A stretch of DNA of 64,000 nt from contig JAJYLP010000007.1 of assembly GCA_021787615.1 (NCBI GenBank), positions 1 through 64,000 on the forward strand, in the 5' to 3' direction. The position numbers were made by a program, and so were the translations under genes. Positions 1 to 64,000 of the stretch are shown here, piece after piece. The notes beneath the pieces are model-generated. The model was not told where the DNA came from. It did not search any database and saw only the letters and a program-made list of their open reading frames with translations. The stretch comes from Pseudomonadota bacterium (GTDB lineage: Bacteria > Pseudomonadota > Gammaproteobacteria > Steroidobacterales > Steroidobacteraceae). Position 1 is the first letter of the stretch; the number at the start of each line of letters is the position of its first letter.

Positions 1-1
1 C

Positions 2-226
2 CACAGCCGCTGGAAAGCGGCGCTATCGGCCGCCGCCCACCAGACCGTCGCCGCACGCTGGCGCAGCACCGTGCATGCCCTGAGGCTCGCAGAGCTGGAT
101 TACCGCGCGCTGTATTCGGCCGACGAGCTCGACATTCAGGCGCTACGCAGAGCGGCGCAGCGCATTGATGACCTCAAGCAGCTGCGTGCGGCGCTCGCCG
201 GAGAGCTCGACGGCCAGCCGGCCTGA
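2..226 (+). CDS. C-terminal end of an unidentified protein (5' partial)
   Basis: Open frame from window start (HSRWKAALSAAAHQTVAARWRST...ELDGQPA*) to TGA at 224-226. Confidence 0.5.
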   Translation, partial: HSRWKAALSAAAHQTVAARWRSTVHALRLAELDYRALYSADELDIQALRRAAQRIDDLKQLRAALAGELDGQPA

Positions 227-241
227 CCGGCCGGCTGGCCG
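211..241. terminator. GC-rich inverted repeat between convergent genes, possible bidirectional terminator
   Basis: cggccagccgg / ccggctggccg hairpin just after the stop of the partial CDS and before the ggt stop. Confidence 0.45.
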
Positions 242-255
242 GCTGGCCGTCGAAC

Positions 256-2046
256 TCAGTAGCCTGCGGCGAGACCTGCGGGCAGGCGCCGGTCATTGGC
301 GCCCTCGAGCATGTGGGTGCGCGGATTGACCACGATGGCTTCATCGGCGCCCCAGGACTTGATTATCTTGAAGCGGTAGCCCATCGCGCGCAGCCGCCGC
401 TCGACGCTCGGGCTCATCAGGCCGGGCTCGGCGAACACCACATCCGGATACCACTGCTGGTGCACCCGCGGCGCATTCACCGCCTGCTGCACGTTCATGC
501 CGAAGTCCGCGACGTTGAGAAAGCTCTCCAGCGTCGTCGAGATGATCGTCGAGCCGCCGGGGCTGCCGGTCACCATGAACAGCCGCTTGCCGCGCAGCAC
601 AATGGTCGGAGCCATCGAGCTCAACGGCCGCTTGCCAGGCTCGACCTGGTTGGCCTTGCCCTGCACCAGGCCGAAGGAGTTCGGCACGCCGGGCTTGGAG
701 GTGAAGTCATCCATCTCGTTGTTGAGGAAGAAACCGGTGTCGCCGGCGATCTGCCCGAGCCCGAACAGGTAGTTGATCGTGTAGGTCACTCCCACCGCGT
801 TGCCATGCCTGTCGACGATGGAGTAGTCCGTGGTGTCGGTGCCCTCATAAGGGCCGAGGCTGCCCTTCACGTCGACGGAAGGCGTGGCGGCATCTGGGCG
901 GATGGTGGCGCGCAGCTTTGCCGCATGCTGCGCCGAGAGCAGCCGGTCGATCGGGTTGTGCACGAAGGCCGGATCGCCGAGATACGTGTTGCGATCCGCA
1001 AAAGCGCGCCGCTCGGCTTCAACCAGGTAGTGCAGGCTGTCGACCGAGCCGTAGCCCCACTTGGAGAACGGATACGGCTTGATAATCTGCAGGATCTCGC
1101 AGATGGTCACCCCGCCGGAGCTCGGCGGCGGATCGGAGACAAGGGTGTAGCCGTGATAGCCGCACTCGACCGGTTTCGCCCACTGCACCGTGTAATCGGC
1201 CAGGTCTTTCATCGACAGAATGCCGCCGTGCGTGCGGCTCGCCGCCACGATCGCGCGGGCAATCGGCCCGTGATAGAACCCGCGGCTGCCCTCACGGGAG
1301 ATCATCTCCAGTGTGCGTGCGAGCTGCGGCTGGCGCAGCCGCTCGCCGGCGACGTACGGCTTGCCGTGGTTGAGGAAGATCGCTGCGACGTTCTTGTGCC
1401 TGGCGAAGTCCTTCACGCGGGCATTGAGGATTCTGACGTCACCCTGCTCGAGCACGTATCCCTCGCGTGCGAGGCGGATGGCCGGGGCCATGACCTTCTC
1501 GCGACTCATGGTGCCGTACTCGCGCAGCGCCGTGTCGAGCCCCAGCACCGTGCCTGGCACGCCGACCGAGAGGTACGTCTTGGTGCTGCGCCCCGGCACG
1601 ACTTGCCCCTTGGCATTCTGATACATCGTCGGGGTGGCTTTCAGCGGCGCCTTTTCCCGGAAATCAAGAAAGAGATTCCGGCCGCTCGCCAGGTGGACCA
1701 CCATGAAGCCGCCGCCGCCGATATTCCCGCAGCACGGATGCACCACTGCGAGGGCATAGCCCACTGCCACCGCCGCGTCGATCGCGTTGCCGCCCTCTTT
1801 GAGGATTTTCACCCCGACCTCGGTCGCGAGGTGCTGCGAGCTCACCACCATGGCGTGCCGCGCGAGTACCGGATGATCGTGCGCCAGCGCCGCCACGGTG
1901 GTCGGCGGCGCGCTTGAATCAAGCGCTTCCGGGGAAATCGCGTTCCTCGAGCCGGCGCCCGCGGCGGCCTGAGCTGCCGGCAGCGCCGCGAGAGCGGCCG
2001 CCGCCATCCACACCAGATGAGCCTTGCGCATGTGCATCACGTTCAT
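256..2046 (-). CDS. ggt: Gamma-glutamyltransferase
   Basis: 596 aa with signal peptide; NIGGGGFMVVH, GTDTTDYSIVD nucleophile-Thr region, RPLSSMAPTIV and GSPGG motifs. Confidence 0.93.
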   Translation of the reverse strand: MNVMHMRKAHLVWMAAAALAALPAAQAAAGAGSRNAISPEALDSSAPPTTVAALAHDHPVLARHAMVVSSQHLATEVGVKILKEGGNAIDAAVAVGYALAVVHPCCGNIGGGGFMVVHLASGRNLFLDFREKAPLKATPTMYQNAKGQVVPGRSTKTYLSVGVPGTVLGLDTALREYGTMSREKVMAPAIRLAREGYVLEQGDVRILNARVKDFARHKNVAAIFLNHGKPYVAGERLRQPQLARTLEMISREGSRGFYHGPIARAIVAASRTHGGILSMKDLADYTVQWAKPVECGYHGYTLVSDPPPSSGGVTICEILQIIKPYPFSKWGYGSVDSLHYLVEAERRAFADRNTYLGDPAFVHNPIDRLLSAQHAAKLRATIRPDAATPSVDVKGSLGPYEGTDTTDYSIVDRHGNAVGVTYTINYLFGLGQIAGDTGFFLNNEMDDFTSKPGVPNSFGLVQGKANQVEPGKRPLSSMAPTIVLRGKRLFMVTGSPGGSTIISTTLESFLNVADFGMNVQQAVNAPRVHQQWYPDVVFAEPGLMSPSVERRLRAMGYRFKIIKSWGADEAIVVNPRTHMLEGANDRRLPAGLAAGY

Positions 2047-2092
2047 CCTATTGCATCGTTCACGAATGAGTCAGTCTTGCAGATCACGGCCA

Positions 2093-4864
2093 TCAGTTCC
2101 AGCGGTATGCCACCGTCCCGTAGTAGTACGCGCCACTGAAGCCGAATGGCGAGGAGAACGGATAGGCGAAAATGCCCGTGAAGTTATTGAGATTGTTATT
2201 GCGCTGCGGGTAGGTATTGCCGACGTTATTGCTCCCCACCGTCAGCATCCAGCCCGACCGATGATAGGACAGGCTGGCATCGAGGATGAGGCGCGCGCCG
2301 AAGGTCTGGTCGTACTTCGGGCCGTTGTTGCTGATGCTGCTCCACTGCCCGTAGCGGGTGAGCTGGCTGTGCGCGACCCAGTGGCCGACGTTCCAATCCG
2401 CCAGGATATACGCCTTGGTCAGCGGCGCAGCCGAGGTGAGGAAGCCCGCCTCCTGTCGATTGACGATGGGCAGCACCAGTCCTTGCAGAGCGTCCTGCGG
2501 CGGGTTGGGCGCAATGCCGGTGATCTCGGTCTTGTTGTAGTTCACTCCGGCGCTCAAGGCCAGCTGCGACGCGGCGAGCGGCACCGTGTAGTGCGCCACG
2601 AAATCCCCGCCGCGCGTGCGCGTATCCACTCCGTTGTAGAAGAAGGCGCCGCCATCGACGAACGGGATGCCCACAGACGTGAGGTAATTCTGCACCGCCG
2701 CGCCGGTGAGATCGCCGCTGAGGACGATGCGGTGCGCAATCGAGATCTGGTAGGCATCGAGCGTCATGTACAGTCCGTCATGCGGCGTGATCACGAGGCC
2801 CACCGAGAAGCTGTGCGATTTCTCGGCCCTCAGGGGCTGCGCGCCGAGCGCCTTAGCGGCCGGATTGGTCACGGGGAACTGACGGATGTTGTACGGGACG
2901 TTGTTGATGAAAAGGGTCGAGGTGTTCGAGTAGTACTCCTGCTGCAGCGTCGGGGCGAGGAAGCCAGACGCCGCGGTTCCGCGCACGGCAACCACTTTAT
3001 TGAACGCGTAGCGCCCCGACAGATCGTAGGTGGTGGCACCGCCGAAATCGCTGTACTGCGACCGGCGCACCGCGAATTCCGTCGAGAGAGCCTTGGTCCA
3101 GTTGCTCTCGAGATCGAGGTAGACCGCGCGGCTGTTGCGCGAATGCGAGCCGGCATCGAGCGGCGTGTAGCCGGGGAAAACCTGGGCTCCCGCGCCGGCA
3201 TAGGATTGCGGCTCGCCCTGGTAGACGGTGAACTTGTCGCTTTCGTAGTCCACGCCCCAGGCGACCAGCAGGCCGTTCTGCACCCAGCTCGGGTTGAAGA
3301 CCCGCTTGAAGTCGGCGTTCGCCACGCTCTGGCGGATCTTGTTCATGCCGATGTAAAAGTTGGTCGGCGAGGCGCTGCCGAGCGAGAAATTGAAGGTATC
3401 CGCGGTGTTGAGCTTCCAGGAGTTCCCGCCGGTATCGGCGCTGATGTCGTAATGCCAGCCGAACACCGTGCCGCGCACGCCGAGCACCTCCTGGTCGTCG
3501 AACAGGCTGCTCGCTTCAATCGGCAGGAAGCCGTGCGGATAGACCGCAACCGCGGCAGGCTGGGAGCTCTTGTACTGCGACAGCGCTCGGTAGAAGCCGC
3601 CCGCCCACACGTTGCTGTGGTTCACGATGGTGAAGCCGTACAGATGCGCTTCGGGACTGAAGTCATACTGCATGTTGATCGCGGCCTGCAGGGTGTGCTC
3701 GTCCGGCAGTCCGTAGTGGACCGTGGTGTGGCCGTAGAGCGGATCGCCAGGGAAGCGAAAATCCGGATTGGCGCGATTGGTCGACCCCTGGCGGGTGCCG
3801 TTCAGGCTCACGCGCACCCAGCCCTTGCTGCCGAGCGCCACACCGTCATCAACCCCGCCCGTCACGGTTCGGCCGTCGCCTTTGATGTATTGCCCCGCCG
3901 ACAGGAATGACGAGCCGCCCCGGGGGCCTTTCTTGAGGATGATATTGATGACGCCCGCGATGGCGCCCGAGCCGTACTGCGCCGCCGCGCCATCGCGCAG
4001 CACTTCGATGTGGTCGATGGCGTTGATGGGAATGGCGCCGAGATCGACCGGTGAGGAGCCGCGGCCGAATTCGCCGTCGACGTTGGTGATCGCGGTATCA
4101 TGGACCCGCTTGCCGTTGATGAGCACCAGGGTCTCGTTCGGCGACAGGCCGCGCAGCTGCGCCGGCTCAGAGGCGTCCGTCGCATCGGTGATCGTCGACT
4201 GCGGGAAATTGAACGACGGCAGCAGCACGCTGAGGGCGGAATTCAGATTCGTTGCGCCGGTCGCGGCCAGCTCAGTCGGGGTCACCACGTCGATGGGCGA
4301 AAGCGAGGTCGCCTCCGTCACACCGACCTCTCGCGTGCCGGTGACGATCACGGTGTGCAATGCGGAGCGGGCCCGGGGAATGCTGAGTGCGGCCTGGCTC
4401 GGCGGCGGCGGGTCGGCGGCCGGATCGGCCGCAGCGCTGGCCGGGGAGTCCGCGGCAGGATCGGCGGCGGGGTCGGGGTGAGCGAAGCTCGCCGCGATCA
4501 GCCGCGGCGGATCGGCTCTCGAGGCGAGCGTGCCGACCGGCGGCGCGCCGGGCTGGCGGATCTCGATGACCTGCGCGTTCAGCCGGCGGTAGGTCAGGTG
4601 CGTGCCGCCGAGCATGTGCTGCAGCGCATAATCGATGGTGACGTCGCCCCGCACGGCGGGCGCCTTGTGGCCGTCGGTGAGCCTGGAGAAGAAGATGATC
4701 TGGATGCCGCTCTGGCGCGCCAGCTCCTGCAGCGCCGCGGAGAGCGGCTGGCTGCTGATCGCGAGATTGAAGGTTCTCGTCGTGCCCGCCGCCGCCCACG
4801 GGGCGCTCGAGAGCAGGCAGATCAGCGCGGCAAGCACGGAAATCACGGACCATCGGCGATGCAT
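2093..4864 (-). CDS. TonB-dependent receptor with N-terminal secretin/TonB short (STN) domain
   Basis: 923 aa; signal peptide, STN domain (LSAALQELARQSGIQIIF), plug (LRGLSPNETLVLINGKRVHD, VEVLRDGAAAQYGSGAIAGVINIILKK), C-terminal aromatic beta-strand. Confidence 0.93.
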   Translation of the reverse strand: MHRRWSVISVLAALICLLSSAPWAAAGTTRTFNLAISSQPLSAALQELARQSGIQIIFFSRLTDGHKAPAVRGDVTIDYALQHMLGGTHLTYRRLNAQVIEIRQPGAPPVGTLASRADPPRLIAASFAHPDPAADPAADSPASAAADPAADPPPPSQAALSIPRARSALHTVIVTGTREVGVTEATSLSPIDVVTPTELAATGATNLNSALSVLLPSFNFPQSTITDATDASEPAQLRGLSPNETLVLINGKRVHDTAITNVDGEFGRGSSPVDLGAIPINAIDHIEVLRDGAAAQYGSGAIAGVINIILKKGPRGGSSFLSAGQYIKGDGRTVTGGVDDGVALGSKGWVRVSLNGTRQGSTNRANPDFRFPGDPLYGHTTVHYGLPDEHTLQAAINMQYDFSPEAHLYGFTIVNHSNVWAGGFYRALSQYKSSQPAAVAVYPHGFLPIEASSLFDDQEVLGVRGTVFGWHYDISADTGGNSWKLNTADTFNFSLGSASPTNFYIGMNKIRQSVANADFKRVFNPSWVQNGLLVAWGVDYESDKFTVYQGEPQSYAGAGAQVFPGYTPLDAGSHSRNSRAVYLDLESNWTKALSTEFAVRRSQYSDFGGATTYDLSGRYAFNKVVAVRGTAASGFLAPTLQQEYYSNTSTLFINNVPYNIRQFPVTNPAAKALGAQPLRAEKSHSFSVGLVITPHDGLYMTLDAYQISIAHRIVLSGDLTGAAVQNYLTSVGIPFVDGGAFFYNGVDTRTRGGDFVAHYTVPLAASQLALSAGVNYNKTEITGIAPNPPQDALQGLVLPIVNRQEAGFLTSAAPLTKAYILADWNVGHWVAHSQLTRYGQWSSISNNGPKYDQTFGARLILDASLSYHRSGWMLTVGSNNVGNTYPQRNNNLNNFTGIFAYPFSSPFGFSGAYYYGTVAYRWN

Positions 4865-4975
4865 GGCAAACTCCCCCGTTGACGAACTGGCGGCGATAAT
4901 CGTTGTCTTAAGGTAGAGTGCCTCTGGCCGCGATTGACCCCCCGCGGCGGGAAAAAATAATCGGTCTGGCCGTGC

Positions 4976-6196
4976 TCAACGATGAGATGGGTTCACGCGT
5001 GCCTGAGCGCCGCTCATCCCTGGTGGTCGAGCCGGCTGCAGCGTCACGATGCTCGTCCCGTCGCTCCCGCGGCGGATCACCACGCCGGGCACGTCGGAGA
5101 GAAACTCGAGCAGCGAGCGCGAATCGTCCAGCTGAATGACACCGGTGACCTGCCGCTCGCGCAGCGCGAGGCTGTCGATCACAATGTGCTGATTGCCGTC
5201 CCGGTCGAGCTCATCGACCACCTCCCCGAGGGGCCGATGCTCGAACACCAGCTGCCCGCGCGTCCAGGCGGTGGTCGCGGTGAGGTCACGGACCGGCCGG
5301 GGCGCACTCACCCCGTGCGGGGTGATGAACACCCGCTGCGCAACCCCGAGAATCAGCGCACCCGCAGGCGCCGGGAATCGCTCGAGCCGGGGCGCGACAC
5401 CCGGCGCGCGACCGGCGCCCGGCGCGAACAGTGCCGCCCGCACCGGTGCTCTGGCCTGCGCGGCGCTCATGACCGCCACGCGACCCTGAAGCACGGTCAC
5501 CGCGGCGTCCTGGGCAAGCAGATCGATGTTGAATTCCGTGCCGATGGCACGGACCACTTCGCCGTCGGCGTGCACGTCGAACGGCCGGGCCGGATCGTGG
5601 CTGACCTGGAAGAGAGCCTCGCCGCGCAGCAGATGGATGACCCGGCGGTGCCTGCGCAGTTCGACTTCGACGGCAGAGGCGGAATTCAGGGTCACCCGGG
5701 AACCATCCGCGAGCAGAATCGAGCGCTGCTCACCGGGGTGTGTCCGGTAGATCTGCGCCCCGCGCGGCAGCCACAGCCACCCCGCAAGCGCCGCGGCGAG
5801 CAGCGCCGCGGCGGCAGCGATGCCCGCGCGAAGACGCGCGCGCGGCTGTCCGGACTGACGCACCTCAGGGTGCCGGGGATCCGGTGCCGGGCACGCCCTT
5901 GCATCCGTCGGACTGAGCGCGACGGGTTCCAGCGAGACCCGGGCGGTGCGGATCAGGGCCTCGGCGGGGGTGTCCGGCCAGCGCACCGTGTCGGCGCGCA
6001 GCACCCTCATCAGCCGCTCGATCCGCAGGTAGGCCTCAATCCGCTCCGGCGAGCGCGCCACCCATGTGAGGAATTCGCGCCGATCGGCCGGCGTTGCGCC
6101 CTCGCCGTGCAGCAGCACCCACCACTGGGTCGCCTCCTCGCCCCACAGCTGGCTGCGGTCCGTTGAACGCATCAGGTCATTCATCGAGCACGCCAC
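4976..6196 (-). CDS. FecR-type anti-sigma/regulator protein
   Basis: DUF4880-like N-terminus (WVLLHGEGATPADRREFLTWVARSPERIEAYLR), TM segment, FecR domain (YRTHPGEQRSILLADGSRVTLNSAS). Confidence 0.9.
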   Translation of the reverse strand: MACSMNDLMRSTDRSQLWGEEATQWWVLLHGEGATPADRREFLTWVARSPERIEAYLRIERLMRVLRADTVRWPDTPAEALIRTARVSLEPVALSPTDARACPAPDPRHPEVRQSGQPRARLRAGIAAAAALLAAALAGWLWLPRGAQIYRTHPGEQRSILLADGSRVTLNSASAVEVELRRHRRVIHLLRGEALFQVSHDPARPFDVHADGEVVRAIGTEFNIDLLAQDAAVTVLQGRVAVMSAAQARAPVRAALFAPGAGRAPGVAPRLERFPAPAGALILGVAQRVFITPHGVSAPRPVRDLTATTAWTRGQLVFEHRPLGEVVDELDRDGNQHIVIDSLALRERQVTGVIQLDDSRSLLEFLSDVPGVVIRRGSDGTSIVTLQPARPPGMSGAQARVNPSHR

Positions 6197-6677
6197 GCAA
6201 TTGTTCGTAACCGCGCGCCAGATAACGCCGCACCTGGCGCAGGGTCAACTCCAGCTCCTGCGCGATCTGCTTGTAGGAATGCTCGTCGCGCAGCCGCAGC
6301 AGCACCACCGCGCGCATCATGGGGGACATCTGCTCGAGCTGCTGGTTCAGCCGTTGCTCGGACAGCGTGGCGTCGACGGCGAGCTCCGGCAAGCACTCAT
6401 CGACCGGCGTATCGCTCTCATCCGGGCAGAAGCTCTCCATCGGCGGGTATTCGCGCCGCCACTCGGCTACGACGTGTCCGGCCACGCGCAGCAGGTACGC
6501 CTGGGGGTTGCGCACCTGCAGCAGGTCCGGAGCGCGCAGCAGCCGCAGATAGATCTCCTGCGCCAGGTCCTCGACCTCGACCGTCGAGCGCACGCGCCGG
6601 CCGAGAAACTGCATCAGGCTGCGGTTCCAACGCTGGCGCCACCCGACCAGCACGGTCGCGTTCGTCATGCTCGCCAA
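6177..6677 (-). CDS. RNA polymerase ECF sigma factor, FecI type
   Basis: 166 aa; sigma region 2 (VEDLAQEIYLRLLRAPDL) and region 4 (LRDEHSYKQIAQELELTLRQVRRYLARG); overlaps the fecR-like start. Confidence 0.92.
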   Translation of the reverse strand: MASMTNATVLVGWRQRWNRSLMQFLGRRVRSTVEVEDLAQEIYLRLLRAPDLLQVRNPQAYLLRVAGHVVAEWRREYPPMESFCPDESDTPVDECLPELAVDATLSEQRLNQQLEQMSPMMRAVVLLRLRDEHSYKQIAQELELTLRQVRRYLARGYEQLRGVLDE

Positions 6678-6982
6678 AGTCCTCCGCGATATCGCGGGTC
6701 TCCAGGAGTAATAGAGCAGCGCCGCAGCAGTATGGCCCCCTCGCGCGCTCAGGATCGGCGCGCAGTCGCGGCCAAGCTAGCGGAAACCGAAGAAGCTGGC
6801 AATCGCCCCCCCCTGAGCCATCAATTCCGGGAGGATGATTGTCCGCGCGCCGCCAGCCCGCCGGATCGCCCGACCCCCGCAGCAGGCAGTGCGGTCGCGC
6901 CTCACGTGCAGGCTGCGCCGGCGTGTCACGCGTTGATCGAGCCGGTACACTGCGGAAAAACCACGCGTACCAGGGGGGAATC

Positions 6983-8794
6983 ATGCTTCGCGCGCTCAAC
7001 CTGATCGCATTCTGCGCCGTGCTCGTGATCGGCGCGCCGCCACCGGCTGCGACCGCTGCAGCGTCCGCGAACGTGGCGAGCGTCGCCCTGCATCGGCTAT
7101 TCCGCGCCGAATGGCAGCGGGAAATGCGTGAGCATCCGCTCGAAGCCTCCGCCGACGGCTTTCATCAGTACGACGGGTCATGGGCGAATGAGAGCCTGAC
7201 GAATCTCGCCCGCGAGCACCAGGAGGACCTCGAGGCGCTCAAGCGCCTCGCGGTCGTCGATCGCAGCCAGCTCGACCGGCAGGACCGCATCAGCTACGAC
7301 CTGTTCAGGTACCGCTACGAGATCCGGGTCCAGGGGTACGACCTGAAGACCTATCTGATGCCGATGAACGAGCTGTGGGGGATTCAGACGCTGCGGACCC
7401 TCACCCACACCCTGCGCTTGCGGACCCTCGCCGACTACCGTCACTACATCGAGCGCCTGCGCACGATCATGCCCTACATGGACCAGACCATCGCGCTGCT
7501 GCGGCAGGGCGTCAAGGACGGCATGACCGAACCACGGGTCGTGATGCAGGGCGTGCCGGCCCAGATCGCCGCCAACATCGTATCCCGCCCGGCGGCGAGC
7601 CCCTTCTACGCGCCGTTCAGAAACATGCCCTCGCTCATCCCAGCCGCCGAGCAGGCGCGGCTGCGCGCCGAGGCCAAAGCCGCGATCGCCCAGGTGGTCA
7701 CGCCGGCCTATCGCAAGTTGCAGCAGTACTTCGACCACGACTATCTGCCGCACTGCCGCGCGAGCATCGCCGCCGAAGCGCTGCCGGATGGCAAGGCCTA
7801 CTACGCCTACATGGTACGCAAGTACACCACCACGGACCTGACGCCGCACGAGATCCATCAGATCGGCCTGAAGCGCGTCGCCGAGATCCACGCGCAGATG
7901 CAGCGCGTGTTCGACCAGATCGGCTTCAAGGGCACGTACAAGGAGTTCGTGCACTATCTGCGCACCAACCCGCGCTTCTATTACAAGCGCCCCGCGCACC
8001 TGCTCGAGGCCTACCGTGCCGCCGCCATGCGCGTCAACCCGCTGCTGGTGAGGTACTTTCCCATCTGGATCCTGCCGCGCGTGCCCTATGGCGTGCGGGC
8101 AATCCCCGCCTCGCTCGCGCCGGACACCTATCCGGCCTACTCGGTGCCGCCGGCCGGCGACGGCAGCGTCGCGGGCTACATCGCGGTCAACCTCTACAAG
8201 CCGCAGAGCCGGCCGAAATACGACATCCAGGTGCTGGTCTGCCACGAGGGCCGCCCGGGCCATCAGCTGCAGATTCCGATCGCCATGGCGCTGAAGGGCC
8301 TGCCGCAATTCCGCCGCTTCGACTATTACAGCTCCTACGGGGAGGGCTGGGCGCTCTACACCGAGTCGCTGTGCGGGCAGATGGGCCTCTACAACAATCC
8401 CTACTCCAAGTTTGGTTACCTCGACTGGCAGATGTGGCGGGCGGTACGCCTAGTGGTAGACACCGGCATCCACTCCGAGGGCTGGACCCGTGCGCAGGCG
8501 GTGCGCTATTTCGAGAACAACACCGCGCTCAGCACTCAGAACATCAACACCGAGGTCGACCGCTACATCGCCTGGCCCGGTCAGGCGCTGTCCTACATGA
8601 TCGGTCAGATGGACATCTTCCATCTGCGCCAGAAGGCCGAGCGGGTCCTTGGCCCGAAGTTCAACATCAAGGACTTCCACGCCGCGATCCTCGAGCACGG
8701 CGCCCTGCCGCTCACCATCCTCAATCACGTGATCGACCGCTGGATCCGCAACCGGCAGGTGGGTAAGCCCATGCGCCACTCGCTGGACATGTAG
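6983..8794 (+). CDS. DUF885 family protein (putative secreted peptidase)
   Basis: 603 aa with signal peptide; characteristic CHEGRPGHQLQ and YSSYGEGWALYTESL motifs. Confidence 0.9.
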   Translation: MLRALNLIAFCAVLVIGAPPPAATAAASANVASVALHRLFRAEWQREMREHPLEASADGFHQYDGSWANESLTNLAREHQEDLEALKRLAVVDRSQLDRQDRISYDLFRYRYEIRVQGYDLKTYLMPMNELWGIQTLRTLTHTLRLRTLADYRHYIERLRTIMPYMDQTIALLRQGVKDGMTEPRVVMQGVPAQIAANIVSRPAASPFYAPFRNMPSLIPAAEQARLRAEAKAAIAQVVTPAYRKLQQYFDHDYLPHCRASIAAEALPDGKAYYAYMVRKYTTTDLTPHEIHQIGLKRVAEIHAQMQRVFDQIGFKGTYKEFVHYLRTNPRFYYKRPAHLLEAYRAAAMRVNPLLVRYFPIWILPRVPYGVRAIPASLAPDTYPAYSVPPAGDGSVAGYIAVNLYKPQSRPKYDIQVLVCHEGRPGHQLQIPIAMALKGLPQFRRFDYYSSYGEGWALYTESLCGQMGLYNNPYSKFGYLDWQMWRAVRLVVDTGIHSEGWTRAQAVRYFENNTALSTQNINTEVDRYIAWPGQALSYMIGQMDIFHLRQKAERVLGPKFNIKDFHAAILEHGALPLTILNHVIDRWIRNRQVGKPMRHSLDM

Positions 8795-8808
8795 CCGTTC
8801 GCGCCCTG

Positions 8809-8830
8809 GGGGCGCCCGGCCGGGCGCCCC
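8809..8830. terminator. Perfect 22-bp palindrome, likely terminator stem
   Basis: GGGGCGCCCGGCCGGGCGCCCC just after the DUF885 stop; no obvious U-tract. Confidence 0.5.
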
Positions 8831-9073
8831 GGGCAGCGCCGGCATGAGGTGAATCGGCGGCTCACCGCCGCCGCGGACCTGTCGCCGGCCCTGCTCGTGG
8901 AATCCCCGTATGGCCGTTGTGGCTCTCGCCCGGATACCGTGTGCCGGGTCGGATCGCGCGCGGACGCCGTGCACCGCCGTCGGCAGACAGGACACCGAAG
9001 GAGGTCTATGCCACTTCAGCGGAACTCAACAGGAAATCGATGCGCCCACACGCCGGGCGACCCGGCCGCGGTG

Positions 9074-9349
9074 ATGGAGTCCGATATGTACTCGACTCTG
9101 GTTCTGCCACGTCTCAATCACTGGTACGTCCGGTGGGACTGCGGTGAACTGTTCGAGGTGACCGCCGTCAATGATGCGCTGCGCACGGTGCAGATCGAGA
9201 GCTTCGACGGCCATACCGAGGTACTCGATGCGAGCGAGTGGGCCGCACTGTCGGTTAGTCCGACGGAGCCGCCCGGCAATTGCCTGCATCATCCATCGGG
9301 CGAGAGGGCCAGGCGCCCGGTGATCTGGATCGAGCCGACGCTGGGATGA
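9074..9349 (+). CDS. Small hypothetical protein (possibly DUF6763-like)
   Basis: 91 aa; MESDMYSTLVLPRLNHWYVRWDCGELFEVTAVNDALRTVQIESFDGHTEVLD... Confidence 0.55.
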   Translation: MESDMYSTLVLPRLNHWYVRWDCGELFEVTAVNDALRTVQIESFDGHTEVLDASEWAALSVSPTEPPGNCLHHPSGERARRPVIWIEPTLG

Positions 9350-9398
9350 GCGCGGCAGCGACCGAAGCGGTTGCCGGGCGCGCATTCAAGGCCGCAGC

Positions 9399-10121
9399 GT
9401 GGCAGCGGCGTATCGGAGTCGTCACGTGGTCCAGTCAGTCGGTGAACGCGCACACGCGTACAGCGGATGTCAAGGCGCCTCATCCACGCGCCTTGCACCC
9501 ATTCAATTCACGCGCAGCGACCTGAGCAAGGCCGCGCTGCGCCGGTCGCCTCTGTATTCCGAGGAGCTCGGCATCAGCCTCGCCGCGGGGACCGACGCCG
9601 AGCAGTTCAAGCGGTTCCTCGCGAGCGTACTGCTCGGCGCACGGATCAGTGAAGCCATCGCCCGGCACACTTTCCTCAGCTTCGCGCGCCATCGCCTGCT
9701 GAGCCCGGCGCGGATCCTCGCCGCCGGCTGGGAAACTCTCGTCAAGCCGGTCCTCAGCGAGGGCGGTCATGTGCGCTACGACCACAAGACCGCGACCAAG
9801 ATCCTGCGCGATTGTATGATGCTGCAGGGGCAGTACCACGGCAGCCTGCGCCAGTTGCATGCCTCGGCGCGCGACTGTCGAGACCTCCAGACGCGCCGCG
9901 AGCGCTTCTATGGCCTCGGCCCGCTCACCGTCAATATCTTCCTGCGCGAGCGGCGGCCGTGGTGGGCCAAATCTGATCCCGAACCGCTGCCGTGCGTCAA
10001 GGCGGCCGCGCGCCTGCTCGCCATACCGCTCGAGCGCTACCGCCGCAAGAGCCTGGCGTTCGTGCGTCTCGAGGCCGGCCTGATACGCCACCGCCGAGAA
10101 CTGACGCCGACGCGACCCTGA
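9399..10121 (+). CDS. HhH-GPD/endonuclease III-like DNA repair protein (putative)
   Basis: Helix-hairpin-helix-like FYGLGPLTVNIFLRERRPWW and all-helical body; true start uncertain (may be downstream). Confidence 0.5.
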   Translation: MAAAYRSRHVVQSVGERAHAYSGCQGASSTRLAPIQFTRSDLSKAALRRSPLYSEELGISLAAGTDAEQFKRFLASVLLGARISEAIARHTFLSFARHRLLSPARILAAGWETLVKPVLSEGGHVRYDHKTATKILRDCMMLQGQYHGSLRQLHASARDCRDLQTRRERFYGLGPLTVNIFLRERRPWWAKSDPEPLPCVKAAARLLAIPLERYRRKSLAFVRLEAGLIRHRRELTPTRP

Positions 10122-10333
10122 GCTTGGTGCCTCGGACCGGCGCCGAAGGTTCCAACACCGATCTCTCTCCAGAGCCGCGCCGGCGGCGCGACGCGCCACG
10201 GCGCGCGGCGCGTGCCTCTTGCCACCCAACGGCCGCGCGCGCAGAATCCCCGGCACTAAACCAATTCGAACCAACGGGACCCAGTGAACGGGCCCTTGTG
10301 CCGTCTCTTGGGGTCGCAAACGAGGATTGCTCA

Positions 10334-13300
10334 ATGACGTTCAAGACACTGGCCGGCGCGCTCGGCGCCGCGCTCTGCCTTTTTCTGCTCCCTCACGATG
10401 CGCAGGCCCAGGCCGCGCCCGGTCCGGTGCAGGCATTGATCCGCTACCCCAGCATCCACGGCGACACCGTGGTATTCGAGGCTGGCGGTTCCGTCTGGAA
10501 AGTCCCGGCGCAGGGCGGCGAGGCCGTGCGGCTCACCGCGGATTCCGGCCACGACTCCCACCCCCTGGTGTCGCCCGACGGAAAATGGGTGGCGTTTACG
10601 GGCTGGTATCGCGGCAATACCGACGTCTACGTCGTCTCGATTGACGGCGGCCCGGTCAGGCAGCTGACCTGGCGCTCGGTCAATGCGCCCGTGAACGGCA
10701 AGATCGCGACGATGCCGGACAACATCGTCGTCGGATGGACGCCCGACAGCCGCGATGTCGTGTTCCTGTCACGCCGCGAGAGCTTCAACCCGCAGATCGA
10801 GCGCGCGTTCGAAGTACCGGTCAGCGGTGGTCTGCCAACCGTCCTGCCGATGCCTTGGACCGGCGCGCTCTCCTTCAACGGCGGCGGCACCGCGGTCGCG
10901 TATAACAAGCTCTCGCGCATCCTGCGCCCGTTTCACCGCAAGCATTATTTCGGCGGGCAGGCCGATAATATCTTCACGTACAACCTCAATAGCGGCCAGA
11001 GCAGGCAGCTGACCCATTGGAAGGGCGAGGATACCTTCCCGATGTGGGTGGGCGAGACGCTCTACTTCGCCTCCGACCGCGGAGCGGCAGGCGTGCTCAA
11101 TCTCTGGGCGAAGAACCTCAAGACCGGCTCAACTCGCCAGGTAACGCATTTCCCGATCTACGACATCGACTGGCCGAGCGCGGGCAATTCCGGCATCGCC
11201 CTGTCCGACGGCGGGCACCTTTACGTGTACTCGTTCGCGACCGGCAAGCTGAGCCAGGTGCCGGTCACGGTACCGCTGAGTGGAACGCACACCTTGCCCT
11301 ACGAGTACTCCGCCGCAAAGATGATCCGCGCGGCAGATGTCGCTCCGGACGGCAAGCTCGCCGTGTTCAGCGCGCGGGGCGCGCTGTTCACGGTGCCTGC
11401 CGAGTATGGACACACCACGGACCTCAGCACACGCGTTGCAAGCAACGACAAGGATCCGGCCTGGTCGCCGAACGGCAAGTGGATCGCCTACATCCGCGCC
11501 GACGGCCTCGACAGCCAGGTGATGGTGCGCTCCGCGGACGGCCACGGCACACCGCGCGCGTTGACGCGCAACGGTGACGTGACCTATTCTGGCCCGCTGC
11601 AATGGAGTCCGAACAGCCGCTGGCTGACCTACACCAATTCGCGCCAGCAGCTGTGGCTGGTCAACGCCAAGACTGCCAAGCGCAAGGAAGTCACCACGGA
11701 TCGGCAAATGATCGTGGGCGCATTCCAGGACGTGGCGTTCTCGCCCGACAGCCGCTGGCTGGCGTTTTCCAAGCACCTGCCCAACCATCTGCGCGCGCTG
11801 TTCATCGTCAACGTCGACACCGGCGCGTTGCATCAGGCCAGCCGCGGGAACTTCAGCGACAGCCACCCGGCCTTCTCGCACAACGGCAAGTACCTGTTCT
11901 TCGTGTCCGCGCGTCTCGTCAACCCCGTCCTGTCCAGCTACAACTTCGGTGCCTCGGGCGCGGTGCCGGACGGGTTGTACGTGACCACGCTGCAGGCGGC
12001 TACCCCCTCGCCCTTCGCGCCCCGCACGCAGCAGCCCACCGCCGGATCACACAAGGCGAAATCTCATAAGATCAAGAGCAAGCACAAGGCCAAGCACAAG
12101 GGCAAGCCCAAGCCGAAGAAGCTTCACGTCAAGATCGACTTCGCCGGGCTCATCGAGCGCGCGGTTCAGGTGCCCGTACCGGCCGCCAACATCATGCAGA
12201 TCGATGAGTCCAAAGGTGTCGTCTACTACGCGACCATGCCGGTGCCGGTGCTCGGGGGCGCCATCCCCGGGGAGGTGCCGCAACTTCGCGCCTACAACCT
12301 CGCGAAGCGCAAGGGATTGATGCTGGCATCGGGCATCGGCAGCGGCTTCGCGCTGTCGGCCGACGGCTCGACGTTGCTCTATCAGCTGCAAGGCAAATGG
12401 GTGCTGCGCCCGGCGGCCTTCAGCAAGCAGGCCAAGGTCAAGACGCTCGACACCGCGCACATGCAGATGCAGGTCGATCCGCGCGCAGAGTGGACCGAGA
12501 TCTTCAATGAAGCCTGGCGCAACGTGCGCGATTACTTCGTGAACCCCGAGCTGATCAAGCGTAAATGGGCAACGATCGGCAAGCACTACCGGGCGCTGCT
12601 GCCCCTGGTGCAGGACCGGGAGGATCTCAATTACGTCATGGCGAACATGATCGGCTCCCTCGGTGAGAGCCACATGTATATCTTCGGCGGCGACACGGGC
12701 TGGAAGTCCCCGCCGCAGCCGACGGCCGGTCTTGGCGTGGAATTCGCGCTCAATGCCTCCGCGGGGCGCTACTATCTCAAGCGCATCTTCCGCGGCGACA
12801 ATACCATCCCGGGTTACTACGCGCCGCTCGCGCAACCGGGGCTCAAGGTCAAGGCGGGCGATTACGTGCTGGCCATCAACGGGGCGCCGCTCAGCGCTCC
12901 GACCAACCCGTACTCCCTGCTGCAGGGCACTCTGGGGCAGACCGTGAGCCTGGCCATCGCGGCCACGCCAACCGGAAAGCCCTGGACCATCCTGGTCAAA
13001 CCGATCGTCAACAGCGACAAGCTGCATCTGCTGCACTGGATCAACAACAATCGCCGCAAGGTGAACCGACTCTCCGGCGGCAAGGTCGGCTACATCTACC
13101 TCAACGACATGGAGGCGACCGGCCTGCACGAGTTCGTGCGCCAGTTCTACAGCCAGATCGACAAGCCCGGGCTGATCATCGATGATCGCTGGAACCTCGG
13201 CGGCTTCATCGACACCATCCTGTTCAACCAACTCACGCAGAAAATGGTGGCGGCCTGGGTCAATCGGCACGGCGCGCACTACCAGAGCCCCGAGAATGCC

Positions 13301-13735
13301 TACATCGGGCACATGGCCGCGCTGATCAATCACGGTTCGGCCTCGGACGGGGACATCTTCGCGTACCGCTTCCAGCAGTACCATCTGGGCCCGACCATCG
13401 GTTCGCGCACCTGGGCCGGTGTGCGCGGTTATGACAACCAGTTCACGCTCCTTGACGGCGGCCAGCAGGTCGTCTCAGAGATCGCCATGTACGGCACGGA
13501 TTCGAAGTGGGTCGTGGAGAACATCGGGGTGGTGCCGTCCATCCCGGTGCACGTCAACCCCGGTCTGCTGGCCCGTCACGACGAGGATACGCAGATCGAG
13601 ACTGCGGTCAGCGTGCTGCTGAAGCAGATCAAGCAAGAGCCCGTGATCGTGCCGCCGCGGCCGTCGTGGACCCCGGCGTTCCCGCAGCAGCCGTCATATC
13701 CGCCCTGTCCGGTGACGAGCGGCACCTGCCAGTAG
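10334..13735 (+). CDS. Tricorn-like S41 family peptidase with beta-propeller, PDZ and TSP protease domains
   Basis: MTFKTLAGALGAALCLFLLPHDAQA signal peptide; repeated SPDGKWVAF/SPDSRWLAF blades; PDZ-like LKVKAGDYVLAINGAPL; C-terminal GKVGYIYLNDM and NHGSASDGDIFAYRF. Confidence 0.9.
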   Translation: MTFKTLAGALGAALCLFLLPHDAQAQAAPGPVQALIRYPSIHGDTVVFEAGGSVWKVPAQGGEAVRLTADSGHDSHPLVSPDGKWVAFTGWYRGNTDVYVVSIDGGPVRQLTWRSVNAPVNGKIATMPDNIVVGWTPDSRDVVFLSRRESFNPQIERAFEVPVSGGLPTVLPMPWTGALSFNGGGTAVAYNKLSRILRPFHRKHYFGGQADNIFTYNLNSGQSRQLTHWKGEDTFPMWVGETLYFASDRGAAGVLNLWAKNLKTGSTRQVTHFPIYDIDWPSAGNSGIALSDGGHLYVYSFATGKLSQVPVTVPLSGTHTLPYEYSAAKMIRAADVAPDGKLAVFSARGALFTVPAEYGHTTDLSTRVASNDKDPAWSPNGKWIAYIRADGLDSQVMVRSADGHGTPRALTRNGDVTYSGPLQWSPNSRWLTYTNSRQQLWLVNAKTAKRKEVTTDRQMIVGAFQDVAFSPDSRWLAFSKHLPNHLRALFIVNVDTGALHQASRGNFSDSHPAFSHNGKYLFFVSARLVNPVLSSYNFGASGAVPDGLYVTTLQAATPSPFAPRTQQPTAGSHKAKSHKIKSKHKAKHKGKPKPKKLHVKIDFAGLIERAVQVPVPAANIMQIDESKGVVYYATMPVPVLGGAIPGEVPQLRAYNLAKRKGLMLASGIGSGFALSADGSTLLYQLQGKWVLRPAAFSKQAKVKTLDTAHMQMQVDPRAEWTEIFNEAWRNVRDYFVNPELIKRKWATIGKHYRALLPLVQDREDLNYVMANMIGSLGESHMYIFGGDTGWKSPPQPTAGLGVEFALNASAGRYYLKRIFRGDNTIPGYYAPLAQPGLKVKAGDYVLAINGAPLSAPTNPYSLLQGTLGQTVSLAIAATPTGKPWTILVKPIVNSDKLHLLHWINNNRRKVNRLSGGKVGYIYLNDMEATGLHEFVRQFYSQIDKPGLIIDDRWNLGGFIDTILFNQLTQKMVAAWVNRHGAHYQSPENAYIGHMAALINHGSASDGDIFAYRFQQYHLGPTIGSRTWAGVRGYDNQFTLLDGGQQVVSEIAMYGTDSKWVVENIGVVPSIPVHVNPGLLARHDEDTQIETAVSVLLKQIKQEPVIVPPRPSWTPAFPQQPSYPPCPVTSGTCQ

Positions 13736-13745
13736 GCCAACGCCC

Positions 13746-13778
13746 TGCCGTGCGGCGTGACGCTGCCCGGCAGGGCTG
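13746..13778 (+). terminator. Stem-loop after the tricorn-like gene
   Basis: gccctgccg ... cggcagggc inverted repeat immediately downstream of the stop. Confidence 0.5.
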
Positions 13779-13836
13779 TCAGGTCCGCTCGACGCGACTG
13801 CGGCGCAGAGGATGCGCGCGGGAGGAGCTGCGCGCC

Positions 13837-15054
13837 TCAGATGTCCCGCAGGGCCGCCGCAATCGGCATGCGCGCGGCCCGCACGGCCGGATACAGTCCG
13901 CCGGCCATCCCCATGGCGATCGACCACAGCACCGCCTTCAGCATGGTCGAGCCGCTGACCAGAAAGTGAAAGAAGACCTGCGGCGTCGTGGTCGTCACCG
14001 CGGTCTGCGCTCCGATCCCGAGCGTGCTCGCCGCATAGCCGTTCAAGCTCACGTAAACAACCGCCGCGCCCAGGATTCCACCCAGCGATCCCAATAGCGA
14101 TCCTTCGAGGAGCGTCGCGGTAAATACGATGCCGTGCGGATAGCCCAGCGCCCGCAGCGTTGCGACCTCGAAGCGGCGCGCCTCCACCATCACGAGCAGC
14201 GTACTCATGGCGCCGAACACCGCCGCGGCGGCCATCATCGTGGTGAAAAAGCCGCCGACCCGGGTGATCAGCTTGCTCATGCCGGATGCCTGGTGCGCGA
14301 AATACGCGCTCTCGCGCATCACGTGCAGGGCGTTCTGCGGGTTTTGATTGAGCACGCGCGTGAAGGGGTCAAACGCGCCGCGCGAGGTCAGCCCGACATA
14401 CAGTGAGGAATACGTGCGCGGGCGGCGCTCGGCCCCCTGCAGCGACCCCAAGCTGGTCCAGGCTTCCGAGGAGAAGAACTGGGGGCCGGCGGAGAACACT
14501 CCGACCACGGTCCACATCGTCCCTGCGGCCATCACCCGATCACCGATGGCGAGGCCGCGGAAGCTTCCCTCTGCGGCCTCACCCACCACGATCTCATTCA
14601 GGCCGGGACGGAACCACCGGCCTTTCACCAGATGCAATTCTCTGTCGATCGTGAACATCGTCGGCGAGACGCCGCGCAAAACGATCCGAGCCGAGAGGCT
14701 GCGTCTGCGGTAATGCACCGGCATGCTGCCGAGTAGGTCTTCCGCGATCAGCGGCACACCGCCGGTCCGCGCCACGCCCGGCGCCTCAGTCGCCTCCGCG
14801 ACGGCTCCCGCAGGCACACTGCTGCTCCATTCGCTGTTGCTGCCCCGGCTCAATACGAGCGCGGTGGTATTTTGCGCCGCGGCATCGAAGATGTGGCGAT
14901 AGCCACCCGCCATCGCCAGCACCGCCGCGAGAATGCCGGCCACGGTCGCGAAGCCCAGCACGGTGACCAGGGTGTCGACGGGGCGCGAGGGCCATTCGCG
15001 GACCGCGGCGAGCGTCAGTCGCAATACGGCCCGAATGGTGTTCATGAACCGCAT
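13837..15054 (-). CDS. ABC transporter permease, FtsX/MacB type
   Basis: MRFMNTIRAVLRLTLAAVREWPSRPVDTLVTVLGF; MacB periplasmic-core and FtsX C-terminal helices. Confidence 0.85.
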   Translation of the reverse strand: MRFMNTIRAVLRLTLAAVREWPSRPVDTLVTVLGFATVAGILAAVLAMAGGYRHIFDAAAQNTTALVLSRGSNSEWSSSVPAGAVAEATEAPGVARTGGVPLIAEDLLGSMPVHYRRRSLSARIVLRGVSPTMFTIDRELHLVKGRWFRPGLNEIVVGEAAEGSFRGLAIGDRVMAAGTMWTVVGVFSAGPQFFSSEAWTSLGSLQGAERRPRTYSSLYVGLTSRGAFDPFTRVLNQNPQNALHVMRESAYFAHQASGMSKLITRVGGFFTTMMAAAAVFGAMSTLLVMVEARRFEVATLRALGYPHGIVFTATLLEGSLLGSLGGILGAAVVYVSLNGYAASTLGIGAQTAVTTTTPQVFFHFLVSGSTMLKAVLWSIAMGMAGGLYPAVRAARMPIAAALRDI

Positions 15055-15056
15055 GC

Positions 15057-16196
15057 TCACCCCTTGCGCAGGACCTGCCCGCAGTTCAGGCGCACGACCC
15101 GCAGCGCGGGCAGCAGCGAGGAGAGGGCGACGAGCCCGATTGCAATGAGCGCGCTCGCGGCCACCGCGGCAGGGGTCAGCATGATGCCCGGCAGGTGCAG
15201 CTTCTCGCCGGCGATGGCATGCACGACGAGCCACGCGCAGAGCATACCCGCGGCGGCGGCGGGAACGATCGCCAGGAACGCCTCGAGAAACACCAGCCAC
15301 ACGAGCCGTGACGGCACGAACCCGACGGCTTTCAGCAGCGCGAACTCCCCGAGCCGCTCCGATACCGAATGAATCACCGTGTTGAAGCAGATGAGGAACA
15401 GGCCGAACAGGCTCGCGACGATGACCACGGAGGTGATCGCATTGACGTCGGCCAGTCGCTCGACGATTCCCTGCAGCAGCGACTTGAAGGTCTGCGTGCG
15501 CAGCGGCGTCGCGCTGTTGGCGAATCTGCGCTCAATGGCGCCGGCCAGCGCGTCCGCCTGGCGCGCATGGCGCGCCTGAACGAAAAATGCGTCGACGGTA
15601 TTCTTGTGCGTCCAGCGGCGGTAATAGCTGAGATGAAGATTGACGTCGCTCGCGAAGTTCACGCCGTTGCGCTTGGCGATCACCCCGTCGACGTGAAACG
15701 TCAGATCGCGCTGCGGCGCTGCCGGCATGGGCTGCAGCACCAGGTCCTGTCCGGTCCGCCAGCCGTTCTGGTGAGCGCTCGCGGCGCTCACCAGCGCGCC
15801 GGTCCGGTCAGCGAGCCACGCGCGCGCCTCTGCGCCCGGGAGCGCTCCGGAGCGCACCAGGCCGGAGATGGCAAGGAAGGCCTTTGCGGACAGACCCTCC
15901 ACCCCCACCGGTCGGGCATTGGCGCCGTAGCGCATGGACGTACCGCCGATCGCGACCGCGGCGCGCACCTGCGGGAATGATCGCACGGTCGGCAACAGCC
16001 CGATCGGCAGCTGGGTCGTTCCGCCCCTCGGTTCAATCAGCAGGAGGTTCGCCCCCACCTGCACGGGTCCGACCGCGAAGCCGTGGCGAATCGCGAGGAA
16101 GAAGCCGAGGAGCATGAACGCGACCAGCGTGGACAGTCCTACGAGCAGGGTTCGCAACCAACGCCGGCGCAGTGTCCCGAAGACGACTCTGTTCAT
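15057..16196 (-). CDS. ABC transporter permease, FtsX/MacB type
   Basis: MNRVVFGTLRRRWLRTLLVGLSTLVAFMLLG; C-terminal FtsX helices; immediately upstream of the second permease. Confidence 0.85.
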   Translation of the reverse strand: MNRVVFGTLRRRWLRTLLVGLSTLVAFMLLGFFLAIRHGFAVGPVQVGANLLLIEPRGGTTQLPIGLLPTVRSFPQVRAAVAIGGTSMRYGANARPVGVEGLSAKAFLAISGLVRSGALPGAEARAWLADRTGALVSAASAHQNGWRTGQDLVLQPMPAAPQRDLTFHVDGVIAKRNGVNFASDVNLHLSYYRRWTHKNTVDAFFVQARHARQADALAGAIERRFANSATPLRTQTFKSLLQGIVERLADVNAITSVVIVASLFGLFLICFNTVIHSVSERLGEFALLKAVGFVPSRLVWLVFLEAFLAIVPAAAAGMLCAWLVVHAIAGEKLHLPGIMLTPAAVAASALIAIGLVALSSLLPALRVVRLNCGQVLRKG

Positions 16197-16509
16197 TGTG
16201 GATTTGTTCGTCCGTCATTGGCATGCGAACCGGCCGTGGCGCACGCCGATCCGCCGGCCACGAGGCTCGAGCCAAGTCCCGGAGCAGAGCCAACAATGAC
16301 CGAAAAGTGCCGCACAGTCTACAGGCCCGATGTCACAGGCGAATGAGCCCGCCAGGCATTCTCTTCGGCGCCGATCCCGATTGCTCCATGGTGCCGCGGA
16401 CAGACGGGCTCATCGGATTGTATTTCCATGCGCGGTGCGGCATCGGAGCGTTGAGCAGATCCCAAGGGCGCGGGCATCTGCCGCATCTTTCGCTGGATTC
16501 ATTGCGCCG

Positions 16510-18279
16510 TCAAGGGGAGATCTCCTCGATCCTGTTGTTGTAGCTGTCTCCGACGTACAGATTGCTGGCAGCGTCCACGGCGATGCCGAAAGGATGACTG
16601 AACGCGTATATCGTGCCCGTGCCGCCGCTCGGAAGGGTGAGACCGGCCACCGTGGTGACGACCGCCGCGGGCGTGATCTCGCGGATTGCGTCATTGCCGC
16701 TGTCGGCGACGAACACATTACCTGCCGCATCCACCGTTACACCGGCGGGGCCGAGGAACAATGCGCTGGTGCCGGTCCCGTCCTGATAGCCGCCCGTGCC
16801 GGGCGAGCTGCCTCCACAGGCTCCGCCCCCGCCCGCCCAGGTCGTGACCGTATCCGCGGTCCCGACCGAGGTGATCTTGCGGATTGCGTTGTTGTTGCGA
16901 TCCGCGACGTACAGGTTCCCCGACGAATCGAACGCAAGCGAGGTCGGCCCATCGAACGATGCAGCCGCTCCATTGCCGTCAGTACAGCCAATCACACTTG
17001 CCGAGCCGGCAATGACCGACAGCGTGCCCCCCGGCCCGATCTCGTCGATCTCGTTGTCGCCGGTATCGGCCACGAATACGTTCCCGGAGGAATCAACCGC
17101 CACGCCCTGCGGGCTGCGCAGGCCGGACGCCAGCGTCTGCATCGTTCCCGCCGTGGTGATCTCGCGGACCTCGTTGTCACCCGTGTCGGCCACATACACG
17201 TTTCCGAACGAGTCAACCGCCACACCGGCCGGCCGATTGAATGTCGCCGAGATCCCAAGCGGGGTCACGCTCCCCGAGGGTGTGATCTCGAGGATCTCGT
17301 TGCCGCCGGTGTCGGCAACGTAAATGTCACCCTTGGAATCCACCGCCACGCCCGTCGGATCGCTGAGCGCAAAGTTGCCCGCATTCACAGGCTGTACCGT
17401 CGCGTTGGCCGCCACGCATGTAAGGTTCTCGCCGGTGAGATCGGCATTGATCACGCCCGAGTAATCCGAGCTGCTCGGCGCGCAGGTCTGCCAGTCGGGC
17501 TGCGTCAGGATCGACAGCGCCACGTTCGTGCCCGGTGGCACCTCGGTATAGGTGTAGGTCGTCGCGCCCGCTGCGACCGAGAGGCTCTGACCCGCGGAGT
17601 AAAACTGCACATGCAGCCCCGATGCGGTGAGCCCGGCGATGCTCCCCGTGATGGTGTAGGCGGTGGCGAGCGCTGAGCATGATACGCTGACGTTCGTCAC
17701 ATTGCCCAAGATCGTTCCCGTGCTCGATGCGACCGTGCAGGTCTCGCCGCTCGGCGGCATCTCTTCCGTGACCGTGTAGGCGGCTCCGGATCGCAACACG
17801 GTGGGAAAGGTAAACGTGCTCGCACCGGACGCAATCGACAGATCGTTCGCACCGTTCAATTGCAGGACGAGCCCGGAGGCCGTGAGGCCGCTGACGGTGC
17901 CCCCTACCGCGTAGGATGCCCCCGCCGCGCATGTGACGCTGACCGTCGTGACATTGCCCGTGACCGTCCCGGTGCCCGAGGCCACCGTGCAGGTCTCTCC
18001 TGACGGCTGCGTCGCTACGGTCACATCGTAGGTCGAGCCCGCCGTGAGCGCCTGGGCGAATGTGAAGGTTATCGCGCCGGAGGGCACCATGAGGCTGTCA
18101 GCGCCGTTGTCGGTGAGAACCAGTCCCGAGGAAGCCAGTCCGCTGATCGAGCCGCCGATGGTATGGGTTGCGGAGAACCCGCCGCTCACGCCGCCGCCAC
18201 AGCCGGATAGGCAGATGGCGGCCAGCACGAGACATCCGACGCTTGCGGCGCGGTGGCGGACTCGGATGGGACGCTTCAC
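16510..18279 (-). CDS. NHL-repeat lipoprotein with N-terminal tandem Ig-like modules
   Basis: GTG start giving VKRPIRVRHRAASVGCLVLAAICLSGCGGG (lipobox LSGC); repeats of SGLTASGLVLQLNGA...PSGETCTVASGTGT; repeats of GVAVDSFGNVYVADTGDNEVREI. Confidence 0.85.
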   Translation of the reverse strand: MKRPIRVRHRAASVGCLVLAAICLSGCGGGVSGGFSATHTIGGSISGLASSGLVLTDNGADSLMVPSGAITFTFAQALTAGSTYDVTVATQPSGETCTVASGTGTVTGNVTTVSVTCAAGASYAVGGTVSGLTASGLVLQLNGANDLSIASGASTFTFPTVLRSGAAYTVTEEMPPSGETCTVASSTGTILGNVTNVSVSCSALATAYTITGSIAGLTASGLHVQFYSAGQSLSVAAGATTYTYTEVPPGTNVALSILTQPDWQTCAPSSSDYSGVINADLTGENLTCVAANATVQPVNAGNFALSDPTGVAVDSKGDIYVADTGGNEILEITPSGSVTPLGISATFNRPAGVAVDSFGNVYVADTGDNEVREITTAGTMQTLASGLRSPQGVAVDSSGNVFVADTGDNEIDEIGPGGTLSVIAGSASVIGCTDGNGAAASFDGPTSLAFDSSGNLYVADRNNNAIRKITSVGTADTVTTWAGGGGACGGSSPGTGGYQDGTGTSALFLGPAGVTVDAAGNVFVADSGNDAIREITPAAVVTTVAGLTLPSGGTGTIYAFSHPFGIAVDAASNLYVGDSYNNRIEEISP

Positions 18280-18775
18280 TGGCGACGCTCCTTCAGCCGA
18301 TGAGATTTTCCCGCGAACGCATGTGGTTCGACCGGGGACTGCACCATTGCGAAGCTCGAGATCCGGATCGATCCCGCCGGGATGCATCAAACGGCCGAGG
18401 CGACTGCTCAAGGTTGCTTCCGGATCCCGTGTGAAATCCCGGTGCCCTCACATGTGCGCGGCGTTCCCAGCATTGCAACGACACCCTAACGCATGAAGGC
18501 CGTATATTCAACCGCACTGCCCTGCTCGAAACCGGTCGACGCACAGAGCCTGCAGGCAGCCCCGCTGCGGCGCCGGCGATCAGGGACCACCACCAGCCAC
18601 GATTGACCATAGTCTCGCGTCTCGCGCGACTGACACCACAACGGCAGGCCAGAGGCATCACCTCGCGGGCTCCCGATGCTCGCGTGATTAGGCCTTTACC
18701 ACCGACAATTGTTCCGGTGACGCGGCGTGCCGAGAAATCGCCACACCATTAGCCACAGTGTTCTGTCCGACAGCC

Positions 18776-18826
18776 CGTCAGTATTGGTCCGGGGAGAGAA
18801 GCTCGAACTCCCGACTCTCTGTTGGC
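18776..18826 (-). repeat. Decayed copy of tRNA-Pro 3' half plus flank (candidate att scar, left island boundary)
   Basis: cgtcagtattggtccgggg...tcgaactcccgactctctg; about 40 of 48 positions match cgtaagtattggtcgggg...tcgaactcccgaccctctg at 36741-36790 (counted by eye). Confidence 0.7.
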
Positions 18827-18871
18827 ACAGGGCATTGGGCATGCCGACGTACGCACGACCTGCTTTGACAG

Positions 18872-19081
18872 GTGCGATCCACCGTACGTTTAGACGCAGC
18901 CCTCATGGAACGTGCCTAGCAGGAAGCGGCGCACCGCGGCATCACGCTTACCGCCGTCATCGAGCAGGGGTTTCTCGTTGCGCTGCGCCGCCCCCTGAAA
19001 CACCCGCACCGCGAGTCCGTACCGCTCCCCGAATGCCACGCCGGCGGGGGCGTCTTGGCGGGCGTGGATCTGAACGACCGC
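18872..19081 (+). pseudogene. Dead vapB-like antitoxin copy (in-frame stop)
   Basis: VRSTVRLDAALMERA*QEAAHRGITLTAVIEQGFLVALRRPLKHPHRESVPLPECHAGGGVLAGVDLND aligns end to end with the intact antitoxin at 33920-34165. Confidence 0.85.
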
Positions 19082-19228
19082 GCGCGTCGGCGCCGGGGTT
19101 CCTCGAGCACCACATCAATCCGAATCGCAAGCACGCAAGGCACCCCGAGCGTCGCCCCAGCACGACATTCCTGAAAGAGCGGATGCAATACCGGGATGAA
19201 GGCCGGCGGCCGTGCAACACGAAGTCGT

Positions 19229-20743
19229 TCAGGCGGCCAGAAGCTCTCTGAGCAATGCCAGCAGTTCCTCGGCTTTGACAGGTTTGCTTGTGACTCGCAG
19301 GTGTGGATCGCGCGGCAGCTCCTTGATCGCCGAAGATGTATCTGCAGTGATGAGCACGGCCTTCAAAGAAGCACCCAATCTCTCGCGCAGCGCCGCTACG
19401 ACCTGCGTACCCTTCTCGCCCTCGCCAAGATGATAGTCCGTTACCAAAAGATCCACGCCGACCCCTTGCCGCGCATCCTGTAGCGCCTCCTCGAGCGAGG
19501 AAACCGCGCTTACGCGGTAGCCCTCCACGTTCAATAACATACGTGTCGCCTGTCGCACGGCCGCATCGTCCTCCACCAGGAGGACGCGCGGCCGATCAAT
19601 TCGCGGCCCGGGCGCAGCGGCGCGCTGCGCATCGATGCATAGCGAGGCGGCCTGTGGGACGCCCGATGGCAGCTCGAGACAGAACGCCGATCCTTTGCCG
19701 ACCTCTGAGCGCACGTTGAGCCTGAGATCGAGCAGCTTGACGAGGCGCTGCACGATGCTTAGCCCCAGGCCAAACCCGTCGCGGGCGGTGTTAGTCTCGA
19801 CGCCCACCTGATAGAACTCGTCAAATATGTACCTGAGCTGATCTGCCGGTATCCCCACCCCCGTATCGAGCACTTCGATGCGAACCAGCGCCTGCTCGCG
19901 CAGACAGCGCAATCGCACACAACCCTGCCGTGTGTACTTTATGGCATTCGCAACGAGATTTCTCAAAATCTGTCCCACCAGCGATGGGTCGCTGTGAACG
20001 CAGTCCACGCATTCCTCGGCCTGCAGAGCGAGGCCCTTGCTTTGCGCGAGACTTGCGAACTCGCGATGCAACTCATTAAACACTGCGGCCACGGCAAAGT
20101 CGGCCTGCTCCGGCTTGATTACTCCGGACTCAAGCTTGCTGATGTCGAGCAGCGCATTCAAGAGTCGCGACATCGTTCCGATCGCTTGCTCCTGCTGGTT
20201 GAGCGCATCGGTGGCGTCCGGCCCGGCCAATGTCCGGCGAAGAATGCCATTGAGAAGGGCGAGAGTCTGTACGGGCTGGCGCAAGTCGTGGCTGGCGGTG
20301 GCCAGAAACCGGCTCTTGCCCAAATTCGCACGATCGGCATCTTCTCGCGCCGCCACGATCGCGATTTCCATCCGCTGCCGCTCGGTCACGTCGCGGATGA
20401 CCGCGACGTGACTGCCGTCAGCGTCGCCAATGGGACTCACGCTCATCTCCACTGGAAACTCCGTCCTATCCTCGCGCCGGCCAATCAGATTCACTTCCGC
20501 ACCGATCAACCACACACCAAGCTCGCCCGGGCGCTCCTCTGTGTGTGCGATGTGCCCGCCCGGACAGCACTGCAGAACAAGCTGCCCCATGCTCTTGCCA
20601 ATGACCCTCTCGGGCGAATACCCGAACAGAGCGATGACCTGTCTGTTCGCGAACCGGATTACCCCGAATTCATCGACGAGCATCATCGCATCTGGTGCGG
20701 CATCGAGTGCGCGGTGAGCGAGTTCGGCTGTCGAGTTTGTCAT
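19229..20743 (-). CDS. Hybrid sensor histidine kinase/response regulator (PAS-HisKA-HATPase-REC)
   Basis: PAS (AAPDAMMLVDEFGVIRFANR), H-box (FLATASHDLRQPVQTL), N/G boxes (NLVANAIKYT, GFGLGLSIV), C-terminal REC (VLLVEDDAAVRQATRMLLN...LLVTDYHLGEG). Confidence 0.92.
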   Translation of the reverse strand: MTNSTAELAHRALDAAPDAMMLVDEFGVIRFANRQVIALFGYSPERVIGKSMGQLVLQCCPGGHIAHTEERPGELGVWLIGAEVNLIGRREDRTEFPVEMSVSPIGDADGSHVAVIRDVTERQRMEIAIVAAREDADRANLGKSRFLATASHDLRQPVQTLALLNGILRRTLAGPDATDALNQQEQAIGTMSRLLNALLDISKLESGVIKPEQADFAVAAVFNELHREFASLAQSKGLALQAEECVDCVHSDPSLVGQILRNLVANAIKYTRQGCVRLRCLREQALVRIEVLDTGVGIPADQLRYIFDEFYQVGVETNTARDGFGLGLSIVQRLVKLLDLRLNVRSEVGKGSAFCLELPSGVPQAASLCIDAQRAAAPGPRIDRPRVLLVEDDAAVRQATRMLLNVEGYRVSAVSSLEEALQDARQGVGVDLLVTDYHLGEGEKGTQVVAALRERLGASLKAVLITADTSSAIKELPRDPHLRVTSKPVKAEELLALLRELLAA

Positions 20744-21043
20744 TGTCGTTGTCGTTTAACGATTCGGCTTGCCGCTTTGCCGACCCCTGCGAATTCAGCA
20801 CGAATATCCTAGTGAAGCAGACCTTCGGTGCAGCAGTCTGTACGGGAGCGTACACAAGCGACGCCTACGCAACGCGTGGACACAGACGGCACACGCCGAG
20901 TGCTGCGAAGCTTCAACGGCATCACGACTGGAGCCGGGCGCCGCCTGCGTCGCCGTCGGCCTGGAACGAGATACTTGCCGTCCCATCGCTTCCGCCGTAA
21001 CAAGCGCGCATACTTAGCTGATATTGAACGAGGAAAACAGAAT

Positions 21044-21511
21044 ATGAAGAAATACGCTGCCGGCGTTTGGATTGATCATCGCAAAGCGCTGATGGTTTTT
21101 GTCACCCCCGCCGGCGAAAGCTCGACACACATTCTCTCGAAGGTAGAAAGCCAGCTGCGTCGCTCAGGGGATTCGCCGATGAAGGGGCGCTACGCTGCAG
21201 ATCAGGTGCCAGCGGACGATAGTCGACAGAAGGCGCTCACAGGAGAGCTCAACATCTACTACGATGCAGTTGTCGCGGCGCTTCGTAATGCCGGATCGTT
21301 CGTGATTTTGGGTCCGGGCGAGGCCAAGGGCGAACTGAAGAAACGACTCGTGAAGAGCAAACTCGGGGGACGAATATGCGCCGTCGAGACCGCGGACAAG
21401 ATGTCCGATCGACAGATTGCCGCGAAGGTTCGTGAATATTTCCGCCAGCCCCCGCGGCCGCGCAAAGCCAAGCGACAGGCTGGTCGCCGCCATCCCAGTA
21501 AAGACACCTGA
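21044..21511 (+). CDS. eRF1-domain-like/translational machinery-type protein
   Basis: 155 aa; MKKYAAGVWIDHRKALMVFV...YYDAVVAALRNAGSFVILGPGEAKGELKKRL. Confidence 0.7.
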   Translation: MKKYAAGVWIDHRKALMVFVTPAGESSTHILSKVESQLRRSGDSPMKGRYAADQVPADDSRQKALTGELNIYYDAVVAALRNAGSFVILGPGEAKGELKKRLVKSKLGGRICAVETADKMSDRQIAAKVREYFRQPPRPRKAKRQAGRRHPSKDT

Positions 21512-21983
21512 TGTGCCGAGGTTGGAGCGCTGAGCAACAGGTTGAGCAGCAATAGGCACGTCGGTTCATGAGGAGTGCGACAGTCGGCATTGAATCGCCG
21601 CAGAACGTTTTCCAGGTGCATGGAGCATGCCGAGTGGGGCACGGTCGCCCTCAGGAGACTCTGGTGCGGGTTCGGATGCTTGAGTTCCGCATGATCCTGA
21701 GTGCATATCGCCCGAGAACTGAGCGGATCGGGCGAGCGCGATGGACCTCAGTCGTGCTTGACGATCTTGACGCTGCTGCACACTTGATTACGCGGGCGCT
21801 GGAGCGGCGCAATCGCCTGGTCTGCCGCCGGCCGGTTTGGGGCGGCTCCGCTCAGCGTACGACGGCATTCTTGTTCGTATCGACAAGGGTACGAGGCCGC
21901 ACGCGTCTCGCAAAATGTCGTGGCGGCATTCGGCCGGCACCCGAAGCTGGAACAGCGAGGTGCCGACCAGACCGTCATTGCCA

Positions 21984-22262
21984 CTATGACCCGCCCTTCA
22001 GCGCGTGACGGAATTGCCGCAGGAGGTCGACACCGACCACGGGCACAATCGCGCCGAGTGATGCGAGCGAGGCGCTTACGGTGAAATCTTGCTGCGCAGA
22101 TCCCCTCATGGATCGGACGACGAGCCATTCACTGACCAGTGCACCGGTGGTGCCGATGACAATATTCCGTGTGAGGGAGAAACGCCCATCGGAGCGGCAA
22201 GTCGTCCGGCTGAGCTTCCACCCGATGTATCCACCCAATATGGCGAACAATAGGAGGTTCAT
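21984..22262 (-). CDS. GlsB/YeaQ/YmgE family (transglycosylase-associated) membrane protein
   Basis: MNLLLFAILGGYIGWKLSRT...NIVIGTTGALVSEWL; small hydrophobic Gly-rich protein. Confidence 0.6.
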   Translation of the reverse strand: MNLLLFAILGGYIGWKLSRTTCRSDGRFSLTRNIVIGTTGALVSEWLVVRSMRGSAQQDFTVSASLASLGAIVPVVGVDLLRQFRHALKGGS

Positions 22263-22625
22263 GGTCGAGTTCCTCGGCAGTGCGCCAGTGCAGTGCGCCG
22301 CTCCGACCGCGGGGCGCGTTGGCTCAAGATGCACCATACTGTTGCTGCTTTCAGTGCTCTGGCGTACACAGGCCACCGTGGCCCTTCGAAGGGGACTCCG
22401 GGCATCGCACGCGGTGCAGGCCGCGCGTTCAGGCATGGGCGCAGAGTACTGCGCCCCCGGAGACGCCCGCTCACCCGGCATCCCGCTGTCCATCGATCGC
22501 GGCAGGAGGTTAGTATCCCGGGTATTCCGGCGGGATCAGGTTGGACCCAGCGAGCGCCGGCAGGCCGCCCGGCAGTCGATTCGCGGGGCGCATGGTCAAT
22601 TCGGCCGCAACGGAGGATTAGGGTT

Positions 22626-24038
22626 ATGGCAGAGCAATCGTCGGATGCATTCATCTTTTTCGGCGCGACCGGAGACCTGGCCTTCAAGCAGATATTCCCT
22701 GCGCTGCGGGGCTTGATTCGCGACGAGAAATTCGACGTTCCGATCATCGGCGTGGCGAAGGCTGGCTGGCAACTCGAGCAATTCAGGGCACGCGCCAGGG
22801 ACAGCCTCGATCACCACGGTGGGGTGGATCCGGATACACTGCGCAAACTGCTGGACCTGCTGCGCTATGTGGACGGGGATTATGCGGATCCAGCGACTTT
22901 TTCGCGCCTGCGCCAAGAGCTGGGCGCGGCGCAGCGGCCGTTGCACTACCTCGCCATTCCGCCCACCCTGTTTGCGACGGTGGTCGAAGGGCTGGCCGCG
23001 AGCGGCTGCGCCGCCAACGGACGAGTGGTGGTCGAAAAACCTTTCGGCCATGACTTCGCCTCGGCCGTCGAACTGAACGGAATCCTGCATCGGTGCTTTC
23101 CGGAGGAGGCCATCTTTCGCATCGATCATTACCTCGGCAAGGAACCGGTGCAGAACATTCTGTACACCCGCTTCAGCAATCCCATGTTCGAGCCGATTTG
23201 GAATCGCACCTACGTACGCAGCATCCAGATCACCATGGCCGAACGCATCGGAGTGCAGGACCGCGGCCAGTTCTATGACGCCACCGGCGCGGTGCGCGAC
23301 GTGGTTCAAAACCACCTGCTGCAGGTTCTCGCGATCCTCACCATGGATCCGCCGACGGGCGAGCAATCCGAGGCGGTGCGAGATGAGAAGGTCCGGTTGC
23401 TGAAGGCGGTTCGTCCCATTGCGATCGGGGACACCGTGCGCGGTCAGTATACCGGCTATCGCTCGGTGCCCGGCGTGCGCCCCGACTCGTCAACCGAGAC
23501 CTTCGTCGCTATCCGGCTCTATATCGACACCTGGCGGTGGGCCGATGTGCCGATCTACCTCCGAGCCGGCAAGAAGATGCCGGTCACCGCCACCGAGGTG
23601 TGGGTCGAGTTCGGCAGGCCACCGCGCGAGACTTTCGCAGAACGCGTGAGTCCGGTTTCCAGCCACATGCGCATGCGCATCAGTCCCGACATCGACATCG
23701 GCCTCGGCTTGCGCGTGAAGCAACCGGGCGAGCGCATGGTGGGAAAGGACGTTGAGCTGATTCTTACGCGCAGCGGCGCGGCCAATCTGCCGCCCTATCA
23801 ACGTTTGCTGGGCGATGCGCTGCGCGGCATCGGCCAACTCTTTGCACGCGAGGACTTCGTGGAGGCGCAGTGGCGCGTGGTCGAGCCGATCCTCGGCGAC
23901 GTGGCGCCACTGTATTCATACGAGGCGGACACGTGGGGGCCGCAGGAGGCCGCTCGCCTCATGGGTCCGGAGGGCGACTGGCTGAATCCGGCACCGCCAG
24001 CTCTAGCGCAGGCTCAGGATACTGCAAACGTCCGGTAG
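22626..24038 (+). CDS. zwf: Glucose-6-phosphate 1-dehydrogenase
   Basis: 470 aa; FFGATGDLAFKQIFPAL nucleotide-binding motif and RIDHYLGKEPVQNIL active-site motif. Confidence 0.95.
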   Translation: MAEQSSDAFIFFGATGDLAFKQIFPALRGLIRDEKFDVPIIGVAKAGWQLEQFRARARDSLDHHGGVDPDTLRKLLDLLRYVDGDYADPATFSRLRQELGAAQRPLHYLAIPPTLFATVVEGLAASGCAANGRVVVEKPFGHDFASAVELNGILHRCFPEEAIFRIDHYLGKEPVQNILYTRFSNPMFEPIWNRTYVRSIQITMAERIGVQDRGQFYDATGAVRDVVQNHLLQVLAILTMDPPTGEQSEAVRDEKVRLLKAVRPIAIGDTVRGQYTGYRSVPGVRPDSSTETFVAIRLYIDTWRWADVPIYLRAGKKMPVTATEVWVEFGRPPRETFAERVSPVSSHMRMRISPDIDIGLGLRVKQPGERMVGKDVELILTRSGAANLPPYQRLLGDALRGIGQLFAREDFVEAQWRVVEPILGDVAPLYSYEADTWGPQEAARLMGPEGDWLNPAPPALAQAQDTANVR

Positions 24039-24090
24039 GCCCGCCTGGGGCGGGCGTGGGCGCGCGGATTTCGATTGTGCCCGCGGCTCG

Positions 24091-24819
24091 CTAGCCGCGC
24101 AGCCCGTCAGTCCCGCTGCTGCCGACGCCGGTTCGGAAGACGTAGTCCCAGAACGGGCTCGTCACCCCGTAATATCCCGGCCGCTGGGCCAGTTCGATGA
24201 GCCGCGCGTGATGCAGTCCATGCCAGTGCTTGCGCCGCCCCAGCCAGCCGCCTGCGGCGCCCCAGTGGTGCACCGCGTGGTGCGTAACCGAGTAGGCAAA
24301 ATCGCCGACCACCACTCCGAACGTGAGCGCGCAAGCGGGCCACGGACCCAGGATGAGCCACGCGGGCAGATAGCTCAACGCGGCGATCGAAACGACACTG
24401 GCGAATGTCGGCGCGTAGATCCTCGCCGTTGGCCGTCGGTGATGCTGCGCGTGCCACGTGCTGAACGGCTTCACGCCGTGCAGAACGAACCGATGCACCC
24501 CATATTCCATGAAGGTCCAGCTGGCAAGGCCGAGTGTGGCCCACGCGACATTCTCGATCAAGCGTGCGCGCGGGCTCAAGAGCAACAGAAGCGCCCCGAG
24601 ACCTATGGATGCACCACCGAGGACTGCGAAGTCCGCTCGATAAGCGGCCTTACTGTGCTCCAACGTGAACAATAGCGTACAACTCCTCGATCGGACCGTG
24701 TGAGCATCCCAGCGTCCGCTGGTCGCATTCTTGCTCACTACTATAGCCGCCCGATCGTCCGCACTCTGTGCGCCTGCGCACCGACATCGCCGGGATGCAC
24801 AGGCAGGCTGTGACTCCAC
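24091..24819 (-). CDS. Fatty acid hydroxylase/sterol desaturase family protein
   Basis: His-rich motifs HRFVLHG, HAQHH, HHAVHH, HWHGLHH with TM segments; start uncertain. Confidence 0.8.
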   Translation of the reverse strand: MESQPACASRRCRCAGAQSADDRAAIVVSKNATSGRWDAHTVRSRSCTLLFTLEHSKAAYRADFAVLGGASIGLGALLLLLSPRARLIENVAWATLGLASWTFMEYGVHRFVLHGVKPFSTWHAQHHRRPTARIYAPTFASVVSIAALSYLPAWLILGPWPACALTFGVVVGDFAYSVTHHAVHHWGAAGGWLGRRKHWHGLHHARLIELAQRPGYYGVTSPFWDYVFRTGVGSSGTDGLRG

Positions 24820-24879
24820 TCGACAGATGCGTGCCGCTTCGTGACCCTCACCCGGCTCGCCTCACAGCCGGAGTTCCTC

Positions 24880-25145
24880 ATGCCATCGGTGTCGTGGATC
24901 GTCCTGGGGTCCATTGCCGGCGTCGTCGCCGGCCGAATCGTCAACTCGACCGCAGATGGCATCATGATCGACATTCGTTTGGGATCGTCGGCGCGATCAC
25001 TGACGGGTGGTTAATCCGCTTGTTCGGGATGACACAAGTGACCCGACTCAATTTGCATGGCGCGGGAGGCGCGGACCTCGTGGCTGTGGTGCTCCTCATC
25101 GCCTACCGCACGACGTTTCACCTCCTTCGCCACGGATCCACGTGA
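24880..25145 (+). pseudogene. Frameshifted GlsB/YeaQ/YmgE family gene
   Basis: MPSVSWIVLGSIAGVVAGRIVNSTADGIMIDI continues in another frame as FGIVGAITDGWLIRLFGMTQVTRLNLHGAGG. Confidence 0.65.
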
Positions 25146-25356
25146 TTCACCGGAGGAATCTGATCGCATGGACGCTGCCGGCTGCGTTTGTCTCTTGGGC
25201 GCCTGGTTCGCGCCTGTGATGATATCCGCCAACACCGACGCCCCGGTCCCATATCCGGACATCGAGTCGCAGACTGCGCGCGAGCGAGAGCACCTCGACG
25301 TGTGGGAAATCTGAGGGCGGCGCATCGGTTCCCGTTTCGTCAACCAGGAGACCCTC

Positions 25357-26316
25357 ATGGCGGTCGAACAGGCCCACATTCACATCATACCCAAGCCCTG
25401 GGGCCGCACCGACCTGAGGCCGTGGAACGCCTATCACGACCCACTGGCGGCGATCGGAGAAGTCTGGTTCGAGCGCGCCGATCCCTCGGCACCCGTGCCG
25501 ACCCTGCTGCTGAAGCTGATTTTCACCGACGAGTCGCTCTCGATTCAGGTGCATCCGGATGAGGCGCTCGCGCGCTCAATCGGTCTGGTGCACGGCAAGT
25601 GCGAAGCGTGGTACGTCCTATCCGCCACGGCGGATGCACGCATTGCCGTGGGATTGAAGCAACAGCTGAATCCGGCTCAGTTGCGAGCGTGCATCCGCGA
25701 CGGCACGATCGCCGAACAAGTTCGATGGCGCGCGGTCCGAGCGGGCGACTCCACTTTCGTGCCCCCGGGCACGATACACACCATCGGGGCGGGGCTGGTC
25801 ATTGCCGAGATCCAGCAGAGAACTGACGCGACGTTCCGGCTCTTCGACTACGGCAGGCCGCGGGAGACTCACATCGATATGGCCGTGGCGGCTGCATGCG
25901 CCCGTCAGTCCGAGCAGCACACCTCCCCGCGCAAACTGACCGCGGCAAGAACATTGCTCGCTGCCAGCCCGCATTTCGTGCTCGAGCGCATGACGCTCGC
26001 GCCCGGGGTGGTGCGGGAACTGGACGCCGCAGCGGAAACCTGGCTGTTCATTCTCGCCGGCGCGGGCCAGGTGGATTCGTTCGAGGTCGAAGCGGGCAAT
26101 GCCGTCTTTCTCGACAGCGAGCCCGCCCGCATCGAAGTTGGAGCGAATCGCCTTCAGTGCCTTGTTGCATATGCTCGCTCCGTTCCGGCGCCGTATCTGC
26201 TCCGGCGCATGAACGGCATGCGTGTGCCTGATCCTGCCCGCGGTGCGTCGCGAACGTCTTTGCGAATAGAGGCGGCACCAGTCAGCCGAGCCGTTCCTGC
26301 CGAGGGGGCACCGTGA
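25357..26316 (+). CDS. manA: Mannose-6-phosphate isomerase, class I
   Basis: PKPWGRTDLR, SIQVHPDE, KCEAWYVL, FVPPGTIHTIGAGLVIAEIQQRTDATFRLFDYGR. Confidence 0.9.
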   Translation: MAVEQAHIHIIPKPWGRTDLRPWNAYHDPLAAIGEVWFERADPSAPVPTLLLKLIFTDESLSIQVHPDEALARSIGLVHGKCEAWYVLSATADARIAVGLKQQLNPAQLRACIRDGTIAEQVRWRAVRAGDSTFVPPGTIHTIGAGLVIAEIQQRTDATFRLFDYGRPRETHIDMAVAAACARQSEQHTSPRKLTAARTLLAASPHFVLERMTLAPGVVRELDAAAETWLFILAGAGQVDSFEVEAGNAVFLDSEPARIEVGANRLQCLVAYARSVPAPYLLRRMNGMRVPDPARGASRTSLRIEAAPVSRAVPAEGAP

Positions 26317-28616
26317 GCTCCCCCGGGCGATTCGCGTTGGTTGGTAATTCGCTCCCGCGACGCTGTGGCATCGCCACCTTCACCACCGACTTGCAGCAGT
26401 CCATCGAGAAGTTGCCGCCGCACGAGCGATGCGGAATCGTGGCCATGACCGACGACGGGCGCTCCTACGACTACCCGCCCGCTGTGTGCCTTCAGATCAA
26501 TGATCGACGGTTCGAGGACTACACGGATGCAGCCGATATCCTAAACCGCGCGCGGTGCAAAATCGTGTCGCTGCAGCATGAATTCGGCATCTTCGGTGGC
26601 GAGGCGGGCAGCCACATCACAGCGCTGACCGCGCGGCTGACCATGCCGCTCATCACCACATTCCATACCGTGCTCGAGCGGCCGACGCCGGCGCAGCGGC
26701 GCGTCCTCGGCGAGATTGTCGAGGCTTCCGCGCGAGTCATCGTCATGGCCGAGAAGGGCCGGGAATTGCTGCGTTCCGTATACGAAGTCGCGGCCGGGAA
26801 GATCGTGGTCATTCCGCACGGAACTCCAGACGGCGCGTTCGTCGAGCCCGATGAGGCGAAGTGCGCGCTCGGCTTCGCGGGCCGTCCCGTCATTCTGACT
26901 TTCGGCCTGCTCTCGCCCAGCAAGGGTGTCGAAGTGATGATCGACGCGATGCCCGAAGTCTTGAAGAGCTGCGCTGCGGCGGTATACGTCGTGCTCGGCG
27001 CGACGCATCCGAATCTGCTCCGTGATCAAGGCGAGGCCTATCGGAACAACCTCGTGGCGCGGGTGCGCGAGCTTGGCATCGAGAACCATGTCGTGTTTCT
27101 CGATCGATTCGTCGATCAGGCGACGCTGCTGAAATTCATCTCAATGTGCGATGTCTACGCCACTCCGTATCTCAACGAAGCGCAGCTGACATCGGGAACC
27201 CTGGCCTACAGCTTCGGGCTGGGAAAGGCGGTCGTCTCGACGCCCTACTGGCACGCGCGCGAGCTGTTGAGAGACGGGCGCGGCGTGCTGGTTCCCTTTG
27301 GTGATGTCGCGGCGCTCGGCAGCGAGACTGCGGCATTGCTGAGCGACGGGCCCAGGCGACTCGCAATGCGCCAGCGCGCCTACGCGGAAGGCAGGTCGAC
27401 AATATGGCCGAGAATCGCCGAGCGCTACTGCGCACTGTTCGAGAGTACCGGCGGCAGCGCTCGGTGGCGCCACACTGCGCGCAAGACCCAGGAGCCCCGC
27501 GCAGATCGTCGCGTCTCTCAGGGTGTCCGGGCGGCGCCGATCGGACATTTGCTATCCCTGTGTGATGATACTGGCCTGCTTCAGCATGCGGTGCATTCCG
27601 TTGCGGATCGCTCGCATGGCTATTGCACGGACGACAATGCGCGCGCCCTGCTGCTCGCCTGCGCCGTCGAGCGGGCCGGGGAGTCGCCTCTGCCGGAGAC
27701 CTTGACGAACCGGTTCGCCGCATTCGTGCAGCATGCCTGGAATCCCGCCACCAAGCGCTTTCGCAATTTCATGGGCTTCGATCGGCGCTGGCACGGCGAG
27801 CCGGGGTCCGAGGACAGTCACGGGCGTGCGCTGTGGGCCCTCGGCGAGTGTGCCCGCGCCGGTCGCGGGGAGCCGCGCCGGCGCTGGGCTGCGGCCCTGT
27901 TCGCCGAGGCGCTGCCCATCGTGGAGAACTTTCTCTCGCCGCGCGCCTGGAGTTTCGCGCTGCTCGGCCTGGATGGCTACTGCGCCGCAGTCGCACAGCA
28001 CGCTGATTCCTGGGGCATGCGAGAGCTACTCGCTGACCGATTGCTGGGCCTCATGGAGGCGGTCGAGAGCGCCGATTGGCAGTGGTTCGAGGAAGGGCTC
28101 GCTTATGACAACGCGCGCCTGCCGCAGGCCCTGATCGTGACGGGCTACGCGATCGGGACGCCGCGTCACCTGCGCGCCGGCCTGCGTTCACTGCGCTGGC
28201 TCATGAGCCTGCAGACGACAGCGGCGGGCTGCTTCAGGCCCGTCGGCTCGATGAGCTTCGGCGCCAAGCGAGCGGTCCCGCTCGCCTACGACCAGCAGCC
28301 CTTGGAAGCCGCGGCCTCGATCTCCGCGTGCTTCGCTGCGTGGCGTGCCGACGGTGATGATGCCTGGCTGGCGCACGCAGAGCGGGCCCTCGCATGGTTC
28401 TTCGGCGACAACGATCTGTCTTTGCCGCTGATCGACCTGGACACCGGCAGCTGCCGCGACGGCCTGCATCCGGATCGCCCCAACGAGAACCGGGGGGCCG
28501 AATCCGTCGTCTCGTATCTTCTCAGTCTCGCCGATATGCGCCAGCTCGACCGCTTGAGCACCGCCCGTCCGATCCAACCGCCGCAGCTCACTGCCGACGC
28601 CGATGGCTTCGCGTGA
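26313..28616 (+). CDS. GT4-type glycosyltransferase fused to a C-terminal (alpha/alpha)6 glycosidase-like domain
   Basis: N-terminal LPRRCGIATFTTDLQQSI, QHEFGIFGG, LTFGLLSPSKGVEVMIDA, PYLNEAQLTSGTLAYSFGLGKAVVSTPY; C-terminal HGYCTDDNARALLLA; 4-bp overlaps on both sides. Confidence 0.88.
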   Translation: MSSPGRFALVGNSLPRRCGIATFTTDLQQSIEKLPPHERCGIVAMTDDGRSYDYPPAVCLQINDRRFEDYTDAADILNRARCKIVSLQHEFGIFGGEAGSHITALTARLTMPLITTFHTVLERPTPAQRRVLGEIVEASARVIVMAEKGRELLRSVYEVAAGKIVVIPHGTPDGAFVEPDEAKCALGFAGRPVILTFGLLSPSKGVEVMIDAMPEVLKSCAAAVYVVLGATHPNLLRDQGEAYRNNLVARVRELGIENHVVFLDRFVDQATLLKFISMCDVYATPYLNEAQLTSGTLAYSFGLGKAVVSTPYWHARELLRDGRGVLVPFGDVAALGSETAALLSDGPRRLAMRQRAYAEGRSTIWPRIAERYCALFESTGGSARWRHTARKTQEPRADRRVSQGVRAAPIGHLLSLCDDTGLLQHAVHSVADRSHGYCTDDNARALLLACAVERAGESPLPETLTNRFAAFVQHAWNPATKRFRNFMGFDRRWHGEPGSEDSHGRALWALGECARAGRGEPRRRWAAALFAEALPIVENFLSPRAWSFALLGLDGYCAAVAQHADSWGMRELLADRLLGLMEAVESADWQWFEEGLAYDNARLPQALIVTGYAIGTPRHLRAGLRSLRWLMSLQTTAAGCFRPVGSMSFGAKRAVPLAYDQQPLEAAASISACFAAWRADGDDAWLAHAERALAWFFGDNDLSLPLIDLDTGSCRDGLHPDRPNENRGAESVVSYLLSLADMRQLDRLSTARPIQPPQLTADADGFA

Positions 28617-29938
28617 CCGCCGAGCGATACGGAGATACCTTGTCATCGCCCACGCTAGTGAACCGTCAGGCACTGCACCTGAGTCCCGACCCGACCCGAG
28701 TGGTCATGCGTCACTTCAAGCCGAGCACCGAGCCTCGCAACCTCACCCCGACGGATACGAAGCGGGTGACGCACATTGTCGATCGCGTCCTCGCTCTCGA
28801 TCCCGACACCGCTTTGCGGCAGCTCACGGACGTGTTGGAGAACTTCGAGGGCCGCCACCGGCGGCTGCTCGCGACTTTCGAGACGCGTGCCGACGCCATG
28901 GAAGTCGTTCACTCCGTGCACAGTCCCCTCACGCAGGTGCAACGCCAACTCGTGGGCGCCTACTTCCTGCACGAGTACTCCTTCGAAGCGGCGGCGCTGT
29001 TCAATCCGAGCATCGTCGCGCACCCGGACCAGTCCGGCGTGGCGAGCGGTGCGCGCCGCTTCATACTCAGCCTGCGGGCTGTGGGGGAAGGTCATGTGTC
29101 CTCACTCACATTCCGGTCGGGAATGCTCGCGGCCGATGGCACCGTCACCGTAGACCCCACCGCGCGGCTGGCTTCGATTCCCCATCTGCAGCGGGTAGTC
29201 CCCGGCATGCGCAGCGACTGTATCGAAGTGGTATTCCAGCCCGACGGCGACATCAGCGAGCGCGTCATCTTCCCGGTGACCGCGGCTCAGTCGAACGGCA
29301 TCGAGGATGCCCGGTTCGTCGAGTTCGACGACGGCAGCCGCAAGACTTTCTACGCAACCTACACTGCCTACAACGGCAGGTCGATCCGCTCGGAGCTGCT
29401 CGAGACCACCGATTTCGAGCACTTCAGCATGACGGCCCTGACGGGTGCGGCTGCGCGCAACAAGGGCATGGCCCTCTTCCCGAAAAAGATCAACGGCCAC
29501 TACGCCATGATCGGGCGGCAGGACAACGAGAACCTCTACCTCATCTACTCGGATGACTTGTACTCCTGGGAGGAGGGTGTCGCGCTGCTCGCGCCTCGAT
29601 TCGCCTGGGAATTCGTCCAGATCGGCAATTGCGGATCGCCGATCGAGCTCGAAGAGGGCTGGCTGCTGCTCACTCACGGTGTCGGACCGATGAGACGATA
29701 TTCCATCGGAGCGGCGCTGCTCGACAAAGAGGACCCGGCGAAGGTGCTCGCCCGCTTGCCCGAGCCGCTGCTGCGACCCGAGCGATCGGCCCGCGAGGGC
29801 TACGTCCCGAACGTCGTGTATACTTGCGGCGCCATGCGGCAGGGAGACCGCATCATCCTGCCCTACGCGGTCTGCGACACATTCTCGAATTTCGCGACGA
29901 TCGAGATCGCCAGTCTGATACGTGCGATGGTGCCCTGA
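28613..29938 (+). CDS. Glycoside hydrolase family 130-like protein (mannoside phosphorylase/hydrolase family)
   Basis: FNPSIVAHPD, GIEDARFVEFDDGSRKTFYATYTAYNG, KGMALFPKKINGHYAMIGRQDNENLYLIYSDDLYSWEE; GTG start overlaps the upstream stop. Confidence 0.85.
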   Translation: MTAERYGDTLSSPTLVNRQALHLSPDPTRVVMRHFKPSTEPRNLTPTDTKRVTHIVDRVLALDPDTALRQLTDVLENFEGRHRRLLATFETRADAMEVVHSVHSPLTQVQRQLVGAYFLHEYSFEAAALFNPSIVAHPDQSGVASGARRFILSLRAVGEGHVSSLTFRSGMLAADGTVTVDPTARLASIPHLQRVVPGMRSDCIEVVFQPDGDISERVIFPVTAAQSNGIEDARFVEFDDGSRKTFYATYTAYNGRSIRSELLETTDFEHFSMTALTGAAARNKGMALFPKKINGHYAMIGRQDNENLYLIYSDDLYSWEEGVALLAPRFAWEFVQIGNCGSPIELEEGWLLLTHGVGPMRRYSIGAALLDKEDPAKVLARLPEPLLRPERSAREGYVPNVVYTCGAMRQGDRIILPYAVCDTFSNFATIEIASLIRAMVP

Positions 29939-30059
29939 GCAGACCTGTTTGCCCGATACCTGTCGGCCTCGTGCAGTCTGGCCGTACCGATCACGAGGCG
30001 CACCGCGCGCCAGGGATCCACGCCCCGCGGGCCTGCGCGTGGGGCCCAGGGCCGGCAGC

Positions 30060-30572
30060 AGGCGATCGATCTTGCTCTTGACCACCGCGAGACACTTGCA
30101 GCACAGCTGTTCCAGCCGCGGCCGGTTCAGCACCGTGATGCGGCCGCGGGTATAATGGATGACGCCGATTTTCTGCAGCTTGCCGGCGCCTTCGGTGACG
30201 CCCTCGCGGCGAACACCCAGCATGTTCGCGATGAGCTCCTGGGTCATGGCCAACTGATTGCTGGGCTGCCGGTCGAGAGACAACAGCAGCCAACGACACA
30301 GCGGCTGCTCGACGGAGTGGTGCCGGTTGCAGACTGCAGTCTGAGCCATCTGCATCAGCAGCGCTTGCGTGTAGCGCTGCAGCAGCTGCTGCAGCTCGCC
30401 GTCGCGGTGGAATTCATCCTTGACCTTCTGCCCGATCAACCGGTACGCGTACCCAGCGCTCTGCACGATGGCCCCGGCTCAGAGTGGCCTCACCGCCCAT
30501 GAACAGCGCCACCCCGATCAAGCCCTCGTTGCCCACCACCAAGATCTCCGCCGAGGCACCGTCCTCTCCGAC
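30060..30572 (-). pseudogene. Truncated, frameshifted Crp/Fnr family transcriptional regulator
   Basis: EDGASAEILVVGNEGLIGVALFMGGEATLSR in one frame, then QSAGYAYRLIGQKVKDEF...TQELIANMLGVRREGVTEGAGKLQKIGVIHYTRGRI in another; N-terminus missing, no natural stop. Confidence 0.8.
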
Positions 30573-31743
30573 CGGCTGACCGGCCCGGCGGAGATACTCA
30601 TCGAGAACGACCGCATTAGCGAGATCGCGCCCGCTGTGCACCGGCCATCCGGTGCACAGCTCATCGATCTGCTGGATCGGACTGTGAGCCCGGCTTCATC
30701 GAGACTCATGTTCACCTGACGATGGATGCCGGCAATCTGCCCATGCAGACGCTCGCATCATCCGCGGCCAAGGCGCTCAAGGGATTGAGCACTGCCCGCG
30801 AATACATGCGCTACGGCTTCACCACCTTGCGGGATCTTGGCAGTGCCGATCCCGTTTTCCCGACCGTGGATCTGCGCAACGCGCTTGCCGCCGGCATCGT
30901 CGGAGGTCCGCGGCTCATCGTCGCCGCGCACATCATCAGCGCGTCAGGCGATCACGGCGGCCTGCGCGGATTCTACGGCTCGCGCTGGGCACTGCCGGTC
31001 TCCACAATCGCGGGCGATCCGGGCAGCATCAAAGCACTGGTGCGCCGTGAGCACACTTTCGGCAGCGACTGGATCAAGACCACGAATACCGGAGGTTACT
31101 TCAGCCTCGGCGACGATCCGGCACGGCTCACCTGGTTCGATGAAGAAATGGATGTTCTGGTCGCTACGGCGCGGCAACTGGGAATGTCGGTGGCGGTGCG
31201 CACCGGCGCCGCCGCAGGCGGCCGGCAGGCGATCCGTGCCGGCGCCAGAAGTCTCGAGCGCGCGCATCTAATCGATGCCGAGGCGATTGCAATGGCCGAG
31301 AAGGTCGGCACCTGGGTCGTGCCCACGATGCAAATGGCCCAGGAAGATCTGCACTCACTGCACGCCCACATGCTGGCCTGCCAAGCGGCATGGAAACTCA
31401 GCCGGGACAACGGACAGATCGTCGAATCCCAGCGCCTGATTGCGAAGAGCGAAGTGAAGATGCCTACGGCACCGACTGCGGCATGTTTCCCTTCAGCCAC
31501 GGCGTCGTGGAATTTCAGGCCATGGTGGCGGCAGGCATCCGGCCGGTACGCTCACTCAAGGCCGCAACCAGCGTCGCAGCCGACCTGCTCGGGCGTGGCG
31601 ATATTGGCGCACTCACCGTTGGGAAGTTCGCCGACATTGTCGCCATGCCCGGGGACCCGATAGCCGACATCAGTGTCACGGCGAAAGTGGACTTCGTCAT
31701 GAAGGGCGGCGTCGTGTATTGCGGGCGGGCTCCTATGAGCTGA
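30573..31743 (+). pseudogene. Truncated, frameshifted amidohydrolase
   Basis: SDRLTGPAEILIENDRISEIAPAVHRPSGAQLIDLLDRTVSP, then MRYGFTTLRDLGSADPVFPTVDLRNALAAGIVGGPRLIVAAHIISASGDHG..., then a third frame YGTDCGMFPFSHGVVEFQAMVAAGIRPVRSLKAATSVAADLLGRGDIGALTVGKFADIVAMPGDPI. Confidence 0.85.
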
Positions 31744-31941
31744 ATCCAGGGAAGGGAGAATTACGCACCGGCAGTCCGCCAATGGCAAGGCGATCACACG
31801 CGAGAGCTTGCCAAGCCCGCGACCCTTTGGAAGTACACCGGTGAAAGTACGTCGCGGATCGTAAACGCGCCAGATGCATAAATTCAGACCTGCGGACATA
31901 GCCCGTTCCTGCGGCTGAGATCCGGGGCTTTTTGTCGCCGG

Positions 31942-32046
31942 GGGTGCGAACCAATACCTGTCCGGTTTTTTGGCACGGCAGAGGGCAAGTAGCGGATCTA
32001 TCGAGCTTTTTTGCCATGAGGGTGCGCACCCATACCTGTCCGGTTT
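31942..32046. repeat. 27-bp direct repeat, period 78 bp, upstream of the transposase
   Basis: gggtgcgaaccaatacctgtccggttt (31942) and gggtgcgcacccatacctgtccggttt (32020), 25/27 match by eye. Confidence 0.8.
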
Positions 32047-32058
32047 CCGCTGGCGGGC

Positions 32059-33258
32059 ATGAACAGCCAGCGCGCCCTGGGGCTACCGGCACTAGCCCCG
32101 TCGGACACCGTGGTCATCAATGCGCGGTGCACGGTGCGCACGGAGGGGGATCAACGAGTAGTCGTGGTCGCAGGGCTTCCCGTGTACCACTATTGCGCCG
32201 TCGATGTAGTGGCCGAGGCGTATGCGATGGTGATGTTGGTTGACAGTGGGTTTGCGCAACAGAACGAGGTGGCTCGTGCCTTCGACCGGGCCGAGCGCAC
32301 GGTGCGCCGGCACCAGGAGCGATACGCCGAGGCTGGGATGGTGGGGCTGGGACGCTCGCAGGGATGGCGGCACGGGCGGCGTCGGATTTCCGGTAAGCGG
32401 TTGCGTCTGATCGAGCGACTCAAGAGACAGGGTCTGAGCAACCGAGCGGTGACGCAGCGGCTCGGCGTGAGCGAGAAGGCGATCCGCAAGCTGGTAGGGC
32501 CCTCGCGGGGCGAGGGGCTAGAGCAACTGCCTCTGGTCAGGAGGGCGGGTCTTGTAGTGAGCAAGTTGCCGGCGGCACCGGCGCGGACCGCGTTGAGTGT
32601 CGCGCCGGTGGGAGGCGCTGCCGAGCCTGAGCGGATACGGCCGGCGCAGAACTTATCGCACAACTCCACTACGGTCGAAGGCCACGATGAGGACCCTGAA
32701 CCGGTACCGATGAGTCTCGATCGGGATGCGAGCGATCGAAGCGGCGATCGGCAAATGGCCTACCTCGGCTTGCTCGCGGATGCGATACCGATGTTGCGCG
32801 ACGGAGAGCGTGTTGCCGGCGCCGGGGCGCTGCTGGCCGTACCGTTCTTGGTGCAGAGCGGATTGCTGCGCATTGCGCACAAGCTCTATGGCGGGATCGG
32901 ACCGGCCTTCTACGGATTGCGCACGACGCTGGTGACTTTGTTCTTGATGGCGCTGCTGCGCATCCAGCGACCCCAGCCGCTCAAGGAGCGCGACCCGGCG
33001 GCTCTTGGCAGGCTCCTCGGGCTCGATCGCGCACCGGAAGTCAAGACTCTGCGGCGGGCGCTCAGTCGTCTCGCCGCCCACCACTGCGCCAGACCGCTGG
33101 GCGCTGAGCTGGCCCGTGTACGCGTGGCGCAGCGCGGGGAGCTGATGGGGTTCTTGTACATCGACGGGCATGTTCGGGCCTATCACGGGAAACACACGAT
33201 TTCCCAGACTTTCGTGGCCCGACGCCACTTGGCCATGCCGGCCACCACCGACTACTGA
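32059..33258 (+). mobile_element. Truncated IS transposase (HTH plus partial DDE-like domain)
   Basis: QQNEVARAFDRAERTVRRHQERY, RLKRQGLSNRAVTQRLGVSEKAIRKLV, GFLYIDGHVRAYHGKHTISQTFVARRHLAMPATTDY* ends abruptly; possible out-of-frame remainder to about 33480. Confidence 0.75.
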
Positions 33259-33664
33259 TCGTTGCCGCCCCTTTCCTCTGGCGGTGCCGCAATTGAGGCT
33301 CCATAGCGCCGTTGCCACATCTCGCTCATCGAACCGGACGGGCACGGTGCGTGCATCCGGCTCTCGGACAAGACATCACGCCTTCGCCCACGGAAGGTTG
33401 CAGGTCGCCGCCGACAGCCGGACCAAGCCGAGCTTCTCAAACAGAAGTTCGTCCGGGACGGCCTAGAGTCCACTTCAAGGTCTATCGCCGGCAAATTACG
33501 CTTGGCCTCGAAAGCGACCCGCGCGAGGGGCTCACGGCGCGCGCGCTCCTCCAAGGGCTCATCGTCGACGGGCACATCGTGGTGAGTCCAGGCGAGGATT
33601 GGAGTTTGTGGGCCAGTCATTCGCTGGCTCCGGCTGTCCTGCTGAAGGGTGCAGAAACAGGGTA

Positions 33665-33738
33665 TCGGGGTGAGAGGATTTGAACCTCCGGCATCTGCGT
33701 CCCAAACGCAGCGCTCTACCAGGCTGAGCTACACCCCG
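33665..33738 (-). tRNA. tRNA-Pro (anticodon TGG), no encoded CCA
   Basis: Minus strand CGGGGTG TA GCTC AGCCTGGTA GAGC G CTGCG TTTGGGA CGCAG ATGCC GGAGG TTCAAAT CCTCT CACCCCG A folds as a cloverleaf; followed by TACC. Confidence 0.9.
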
Positions 33739-33849
33739 AGCGAAGAACCGCTGGTAGGAAAAAAACGAGAGACCGCCTCCGCTCCCTGGCTCCTCAACCG
33801 AGGCTACCAGCTATGCCAAGATCTGAACAGAGCCGGCCAGTGCCCATCA

Positions 33850-33879
33850 CGAATTCCCGACCCCCTGCTGCGCCCAAAG
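33850..33879 (-). repeat. Short tRNA-Pro fragment upstream of vapB (candidate nested att scar)
   Basis: cgaattcccgaccccctgctgcgcccaaag versus tRNA cgaactcccgaccctctgct---cccaaag at 36750-36826. Confidence 0.5.
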
Positions 33880-33919
33880 ACATTTGACATACCGACATAC
33901 GCATGACATGCTCTGACAT
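33879..33919 (+). promoter_or_regulatory. Five-box GACAT direct repeat array directly upstream of vapB (putative autoregulatory operator)
   Basis: GACAT tt GACAT acc GACAT acgcat GACAT gctct GACAT|ATG. Confidence 0.65.
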
Positions 33920-34165
33920 ATGAGAACCACCATACGCTTGGATGAAGCGCTCATGGCGCGTGCCCGCCAGGAAGCGGCGCGCCGCGGCATCACGCTCACC
34001 TCGCTCATCGAGCAAGGGCTTCAGCTTGCGCTGCGCCGTCCCCTGAAGCGTCCGAAGCACACTGCCGTATTGCTCCCGGAATGCCACGCCGGGGGCGGTG
34101 TCCTGCCAGGTGTGGATTTGAATGACAGCGCGGGCCTTCTTGAGCGGATGGATGGTCGCGGTTGA
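33920..34165 (+). CDS. vapB: VapB-type ribbon-helix-helix antitoxin
   Basis: MRTTIRLDEALMARARQEAARRGITLTSLIEQGLQLALRRP; overlaps the downstream PIN-domain gene. Confidence 0.88.
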   Translation: MRTTIRLDEALMARARQEAARRGITLTSLIEQGLQLALRRPLKRPKHTAVLLPECHAGGGVLPGVDLNDSAGLLERMDGRG

Positions 34166-34587
34166 TTCTGTGCGACGTCAACGTCCTCATCTACGCCTTT
34201 CGCTCAGATGCCGAAGATCATCCGCGATACAAGGCGTGGCTGGAATCGGTGATCAACGGGCCTGCGGCCTATGGCGTCGCCCCTCAGGTGCTCGCCAGCG
34301 TAGTCCGCATCTGTACCCATCGGCGGATCTTTTCGCGTCCAAGTTCCTTGAACGACGCATTCGATTTTTGTCGCGTCGTCTTCGGACAACCCAACGCCAC
34401 GGTAATTGTGCCCGGTGAGCGCCACTGGTCCATATTCGAGTCCCTGTGCCAGGATTCCCAGTCCACGGGCAACATTGCGCAAGACGCCTGGTTTGCGGCC
34501 CTGGCCATCGAGTCCGGTTGCGAATGGATCACTACGGATCGTGACTACGCGAGATTCAAGGGACTAACTTGGCGACCCGCGTTCTGA
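34162..34587 (+). CDS. vapC: PIN-domain ribonuclease toxin VapC
   Basis: TTG start; (M)ILCDVNVLIYAFRSDAEDH...NIAQDAWFAALAIESGCEWITTDRDYARFKGLTW with conserved PIN acidic residues. Confidence 0.9.
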   Translation: MILCDVNVLIYAFRSDAEDHPRYKAWLESVINGPAAYGVAPQVLASVVRICTHRRIFSRPSSLNDAFDFCRVVFGQPNATVIVPGERHWSIFESLCQDSQSTGNIAQDAWFAALAIESGCEWITTDRDYARFKGLTWRPAF

Positions 34588-34949
34588 TTCAGCACTGTCA
34601 ATCGCGCAGAGGATCGGCCGCGGCCCAACGCATCATCGCAAGACCACTGATTACCAGTGTTCCACTCATCAGTGTATTGTTGCCTTGGGAGCCGGCACAC
34701 GAGTCAGTCCCGTCCGAAGCCTACTACCGGGGCGCCACAGCATCACGCGTTACCCATCGACGGCAGACCAGCTGGCCGCAAAGGCAATTAGCGGCCAGTG
34801 CAGTCGTCTAAGTAGCGAACTCGCACCTCCAATAGCGGACGTCCGACACCGGTCTTGGTGGAGGAGTTGCCTTATCCGCGTCGCTGTTCACCCAACTGCC
34901 TGACTCACGAATGCATCAGCTTTTTTATCGTAGCACTCACCGAGCGCGT

Positions 34950-36170
34950 TCATTGTCGCATGTTCGACGGCAACAGGGTTGGCCGAGTGCAGCTTCTTGC
35001 ACCCTGTGTGCGAAACGGCAGCAGACAACGCAGGTTGCGGATGCGTTGGTTAGTGATCCATGCCTCGACCGTCCTGCCTGGCAGCGCGGGCCTGCGCAAT
35101 GCGGCGAAATGCAGCCACGCCTCACGGTAGAAAAGCCACAGGTGCTGGTCCGCGCGGATCCCCTGCCGGCTGATCGTTCCCCCTGCAACAGGAATCCCAG
35201 GGGGAGGAAATCTCACAGGCGGTCGCTGCCGAAGAGAGGACTCTGCGAGTACGCGATGGAGGATCGCCTCAAGCCGAGCGCCAGCCTGACGGGTCGCATT
35301 GTGGGGCTCCGTCGGCAATTTCTCAGCTTCAAGGATTCGCAGATCTCGCAAGAACATGTCCCAGCTGTGTTCAATATCTTCGATCCAGAAGGCACCGCGC
35401 GCGGTGCCGCTGAGATCCACTTCGTTTCTCGCATGTGCGTTAAAATAATTGGCCGCGGCTCGCTGCAGCGTGGAGAAGGCTGCTCGTTGGGTTGGCGTGT
35501 AACTGGACGTAACGTGTGCGAACGCCTTGTCGCGCTGTGCATCGCGATAGGTGGCCGCAATTCCCGTGCAAATTCCGTCCATGTACCCACTGGTGATGTC
35601 ATCGCAGAATCCGAAGCGCGGCCGCGTGTGTCCTGTCATTGCGGCCAGATCCTTCAAATGGCCAATTCGGCCATTGATCTCTGCCGGGGCGCCGCCGGCT
35701 TCGCAGGCAAACTTCGTCGCGAGCGGCAGGTTGCGCTTCACGCCCAGGCCGTTGGCGTAAATCATCGACAGTATTGCGGAGCCGGCGACAGGGAAGCGAT
35801 TGCCCGCTGCACGCTCAAGGTAGGCGCACTTGCGAGCGCGCACGTAGTTCGGTTTCCCGGTAAACCCGTAGTACAGCGCTTCTGAATTGCACGACATAAG
35901 TCGAGCGGCGTGCGCGATGCTCGGCAAGTCGGCCCGTGGGATCGGAAGGGCCGCGCTGCGCAAGCACGTCTGCTGCACCCGTTTGCTGGCGTGGGTGAAA
36001 TTCCAGTCCGTTTTGGGGTTGTACCTGGGGAGCCAGGCTCTTGCGGCTCGCGCCACGAACCAGGCGGGAGATCCCTTCTGCGGAACGCCGGGGGTCGCGG
36101 CGCATGGCAACGTGCCTGCGAGTGAGAGAATTAACGTAAATGCCAGGCGAATCTGAGTGGTTATCGTCAT
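34950..36170 (-). CDS. Secreted Sel1-repeat plus LprI/DUF1311-like protein
   Basis: Signal peptide; SAILSMIYANGLGVKRNLPLATKFACEAGGAPAEINGRIGHL; FCDDITSGYMDGIC; C-terminal TISRQGIRADQHLWLFYREAWLHFA. Confidence 0.65.
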   Translation of the reverse strand: MTITTQIRLAFTLILSLAGTLPCAATPGVPQKGSPAWFVARAARAWLPRYNPKTDWNFTHASKRVQQTCLRSAALPIPRADLPSIAHAARLMSCNSEALYYGFTGKPNYVRARKCAYLERAAGNRFPVAGSAILSMIYANGLGVKRNLPLATKFACEAGGAPAEINGRIGHLKDLAAMTGHTRPRFGFCDDITSGYMDGICTGIAATYRDAQRDKAFAHVTSSYTPTQRAAFSTLQRAAANYFNAHARNEVDLSGTARGAFWIEDIEHSWDMFLRDLRILEAEKLPTEPHNATRQAGARLEAILHRVLAESSLRQRPPVRFPPPGIPVAGGTISRQGIRADQHLWLFYREAWLHFAALRRPALPGRTVEAWITNQRIRNLRCLLPFRTQGARSCTRPTLLPSNMRQ

Positions 36171-36703
36171 GATTCTCTTGTCAGATCCAAATCTTCTTGA
36201 TTCGATCTATCGTTGCTCGCCGATCGTACCTGAGGAGTGCCAATACGATGGCGACATGACTTCGAAGTTTGGCGTCTTCCCCGACGGCGGATCCCACATA
36301 ATAGCACTAGACGGCGCAATTTCTGTGGGGTGCTTCACTGAGTTGCACAAGCTCATACGGCATCCTCAGCGCTGCGATCTTGTTGCGTGCATTGCCGGCA
36401 CTCGCGGATATCACGAAGCACGCGATCGAGACCAGAATTCAGGGTGCAGGCAATGCGCCAACCCCAGGACGGCGTCCCTGAAGCGGACGTAGGAATGTCC
36501 GCTGCAGCTTTCCTACGCTGATGCCGACGCGCGCCCCGAACGTCTCAAAAAAGGTCGGAAGCTGCCCTCCGCAGTGATTGGCCGAATCCGGCGATCGCTC
36601 TCGATGGGAGCAAAATTCAAGCGGACCGCCGATCAGCTTCTGTCTCTTCCCACCCCCGGCACCCGGGCCGCTCAGACAGCCTTATAGGGCTTCCTCTGAA
36701 GCC

Positions 36704-36724
36704 GTACAAAACCCTGTACAAAAC
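36704..36724. repeat. Pair of gtacaaaac direct repeats next to tRNA-Pro
   Basis: GTACAAAAC at 36704-36712 and 36716-36724. Confidence 0.7.
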
Positions 36725-36749
36725 ATCCCATAAGACCACTCGTAAGTAT

Positions 36750-36826
36750 TGGTCGGGGCAGGGAGATTCGAACTCCCGACCCTCTGCTCCCAAAGCAGAT
36801 GCGCTACCAGACTGCGCCATGCCCCG
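36750..36826 (-). tRNA. tRNA-Pro (anticodon TGG), CCA encoded
   Basis: Minus strand CGGGGCATGGCGCAGTCTGGTAGCGCATCTGCTTTGGGAGCAGAGGGTCGGGAGTTCGAATCTCCCTGCCCCGACCA. Confidence 0.96.
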
Positions 36827-36916
36827 ATCGGTGCCGCTGCGGCCGGAATACCCAGCCGGCACCGCATGATATGCGAGAATGCGCGCTTTCCGGAAGAGTT
36901 CAGGCTCAGACGCACG

Positions 36917-37780
36917 ATGACGGCACAGGTGATTGACGGACGCAAGCTCGCCGGCGAGGTCAAAGCGCAGGTGCGGGCATCCATCGAGGCTGCGGTGGCC
37001 CGCGGCCGTCGGCGCCCGGCGCTCGCCGTGGTGAAAGTCGGCGACAATCCGGCATCGGATGTGTATGTGCGCAACAAGCGCAAATCCTGCGAGGAAGTCG
37101 GGATCCGCTCCGTCGCGCACGACCTGCCCCGCTCGACCTCGGAAATCGAGCTCCTCTCCCTCATCGACAGCCTCAACCGCGATCCGGCCATCGACGGCAT
37201 CCTGGTCCAGCTGCCTCTGCCGGACCAGATTCAGTCCACGGCCGTCATCGAGCGCATCGACCCGACCAAGGACGTCGACGGCTTCCACCCCTATAACGTC
37301 GGCCGACTGGCGCAGCGCATCCCGCTCATCCGACCGTGCACCCCTTACGGGATCATCAAGCTGCTCGAGCACATCGGTGCGCCCATGAAGGGCCAGCACG
37401 CGGTCATCGTCGGCGCCTCCAATATCGTCGGGCGGCCCATGGCGCTCGAGCTGCTGCTGATGGGGGCCACCACCACCGTGTGCCATCGATTCACCGCCGA
37501 TCTCGCCGCGCATGTCGGCCAAGCCGATATCCTCGTCGTGGCGGTGGGCAAACCGGGGCTCGTGCCCGGCGAGTGGGTCAAGCCGGGCTCGGTGGTCATC
37601 GACGTCGGAATGAACCGCCTGGAGAGCGGCCACCTGACGGGCGACGTGCACTTCGAGTCCGCCTGCGTGCGCGCCGGCTGGATCACTCCGGTGCCCGGCG
37701 GCGTCGGCCCGATGACGGTGGCCATGCTGATGCACAACACCTTCGAGGCTTTCCACCGCCGCACGGAAGCCCCGCGCTGA
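36917..37780 (+). CDS. folD: Bifunctional methylenetetrahydrofolate dehydrogenase/cyclohydrolase
   Basis: [82 protein letters not shown]. Confidence 0.97.
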
Positions 37781-38375
37781 GGCGGTCCGGCAGTGCACCG
37801 CCGCCGGCGGCGGCAAGCGCTTGGCATATGAACCAAGCGCCGCACAACAGCAGACATTGCTACAACTCTCGCCGCGCTGAGCTCGCTACAGTACGGCTCG
37901 AACGCGCCACGGCCGGAGCCAGCGCGCGCACGGTCTACCGCCATAGTGAGGTTGCCAGCGTGATCAGTTCGATTGCCGGGAACGGCAGTTATTAATCCAC
38001 CGCCTGCAGCGGCGCCTCTGCCGCGCCAAGCGCGGCGCAAAGTACGCAGCAGTCGTTTCCGGGTCTCGGCACGAGCGCTGTCGGTCAGACCCGAACCGGT
38101 GGCGCCAATGACTTGATGCCGGTGCCCCCCAGAGCACGGGCAGCTCGCTCATCACCGCGCTGCGCAGTCAGCTGGCGAGCCCGTCTGCGGCGGCGAGCCC
38201 CCCCAGCGCAGCGGCGGCCCATCACGCGCGTCACGGACATCACGGCGGTCACGGCGGCGCCGGACTCGCGCTCTTGATGCAGCAACTCTCGAATGACCCG
38301 ACCTGCTCGTTGGCCACGGGAACCACGCTAAACGCGACGGCGTCGCGGCGAGTGGCGCAAAAGCCGGGCCACCGA

Positions 38376-39794
38376 CTAGGCGCGCCGCCAGTCGGTCACT
38401 TCGCCAGGCTTGTCCTCGAGCACCACGCCGGCGGCGGCCAGCTCGTCGCGGATGCGATCGGATTCGGCCCAGTTCTTCGCCTTGCGTGCCGCAGTCCGGG
38501 CTGCAATCCGCTGCTCGATTTCCACGTCACTGAGCGCGGCGGGCGAGCGCACAGCGTCCGCCGTGGTACTGCCCGGCTTGCCGAGCCGCAGCCAATGCTC
38601 CGCCGGAGCCCCAAGCAGGCCCAGCACGCCACCCAGCTCGCGCAGCCGCGCGCCAAGCGCCGCGGCCCGCGCGAGTTCGCCGGCATCGCGGGCAGCGTTG
38701 ATCTCGCGGGCCAGCGTCTGCAGGACGGCCAGCGCTTCCGGCGTGTTGAAGTCATCGTCCATCGCCGCCTGGAACCGCCCCGCATGCGCCGAATCAGCCG
38801 GCGCTGACTCCGGCAGCGCGCGCAGTGCCAAGTACAGCCGCTGCAGTGCCGCGTCCGCCTGCTCGAGCTGCTCGAGCGAGTAGTTGATCGGGCCGCGGTA
38901 GTGACTCGAGAGCACGAAGTAGCGCAGCACCTCGGGATGCCGCAGCGTCGGCAGCACCCCCCGCACGGTGAAGAAATTGCCCAACGATTTCGACATCTTC
39001 GTGTTGTCGACATTGACGAATCCGTTATGCATCCAGATCTCAGCGAAGCGCTCGCCCGTAGCCGCGCAGGACTGCGCGATCTCGTTCTCGTGATGCGGGA
39101 ACTTCAGATCCATGCCGCCGCCGTGGATGTCGAAATGCGCGCCCAGCAGCTCCACCGACATCGCCGAGCACTCGATGTGCCAGCCCGGCCGGCCGCGCCC
39201 CCATGGGGAGTCCCAGGCCGGCTCGTGCGGCTTGGCGTGCTTCCACAGCACAAAATCGAGCGGGTCGCGCTTGGCCTCGTCCACCTGCACACGCGCCCCG
39301 GCGCGCAGATCCGCCAAACGCTTGCCGGAGAGCCGGCCATACGCGGGGAAGTTCGCCACCGCGTACATCACATCACCGTTCGCCGCGACGTAGGCGTAGC
39401 CGCGCTCGATCAGCTTCTGCACCATGGCAATGATGGCCGGCACGTGCTGCGTGGCGCGCGGCTCGAAGTCCGGCCGCACGATGCCAAGGGCGGCGCAGTC
39501 CTCATGCATGGCGGCGATGAAGCGCCCGGTCAGCGCCTCGATCGGCTCGCCGTTCTCCGCGGCCCGCTTGATGATCTTGTCGTCGATGTCGGTGATGTTA
39601 CGCACGTAGGTGAGCCGGTAGCCGCTGTGGCGCACATAGCGCGCAACCACATCGAACACGATCATCATGCGCGCATGGCCGATGTGCAGATAGTCGTACA
39701 CCGTCATGCCGCAGACGTACATGCGGACCTCGCCCGGCACGATGGGCGTGAGCGTCTGCTTCTCTCCGGTGAGGGAGTTGTGGATTCGAATCAT
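38376..39794 (-). CDS. cysS: Cysteinyl-tRNA synthetase
   Basis: [63 protein letters not shown]. Confidence 0.97.
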
Positions 39795-39835
39795 GGCTGT
39801 CAGTTCAATGGCATGTTCCGCGCCGGCACCGGCTC

Positions 39836-41269
39836 TCACGCGAAGCGGGCCAGGCGCCGCTCGGCCTCTCCGGACGGCATCGCCGCAAGGAGCGGCGCGA
39901 GCTCAGGACCGTGGCCGAGACCGGTCAGGGCGAAGCGCAGCGGCCGGTACAACTGCGCGCCCTTGCGGCCACTCGCGGCACGCGCGGCCCCCGCGATCGC
40001 CGCCAGATCATTGCCGCTCATCGCCGCGGCGCGCGCCGCCGCCGCGAAGAACGCGCTCCCGGCCTCGCGCACGAACGTCTCGCCCTCTGCATCGAGCAGC
40101 GGCGCGGCGCCGAAGACGATGTCGGCCCACGGCTGCGCGTCCTCCGGCAGCACAACATTCGGCAACACCGCGGCGCTGAACGCCTCGGCTGCCGCCGCAC
40201 TGATGCCCGGCGGCACGCGGGAACCGAGCCATGCGCGCGCCTGCGCGCCCGAGAGCCGGTGGGTGGCCGTCTTCTGCCAGACCCGCAGCTGCTGCTCATC
40301 GAAGTGCGCCGGCGCGCGGCCGAGGTGGTGCGTGTCGAAGGCGCGCGCGAGGCCCTCGAGTTCGAGCAGATCGTGCTCGGGGCTCGAGTGCCCGAGCCGG
40401 AAGAGGTAATTCACCAGCGCCTCGGGACGATAGCCGCGCTCGCGGAATTCGCGCACGCTCGCCGCGCCGTGGCGCTTCGAGAGCGGCGCGCCGTCGGGCC
40501 CCAGGATGAGCGAGATGTGCCCATAGCGTGGCGCCGGCAGGCCGAGCGCTTCGAGGATCAGCAGCTGGCGCGGCGTGTTGGCCAGATGATCCTCGCCGCG
40601 TAACACCTGTGTCACGCCCATGCTGGCATCATCCACGGCATTGGAAAAGAAGAACGCCGCCGAGCCGTCGGCGCGCCGGATGACGAAATCGCCGATATCG
40701 TCCGAGAGGAAGCTCTGCGGCCCATGCACCAGATCGGTGAACTGGATACGCCGCCCCCCCGGCACGCGAAAGCGCAGGGTGGCCGGCAATCCCGCAGCAC
40801 GCTTGTGCTCCCGCTCGCTCTCGGTGAGCTCCCGGCAGGTGCCCGGGTAGCGCGGCGCACGCCCCGAGGCCCGCTGCGTGCGGCGCGCAACCTCCAGCTC
40901 GAGCGCCGTGCAATAGCACGGATAGACTGCGCCCCCGCGCTCGAGCTGTGCGAACTCCCGCGCGTACAGGGCAGCGCGCTGCGACTGGAAATACGGGCCG
41001 AGAGCATCCTCGCGGCCGGGACCGGCGTCCCACTCCAGTCCGAGCCAAGCCAGGTCGGCGAGCACGCCGTCGATGTGCTCGGGGCGGCTGCGCGCAGCGT
41101 CGGTATCCTCGATACGCAGCACGAAACGCTCCTCCCCGTGGCGGGCCAGCAGAAAATTAAAGAGCGCGGTGCGCGCGTTGCCGAGGTGCAGCTCGCCGGT
41201 CGGGCTGGGGGCGAAGCGGGTCGCGCCGCGCGCGAACGTCCGGCCGTTTGTGCGGTCCATCTCTGCCAT
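39836..41269 (-). CDS. gltX: Glutamyl-tRNA synthetase
   Basis: [25 protein letters not shown]-type motif, [25 protein letters not shown]-type motif. Confidence 0.96.
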
Positions 41270-41341
41270 GGCCGGCAATAGTACGGGGTTTGGCCGGGCG
41301 CTGCTAAGATGGCGCGTCTGTGCGAGTCGCTGGGAGATCAA

Positions 41342-42244
41342 ATGCTCGATCGGAACTGCACATGGCCGCGGCGCCGCGCGTTCATCACCGCGGCAACGCT
41401 GCTCGCGGCCGTCGCTCTGGGCCTGCTGCGCGCCGCGCCGGCCGCTGCACAGACCACTTCGCCCGCGCAATCCGCGCAGCCCAACCCCGATGTGCGCGTC
41501 ACCACGAACATGGGGTCGTTCGTCATCGAGCTGCGGCCGAACCGCGCGCCGCTCACGGTGGCGAACTTCCTGCGCTACGTACAGACCGGCTTCTACACCG
41601 ACACGCTCATCCATCGCGTGGTTGCCAACTTCGTCATCCAGGGCGGCGGGCACGAGTCCACGGCCCCTTACGCGCTCAAGCCCACCGGTCCGCCCGTCGT
41701 CAACGAGTCCGGTAACGGGCTGGAGAACAAGCGCGGCACGGTCGGGCTCGCCCGGGGCATCGATCCGGATTCCGGGACCTCGCAGTTCTATATCAATCTC
41801 GTCGACAATCCGGAACTCGACCCGCTGCCGACCCGCTGGGGCTACACGGTCTTCGGCAAGGTGATCCAGGGCATGAGCGTGGTCCAGCGCATCGGCCTGG
41901 TGCCGACGGGCGCATTTGGACCCTTCAAGTCCGAAGCGCCGCTGAAGCCGGTGGTGATCGAGAGCGTCACGCTCGTCACGCCCTTGCAGCCCGGTACCAC
42001 GCCGGGCAGCAGCGCCGCACCCGCCACCCCCTCCGCCACCGCGGCGCCCTCGGGGCAACCCGCCGCGCCTGCGGCAGCGCCGGCGAGCGCGGCCGGCTCG
42101 AGCACCGAGAGCGCAACGACCAGCGGGACGGGTGCCACCAGCGGGACCGGATCAGCGGGCGGCACGACGGGTTCGAACGGCTCGAAGACCAAGACGCCGC
42201 CTACCCCGGCAAGCCCTCCCGGCACGCCGCCGCCGAAGCCGTGA
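41342..42244 (+). CDS. Cyclophilin-type peptidyl-prolyl cis-trans isomerase, exported, with long low-complexity tail
   Basis: Signal peptide; FVIELRPNRAPLTVANFLRYV, GTVGLARGIDPDSGTSQFYINLVDN, WGYTVFGKVIQGMSVV. Confidence 0.93.
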   Translation: MLDRNCTWPRRRAFITAATLLAAVALGLLRAAPAAAQTTSPAQSAQPNPDVRVTTNMGSFVIELRPNRAPLTVANFLRYVQTGFYTDTLIHRVVANFVIQGGGHESTAPYALKPTGPPVVNESGNGLENKRGTVGLARGIDPDSGTSQFYINLVDNPELDPLPTRWGYTVFGKVIQGMSVVQRIGLVPTGAFGPFKSEAPLKPVVIESVTLVTPLQPGTTPGSSAAPATPSATAAPSGQPAAPAAAPASAAGSSTESATTSGTGATSGTGSAGGTTGSNGSKTKTPPTPASPPGTPPPKP

Positions 42245-42996
42245 CGGACGAGCAGGCCGCACCGGGTCTCGATGCGCCGCAGCGCTGCCTGTTCGTCTCG
42301 GACGTGCACCTGGATGACGCCGCGGGCGCAGCCGAGCAGCAATTCGTGCAGTTCCTGGCCGGAGAGGCCACGGGCGCCGATGCGCTCTACATCCTGGGTG
42401 ATCTGTTCGAATCGTGGATCGGCGATGACGCGCTGGAGCACGGCAGGGTGCTCGATGCCCTGGCGGCGCTCACCGCCGGCGGCGTTGCCTGCTTCGCGCT
42501 GCACGGCAATCGGGATTTCCTGCTGGGCGAGGCGTTCGCCCGGCACACCGGCTGCCGGCTGCTGCCGGACCCGGTGGTGGTGCGCCTCGGGGGCGAGCGG
42601 GTGCTGCTGACCCACGGCGATGCGCTGTGCACGGACGATCACGCCTACCAGGAATTGCGCGCGATTGTCCGGGGCGGGAACTGGCAGCGCAGATTCCTGT
42701 CGCTGCCGCTCACCACGCGGCGGCTGCTCGCCAATGAGGCGCGGGCCGGCAGCCGCGCGCATACGGCGCGCACGCAGCCCCGCATCATGGACGTCAACCC
42801 CGCAGCTGTGGAGGCTGCCTTTCGGGCAGCCCGCGTGCGGCGCATCATCCACGGCCATACGCACCGGCCGGGGGTGCACGATGCGCGTATCGGCGGCCAG
42901 CCGGTGCAGCGAATCGTTCTCGGCGCGTGGTACGAGCAGGGCAGCTGCCTCTCGTACCGGGATGGCCGCTACGAACTGCGCGCCCTGCCCCGATGA
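42241..42996 (+). CDS. lpxH: UDP-2,3-diacylglucosamine diphosphatase
   Basis: LFVSDVHLDD, YILGDLFESWIGDD, FALHGNRDFLLG, LTHGDALCTDD, HGHTHRPGVH. Confidence 0.95.
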   Translation: MTDEQAAPGLDAPQRCLFVSDVHLDDAAGAAEQQFVQFLAGEATGADALYILGDLFESWIGDDALEHGRVLDALAALTAGGVACFALHGNRDFLLGEAFARHTGCRLLPDPVVVRLGGERVLLTHGDALCTDDHAYQELRAIVRGGNWQRRFLSLPLTTRRLLANEARAGSRAHTARTQPRIMDVNPAAVEAAFRAARVRRIIHGHTHRPGVHDARIGGQPVQRIVLGAWYEQGSCLSYRDGRYELRALPR

Positions 42997-43033
42997 GCCG
43001 CACGGGCGCTCACCGGGGCAGGACGCGGCACGC

Positions 43034-43528
43034 TCAGTGGCTCGTCGGACCCGGAGGCGGCGGGCTGGCGGGCGACCCCATGCCCCGCCGCGGGCTCATG
43101 CCCATCCCCGGCCCCATGCCCATCCCGGGCCGCCCCATGCGGCGCATCCAGAACTTTGGATGCGGCGGCACGAGCACCTTGAATTTCTCCATCTGAGCGG
43201 CGCTCAGCACCCGCGCCATCTTGGCCATCATTTCCCGTCGCGCCGCCAGGCGCGCCCGCCGCGCTTCGCGCATGGCGCGCATGACCTGCTCCATGCTCGC
43301 GCGCATCGCGGCGTGCTGCTGCTCAATGATCGCCTTGACCTGTTGCTGTTGGGCGGCGCTCAGCTCAAGCAACACCGTGAGCTGATGCAACCGCCACTGC
43401 TGCATGCGCTGCATGCGCATGACCATCGCCCTGCCGCCCCAGGCCTGTGCCGGGCGCGGCGCCGGAGTCTGCGCCAGCGCGGCGCCTGCCGCGCCCGCCA
43501 GCGCCAGGAAAACAAGAACTCGCCTCAT
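43034..43528 (-). CDS. Periplasmic Spy/CpxP-like protein, Met-rich
   Basis: MRRVLVFLALAGAAGAALA signal peptide; LSAAQQQQVKAIIEQQHAAMR and LSAAQMEKFKVL; tail GRPGMGMGPGMGMSPRRGMG. Confidence 0.65.
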   Translation of the reverse strand: MRRVLVFLALAGAAGAALAQTPAPRPAQAWGGRAMVMRMQRMQQWRLHQLTVLLELSAAQQQQVKAIIEQQHAAMRASMEQVMRAMREARRARLAARREMMAKMARVLSAAQMEKFKVLVPPHPKFWMRRMGRPGMGMGPGMGMSPRRGMGSPASPPPPGPTSH

Positions 43529-43612
43529 GGACTGTCCTCCGTCAATGAATGACCCTGAGCCCAGTGTAGGCACGCCGGCGCGAAGCGCCGTAAGCAAATG
43601 TAGCAATTGAGA

Positions 43613-45112
43613 TCAGCGTCGGGGCATGCGTAACTCGGCTTCGAGTCCGCCCTGCGGCCGGTTGCGCAGGCGCAGCGTGCCGCCGTGCGCCTGAGCGACA
43701 TCGCGCGCAATGCTCAGGCCCAAGCCCGTCCCGCCCGTGTCGCGATTGCGGGAGGACTCGAGGCGGAAGAACGGCTCGAAGACCCGCTCCAGGGACTCCT
43801 GCGGGATACCCGGCCCGGCATCGCTCACCACGATGCGCAGCGCCGCGCCGTCGTGCACTTCGATGTGCGCTCGCTCGCCGAACTTCACGGCGTTCGAGAC
43901 CAGATTGGTCAGGCAACGCTTGAGCGCCTGCGGCCGCCCCGGAAACGGCCCGCCCGAATGTCCGGTGACGCTCACCTCGTGTCCCATCTCGGCAAAACCG
44001 TGCCGCACCGATTCAATCAGGGCGTCGACATCGAGCGGCTCGATGGCCTCCTGCTCATCGAGACCCCGGAACAGCGCGAGCGCGCCGCGCACAAGACTCT
44101 CCATCTCATCGAGCTCACGCCCCAGGCGATCGCGCAGCGCCGCATCGTCGATCAGTGTCTCCACCTGCAGGCGCAGCCGCGTCAGCGGCGTCTTCAGATC
44201 ATGCGACATCGCCGCCAGCACCCCCGTGCGGCTGTCGAGATAGCGATGCAATCGTTCCTGCATGGTGTTGAACGCTCGCGCGGCATCACGCAACTCGCGA
44301 GCCCCCTGTACCGGCAGCGGCGGCGCGCGCTCGCCGCGGCCGATCGTCTCTGCGGCGCGCGCCAGGCGCGACAGCGGCCGCGTGATGCCGCGTGTCGCGA
44401 CATACAGCGCCGCGATCAGCACCAGCACGAGCAGCGTGAGGTTGAGCAGCAGACGCGGCGGCAACGGCACCGACGGTGAGAGCCGTGCCACACGGAACAC
44501 CAGTGCCGGGGAGCCCGGCCCGCTCACCTGCACGTCGAAAAACCCGGCCGTCTGACCGAGCGGACCGGACAACGGCGGCGACACCCGGATGGCAGTGCCT
44601 GTCGCAGAGAGCGTCGGCAGGAGACCGACCCGGTATGCGCCGCCGAGCTCGCTGCGCAGCCGCTGCATGAGCAAGGCCCGTGAGTCGGACGGGAACGGCA
44701 GGCGAATATGCAGTCCCGTGAGGCGGCCGCGCATGGCCCAATGCACGAACAGCCAGCGTGACCGTCGCGGCGGACGCGCTCCGGGCGGCAGCGGCGCGCG
44801 CAGCGGCATGCCGCCCGCGCGCCAGCGCATCGGACCGATGGGACCGAAGCCGCCGTTCGCCCGCAGCCGCCGCACAACGAGCGCGCGCTGCCGCGCCGGC
44901 AGCTGCGTGAGCATGAACGTGATCTCGCTGATCCGCCGCGCCCACAGGCGCGTGGTGACCTGGGTCACGATGCGCTGCTCATTGCGCGCAACGAGGTAAA
45001 GACTTGCCGTCTGGGCGAGCAGCACCCCGATGACCGTGGCGGCGATGAGCCGCCCAAACAGCGATTGCGGCCAGAAGCGAAGGCGCATGCGCGGACCCTG
45101 CGTTTCAGTCAC
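43613..45112 (-). CDS. Two-component sensor histidine kinase (EnvZ-like)
   Basis: Two TM, HAMP, H-box MSHDLKTPLTRLRLQVE, N/G boxes NLVSNAVKFG, GTGLGLSIARDVAQAHGG. Confidence 0.93.
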   Translation of the reverse strand: MTETQGPRMRLRFWPQSLFGRLIAATVIGVLLAQTASLYLVARNEQRIVTQVTTRLWARRISEITFMLTQLPARQRALVVRRLRANGGFGPIGPMRWRAGGMPLRAPLPPGARPPRRSRWLFVHWAMRGRLTGLHIRLPFPSDSRALLMQRLRSELGGAYRVGLLPTLSATGTAIRVSPPLSGPLGQTAGFFDVQVSGPGSPALVFRVARLSPSVPLPPRLLLNLTLLVLVLIAALYVATRGITRPLSRLARAAETIGRGERAPPLPVQGARELRDAARAFNTMQERLHRYLDSRTGVLAAMSHDLKTPLTRLRLQVETLIDDAALRDRLGRELDEMESLVRGALALFRGLDEQEAIEPLDVDALIESVRHGFAEMGHEVSVTGHSGGPFPGRPQALKRCLTNLVSNAVKFGERAHIEVHDGAALRIVVSDAGPGIPQESLERVFEPFFRLESSRNRDTGGTGLGLSIARDVAQAHGGTLRLRNRPQGGLEAELRMPRR

Positions 45113-45825
45113 TCGGTCGTGACCGGCACGCCGATCACATAGCCCTGGCCGTAGACCGTCTTGATGATGCGCGGCGAGCGCGCGTCATCCCCGAGAATCT
45201 GCCGCAGCCGGCTGACGCGCACATCGATGCTGCGATCGAACGGGTCGACCTCCCGCCCGCGCAGCAGCTCGGCGAGCTGCGTGCGAGTGACGACCCGGTT
45301 GCCGGCCGACAGCAGGACTGCGAGCAGGCGATACTCCGCACCACTCAGCGGCACCTCGCCCGCGCCGCCGGTGAGCGTGCGGCTCGTGGTGTCGAGGCGC
45401 CAGCCGTCAAACGCGAATGCCTTAACGCACTGCGGATCCGGATCGGGTGAGGCGTGAGCGCTGCGGCGCAGTACCGCGCGGATCCTGCCCAGCAGCTCGC
45501 GAGGATTGAACGGCTTGGCCACGTAGTCGTCCGCACCGAGCTCGAGCCCGACAATTCGATCGACATCCTCCCCGCGCGCCGTCAACATGATCACCGGCAG
45601 CTGCGAGCGGGTACGCAGCTCGCGGCAGATCGACAGGCCGTCCTCGCCGGGCAGCATCAGATCGAGCACCAGCAGATCGAAGTGTGCGCGCTCCATCGCG
45701 CGGCGCATCTCGAGCGCATCGCGTACCGCGGTCACGCGCAGGCCTTCTTTCTCCAGATACTGACTCAACAACGAGCGGATCTCGCTGTCATCATCGACGA
45801 TCAACAGGTGAGGATGCTCGGCCAT
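45109..45825 (-). CDS. OmpR-family response regulator
   Basis: LLIVDDDSEIRSLLSQYLEKEG, LLVLDLMLPGEDG, winged-helix VSRLRQILGDDARSPRIIKTVYGQGYVIG. Confidence 0.95.
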   Translation of the reverse strand: MAEHPHLLIVDDDSEIRSLLSQYLEKEGLRVTAVRDALEMRRAMERAHFDLLVLDLMLPGEDGLSICRELRTRSQLPVIMLTARGEDVDRIVGLELGADDYVAKPFNPRELLGRIRAVLRRSAHASPDPDPQCVKAFAFDGWRLDTTSRTLTGGAGEVPLSGAEYRLLAVLLSAGNRVVTRTQLAELLRGREVDPFDRSIDVRVSRLRQILGDDARSPRIIKTVYGQGYVIGVPVTTE

Positions 45826-45915
45826 GGCGTACTCCGGTGCGTGCAACGATACCGGAGCGCCGCGCGGGAGCGCCAGAGCCGCACCGGCTCGGGTGGACTC
45901 CAGCGTTACAATTGC

Positions 45916-47097
45916 TCACAAACCCGGGCGCTCGAGCGCGCGTTTCACACCGATTACGAGGTCCGCGACGTTGGTGCCGGTCGGTCCGGTGCGCAGCAGC
46001 GCGCCGGCGGCCGCGAGCGCCGTGCCCGAATCGGCGTGCCGCAGGCTGTCGTCCGGATCCAGGCCGAGCACGGCGATGCGCCCGCAGGTTTCCCCGTCGA
46101 CCACCGCGCCGGCATCCTCCGTCGGCCCGTCGATTCCGTCGGTGCCGGCCGCGAGCAGAGCCAGTTCAGGATAGCCGGCGATCAGCCGCGCCGCGGCGAG
46201 CGCCAGGTGTTGATTGCGGCCGCCGCGTCCGGGCGCCGCCGGCAGCTGCACGGTCGACTCCCCGCCCCAGACGCGCACCTGCGCCTCACCGAGCGCCAGC
46301 TCGTGCGTGAATTGCGTCGCGAGCCGGGCGGCGTCCCCGGAGAATCTGCCCGTGGCGCGCCGCACCGTCAGGCCGCGTGCGCGCGCGGCTTCGGCGGCGG
46401 CGCCCATCGCCATGTCGACCGAGGCGATCACCTCGCGCCGGATGGCGTCCCCCTCTGGCGCCGGGGCCAGAATTCCTGAGCCGATGACGGCCGGATCGTC
46501 GCCCGGCACGTCGGAGATCAGCAGCGCCCGCCCGCCGCGGCCGCCGAGCCGCGCGGCCAGACGCCCGCCTTTGATCTGCGAGCAGCGCGCCCGCTCGGCA
46601 TTCAGCGTGACGATGTCGCGGCCCGCGGCAAGCCCCAGCTGCGAGAGGCGCGCGAGCTGCTCGAGCGTGACGCCGGGCATGGGGACCTCGGCCAGTGAGG
46701 AGGCGCCGCCTGAGATCAGAAACAGCGGCTGGACGGAAGCCGGCAGCGCATCGAGCCAGTCGAGCAGCCGCGCTCCGGCGCGCAGCGAGCGCTCATCGGG
46801 CACGGGGTGAGCGCTCTCGAGCACTTCGGCGCCGGGCGTCGCGGCAAGCGCCTCGGCGCCGTGACCTCGCGGGCTCACCACCAGCAGCCGCTCGAGAGAG
46901 GCGCCGAGCGCATCGCGGGCGCCGAGCGCCATGGCGGCGGCCGCCTTGCCGATCGCCACCGCCCAGACCGGTCCCGCCTCGGCGCCGCGCAACGCCTCAC
47001 GCGTGCAGCGGCGCCCATCCACACGGGCGAGCCCCGCCCGAAACAGCGCGATCAGCAGCTCGCGACGCGCATCGCCGGCTGTCGCCCGCTCAGCCAC
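45916..47097 (-). CDS. Glycerate 2-kinase (MOFRL/DUF4147 family)
   Basis: [77 protein letters not shown]. Confidence 0.9.
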
Positions 47098-48589
47098 CGT
47101 GGACGATCTTCAGCGCACCTCGGCCGCGCTGCTTGGCCTCATCCGAGCGCTCGCGCTGCAGACGCTCCAGGTACTGCGGCGTGACATCGCCCGTGACGTA
47201 GTGGCCGGAGAAGCACGAGGTGTCGAACTCCTCGATCTGCGAGTCCTCGTGCCTGCAGGCGGCGATCAGATCATCGAGATCCTGATAGACGAGCCAGTCG
47301 GCACCGATCAGCCGCATCACTTCCTCGACGCTGCGCCCGCTTGCCACCAGCTCGTGGGCCGCGGGCATGTCAATGCCGTATACGTTCGGATAGCGCACCG
47401 GCGGGGCCGCCGAGGCGAAATACACCTTGTGCGCGCCGGCTTCCCGCGCCAGCTCGATGATCTGGGCCGAGGTGGTGCCGCGCACGATGGAATCATCGAC
47501 CAGCAGCACATTCTTGCCGCGGAACTCCAGGTCGATGGCATTGAGCTTGCTGCGCACCGACTTCTGCCGTTGCTGCTGGCCCGGCATGATGAAAGTGCGG
47601 CCGATGTAGCGGTTCTTGGTGAACCCCTCGCGATACTTCAGGCCGAGCCGCTGGGCCAGCTGCAGCGCGCTGGTGCGGCTGGTGTCGGGAATGGGGATCA
47701 CCACGTCGATGCCGTGATTCGGGCGCTCGCGCAGGATCTTCTCGGCCAGCCGATCGCCCATGCGCATGCGCGCGCGATACACCGAAATATTGTCGATCTT
47801 GGAGTCCGGGCGCGCGAAATAGACGTACTCGAAGATGCATGGTGCGTGGCGCGAGCTCGCGACACATTGATGCGAATGCAGCCGGCCGCACTCGTCGATG
47901 AGCACCGCCTCGCCCGGAGCGACGTCGCGCACCAGACGAAACGCCAGAATGTCGAGCGCCACGCTCTCGGAGGCGAGCATCCACTCCTTGCCGTGCGGCG
48001 TGTCACGCTCACCGAGCACGAGGGGACGGATGCCGTTGGGATCGCGGAATCCGACGATGCCGTGGCCGATGATCATGGCGACCACGGCGAAGCCCCCGCG
48101 GCAGCGCCGGTACACCGCCTCGAGCGCCGCGAACACATCCCCCGGCGCCACACGCGGCGTACCGATGCGCTGCAGCTCGGAGGCGAATACGTTCAGCAGC
48201 ACCTCCGAGTCCGAGCCCGTGTTGAGGTGGCGACGGTCCTCGAGGGTGAGGACCTCCGCGAGCTCGGCGGCGTTGGTCAGATTGCCATTGTGCGCCAGGC
48301 AGATCCCGTAGGGAGAGTTGACGTAGAACGGCTGGGCCTCCGAGGCGCCGTCACAGCCGGCGGTCGGGTAGCGCACATGGCCGATGCCGACGTTGCCCTT
48401 GAGCTCGAGCATGTGCTGTTGCTGGAACACATCGCGCACCAGCCCGCTCGCCTTGCGCACGCACAGTCCGCTCTCGCCGCTGGTGGCGATGCCGGCGGCG
48501 TCCTGGCCGCGATGCTGCAGCACGGTCAGCGCGTCGTAGAGGCGCTGATTGATCGCGCCCGTGCCGACGAGCCCGACGATTCCACACAT
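47090..48589 (-). CDS. purF: Amidophosphoribosyltransferase
   Basis: MCGIVGLVG...[41 protein letters not shown]. Confidence 0.97.
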
Positions 48590-48597
48590 AACCTACC

Positions 48598-49071
48598 TCA
48601 CAGCCGCCCGGCGCCGACCAGCGTCCTCAGCCCGCCCGCGATCGACTTGCCGTAGGGAATCAGCATTGAATGGCGCCACCAGCCCCCGGTATCAAGGTGC
48701 AGCAGCTCGGCGAGGATCACGAATACCCCGAGCAGCACCGCGGCGCGGGCCGCGCCGAAGAGAAAGCCGAGAAAACGGTCGGCGCCGCTGAAGATCGACA
48801 GCCGCACGAAGTGCCCGATGATCGCGCCGATCGCCATGCCGACCAGCAGCGCGAGCGCGGCGATGATGACGCGAGCGGCCCAGATGCGCACCCCGGAGGC
48901 CCCCAGCAGTCCGCCCAGGTGCGGCGCGAGGCGCGGGGCGAAATGCCAGGCGAGCGCGAGCGCCACCAGCCAGGTGGCCAGCGCGATGGCCTCGCGCAGG
49001 AAACCGCGCACCGCCCCCACCACGGCGGACAGGATGATCGCGGCTGATATCAGGTAGTCGGCGGTATTCAT
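48598..49071 (-). CDS. cvpA: CvpA family protein
   Basis: MNTADYLISAAIILSAVVGAVRGFLREAIALATWLVALALAWHFAP; adjacent to purF. Confidence 0.93.
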   Translation of the reverse strand: MNTADYLISAAIILSAVVGAVRGFLREAIALATWLVALALAWHFAPRLAPHLGGLLGASGVRIWAARVIIAALALLVGMAIGAIIGHFVRLSIFSGADRFLGFLFGAARAAVLLGVFVILAELLHLDTGGWWRHSMLIPYGKSIAGGLRTLVGAGRL

Positions 49072-49273
49072 CCCGGCGCGTCCGGTCGGGTCAAGGCTGG
49101 GAGGTCCCGGCACTGCCGTGCGTGCCTTGCGCGCGGAACGCCGCACCCGCCTCGCCAAGCCGATGGTGCAAGGGTGTCGCTGTGCGGCGGCCGCGGTTGG
49201 CGCATCATCAGTCGGACGGTTCCCCGGGGGCGCGGATTGTACAAGAGGCCAGGAATGCCCGCTTGCGCTCGTG

Positions 49274-49978
49274 TCACTGGCGCAGCAGCTCGCCCTTCAG
49301 AGCCAGCCCCTGCAGGCGCCGGGCCAGGGCAAGCCCGGCCGCGTGGCCGCTCACCGCCCCGGTCGCCACCCGCCAGAGCAGCCGCCCGCGAACGCGCAGG
49401 GGGGTGATACGCACCGGGATGCCCCGGGCACGGACCCGCTGCCCCAGCCGCAGGGCGTCGGCGCGGAAGGCAAAGACCCCCAGCTGCACCACCCATTGCG
49501 CTCTCGATGGTGCGTGCTGGACGCGCCGCGCCGAGGGCGCCACGGCCGGACGGGCGGCCGGCCGCTCCTGAGGCAGCGGTTTGGCTTTGGGGGGGATGGG
49601 AGCGGCCGTCTGCGGCCGCGGCTGGGTCTCAGCCTTTACCTTGGCCTTCACAGCAGGGGGAGTCGCGGCTGGCGGTGGCTTCGCCGGCGCTGGCGCCGCG
49701 CTCGCCTGCCCCGTTCCGGCAGCGGCCGGAGCTGGCGCGGCAACGCGGATCGCCGCTGCGCGCGCACCGGCCCCCGCGCCGAGCGGCAGCGTATAGGAGC
49801 GCACCGGCGCCGACCCGGCGACAGCCGCAACGGCACCTGCCCGACCCGGCGGCGTGCCCGAGGATGTCAGCCGAGGCGGTCCGGTCAGCAGCTCGGGAAC
49901 CAACAGCACGATCAGCGCCACGAGAATGATGGCGCCCGTCAGTCGCTCTTTCACGCGGCGGAGTATACCCCAAGCCAT
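49274..49978 (-). CDS. dedD: SPOR-domain cell division protein, DedD-like
   Basis: MAWGILRRVKERLTGAIILVALIVLLVPELL, Pro/Ala linker, SPOR domain WVVQLGVFAFRADALRLGQRVRARGIPV. Confidence 0.85.
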   Translation of the reverse strand: MAWGILRRVKERLTGAIILVALIVLLVPELLTGPPRLTSSGTPPGRAGAVAAVAGSAPVRSYTLPLGAGAGARAAAIRVAAPAPAAAGTGQASAAPAPAKPPPAATPPAVKAKVKAETQPRPQTAAPIPPKAKPLPQERPAARPAVAPSARRVQHAPSRAQWVVQLGVFAFRADALRLGQRVRARGIPVRITPLRVRGRLLWRVATGAVSGHAAGLALARRLQGLALKGELLRQ

Positions 49979-51252
49979 TGCAGCGCCGGTCCGACCGTAT
50001 GGACCGAGCCGCAGACGATGACCCGATCGCCCGGGCGCGCCGCGCGCTGCGCCGCAGCGCACGCCTCGGCCACCGAGCCAAACAGCTGCGGCGCGCGCGC
50101 CACGGCCGCGAGCCGTGCGGCCAATGCCTCGGCGCTGATTCCGCGCGGACCCGGCAGCGCGCACAGGAACCACTCCGCGACCGCCGCAGCGAGCGCCGCG
50201 CCGATCGCCGGGACGTCCTTGTCGCCGAGGATGCCCACCACCGCGAGCGTTCGGCCGCGACAGGGGCGACGGCCAAGCTCCGCGGCAAACACCTCCGCGG
50301 CCGGCGGGTTGTGCGCGATGTCGAGAATCCACTCGACCTCCCCGGGCACCACCTGGAAGCGCCCGGCAAGACGCACCGAGCCGAGTGCGGCCCCTGCGGT
50401 GCGCGCATCGAGGGCGGTGAGCACGGCATCGGCGTCCGCGGCCGAGCGCCCGCCCGCCAACGATTCGATCGCCGCGAGCGCGCTGGCCGCGTTGCGGTAC
50501 TGGATGACGCCCTCGAGCCGCGACGGCGGCAGATCGTCAAGGCGCACCTGCACGCCCTCATAGCTCCAGCGCCCATCCGCGCCGATCCGCCAGCGGTAGT
50601 CGCGCTCGGCCACAACCGACCGGGCGCCGAGGCGCCGGATGGCCGCATACACGCTCGCGGGCATCCGCGCAGTGCCGAGCACCGCGGCGCGGCCAGGCCG
50701 GAAGATGCCGGCCTTCTCGGCACCGATCTGCTCGAGCGACTCGCCGAGCCACTCGCGATGATCGAGCCCCACCGAGCACAGCACCGCGGCGTCGGCATCG
50801 ATGAGATTGGTCGCATCCAACCGTCCGCCGAGGCCGACCTCGAGCACCGCGAAGCGCACGCCCCGCTCGGCAAACAGCCACAGGGCCGCGAGCGTGTTGT
50901 ATTCGAAGAACGTGAGGGTCTCGCTGCCGCGCGCCGCCTCGATACGCTCGAATGCCGCCACCAGACTGGCATCGTCGGCTTCACGGCCCTGGATGCGGAT
51001 GCGTTCGTTGTAGCGGATGAAGTGCGGCGAGGTGAACAGGCCCACCGACGCTCCCGCCGCGAGCAGCAGCGCCTCGGCGTGCGCTGCGGTCGAGCCCTTG
51101 CCGTTGGTGCCGGCCACGGTGATCACGGTGGCCGCAGGCCGCATCAGGTCGAGCCGGCGCGCCACGGCCGCCACGCGCTCGAGCCCCAGATCGATCGCGC
51201 GCGGGTGCGCCGCCTGCTGTCGCGCCAGCCAGTACTCGAGTGACTCGCTCAT
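49951..51252 (-). CDS. folC: Folylpolyglutamate/dihydrofolate synthase
   Basis: VITVAGTNGKGSTAAHAEALLLAAG, TSPHFIRYNERI, VLEVGLGGRLDATNLI, ILDIAHNPPAAEVF. Confidence 0.96.
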   Translation of the reverse strand: MSESLEYWLARQQAAHPRAIDLGLERVAAVARRLDLMRPAATVITVAGTNGKGSTAAHAEALLLAAGASVGLFTSPHFIRYNERIRIQGREADDASLVAAFERIEAARGSETLTFFEYNTLAALWLFAERGVRFAVLEVGLGGRLDATNLIDADAAVLCSVGLDHREWLGESLEQIGAEKAGIFRPGRAAVLGTARMPASVYAAIRRLGARSVVAERDYRWRIGADGRWSYEGVQVRLDDLPPSRLEGVIQYRNAASALAAIESLAGGRSAADADAVLTALDARTAGAALGSVRLAGRFQVVPGEVEWILDIAHNPPAAEVFAAELGRRPCRGRTLAVVGILGDKDVPAIGAALAAAVAEWFLCALPGPRGISAEALAARLAAVARAPQLFGSVAEACAAAQRAARPGDRVIVCGSVHTVGPALQWLGVYSAA

Positions 51253-51295
51253 GTGCGCCTGGGCAGTGCGGCCGGGTCGGCGGCGCGCGCGCCCG

Positions 51296-52159
51296 TTACG
51301 CCGCGGCGGCCGGCTTCTTCAGCAACAGCCGCAGCAGCGCGGCGATGCGTGCGCGCAGCTCGCGCCGATCGACAATCATGTCGAGCGCCCCGTGCTCGAG
51401 CAGGAATTCGCTGCGCTGGAAACCCTCGGGCAGCGTCTCGCGCACCGTCTGCTGGATGACACGCGGGCCGGCGAAGCCGATCAGCGCGCGCGGCTCGGCG
51501 AGATTGAGGTCCCCGAGCATGGCGAGGCTCGCCGACACCCCGCCGGTGGTCGGGTCGGTCATCACTGAAATGAACGGCAGCCGCGCCTGTTTCAGCTGCG
51601 CCAGCGCCGCGGCGGTCTTGGCCATCTGCAGCAGCGAGTACAGCGCCTCCTGCATGCGCGCCCCGCCGCTCGAGGTGAAACACACGAGTGACCGGCGCTC
51701 GGCGATGCACTGGTCCACGGCGCGCTTGAAGCGCTCGCCCACCACCGAGCCCATCGAGCCGCCGAGGAACTGGAACTCGAAGGCACACGCCACCACCGGC
51801 AGCGTCTCGAGCGTGCCACTCATCACCACCAGCGCGTCGGCCTCCCCGGTAGTCTTCTGCGCCTGCGCCAGGCGGTCCTTGTAGCGCTTGCTGTCGCGGA
51901 ACTTCAGCGGGTCTTCCGGCTGGATCCCCGCGGCGATCTCCTGGGTCGTGCCGGGATCGAGAAAGGCGTCGAGCCGCTCGCGCGCCCCGATGCGCATGTG
52001 ATGCGAGCACTTCGGACAGACATAGAGATTGCGCTCAAGCTCGGCGCGATACAGCACCGCGTCGCATGCCGGACACTTGATCCACAGGCCCTCGGGCACC
52101 GAGCGCGTGCGCCGCTCGGTCTTGATGCGCGAGGGCATGATCTTCTCAAACCAGGACAT
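51296..52159 (-). CDS. accD: Acetyl-CoA carboxylase carboxyltransferase subunit beta
   Basis: Zn-finger [65 protein letters not shown]. Confidence 0.97.
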
Positions 52160-52198
52160 AGGACATCCGCCAGGCCACCAGCGGGCGATGATAGCCGA

Positions 52199-52981
52199 TC
52201 ATTGCGGCGCGGGCCCGCCGAGCGGCTCGGGCAGTCCGAACGCCTCCGGATAGCGCACCGACCACAGGTACAGCCCCTCGGCCGGGGCGGTGGGCGCGCT
52301 CAAGCGCCGGTCACGGCCGGCGAGCACCTCGGCGGCCCACGCGGCGGGCGCCTCGCCCTTGCCGATGGCGATGAGCAGGCCCGCGATATTGCGCACCATG
52401 TGATGCAGGAACGCGTTCGCGGTGGCCTCGATGGTGAGCCACGCCTCGTGACGCTGCACGGTCAGCCGCTCGAGTCGGCGGACTGGCGATTTTGCCTGAC
52501 ACTCCGCAGCACGGAATGCGCTGAAGTCGTGCTCGCCCTCGAGCAAGGCGGCCGCCCGCGCCATCGCCGCCTCATCGAGCGGCTGGTGCACCCAGGTGGC
52601 CCGGTGCGCATACAGCCCGCAGCGCGCGCCGCGGTTGAGAATGAAATAACGATAGGTGCGCGCCTCGGCGCAATAGCGCGCATGAAAGTGCGCCGGTACC
52701 GGCTGGGCCCACGAGATGCTGATGTCGCGCGGCAGCGCGGTGTTGGCCCCGAGTACCCAGGCGCGCATGCTGCGCGCGGCCGCGGTGTCGAAGTGGGCCA
52801 CCTGGCCGCGGGCGTGAACGCCGGCGTCCGTGCGGCCCGCGCAGACCACCCTCACCGGCGCGTCGGCGACCCTCGCCAGGGCCGCCTCGACACACCCCTG
52901 AACGCTCGGGCGCGTAGGCTGGCTCTGCCAGCCGACGTAAGCGTCGCCCTGGTATTCCAGCCCGAACGCGATCCGAGGCAT
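52199..52981 (-). CDS. truA: tRNA pseudouridine(38-40) synthase
   Basis: EYQGDAYVGWQSQP, RTDAGVHARGQVAHFDT, FLHHMVRNIAGLLIAIG. Confidence 0.96.
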   Translation of the reverse strand: MPRIAFGLEYQGDAYVGWQSQPTRPSVQGCVEAALARVADAPVRVVCAGRTDAGVHARGQVAHFDTAAARSMRAWVLGANTALPRDISISWAQPVPAHFHARYCAEARTYRYFILNRGARCGLYAHRATWVHQPLDEAAMARAAALLEGEHDFSAFRAAECQAKSPVRRLERLTVQRHEAWLTIEATANAFLHHMVRNIAGLLIAIGKGEAPAAWAAEVLAGRDRRLSAPTAPAEGLYLWSVRYPEAFGLPEPLGGPAPQ

Positions 52982-55737
52982 CAGCCGGGCAGCGACTCCA
53001 GCAGGCGCCCAGCCTCCTGACGCTGCGCGTCCGAGCCCTCATGCATCACTTCCTCGAGGATGCTGCGCGCGCCCTCCGGATCGCCCATGTCCATGTACGC
53101 TCGGGCCAGGTCGAGCTTGGTGCCGACCTCGCTCATCGTCATCGGCTCGAGGTCGGCGACCTCGTGCTCGGCGGTGGGCGAGTCCTGCGTCGTGCCGAGA
53201 TCCGCATGCGCCAAGGTCGCCGTGCCGATGTCGAAATCCAGGCCGTTGCCGCTCTGCGGCTTGACCGGCGGCGCGCCGCCGCCGAGGTCGAAATCCACTC
53301 CTCCCGCGGACTCGAGCACGCTCAGGCGCGAGGTCGCAGAGGGGTCGTGCCCGCCGGCGGTCGGCTCCTCGGAGAGCAGGTTCTCCAGTTCCCGCTCATC
53401 GATCTGCCAGGCGCTCGTGGTGCCGGTCGTCGGCGCGGCCGGCGACTCGCCCGCGTTCGCCTCCTCGGCGGCCGCCAGCACCTTGCGCGACTGCTCGTCG
53501 AGCCCGGCGACCAGCGTCGGGGCGTCCCCCGCCAGGCCCGGCTGGACCGTGGTCTCGAACGCCCCGAGGTCCAGGCCCAGATCGTCAATGGCCAGCTCCG
53601 CGGTGCGCTCCGAGCCCTGACTGAGGGCCTCGACCTTCTCGCGCAGCGCCGCCTGAGCGCCCATATACAGGGCCGGCTGCTCGACTGTGGGCTCCATCGG
53701 CTCGAAGGCCGGAGCCGCATCGAACGGGTGCTCCATCTCCTGCGTCACGCCGGTCTCGGAGCCCGTTTTCTCCAGATCGGGCACCGTCGCATTCAGATCG
53801 GTTCCGCTCGCGGCCGGCTCCTCTCCGAGCGCCGCCCCGATGTCCAGGTCGAATGAACCGGTGCTGCTGGTGCCGCTCGCGGCGCCCGTGGCGGCGCCGT
53901 GGCCGGCGTGCATCGCCCCGCCCATCAGATCGAAATCGACCCGGCCCTGGCCGCCCTCGAGATCCAGATCCACGTCGTGAGAAGCCGCGCCGCTCACTTC
54001 CGAGCCGACAAACAACGGATCGTCCGGGGCCAGCTGGCGCCCCATGATCACGATCTTGTCCCACTCGCCGGCCGGCGCGCGATCACGCGACTCGGCCAGC
54101 TCGTGCGCCATCTCGACGAACTGATCCTTGTTCCCCCAGACGAAGAACACCTCGAGGAGCTTGAGCTTCAGATCGCGCCGCTCCGGCTCGCGTTGGATGG
54201 CAATGCGGATGAGGTCTGCGGCCTGATCGTACAGGCCGTAGGCCATGTGAAAGTCGGCCTCGGCCAGCGGGTCGCCCTGCTCCAGATTGAGCGCAGTCTC
54301 GCTGCTCATGGTCTGATCGGCCGCCACGTGCGTCGCAACCACGGGCGAGGCGGACTCCTTCGTCACCAAGTGCGGCTGCTCGTGCGTCCCCTCGCGCACA
54401 TCGATGGCGTCCTCGCGGCGCGACGGGGCGCCCATCAGTTCGATCGGCGCCGGGGCGCCATGCGCAAATCCCTTGTCGGCCGATTCGGTCAGCAGCTCAT
54501 CGGCGGCGCTCTCGCGCCGGGCGCGCAGCAGACGGGCGAGCACATAGAGGACCACTAGCAGGCCGAGCAGGCTCAGTACCCACCAGTACCGCCGCAGCGT
54601 TTGCCCCAGCGCGCTCGGAGCGGCGGGGTGCGCCGCAGCGGGGGCAGCCGACGGACGGAACTTGACGGGCTGGCGCGCTGGGGCGGCCGGGCGCGCCGCG
54701 GGGGTGGCAGCGGCCGCCGGGGGAGGCGCTGCTTTGCCGGCGGCGAGCCGCGCCTGCAGCGCCGCCAGAGCCGTGCTCTTGACTTGGACCAGTCGCTTCA
54801 CCTGCGCCAACTGGCTCTGCAGCGAGCGCACCTTCGCCTGCAGCGCGCCGATCTGGGCCGAGGAGCCGCCGGTGCCGGCCGCCGCGCCTGGACTCTGCGG
54901 GGCGACCAGGCGCAGCCGGCCCGACCCGCCCGCACCCTGACTGGCGCGCCAGGCGCTGTCCTGACGGTTCACTTCCTGCCACGCCGAGGCTGAGGAGACC
55001 TGGGCGACTGCGCTCGAGCCGGGAATGCGCAGCACCGTGCCGGCGCGCAGCAGGTTCATGTTGTGCGCGAAGGCCTGTGGGTTGCGCTGATAGATGGCCA
55101 CCATCCACTGGCGCGTGCGCCCCGAATCCATGCCGCCGCCACTGAAGCGGCTGGCGATGCCCGACAGCGTGTCGCCGGGGCGCACCGGCACCGAATGCGG
55201 CAGTGCGGTGGCCGCCGCGGGCGCCGTTGCCGGCGGGCTCACCGCCGGGGCGCTTGCGCCGGACAGGGTGCCCGTACGCGGCGCATTGCCCACCACCGGC
55301 GCGGCGATGGCCACATGGTGCGGCTGGCTCGCGCTCGGCACGTATACCGGCGGGTTGAGCAGAATCGTGTACTCGCGGAACAGCACGCCGCGATCCCAGC
55401 TGGCCTTGACGAGCAGGGTGAGAATGGGGTCGGTGACCGGCACCTGCGACGTCAGATGCAGTTCAATGCGCCCGTCGGCGCCATGGGTGAGCTCGACCCG
55501 GGCCCCGTCCAGGTACGACGGCCAGTTCAGGCCATATTTGGTGAACGCCGCACGCGAGGCGAGTCCGACCGTGAGGCTCTGCAGGGTCCCCGGCGTGGCA
55601 TCGAGCAGATCGATGCGGGCATCGAGCGGCTGGTCGAGATGCGACTTAAGATGGATATTCCCGAGGCCCAGAGCCAGCGCCGCCTGCGGCAACGCCAGCA
55701 GCAGCGCCATCACCAGACTGGAGCGTTTGGCGATCAT
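52981..55737 (-). CDS. fimV: FimV-type pilus assembly/LysM protein
   Basis: N-terminal ALGLGNIHLKSHLDQPLDARIDLL, LysM PVRPGDTLSGIASRF, acidic C-terminus with MSEVGTKLDLARAYMDMGDPEGARSILEEVM. Confidence 0.93.
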   Translation of the reverse strand: MIAKRSSLVMALLLALPQAALALGLGNIHLKSHLDQPLDARIDLLDATPGTLQSLTVGLASRAAFTKYGLNWPSYLDGARVELTHGADGRIELHLTSQVPVTDPILTLLVKASWDRGVLFREYTILLNPPVYVPSASQPHHVAIAAPVVGNAPRTGTLSGASAPAVSPPATAPAAATALPHSVPVRPGDTLSGIASRFSGGGMDSGRTRQWMVAIYQRNPQAFAHNMNLLRAGTVLRIPGSSAVAQVSSASAWQEVNRQDSAWRASQGAGGSGRLRLVAPQSPGAAAGTGGSSAQIGALQAKVRSLQSQLAQVKRLVQVKSTALAALQARLAAGKAAPPPAAAATPAARPAAPARQPVKFRPSAAPAAAHPAAPSALGQTLRRYWWVLSLLGLLVVLYVLARLLRARRESAADELLTESADKGFAHGAPAPIELMGAPSRREDAIDVREGTHEQPHLVTKESASPVVATHVAADQTMSSETALNLEQGDPLAEADFHMAYGLYDQAADLIRIAIQREPERRDLKLKLLEVFFVWGNKDQFVEMAHELAESRDRAPAGEWDKIVIMGRQLAPDDPLFVGSEVSGAASHDVDLDLEGGQGRVDFDLMGGAMHAGHGAATGAASGTSSTGSFDLDIGAALGEEPAASGTDLNATVPDLEKTGSETGVTQEMEHPFDAAPAFEPMEPTVEQPALYMGAQAALREKVEALSQGSERTAELAIDDLGLDLGAFETTVQPGLAGDAPTLVAGLDEQSRKVLAAAEEANAGESPAAPTTGTTSAWQIDERELENLLSEEPTAGGHDPSATSRLSVLESAGGVDFDLGGGAPPVKPQSGNGLDFDIGTATLAHADLGTTQDSPTAEHEVADLEPMTMSEVGTKLDLARAYMDMGDPEGARSILEEVMHEGSDAQRQEAGRLLESLPG

Positions 55738-55974
55738 TGACCTCACCCCGAACGGCATCGGTGAACAAAACCCCTTATAAAAACAATCGGATGGTCGCAT
55801 TTCGCGGACGCATCCGGCGCGGGCTGCAATATAACTTAAATCGGTTCGCAACCCCAAACCGGCCGACGCCGCCCCGCAGCGCCGCCGGCTTGCATGCCGG
55901 GAGATCTTTACTCATTCTGGCCCGGCAAACTGTGTCGCGCTTCGTAGACTCGCCGATCCGCACCCCTCCCGGCC

Positions 55975-57081
55975 TCAGTTCGCGCCCCCCCGCCGCGCGA
56001 TATCCGGGGTCGGCGAGCGCACATCGGCGTTCTGCCCCCGGTGGCGCAGGTAATGATCCATCAGCACGATCGCGAGCATGGCCTCCGCGATCGGGGTGGC
56101 ACGCAGCCCCACGCACGGGTCGTGCCGCCCGGTGGTGACGATCTCGGCCGGCCGCCCCTCGATATCGATGGTACGCCCCGGCACCTGGATGCTCGAGGTG
56201 GGCTTGAGGGTCAGGTGTGCCACCACGTCCTGACCCGAGGAGATCCCGCCGAGGATGCCCCCGGCATTGTTGCTCGCGAAGCCCTCCGGCGTGAGCTCGT
56301 CGCGATGCTCGCTGCCGCGCTGCTTTGCCGAGTGCGTGCCGGCCCCGATCTCGACCGCCTTGACCGCGTTGATCCCCATCAGCGCCGCGGCGATATCGGC
56401 ATCGAGACGCCCGAACACCGGCTCGCCGAGCCCGGGCGGCACGCCGGCTGCGACCACCGTGACGCGCGCGCCGATGGAGTCCCCCGCGGCGCGCAGCTCC
56501 CAGATCAGCGCCTCGAGCGCCTCGATGCGCTCGGGATCGGGGCAGAAGAACGGGTTGCGGTAGGCGAACTCGACATCGCGCGGCTCGAGCGAGAGCGCGC
56601 CGATCTGACTGAGGTAACCGTAGATGCGCACCCCGAGGCGCGTGGCCAGATACTTGCGCGCGATGGCGCCGGCTGCCACGCGCATCACCGTCTCACGCGC
56701 CGAGGAGCGCCCGCCGCCGCGGTAGTCGCGCATGCCGTACTTCTGCTGGTACGTGTAGTCGGCGTGCCCGGGGCGGAAGCGGTCCTTGATCTTCTCGTAA
56801 TCGCGCGAGCGCGCGTCGGTGTTCTCGACGATCAGGCCGATCGGCGTCCCGGTGGTGCGCCCTTCGAACACGCCCGAGAGAATGCGCACCTGGTCGCTCT
56901 CGCGGCGCTGGCTGACGAAATGCGACGTGCCGGTGCGGCGCCGGTCGACGTCGGCCTGCACGTCCTCCTCGCTGAGGGCGAGTCCGGGCGGGCAGCCATC
57001 GACAACGCAGCCGAGCGCCGGACCGTGGCTCTCGCCGAAGGTCGTCACCGTGAACAGTTTGCCGAAGGTGTTGCCGGACAT
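55975..57081 (-). CDS. aroC: Chorismate synthase
   Basis: [63 protein letters not shown]. Confidence 0.97.
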
Positions 57082-57160
57082 GAGGCGCCCCTGATCGCAC
57101 CGCGCGGGGCCGCGGCACGGGTTGATTCCGTCCGGGGCCGGGCGCGGCTTGCCGAGTGTA

Positions 57161-58111
57161 CTATGCGCCCGCGCGGGCGGTACGGCTGCGCGCAGCGGGA
57201 TGAGGCAGCTGCTCGGCCCCGAGCAGGAACACGCCGCCGCCGCCGCGTTCGAACTGCAGCCACACGAAGGGCAGCTCCGGGAACGCGCGCTGCACAGCCC
57301 GCTCGGTGTTGCCCACCTCGACGATGAGCGCGCCCCCCGGGCGCAGGTGGCGGCGCGATTGCCCGAGCAGCACGCGGACCGAATCGAGTCCGCCGCGGCC
57401 GGCGCCGAGCGCGAGCGGCGGCTCGTGACGGTACTCCGGCGGCAGCGAGGCGAGCTCGCGCGCACCAACATACGGCGGGTTCGAGACGATCAGATCATAG
57501 CGCTCGGCGCCGAGGGCCGCGAAGTGATCGGAGCGTATCAGGTGCACCCGCCGTCCGAGCCGATGGCGGCGCACGTTGCGCACGGCAACCTCGAGCGCCT
57601 GCGCCGAGATGTCCACCGCGTCGACCCTCGCCCAGGGCAGCGCCTTGGCGCAGGCGATGGCGATACAGCCCGAGCCGGTGCCCACATCGAGCACGCGGCT
57701 GATCCGGCGTGCATCGAGCCACGGCGCGAACCGCCGCCCGATGAGCTCAGCGATCGGCGAGCGCGGCACGAGCACGCGCGCATCGACGTAAAACCGCAGT
57801 CCGGCGAACCAGGTCTCGCCGGTCAGATACACCGCCGGGATGCGCTCCTCGATGCGCCGGCTCAACAATGCCCGCACGCGCTGCTGCGCGCGCAGGCCCA
57901 CCCGCCGGGCATACGCGGACGGGCCGGCGTGTGCGAGGCCTAACGCGTGCAGCACCAGCGCGGCCGACTCGTCCCAGGCATTGTCGGTGCCGTGACCGAA
58001 GAACACGCCGGCCCGCTGCAGCCGCTTGGCGCCCTGCTCGATGAGCCGCCGCACCGATACGCGCACGGCGCGCGGGGCGCGGCGGGGCGCGCTGTGGGAT
58101 ACTTGTCGCAT
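57161..58111 (-). CDS. prmB: 50S ribosomal protein L3 N5-glutamine methyltransferase
   Basis: [58 protein letters not shown]. Confidence 0.93.
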
Positions 58112-58730
58112 GTCCTCTCGATACTTCTGGGCGCTGGTGGCGCTGGTGTGCGTGGGCGCCGGCTTCGCAGGGTACCGGCTGGCCGGCGCGCGGTACAGCC
58201 GCGCGCCCGTGCCCGCCTACGGCACCTGGCTGCCGCGGCCGCGGGCCCTCGGCCCGTTTGCGCTGACCGACAGCCGCGGACGCCCGTTCCACCGCGCCGA
58301 GCTGCGCAGTCACTTGACCCTGATGTACTTCGGCTACACCCGCTGCGCCGACGAATGCCCCGACACGCTCGCCCTGCTCGCGCGGGTGCAGCAGCGCGTG
58401 CCGCTGGTGCCGCTGCAGGTGCTGTTCGTCTCGATCGATCCGCGGCACGACACGCCGCCGGTGCTCGCGAAGTTTCTGCGCCGGTTCGATCCGCAGTTCA
58501 TCGGCCTCACCGGGCCTATGGCGCAGATTCGCAGCCTCGCTGCGCGCCTCGGCGTCGCGCGCGGGAGGATCGCGCTGCCCGGCGGCGGCGAGACGTTCGA
58601 GCATACCGTGGCGCTGTTTCTCCTCGATGCGCGCGGGCGCGAGGTCGCGGTGTTCACGCCGCCGTTTGACGGGCGGCGGCTCGCCGGCGCGCTGCGCGGC
58701 AGCGCCGAGCGGCTGCTCACGAGCGGCTGA
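58110..58730 (+). CDS. SCO1/SenC family copper-binding/thioredoxin-fold protein
   Basis: LMYFGYTRCADECPDTLALLA (CxxxC), LFVSIDPRHDTPPVL, EHTVALFLLDARG. Confidence 0.92.
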   Translation: MSSRYFWALVALVCVGAGFAGYRLAGARYSRAPVPAYGTWLPRPRALGPFALTDSRGRPFHRAELRSHLTLMYFGYTRCADECPDTLALLARVQQRVPLVPLQVLFVSIDPRHDTPPVLAKFLRRFDPQFIGLTGPMAQIRSLAARLGVARGRIALPGGGETFEHTVALFLLDARGREVAVFTPPFDGRRLAGALRGSAERLLTSG

Positions 58731-58745
58731 TCCGCGCAGCCGCCC

Positions 58746-59648
58746 ATGACCCGCGTGACGGACCCGCCGACCCTGCGCGCACGCCTGTTTGTCGCGATCC
58801 AGCACCTGTTGCCCCAGCATTTCCTCTCCCGGCTGGTCCTGCGCGTCACGCGCAGCGATGCACGGCCGCTGAACCGGGCGCTGATCGGCGCGTTCGTGCG
58901 TCACTTCCATCCCGACATGCGCGATGCGGTGAACGCCGAGCCGCACAGCTACCCGACCTTCAACGCCTTCTTCACGCGCGCGCTGCGGCCGGGCACCCGT
59001 CCGTGCGCGCCCGATCCGCTCGCCCTCGCCTCCCCGGTCGACGGCACGGTCAGTCAGATCGGCCGTCTCGAGGGCTCGCGCATCGCGCAGGCCAAGGGGC
59101 ACGATTACACAGTTGAGGCGCTCTTGGCCGGCCGCCCGGAATGGTCGCGACGCTTCTGCGGCGGGTCATTCGCGACGCTGTATCTGGCACCCTACAACTA
59201 TCACCGCATCCACATGCCGCTCGAGGCCGAGCTGCGCGCGGCCTGGTTCGTCCCCGGCCGGCTCTTCAGCGTCAACGCCAAGACGGCCGCCGTGGTGCCG
59301 GGACTGTTTGCGCGCAACGAGCGGGTGGCGCTGCTCTTTGAGGACGGACCGCTCGCCTGGGGCCTGGTCATGGTCGGGGCGCTGTTCGTCGGCAGCATGA
59401 GCACGGTGTGGCACGGCGATGTCGCCCCGCGCGCCGCCCGCCAGGTCGCCGAGCTGCCGGTGACCGCCGAGCACGCGCCGCTGCGCCTCGCCAAGGGCGC
59501 CGAGCTCGGCCGCTTCAACATGGGCTCCACGGTGATCCTGCTGCTCCCGCCGCAGGCGGCAGAGTGGCGCACGGACATCGGCCCCGGCGCGAGCATCCGG
59601 GTGGGCGAGACGCTGGGCCGGCTCCTGGGCACCCCGGGGCGCGCATGA
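58746..59648 (+). CDS. psd: Phosphatidylserine decarboxylase
   Basis: SYPTFNAFFTRALRPGTRP, SPVDGTVSQIG, YHRIHMPLEAEL, FNMGSTVILLLP cleavage-site region. Confidence 0.96.
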   Translation: MTRVTDPPTLRARLFVAIQHLLPQHFLSRLVLRVTRSDARPLNRALIGAFVRHFHPDMRDAVNAEPHSYPTFNAFFTRALRPGTRPCAPDPLALASPVDGTVSQIGRLEGSRIAQAKGHDYTVEALLAGRPEWSRRFCGGSFATLYLAPYNYHRIHMPLEAELRAAWFVPGRLFSVNAKTAAVVPGLFARNERVALLFEDGPLAWGLVMVGALFVGSMSTVWHGDVAPRAARQVAELPVTAEHAPLRLAKGAELGRFNMGSTVILLLPPQAAEWRTDIGPGASIRVGETLGRLLGTPGRA

Positions 59649-60640
59649 CAACGATGGGCGGCCCGCAGTTTACGCACTGGCGCGCCACCGCGACGTGCGC
59701 GACGCTGCGCCGCCGGGCGGCCCTGCTCGATGCGGCGCGACGCTTTTTCGCCGCGCGCGCCGTGCTGGAGGTGGACACCCCGATGGTGGTCAACGCCCCG
59801 GTGACCGACGTACACATTCATTCCGCGCAGGTAACCTTCCCCGATGCGACCGACGGGTGCGCCCGGCAGTACTTCCTGCATACTTCGCCCGAATACGCCA
59901 TGAAGCGGCTGCTCGCCGGCGGCGTGGGCGACATCTATCAGATCTGTCACGTGGTGCGCGGGCTCGAGCGCGGCCGGCTGCACAACGCGGAGTTCACCCT
60001 GATCGAATGGTACCGGCTGGGCTGGACACTCGATGCGCTCATGGATGAGGTCGATGCGCTGGCGCGCGAACTGCTTGGCGCTCGCGCCGACGGTCTCGCC
60101 AGCACCCGCGTGAGCTATCGGAAGGTGTTCCTCGAGCAGCTGGGCATCGATCCGTTCAGCGCCTCGATGCAGGAGCTGACGGCCGCGGCACGCGCGGCGG
60201 GCTTCACGGGCGCTTCGGACAGCCGCGACGAGTTGCTCGAACTGCTGATGAGCGTCAGGATCGGACCGCAGCTCGGACGCGGCGCGCTCACGTTTGTATA
60301 CGGTTATCCGGCGAGCCAGGCCGCCCTCGCCCGGCTCGATCCGGTGGACCGGCGCGCCGCGCGGCGCTTCGAGCTGTACTGCGAGGGCATCGAGCTCGCC
60401 AACGGCTTTCATGAGCTCGCCGATGCGCGCGAGCAGCGCGCACGCTTCGAGCACGACATCGCCGAGCGGCGCCGGCTCGCGCTCAGCACCGCCGCGCTCG
60501 ATGAGCGGCTGCTCGCGGCGCTCGAGGCGGGCCTGCCGGAGTGCTGTGGCGTGGCGCTCGGGTTCGATCGACTCGTCATGCTCGCCGAGGGCGCCGAGCG
60601 CATCGACGATGTGCTGTCCTTCCCCATCGAACGCGCCTGA
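59645..60640 (+). CDS. epmA: EF-P (R)-beta-lysine ligase (GenX/PoxA)
   Basis: Class II LysRS-like catalytic domain: FLHTSPEYAMKRLLAGG, HNAEFTLIEWYR, CCGVALGFDRLVML. Confidence 0.95.
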   Translation: MTTMGGPQFTHWRATATCATLRRRAALLDAARRFFAARAVLEVDTPMVVNAPVTDVHIHSAQVTFPDATDGCARQYFLHTSPEYAMKRLLAGGVGDIYQICHVVRGLERGRLHNAEFTLIEWYRLGWTLDALMDEVDALARELLGARADGLASTRVSYRKVFLEQLGIDPFSASMQELTAAARAAGFTGASDSRDELLELLMSVRIGPQLGRGALTFVYGYPASQAALARLDPVDRRAARRFELYCEGIELANGFHELADAREQRARFEHDIAERRRLALSTAALDERLLAALEAGLPECCGVALGFDRLVMLAEGAERIDDVLSFPIERA

Positions 60641-60653
60641 TTGCGGAGGTCCC

Positions 60654-61160
60654 ATGGAGCACACGAGCAAACGGTACGATTTTCAGGACAAGCGCGCCGG
60701 CTACGCCGAGCTCACCGGCGACCTGCAGGCGCTGCTCGCCGGCGAGAGCGATGCCATCGCCAACACGGCCAACACCGCCGCGCTGCTGTTCGAGGCGCTC
60801 CCCGAGATCAACTGGGCGGGGTTTTATTTCCTGCGCGGCGCTGAACTGGTGCTCGGGCCGTTTCAGGGCAGGCCGGCCTGCGTGCGCATCGCCCTTGGAC
60901 GCGGCGTGTGCGGCACGGCGGCCGAGCGCCGCGCGACGCTCGTGGTGCCCGACGTCCATGCCTTTCCCGGGCACATCGCCTGCGATACCGCCTCGCGCTC
61001 GGAGGTCGTCGTGCCGCTCATCGCCAACGGACAGCTCCTCGGGGTGCTCGACATCGACAGCCCGCTGCCGGGCCGATTCGATGAGCAGGATGCGCGCGGC
61101 CTCGAGCGCCTGGCGCGCGTGATGCTCGCGGCCAGCCGCTTCGAGGGTGCTGCGCGCTAG
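60654..61160 (+). CDS. GAF-domain free methionine-(R)-sulfoxide reductase (fRMsr) family
   Basis: LPEINWAGFYFLRGAELVLGPFQGRPACVRIALGRGVCGTAA...VPDVHAFPGHIACDTASRSEVVVPL. Confidence 0.88.
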   Translation: MEHTSKRYDFQDKRAGYAELTGDLQALLAGESDAIANTANTAALLFEALPEINWAGFYFLRGAELVLGPFQGRPACVRIALGRGVCGTAAERRATLVVPDVHAFPGHIACDTASRSEVVVPLIANGQLLGVLDIDSPLPGRFDEQDARGLERLARVMLAASRFEGAAR

Positions 61161-61177
61161 AGGCGAGCGCCGCGCGC

Positions 61178-61747
61178 TTACTGCTTGGCGCGCGAGACGT
61201 ACGCTCCGGTGCGCGTATCGATGCGGATGACCTCTCCCTGATCGATGAACAGCGGCACGCGTACCACGGCGCCGGTCTCGAGCTTCGCCGGCTTCTGCCC
61301 GCCGGTGGCGGTGTCCCCGCGCAGGCCCGGATCGGTCTCGACGATCTTCAGCTCCACGTGCGCCGGCGGCGTGACCACCAGCGGCTCGCCGTTCCACAGC
61401 GTCACGATGCAGGTGACGCCCTCCTTCAGCCACTGCGCGCTCTCGCCCACCGCCGCCTTGCCTGCGGTGTACTGCTCGAAGCTGTCCGGCACCATGAAGT
61501 GCCAGAAGTCCCCGTCCTGGTAGAGGTACTGCATCTCGCTGTCGACCACGTCGGCCGCCTCGAGCGAATCGCCTGACTTGAAGGTCTTCTCGATGGTCCG
61601 GCCGGTCTTGAGATTGCGGACCTTGATGCGGTTGAACGCCTGGCCCTTGCCGGGCTTGACGAACTCGTTCTCAACCACGGCGTAGGGATCGCCGTCGAGC
61701 AGGACCTTCAGACCCGAGCGGATTTCGGCGGTGGTGTAGCTGGCCAT
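61178..61747 (-). CDS. efp: Elongation factor P
   Basis: [49 protein letters not shown]. Confidence 0.97.
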
Positions 61748-61804
61748 TTCTTTCTCTCTGCCGGAGCGGCACAATGCGCGGCCTCTCCGATTAAAGGGCC
61801 GCGT

Positions 61805-62827
61805 ATGATACCGGCATCGGTCCGACCCCGCCAGATTCCCGCCTCCTGGCAGCAGGAGCTCGCCGAGGCCATCACCCGCCCAGAGGAGCTGGCCGAGGCG
61901 CTCGGTCTGCCCCCCGGGGCGATCTCGGCGGCGGCTGCAACGTCGTTTCCGCTGCGCGTTCCGCGCAGCTTCGTGGCGCGCATGCGTCCGGGGGATCCCG
62001 ACGACCCGCTGCTGCGCCAGGTCCTGCCCGCAGCCGAGGAGCTGCTCGGGCCGAGCGGCTTCGGCACCGATCCTCTGCAGGAGCGCGCCGCGCAGCGTGT
62101 CCCGGCATTGCTGCAGAAGTACCACGGGCGGGCGCTGCTCATCGCCACCGAGACCTGCGCGGTGCACTGCCGTTACTGCTTCCGGCGCGAGTTTCCCTAC
62201 GCGGCACAGCACGGCGAGGGTGCGCGCTGGGGCGAGGCGCTGGCTGCGATCGCCGCCGATGCCTCGCTCGAGGAGATCATCTTGAGCGGCGGCGACCCGC
62301 TGTCTCTGAGCAACGCGCGCCTGAGCGCTCTCGCCCGCTCGCTCGCGCAGATTCCCCATGTGCGACGCATCCGCGTGCACACACGCCAGCCGGTGGTGCT
62401 GCCCTCGCGCATCGATGCGGGGCTCACCGAGTGGCTGCGCTCGAGCACAGTGCCGGTCGTCGTCGTGCTGCACATCAATCACCCCAACGAAATCGATGCC
62501 GCGCTGCGCGAGGCCTGCGCGAAGATGCGCGACGCGGGCGCCTCGCTGCTCAACCAAACGGTGCTGCTCGCCGGCATCAACGACGAGGTCGCCGTGCTGG
62601 CGCGGCTCTCGCAGGAGCTGTTCGCAGCGGGCGTACTGCCCTATTACCTGCATGCGCTCGACCGGGTACGCGGCGCGGCGCACTTCCTCGTGCCCGATGA
62701 GCGCGCGCGCGCGCTCGCCGGCGCGCTCGCGGCGCGTCTGCCGGGCTATCTGGTGCCGCGTCTGGTGCGGGAAATCCCCGGGGCCGCCGCCAAGACCGTT
62801 CTGACTCCGATCACCGGCGGGCGCTGA
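61805..62827 (+). CDS. epmB: EF-P beta-lysylation protein, radical-SAM lysine 2,3-aminomutase-like
   Basis: [15 protein letters not shown] CxxxCxxC motif, [19 protein letters not shown]. Confidence 0.95.
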
Positions 62828-62959
62828 AGGGCCACGCCCGCGCGTGCGCTCGAGCTTGTGCGCGAGCGCACATAATGAGACCCGCAGCAGCTCCGCGCCG
62901 GCCGAGCGCCGCTAAAATGAGCTGATTACGCCGCGTGGCAGCCCCGTCCGGAGTCGAGC

Positions 62960-64000
62960 TTGGCCGAGAACACGATTGTGCTGGTTGTCCGCTGCGCCTC
63001 GCGCAATGCGGTTGATCAGATCAACGGCATTCTCAGCGGCGCGGGACTGCCGGTGCAGTGCACCTGGATCGCGGCCCTCGAGGCGCTGCACGATGCGTTC
63101 ACCCGGGTCAGACCCGAACTCGTCATCGATGTGGCCGAGCCCGGGCACGATGTGGCTGCGGTGGTCGCGCTGCGCGAGCAGGTCGCGCCCTGGCTGCCGA
63201 TCGTCGTAGTCGCGCCCCACGTCGATGAAACCGCGATCGCCGCCGCGATGCGCGCCGGTGCGCGCGATGTGGTGTCGTTCGAGGCGCCGGAGCGGCTCGC
63301 CGCGGTGATCGGGCGGGAGCTGCGCTCGGCGCGCCTGGAGCGCGGGCTGCATTCGACCGTCGAATCAGCGCACGCCGCGCACGATCCGCTGCTGGCGCTC
63401 GCGCATCGGCCAGCCGACGCGATCATGCACGTGCAGGAGGGCATCGCGGTCGACGCCAACCCGGCCTGGCTCGAGCTGTTCGGCCCCGGAGCGGGGGTGA
63501 TCGGCCAACCGGTGATGGACTTGTTCGACGAGGCCTCCCGCGCAGCGCTCAAAGGCGCGCTCGCGGCCTGCCTGCAGGGCCGCTGGAGTGGCCACACCCT
63601 CAAGGCCGGCGCCCTACGCCCCGACGGCAGCGTGCTCGGCGCCGAGTTCACTCTGTCGCTCGGGGAACACGAGGGCCAGCCGTGCGTGCGACTGATCCTG
63701 CCGGCCAAGCCGCGCGACGAGCACAAGCTGTTGCAGGACCTTCAGCAGGCCGTGCAATGCGATCAGACGACCGGCCTGCTGCATCGACCTGACCTGCTGC
63801 GCGCGCTCGCGCAGCGCCTGCAGGCGGTCAGCCCGGGCGGCGTGCGCGCGCTCGCGCTCATCAAGCTCGATCGCTTCGCGAATGTCGAGAGCGCGGTCGG
63901 CGCGAGCGCCAGCGAAGCGGTGCTCGGCGAGTTCGCCGCCCAGCTGCGCGCCGTACTGCATCCGACGGAGATCGCCGGCCGCTTCGGCGGTGTGCGCTTC
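62960..64000 (+). CDS. REC-like/PAS/GGDEF-like signalling protein (3' partial)
   Basis: TTG start; LAENTIVLVVRCASRNAVDQIN..., PAS-like AIMHVQEGIAVDANPAWLELFG, GGDEF-like TGLLHRPDLLRAL...AGRFGGVRF; open to window end. Confidence 0.75.
   Translation, partial: MAENTIVLVVRCASRNAVDQINGILSGAGLPVQCTWIAALEALHDAFTRVRPELVIDVAEPGHDVAAVVALREQVAPWLPIVVVAPHVDETAIAAAMRAGARDVVSFEAPERLAAVIGRELRSARLERGLHSTVESAHAAHDPLLALAHRPADAIMHVQEGIAVDANPAWLELFGPGAGVIGQPVMDLFDEASRAALKGALAACLQGRWSGHTLKAGALRPDGSVLGAEFTLSLGEHEGQPCVRLILPAKPRDEHKLLQDLQQAVQCDQTTGLLHRPDLLRALAQRLQAVSPGGVRALALIKLDRFANVESAVGASASEAVLGEFAAQLRAVLHPTEIAGRFGGVRF

Follow-up and report, generated by a model that had tools for sequence, protein, structure and literature searches.

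Within the 64,000-nucleotide stretch of DNA analysed (the window), three open reading frames follow one another on the + strand: 25357-26316 (319 aa), 26313-28616 (767 aa) and a third that ends at 29938. Together with their profile and fold matches, they bear out the three-gene set of the original prediction, namely a mannose-6-phosphate isomerase (PMI), a protein joining a GT4-type domain to an (alpha/alpha)6 domain, and a GH130 member. The features of the locus and its upstream neighbours are as follows:

22626..24038, + strand: glucose-6-phosphate dehydrogenase (G6PDH), which accompanies the triad in several sister species
24091..24819, - strand: protein of the fatty acid hydroxylase family, located between the G6PDH and PMI genes, its position kept in sister species
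25357..26316, + strand: predicted PMI/ManA-like class I mannose-6-phosphate isomerase, 319 aa (1qwr match, TIGR00218, motifs)
26313..27470, + strand: GT4-like GT-B half of the 767-aa fusion, approximately residues 1-386 (Pfam, AF2, Foldseek)
27522..28565, + strand: (alpha/alpha)6 half of the fusion, approximately residues 404-751, no named family (AF2, conservation)
28640..29938, + strand: GH130 of the long clade, 432 aa, with the start corrected to TTG 28640 (Pfam, AF2, sister-genome comparison)

Both gene junctions had been described as 4-bp overlaps. The first was confirmed: the PMI and fusion genes share GTGA at 26313-26316, with a Shine-Dalgarno-like stretch (GAGGGGG) upstream. The second, placed at 28613-28616, did not hold. 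In the sister genome G030, whose GH130 is 95% identical to that of the window, an in-frame TAA follows the equivalent GTG, which speaks against a GH130 start at GTG 28613. A TTG located 27 nt past this GTG (window 28640) and preceded by GGAGA is retained in G030, and rhizobial GH130 homologues begin at the equivalent position, several likewise with TTG. Because G030 has a stop behind the GTG but keeps the TTG, the GH130 gene most likely spans 28640-29938 (432 aa) and starts 23 nt past the fusion stop, GTG 28613 being probably unused. The GH130 residue numbers used below (E231, D232, K284, R302, Q336, H355) count from GTG 28613. A simple hydropathy check detected neither secretion signals nor membrane spans in the three proteins. 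No sigma-70 promoter was found by scanning, an uninformative result. Since the proteins are conserved and the gene order recurs across phyla, the triad is not a product of chance.

The surrounding DNA (18000-38000) has a G+C content of 0.60-0.66, lower than the 0.69-0.72 of the right-hand flank, and looks like an accessory region. Two tRNA-Pro(TGG) genes, at 33664-33739 and 36750-36826, enclose a vapBC-like pair (33920-34587) and remnants of transposases. A Transposase_29-family ORF at 32059-33258 is probably truncated, because its match (6-178 of 562) covers just the first third of the profile, and an amidohydrolase-family ORF at 30722-31663 (profile match 39-213 of 345) is possibly a remnant. 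Further upstream, 16510-18411 on the - strand encodes a protein of 633 aa that has beta-propeller-like repeats and whose second-position G+C (0.59) is unusually high.

The first protein of the triad is predicted to be a class I mannose-6-phosphate isomerase. Among solved structures, it matched the 319-aa mannose-6-phosphate isomerase 1qwr best (E 8e-20), and it scored 46.7 bits against TIGR00218 (NCBIfam), under the curated cut-off of 116.2. It contains QVHPD, GKCE and HTIG, which we take to be the usual PMI metal-site motifs.

The two-domain make-up proposed for the second protein was supported by Pfam and by structure prediction. In an AF2 model built from a 67-sequence alignment (mean pLDDT 90), a GT-B domain is joined to an (alpha/alpha)6 domain of 12 helices, the relative placement of the halves being uncertain given a pTM of 0.57. 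The GT half matched the Pfam GT4 models PF13692 (60.8 bits) and PF00534 (53.7 bits) and, among GT4 matches in Foldseek, folds like GlgM, PimB' and MshA. The arginine of GRxxxxKG is replaced by Leu199 in 67/67 fusion sequences, while Lys204 is retained in all of them, and the EX7E positions are occupied by Gln291 (67/67, with slight alignment ambiguity at this first position) and Tyr299 (62/67). Thus, the fusion clade has neither the complete donor-phosphate Arg/Lys pair nor the EX7E motif of GT4 enzymes. In some longer cassettes, a separate GT4 gene retains canonical donor motifs. GT4 is a family of retaining glycosyltransferases; with GDP-alpha-mannose as donor, the GT half would accordingly create an alpha-bond. 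Its stereochemistry therefore rules out the direct synthesis of beta-1,2-mannan by this domain, a role that the original prediction had left to it, and the replacement of the donor arginine and both EX7E glutamates makes GDP-mannose itself no more than a candidate donor of the fusion.

No named Pfam or NCBIfam family was found for the C-terminal half in a scan of 32 members, which returned isolated weak matches only; an identity as AGE epimerase was discarded, with weak matches in just 2/32. Its sole solved relative is YPO2471 (PDB 7TEM; E 4e-14, TM-score 0.67 to the target), with which it has the DDxARA and NxGAEST motifs in common. However, YPO2471 is annotated as a putative exported protein and lacks a fused GT domain; no paper mentioning it was found in the literature searched. 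As judged from secondary structure, 52 of the 65 residues conserved in at least 65 of the 67 sequences are positioned in loops and helix starts of one face (a zone of 177 out of 347 residues; p 1e-7), and two in the loops of the opposite face. This conserved face is acidic (D418, D440, D441, D501, E593, D660, E665, D716, E730), resembles an active site and is probably a second, catalytic site.

The third protein, encoded by the one GH130 gene of the window genome, matched the GH130 profile PF04041 with 120.5 bits (cut-off 26). Its AF2 model is a five-bladed beta-propeller (pLDDT 89), for which the top Foldseek matches were all GH130. By both profile and fold, it is nearest to beta-1,2-oligomannan and mannobiose phosphorylases, the best matches being the beta-1,2-mannoside phosphorylases Teth514_1788, Teth514_1789 and Lin0857. 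The Leishmania structure 2b4w ranked below all 35 GH130 chains in Foldseek (E 2e-6, compared with 7e-22 for GH130 phosphorylases), and membership of GT108, the mannogen family, was rejected on this ranking. The catalytic aspartate D232, which the alignment places on the GxEDxR motif of characterised enzymes, is present in 53/53 sequences, as are E231 and K284, which match the beta-1,2 enzymes. Beta-1,2 specificity has been ascribed to a lysine (Lys199 of BT3780) and a glutamate beside the catalytic aspartate (PMC4599007); the K284 column was matched to BT3780 Lys199 via the Teth514 enzymes, not by direct alignment. At the columns of E231-D232 and K284, the beta-1,4 enzyme TM1225 (PMC8950772) carries Tyr-Asp and Arg.

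In a tree where characterised enzymes were entered as partial sequences (HMMER-aligned parts), the window clade is separate from all of them, on its own long branch, and its N-terminal helical region is absent from the characterised enzymes compared. Positions R302, 336 and H355 presumably belong to the phosphate site, an assignment based on alignment and on other GH130 structures. R302 and H355 are invariant in the 53 sequences; position 336 is Gln in the window and in 41/53 and Lys in 12/53, with Lys or Arg in the phosphorylases compared. This long clade may already appear in a published GH130 network study (cited in PMC8950772).

A scan of a genome collection with the fusion retrieved at least 581 relatives, in Alphaproteobacteria, Verrucomicrobiota, Acidobacteriota, Planctomycetota, Bacteroidota, Chloroflexota, Cyanobacteria, a Lokiarchaeota MAG and others, of which 80, spread over many phyla, were retained. 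Among 77 testable loci, which represent more than ten phyla, GH130 adjoins the fusion in 70 (long GH130 downstream in 63, short downstream in 6, upstream in 1; median gap 35 bp). The remaining seven (L036, L058, L067, L071, L082, L090, L097) have a fusion gene with no adjacent GH130. As this set had been selected by similarity to the fusion, an independent even sample of 249 Pseudomonadota genomes was drawn, in which long GH130 was defined by the presence of both the N-terminal region and the propeller. Here, 14 genomes contained long GH130 and 15 the fusion, and the two genes were side by side in 14/14 (p ~5e-22 by a simple hypergeometric count that ignores genome relatedness). In one of these genomes (G306), they are adjacent but on opposite strands; in the fifteenth fusion genome, the fusion lies at a contig start. 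Two of the pair-bearing genomes hold extra long-GH130 copies without a full fusion. The fusion and GH130 are hence a conserved module and, with the recurrence of the PMI-first triad in Rhizobiales, Acetobacteraceae and sister species of the window, this survey of genomic context upheld the view that the genes belong together.

The composition of the module varies. PMI lies upstream of the fusion in 14/70 loci, mainly in Rhizobiales and relatives, and is missing from most non-alphaproteobacterial loci; it is an add-on to the module in Alphaproteobacteria and the window's genus. In six loci, a different GH130 clade with complete basic residues occupies the slot of the long GH130 beside the fusion, which suggests that the same chemistry is wanted there; in a Desulfatitalea MAG locus (L094), a short GH130 from outside the long clade stands exactly in this slot. 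Some loci of Acidobacteriota, Verrucomicrobiota and Ilyobacter have the separate GT4 gene in addition, several with a second short GH130. In one relative (L112, genome G042), a ManC-like gene and a separate GT4 occur together with two long and one short GH130 within 10 kb, and another (L114, genome G007) has a second, divergent cassette. The pair is plasmid-borne in sphingomonads and rhizobia, and on two rhizobial plasmids that are unrelated to each other hxsABC genes (His-Xaa-Ser radical-SAM) lie at a distance of a few kb from it (L017, 17347-21281; L118, 12606-15938). Of 60 genomes searched, 13 held GH130 relatives; most of them belong to the window's genus, within which the module is patchy.

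On pBAR3 of S. bisphenolicum, groES, groEL, ManC, PMI, fusion, GH130 and phosphomannomutase genes stand in a row, an order that links the module with GDP-mannose as well as Man-1-P. On other sphingomonad plasmids, the cassette is preceded by a gene annotated as guanylyltransferase/PMI, with DnaK, GrpE, DnaJ, USP, Dps or Hsp20 genes nearby, and the R. daejeonense cassette adds an AGE-family epimerase. In the window, neither a guanylyltransferase nor a phosphomannomutase gene was found beside the triad, and the full GMP-PMI gene of this genome is on another contig, so describing the pathway as self-contained was too strong. Neither a recurrent transporter nor a recurrent extracellular mannanase gene was found beside the fusion-GH130 pair. 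G6PDH and the fatty acid hydroxylase accompany the PMI triad in several sister species, and G6PDH may possibly be linked to it functionally. In two sphingomonad loci (L071, L116), transketolase and transaldolase/phosphoglucose isomerase genes come after the fusion gene, and genes for G6PDH or 6-phosphogluconate dehydrogenase are close by; in the window, G6PDH is just upstream of the triad.

Our main reading is that the locus may encode a cytosolic mannose cassette for intracellular beta-mannoside synthesis and turnover, making and recycling a mannose-containing oligosaccharide or glycoconjugate; we put its probability at about 0.45. Counted for this reading were the adjacency of fusion and GH130 in both sets of genomes, the GDP-mannose genes on pBAR3 and the PMI genes beside the pair, the relationship of GH130 to beta-1,2 phosphorylases with its shared E231, D232 and K284, the replacement of the long GH130 by a clade with all basic residues, the cytosolic look of the proteins with no recurrent transporter, and the conserved face of the (alpha/alpha)6 half; the replaced donor residues of the GT4 half, the glutamine at position 336, the loci without PMI and the seven fusion genes without GH130 were counted against it. 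Sequence and structure models show the order of the genes, their domains, their joint conservation and the mannose-pathway setting, whereas the following scheme is inferred as regards donor, linkage and acceptor, the direction of the reaction and any part played in storage or stress. PMI would pull fructose-6-P into mannose-6-P, which would be converted to Man-1-P and GDP-mannose by enzymes encoded elsewhere or, in some species, beside the cassette. The likeliest course from there has two steps: the fusion would make or edit an endogenous acceptor, with the GT4-like half forming an alpha-bond and the (alpha/alpha)6 half serving as a second site, and GH130 would then reversibly add or recover beta-mannose, most likely 1,2-linked, using Man-1-P and phosphate. 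Such reversibility would allow the product to grow and, at a later time, to be converted back into Man-1-P at no cost in ATP. An internal substrate appears likelier than imported mannan, because neither a secretion signal nor a membrane span showed up in the hydropathy check and the loci lack a recurrent transporter. The mannose polymer originally envisaged is thus sustained in part: the link to mannose is strong (pBAR3) and GH130 is nearest to beta-1,2 phosphorylases, but a beta-mannan is only partly supported, since a retaining GT4 cannot itself form the beta-bond. A bolder version, in which the cassette would be a so far undescribed, phylum-spanning bacterial and archaeal counterpart of mannogen, i.e. 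a cytosolic beta-1,2-mannoside store or protectant made and recycled via Man-1-P, with a bifunctional enzyme of a new type that combines a GT4-like site of non-canonical donor pocket with an unnamed catalytic (alpha/alpha)6 domain, seems doubtful to us.

Other readings of the same genes were weighed. The replacements L199, Q291 and Y299, the fact that the closest GT4 folds span users of ADP-glucose (GlgM), UDP-GlcNAc (MshA) and GDP-mannose (PimB', PimA), and the pentose-phosphate instead of mannose genes near some loci would all suit a fusion that is not a mannosyltransferase, works with another donor (e.g. UDP- or ADP-glucose, or a sugar 1-phosphate) and leaves GH130 to add or trim a mannose cap; nevertheless, PMI, ManC and phosphomannomutase genes recur beside the fusion, and we consider this unlikely. 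Salvage, in which GH130 would phosphorolyse imported beta-mannosides to Man-1-P for conversion to GDP-mannose and glycosyl transfer by the fusion, has a precedent in the Thermoanaerobacter Teth514_1788/1789 cluster, where a GH130 pair accompanied by GT4 and mannose-1-P guanylyltransferase genes was read in this way (PMC4264767), and it is to these enzymes that the window GH130 is nearest. That cluster, however, includes an ABC transporter and a GH5, whereas no such transporter or extracellular mannanase gene recurs here; moreover, all three proteins look cytosolic by hydropathy, and salvage alone leaves the strict GH130-fusion pairing unexplained, which makes it rather unlikely.

The long GH130 clade might also have ceased to be a phosphorylase and become a hydrolase or a GT108-like nucleotide-sugar-dependent beta-mannosyltransferase. 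Its long branch, its additional N-terminal region and the prevalence of Gln at a position that is basic in the phosphorylases compared point in this direction, but R302 and H355 are invariant, Lys336 persists in some members, the GH130 clade replacing the long type beside the fusion has the basic residue, and 2b4w is a far weaker fold match than the GH130 phosphorylases. We regard this alternative as quite unlikely.

Should the product of the cassette prove to be a mannose store or protectant, a common route of carbohydrate metabolism would have been overlooked until now, and GH130 genes taken as a sign of external mannan degradation (Ca. Nitrosocosmicus) may partly mark internal glycan metabolism. 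Directly assayable parts of the cassette are its GH130 clade, the GT4-like enzyme whose donor site is altered and the (alpha/alpha)6 domain that lacks a family name. In the literature searched, which misses most subscription papers, no description of the fusion-GH130 module was found, and searches on GH130 with GT4 operons, stress regulation and sphingomonads did not yield the cassette; the view of the system as under-described fits these results.

The nearest described arrangement is that of Thermoanaerobacter, where GH130 lies beside GT4 and a gene for GDP-mannose synthesis and where the best fold match to the window GH130 is found. It differs in that its two GH130s are short, its GT4 stands alone and an ABC transporter and a GH5 belong to the cluster, with no mention of a GT4-(alpha/alpha)6 fusion (PMC4264767), while the window GH130 forms a separate clade with an N-terminal helical region. 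The fusion shares the GT-B fold, the GT4 profile and Lys204 with PimA/PimB', MshA and GlgM and is set apart from them by Leu199 for Arg, Gln291/Tyr299 for EX7E and the extra (alpha/alpha)6 domain. In the mannogen cycle of Leishmania, a GT108 enzyme with a five-bladed propeller both builds beta-1,2-mannan and recycles it via Man-1-P (PMC8950772). The window cassette would work alike, with a beta-1,2-mannan turned over via Man-1-P; in contrast, its GH130 is closer to bacterial GH130 phosphorylases than to 2b4w, and a GT4 fusion is not among the mannogen enzymes as described (PMC8950772).
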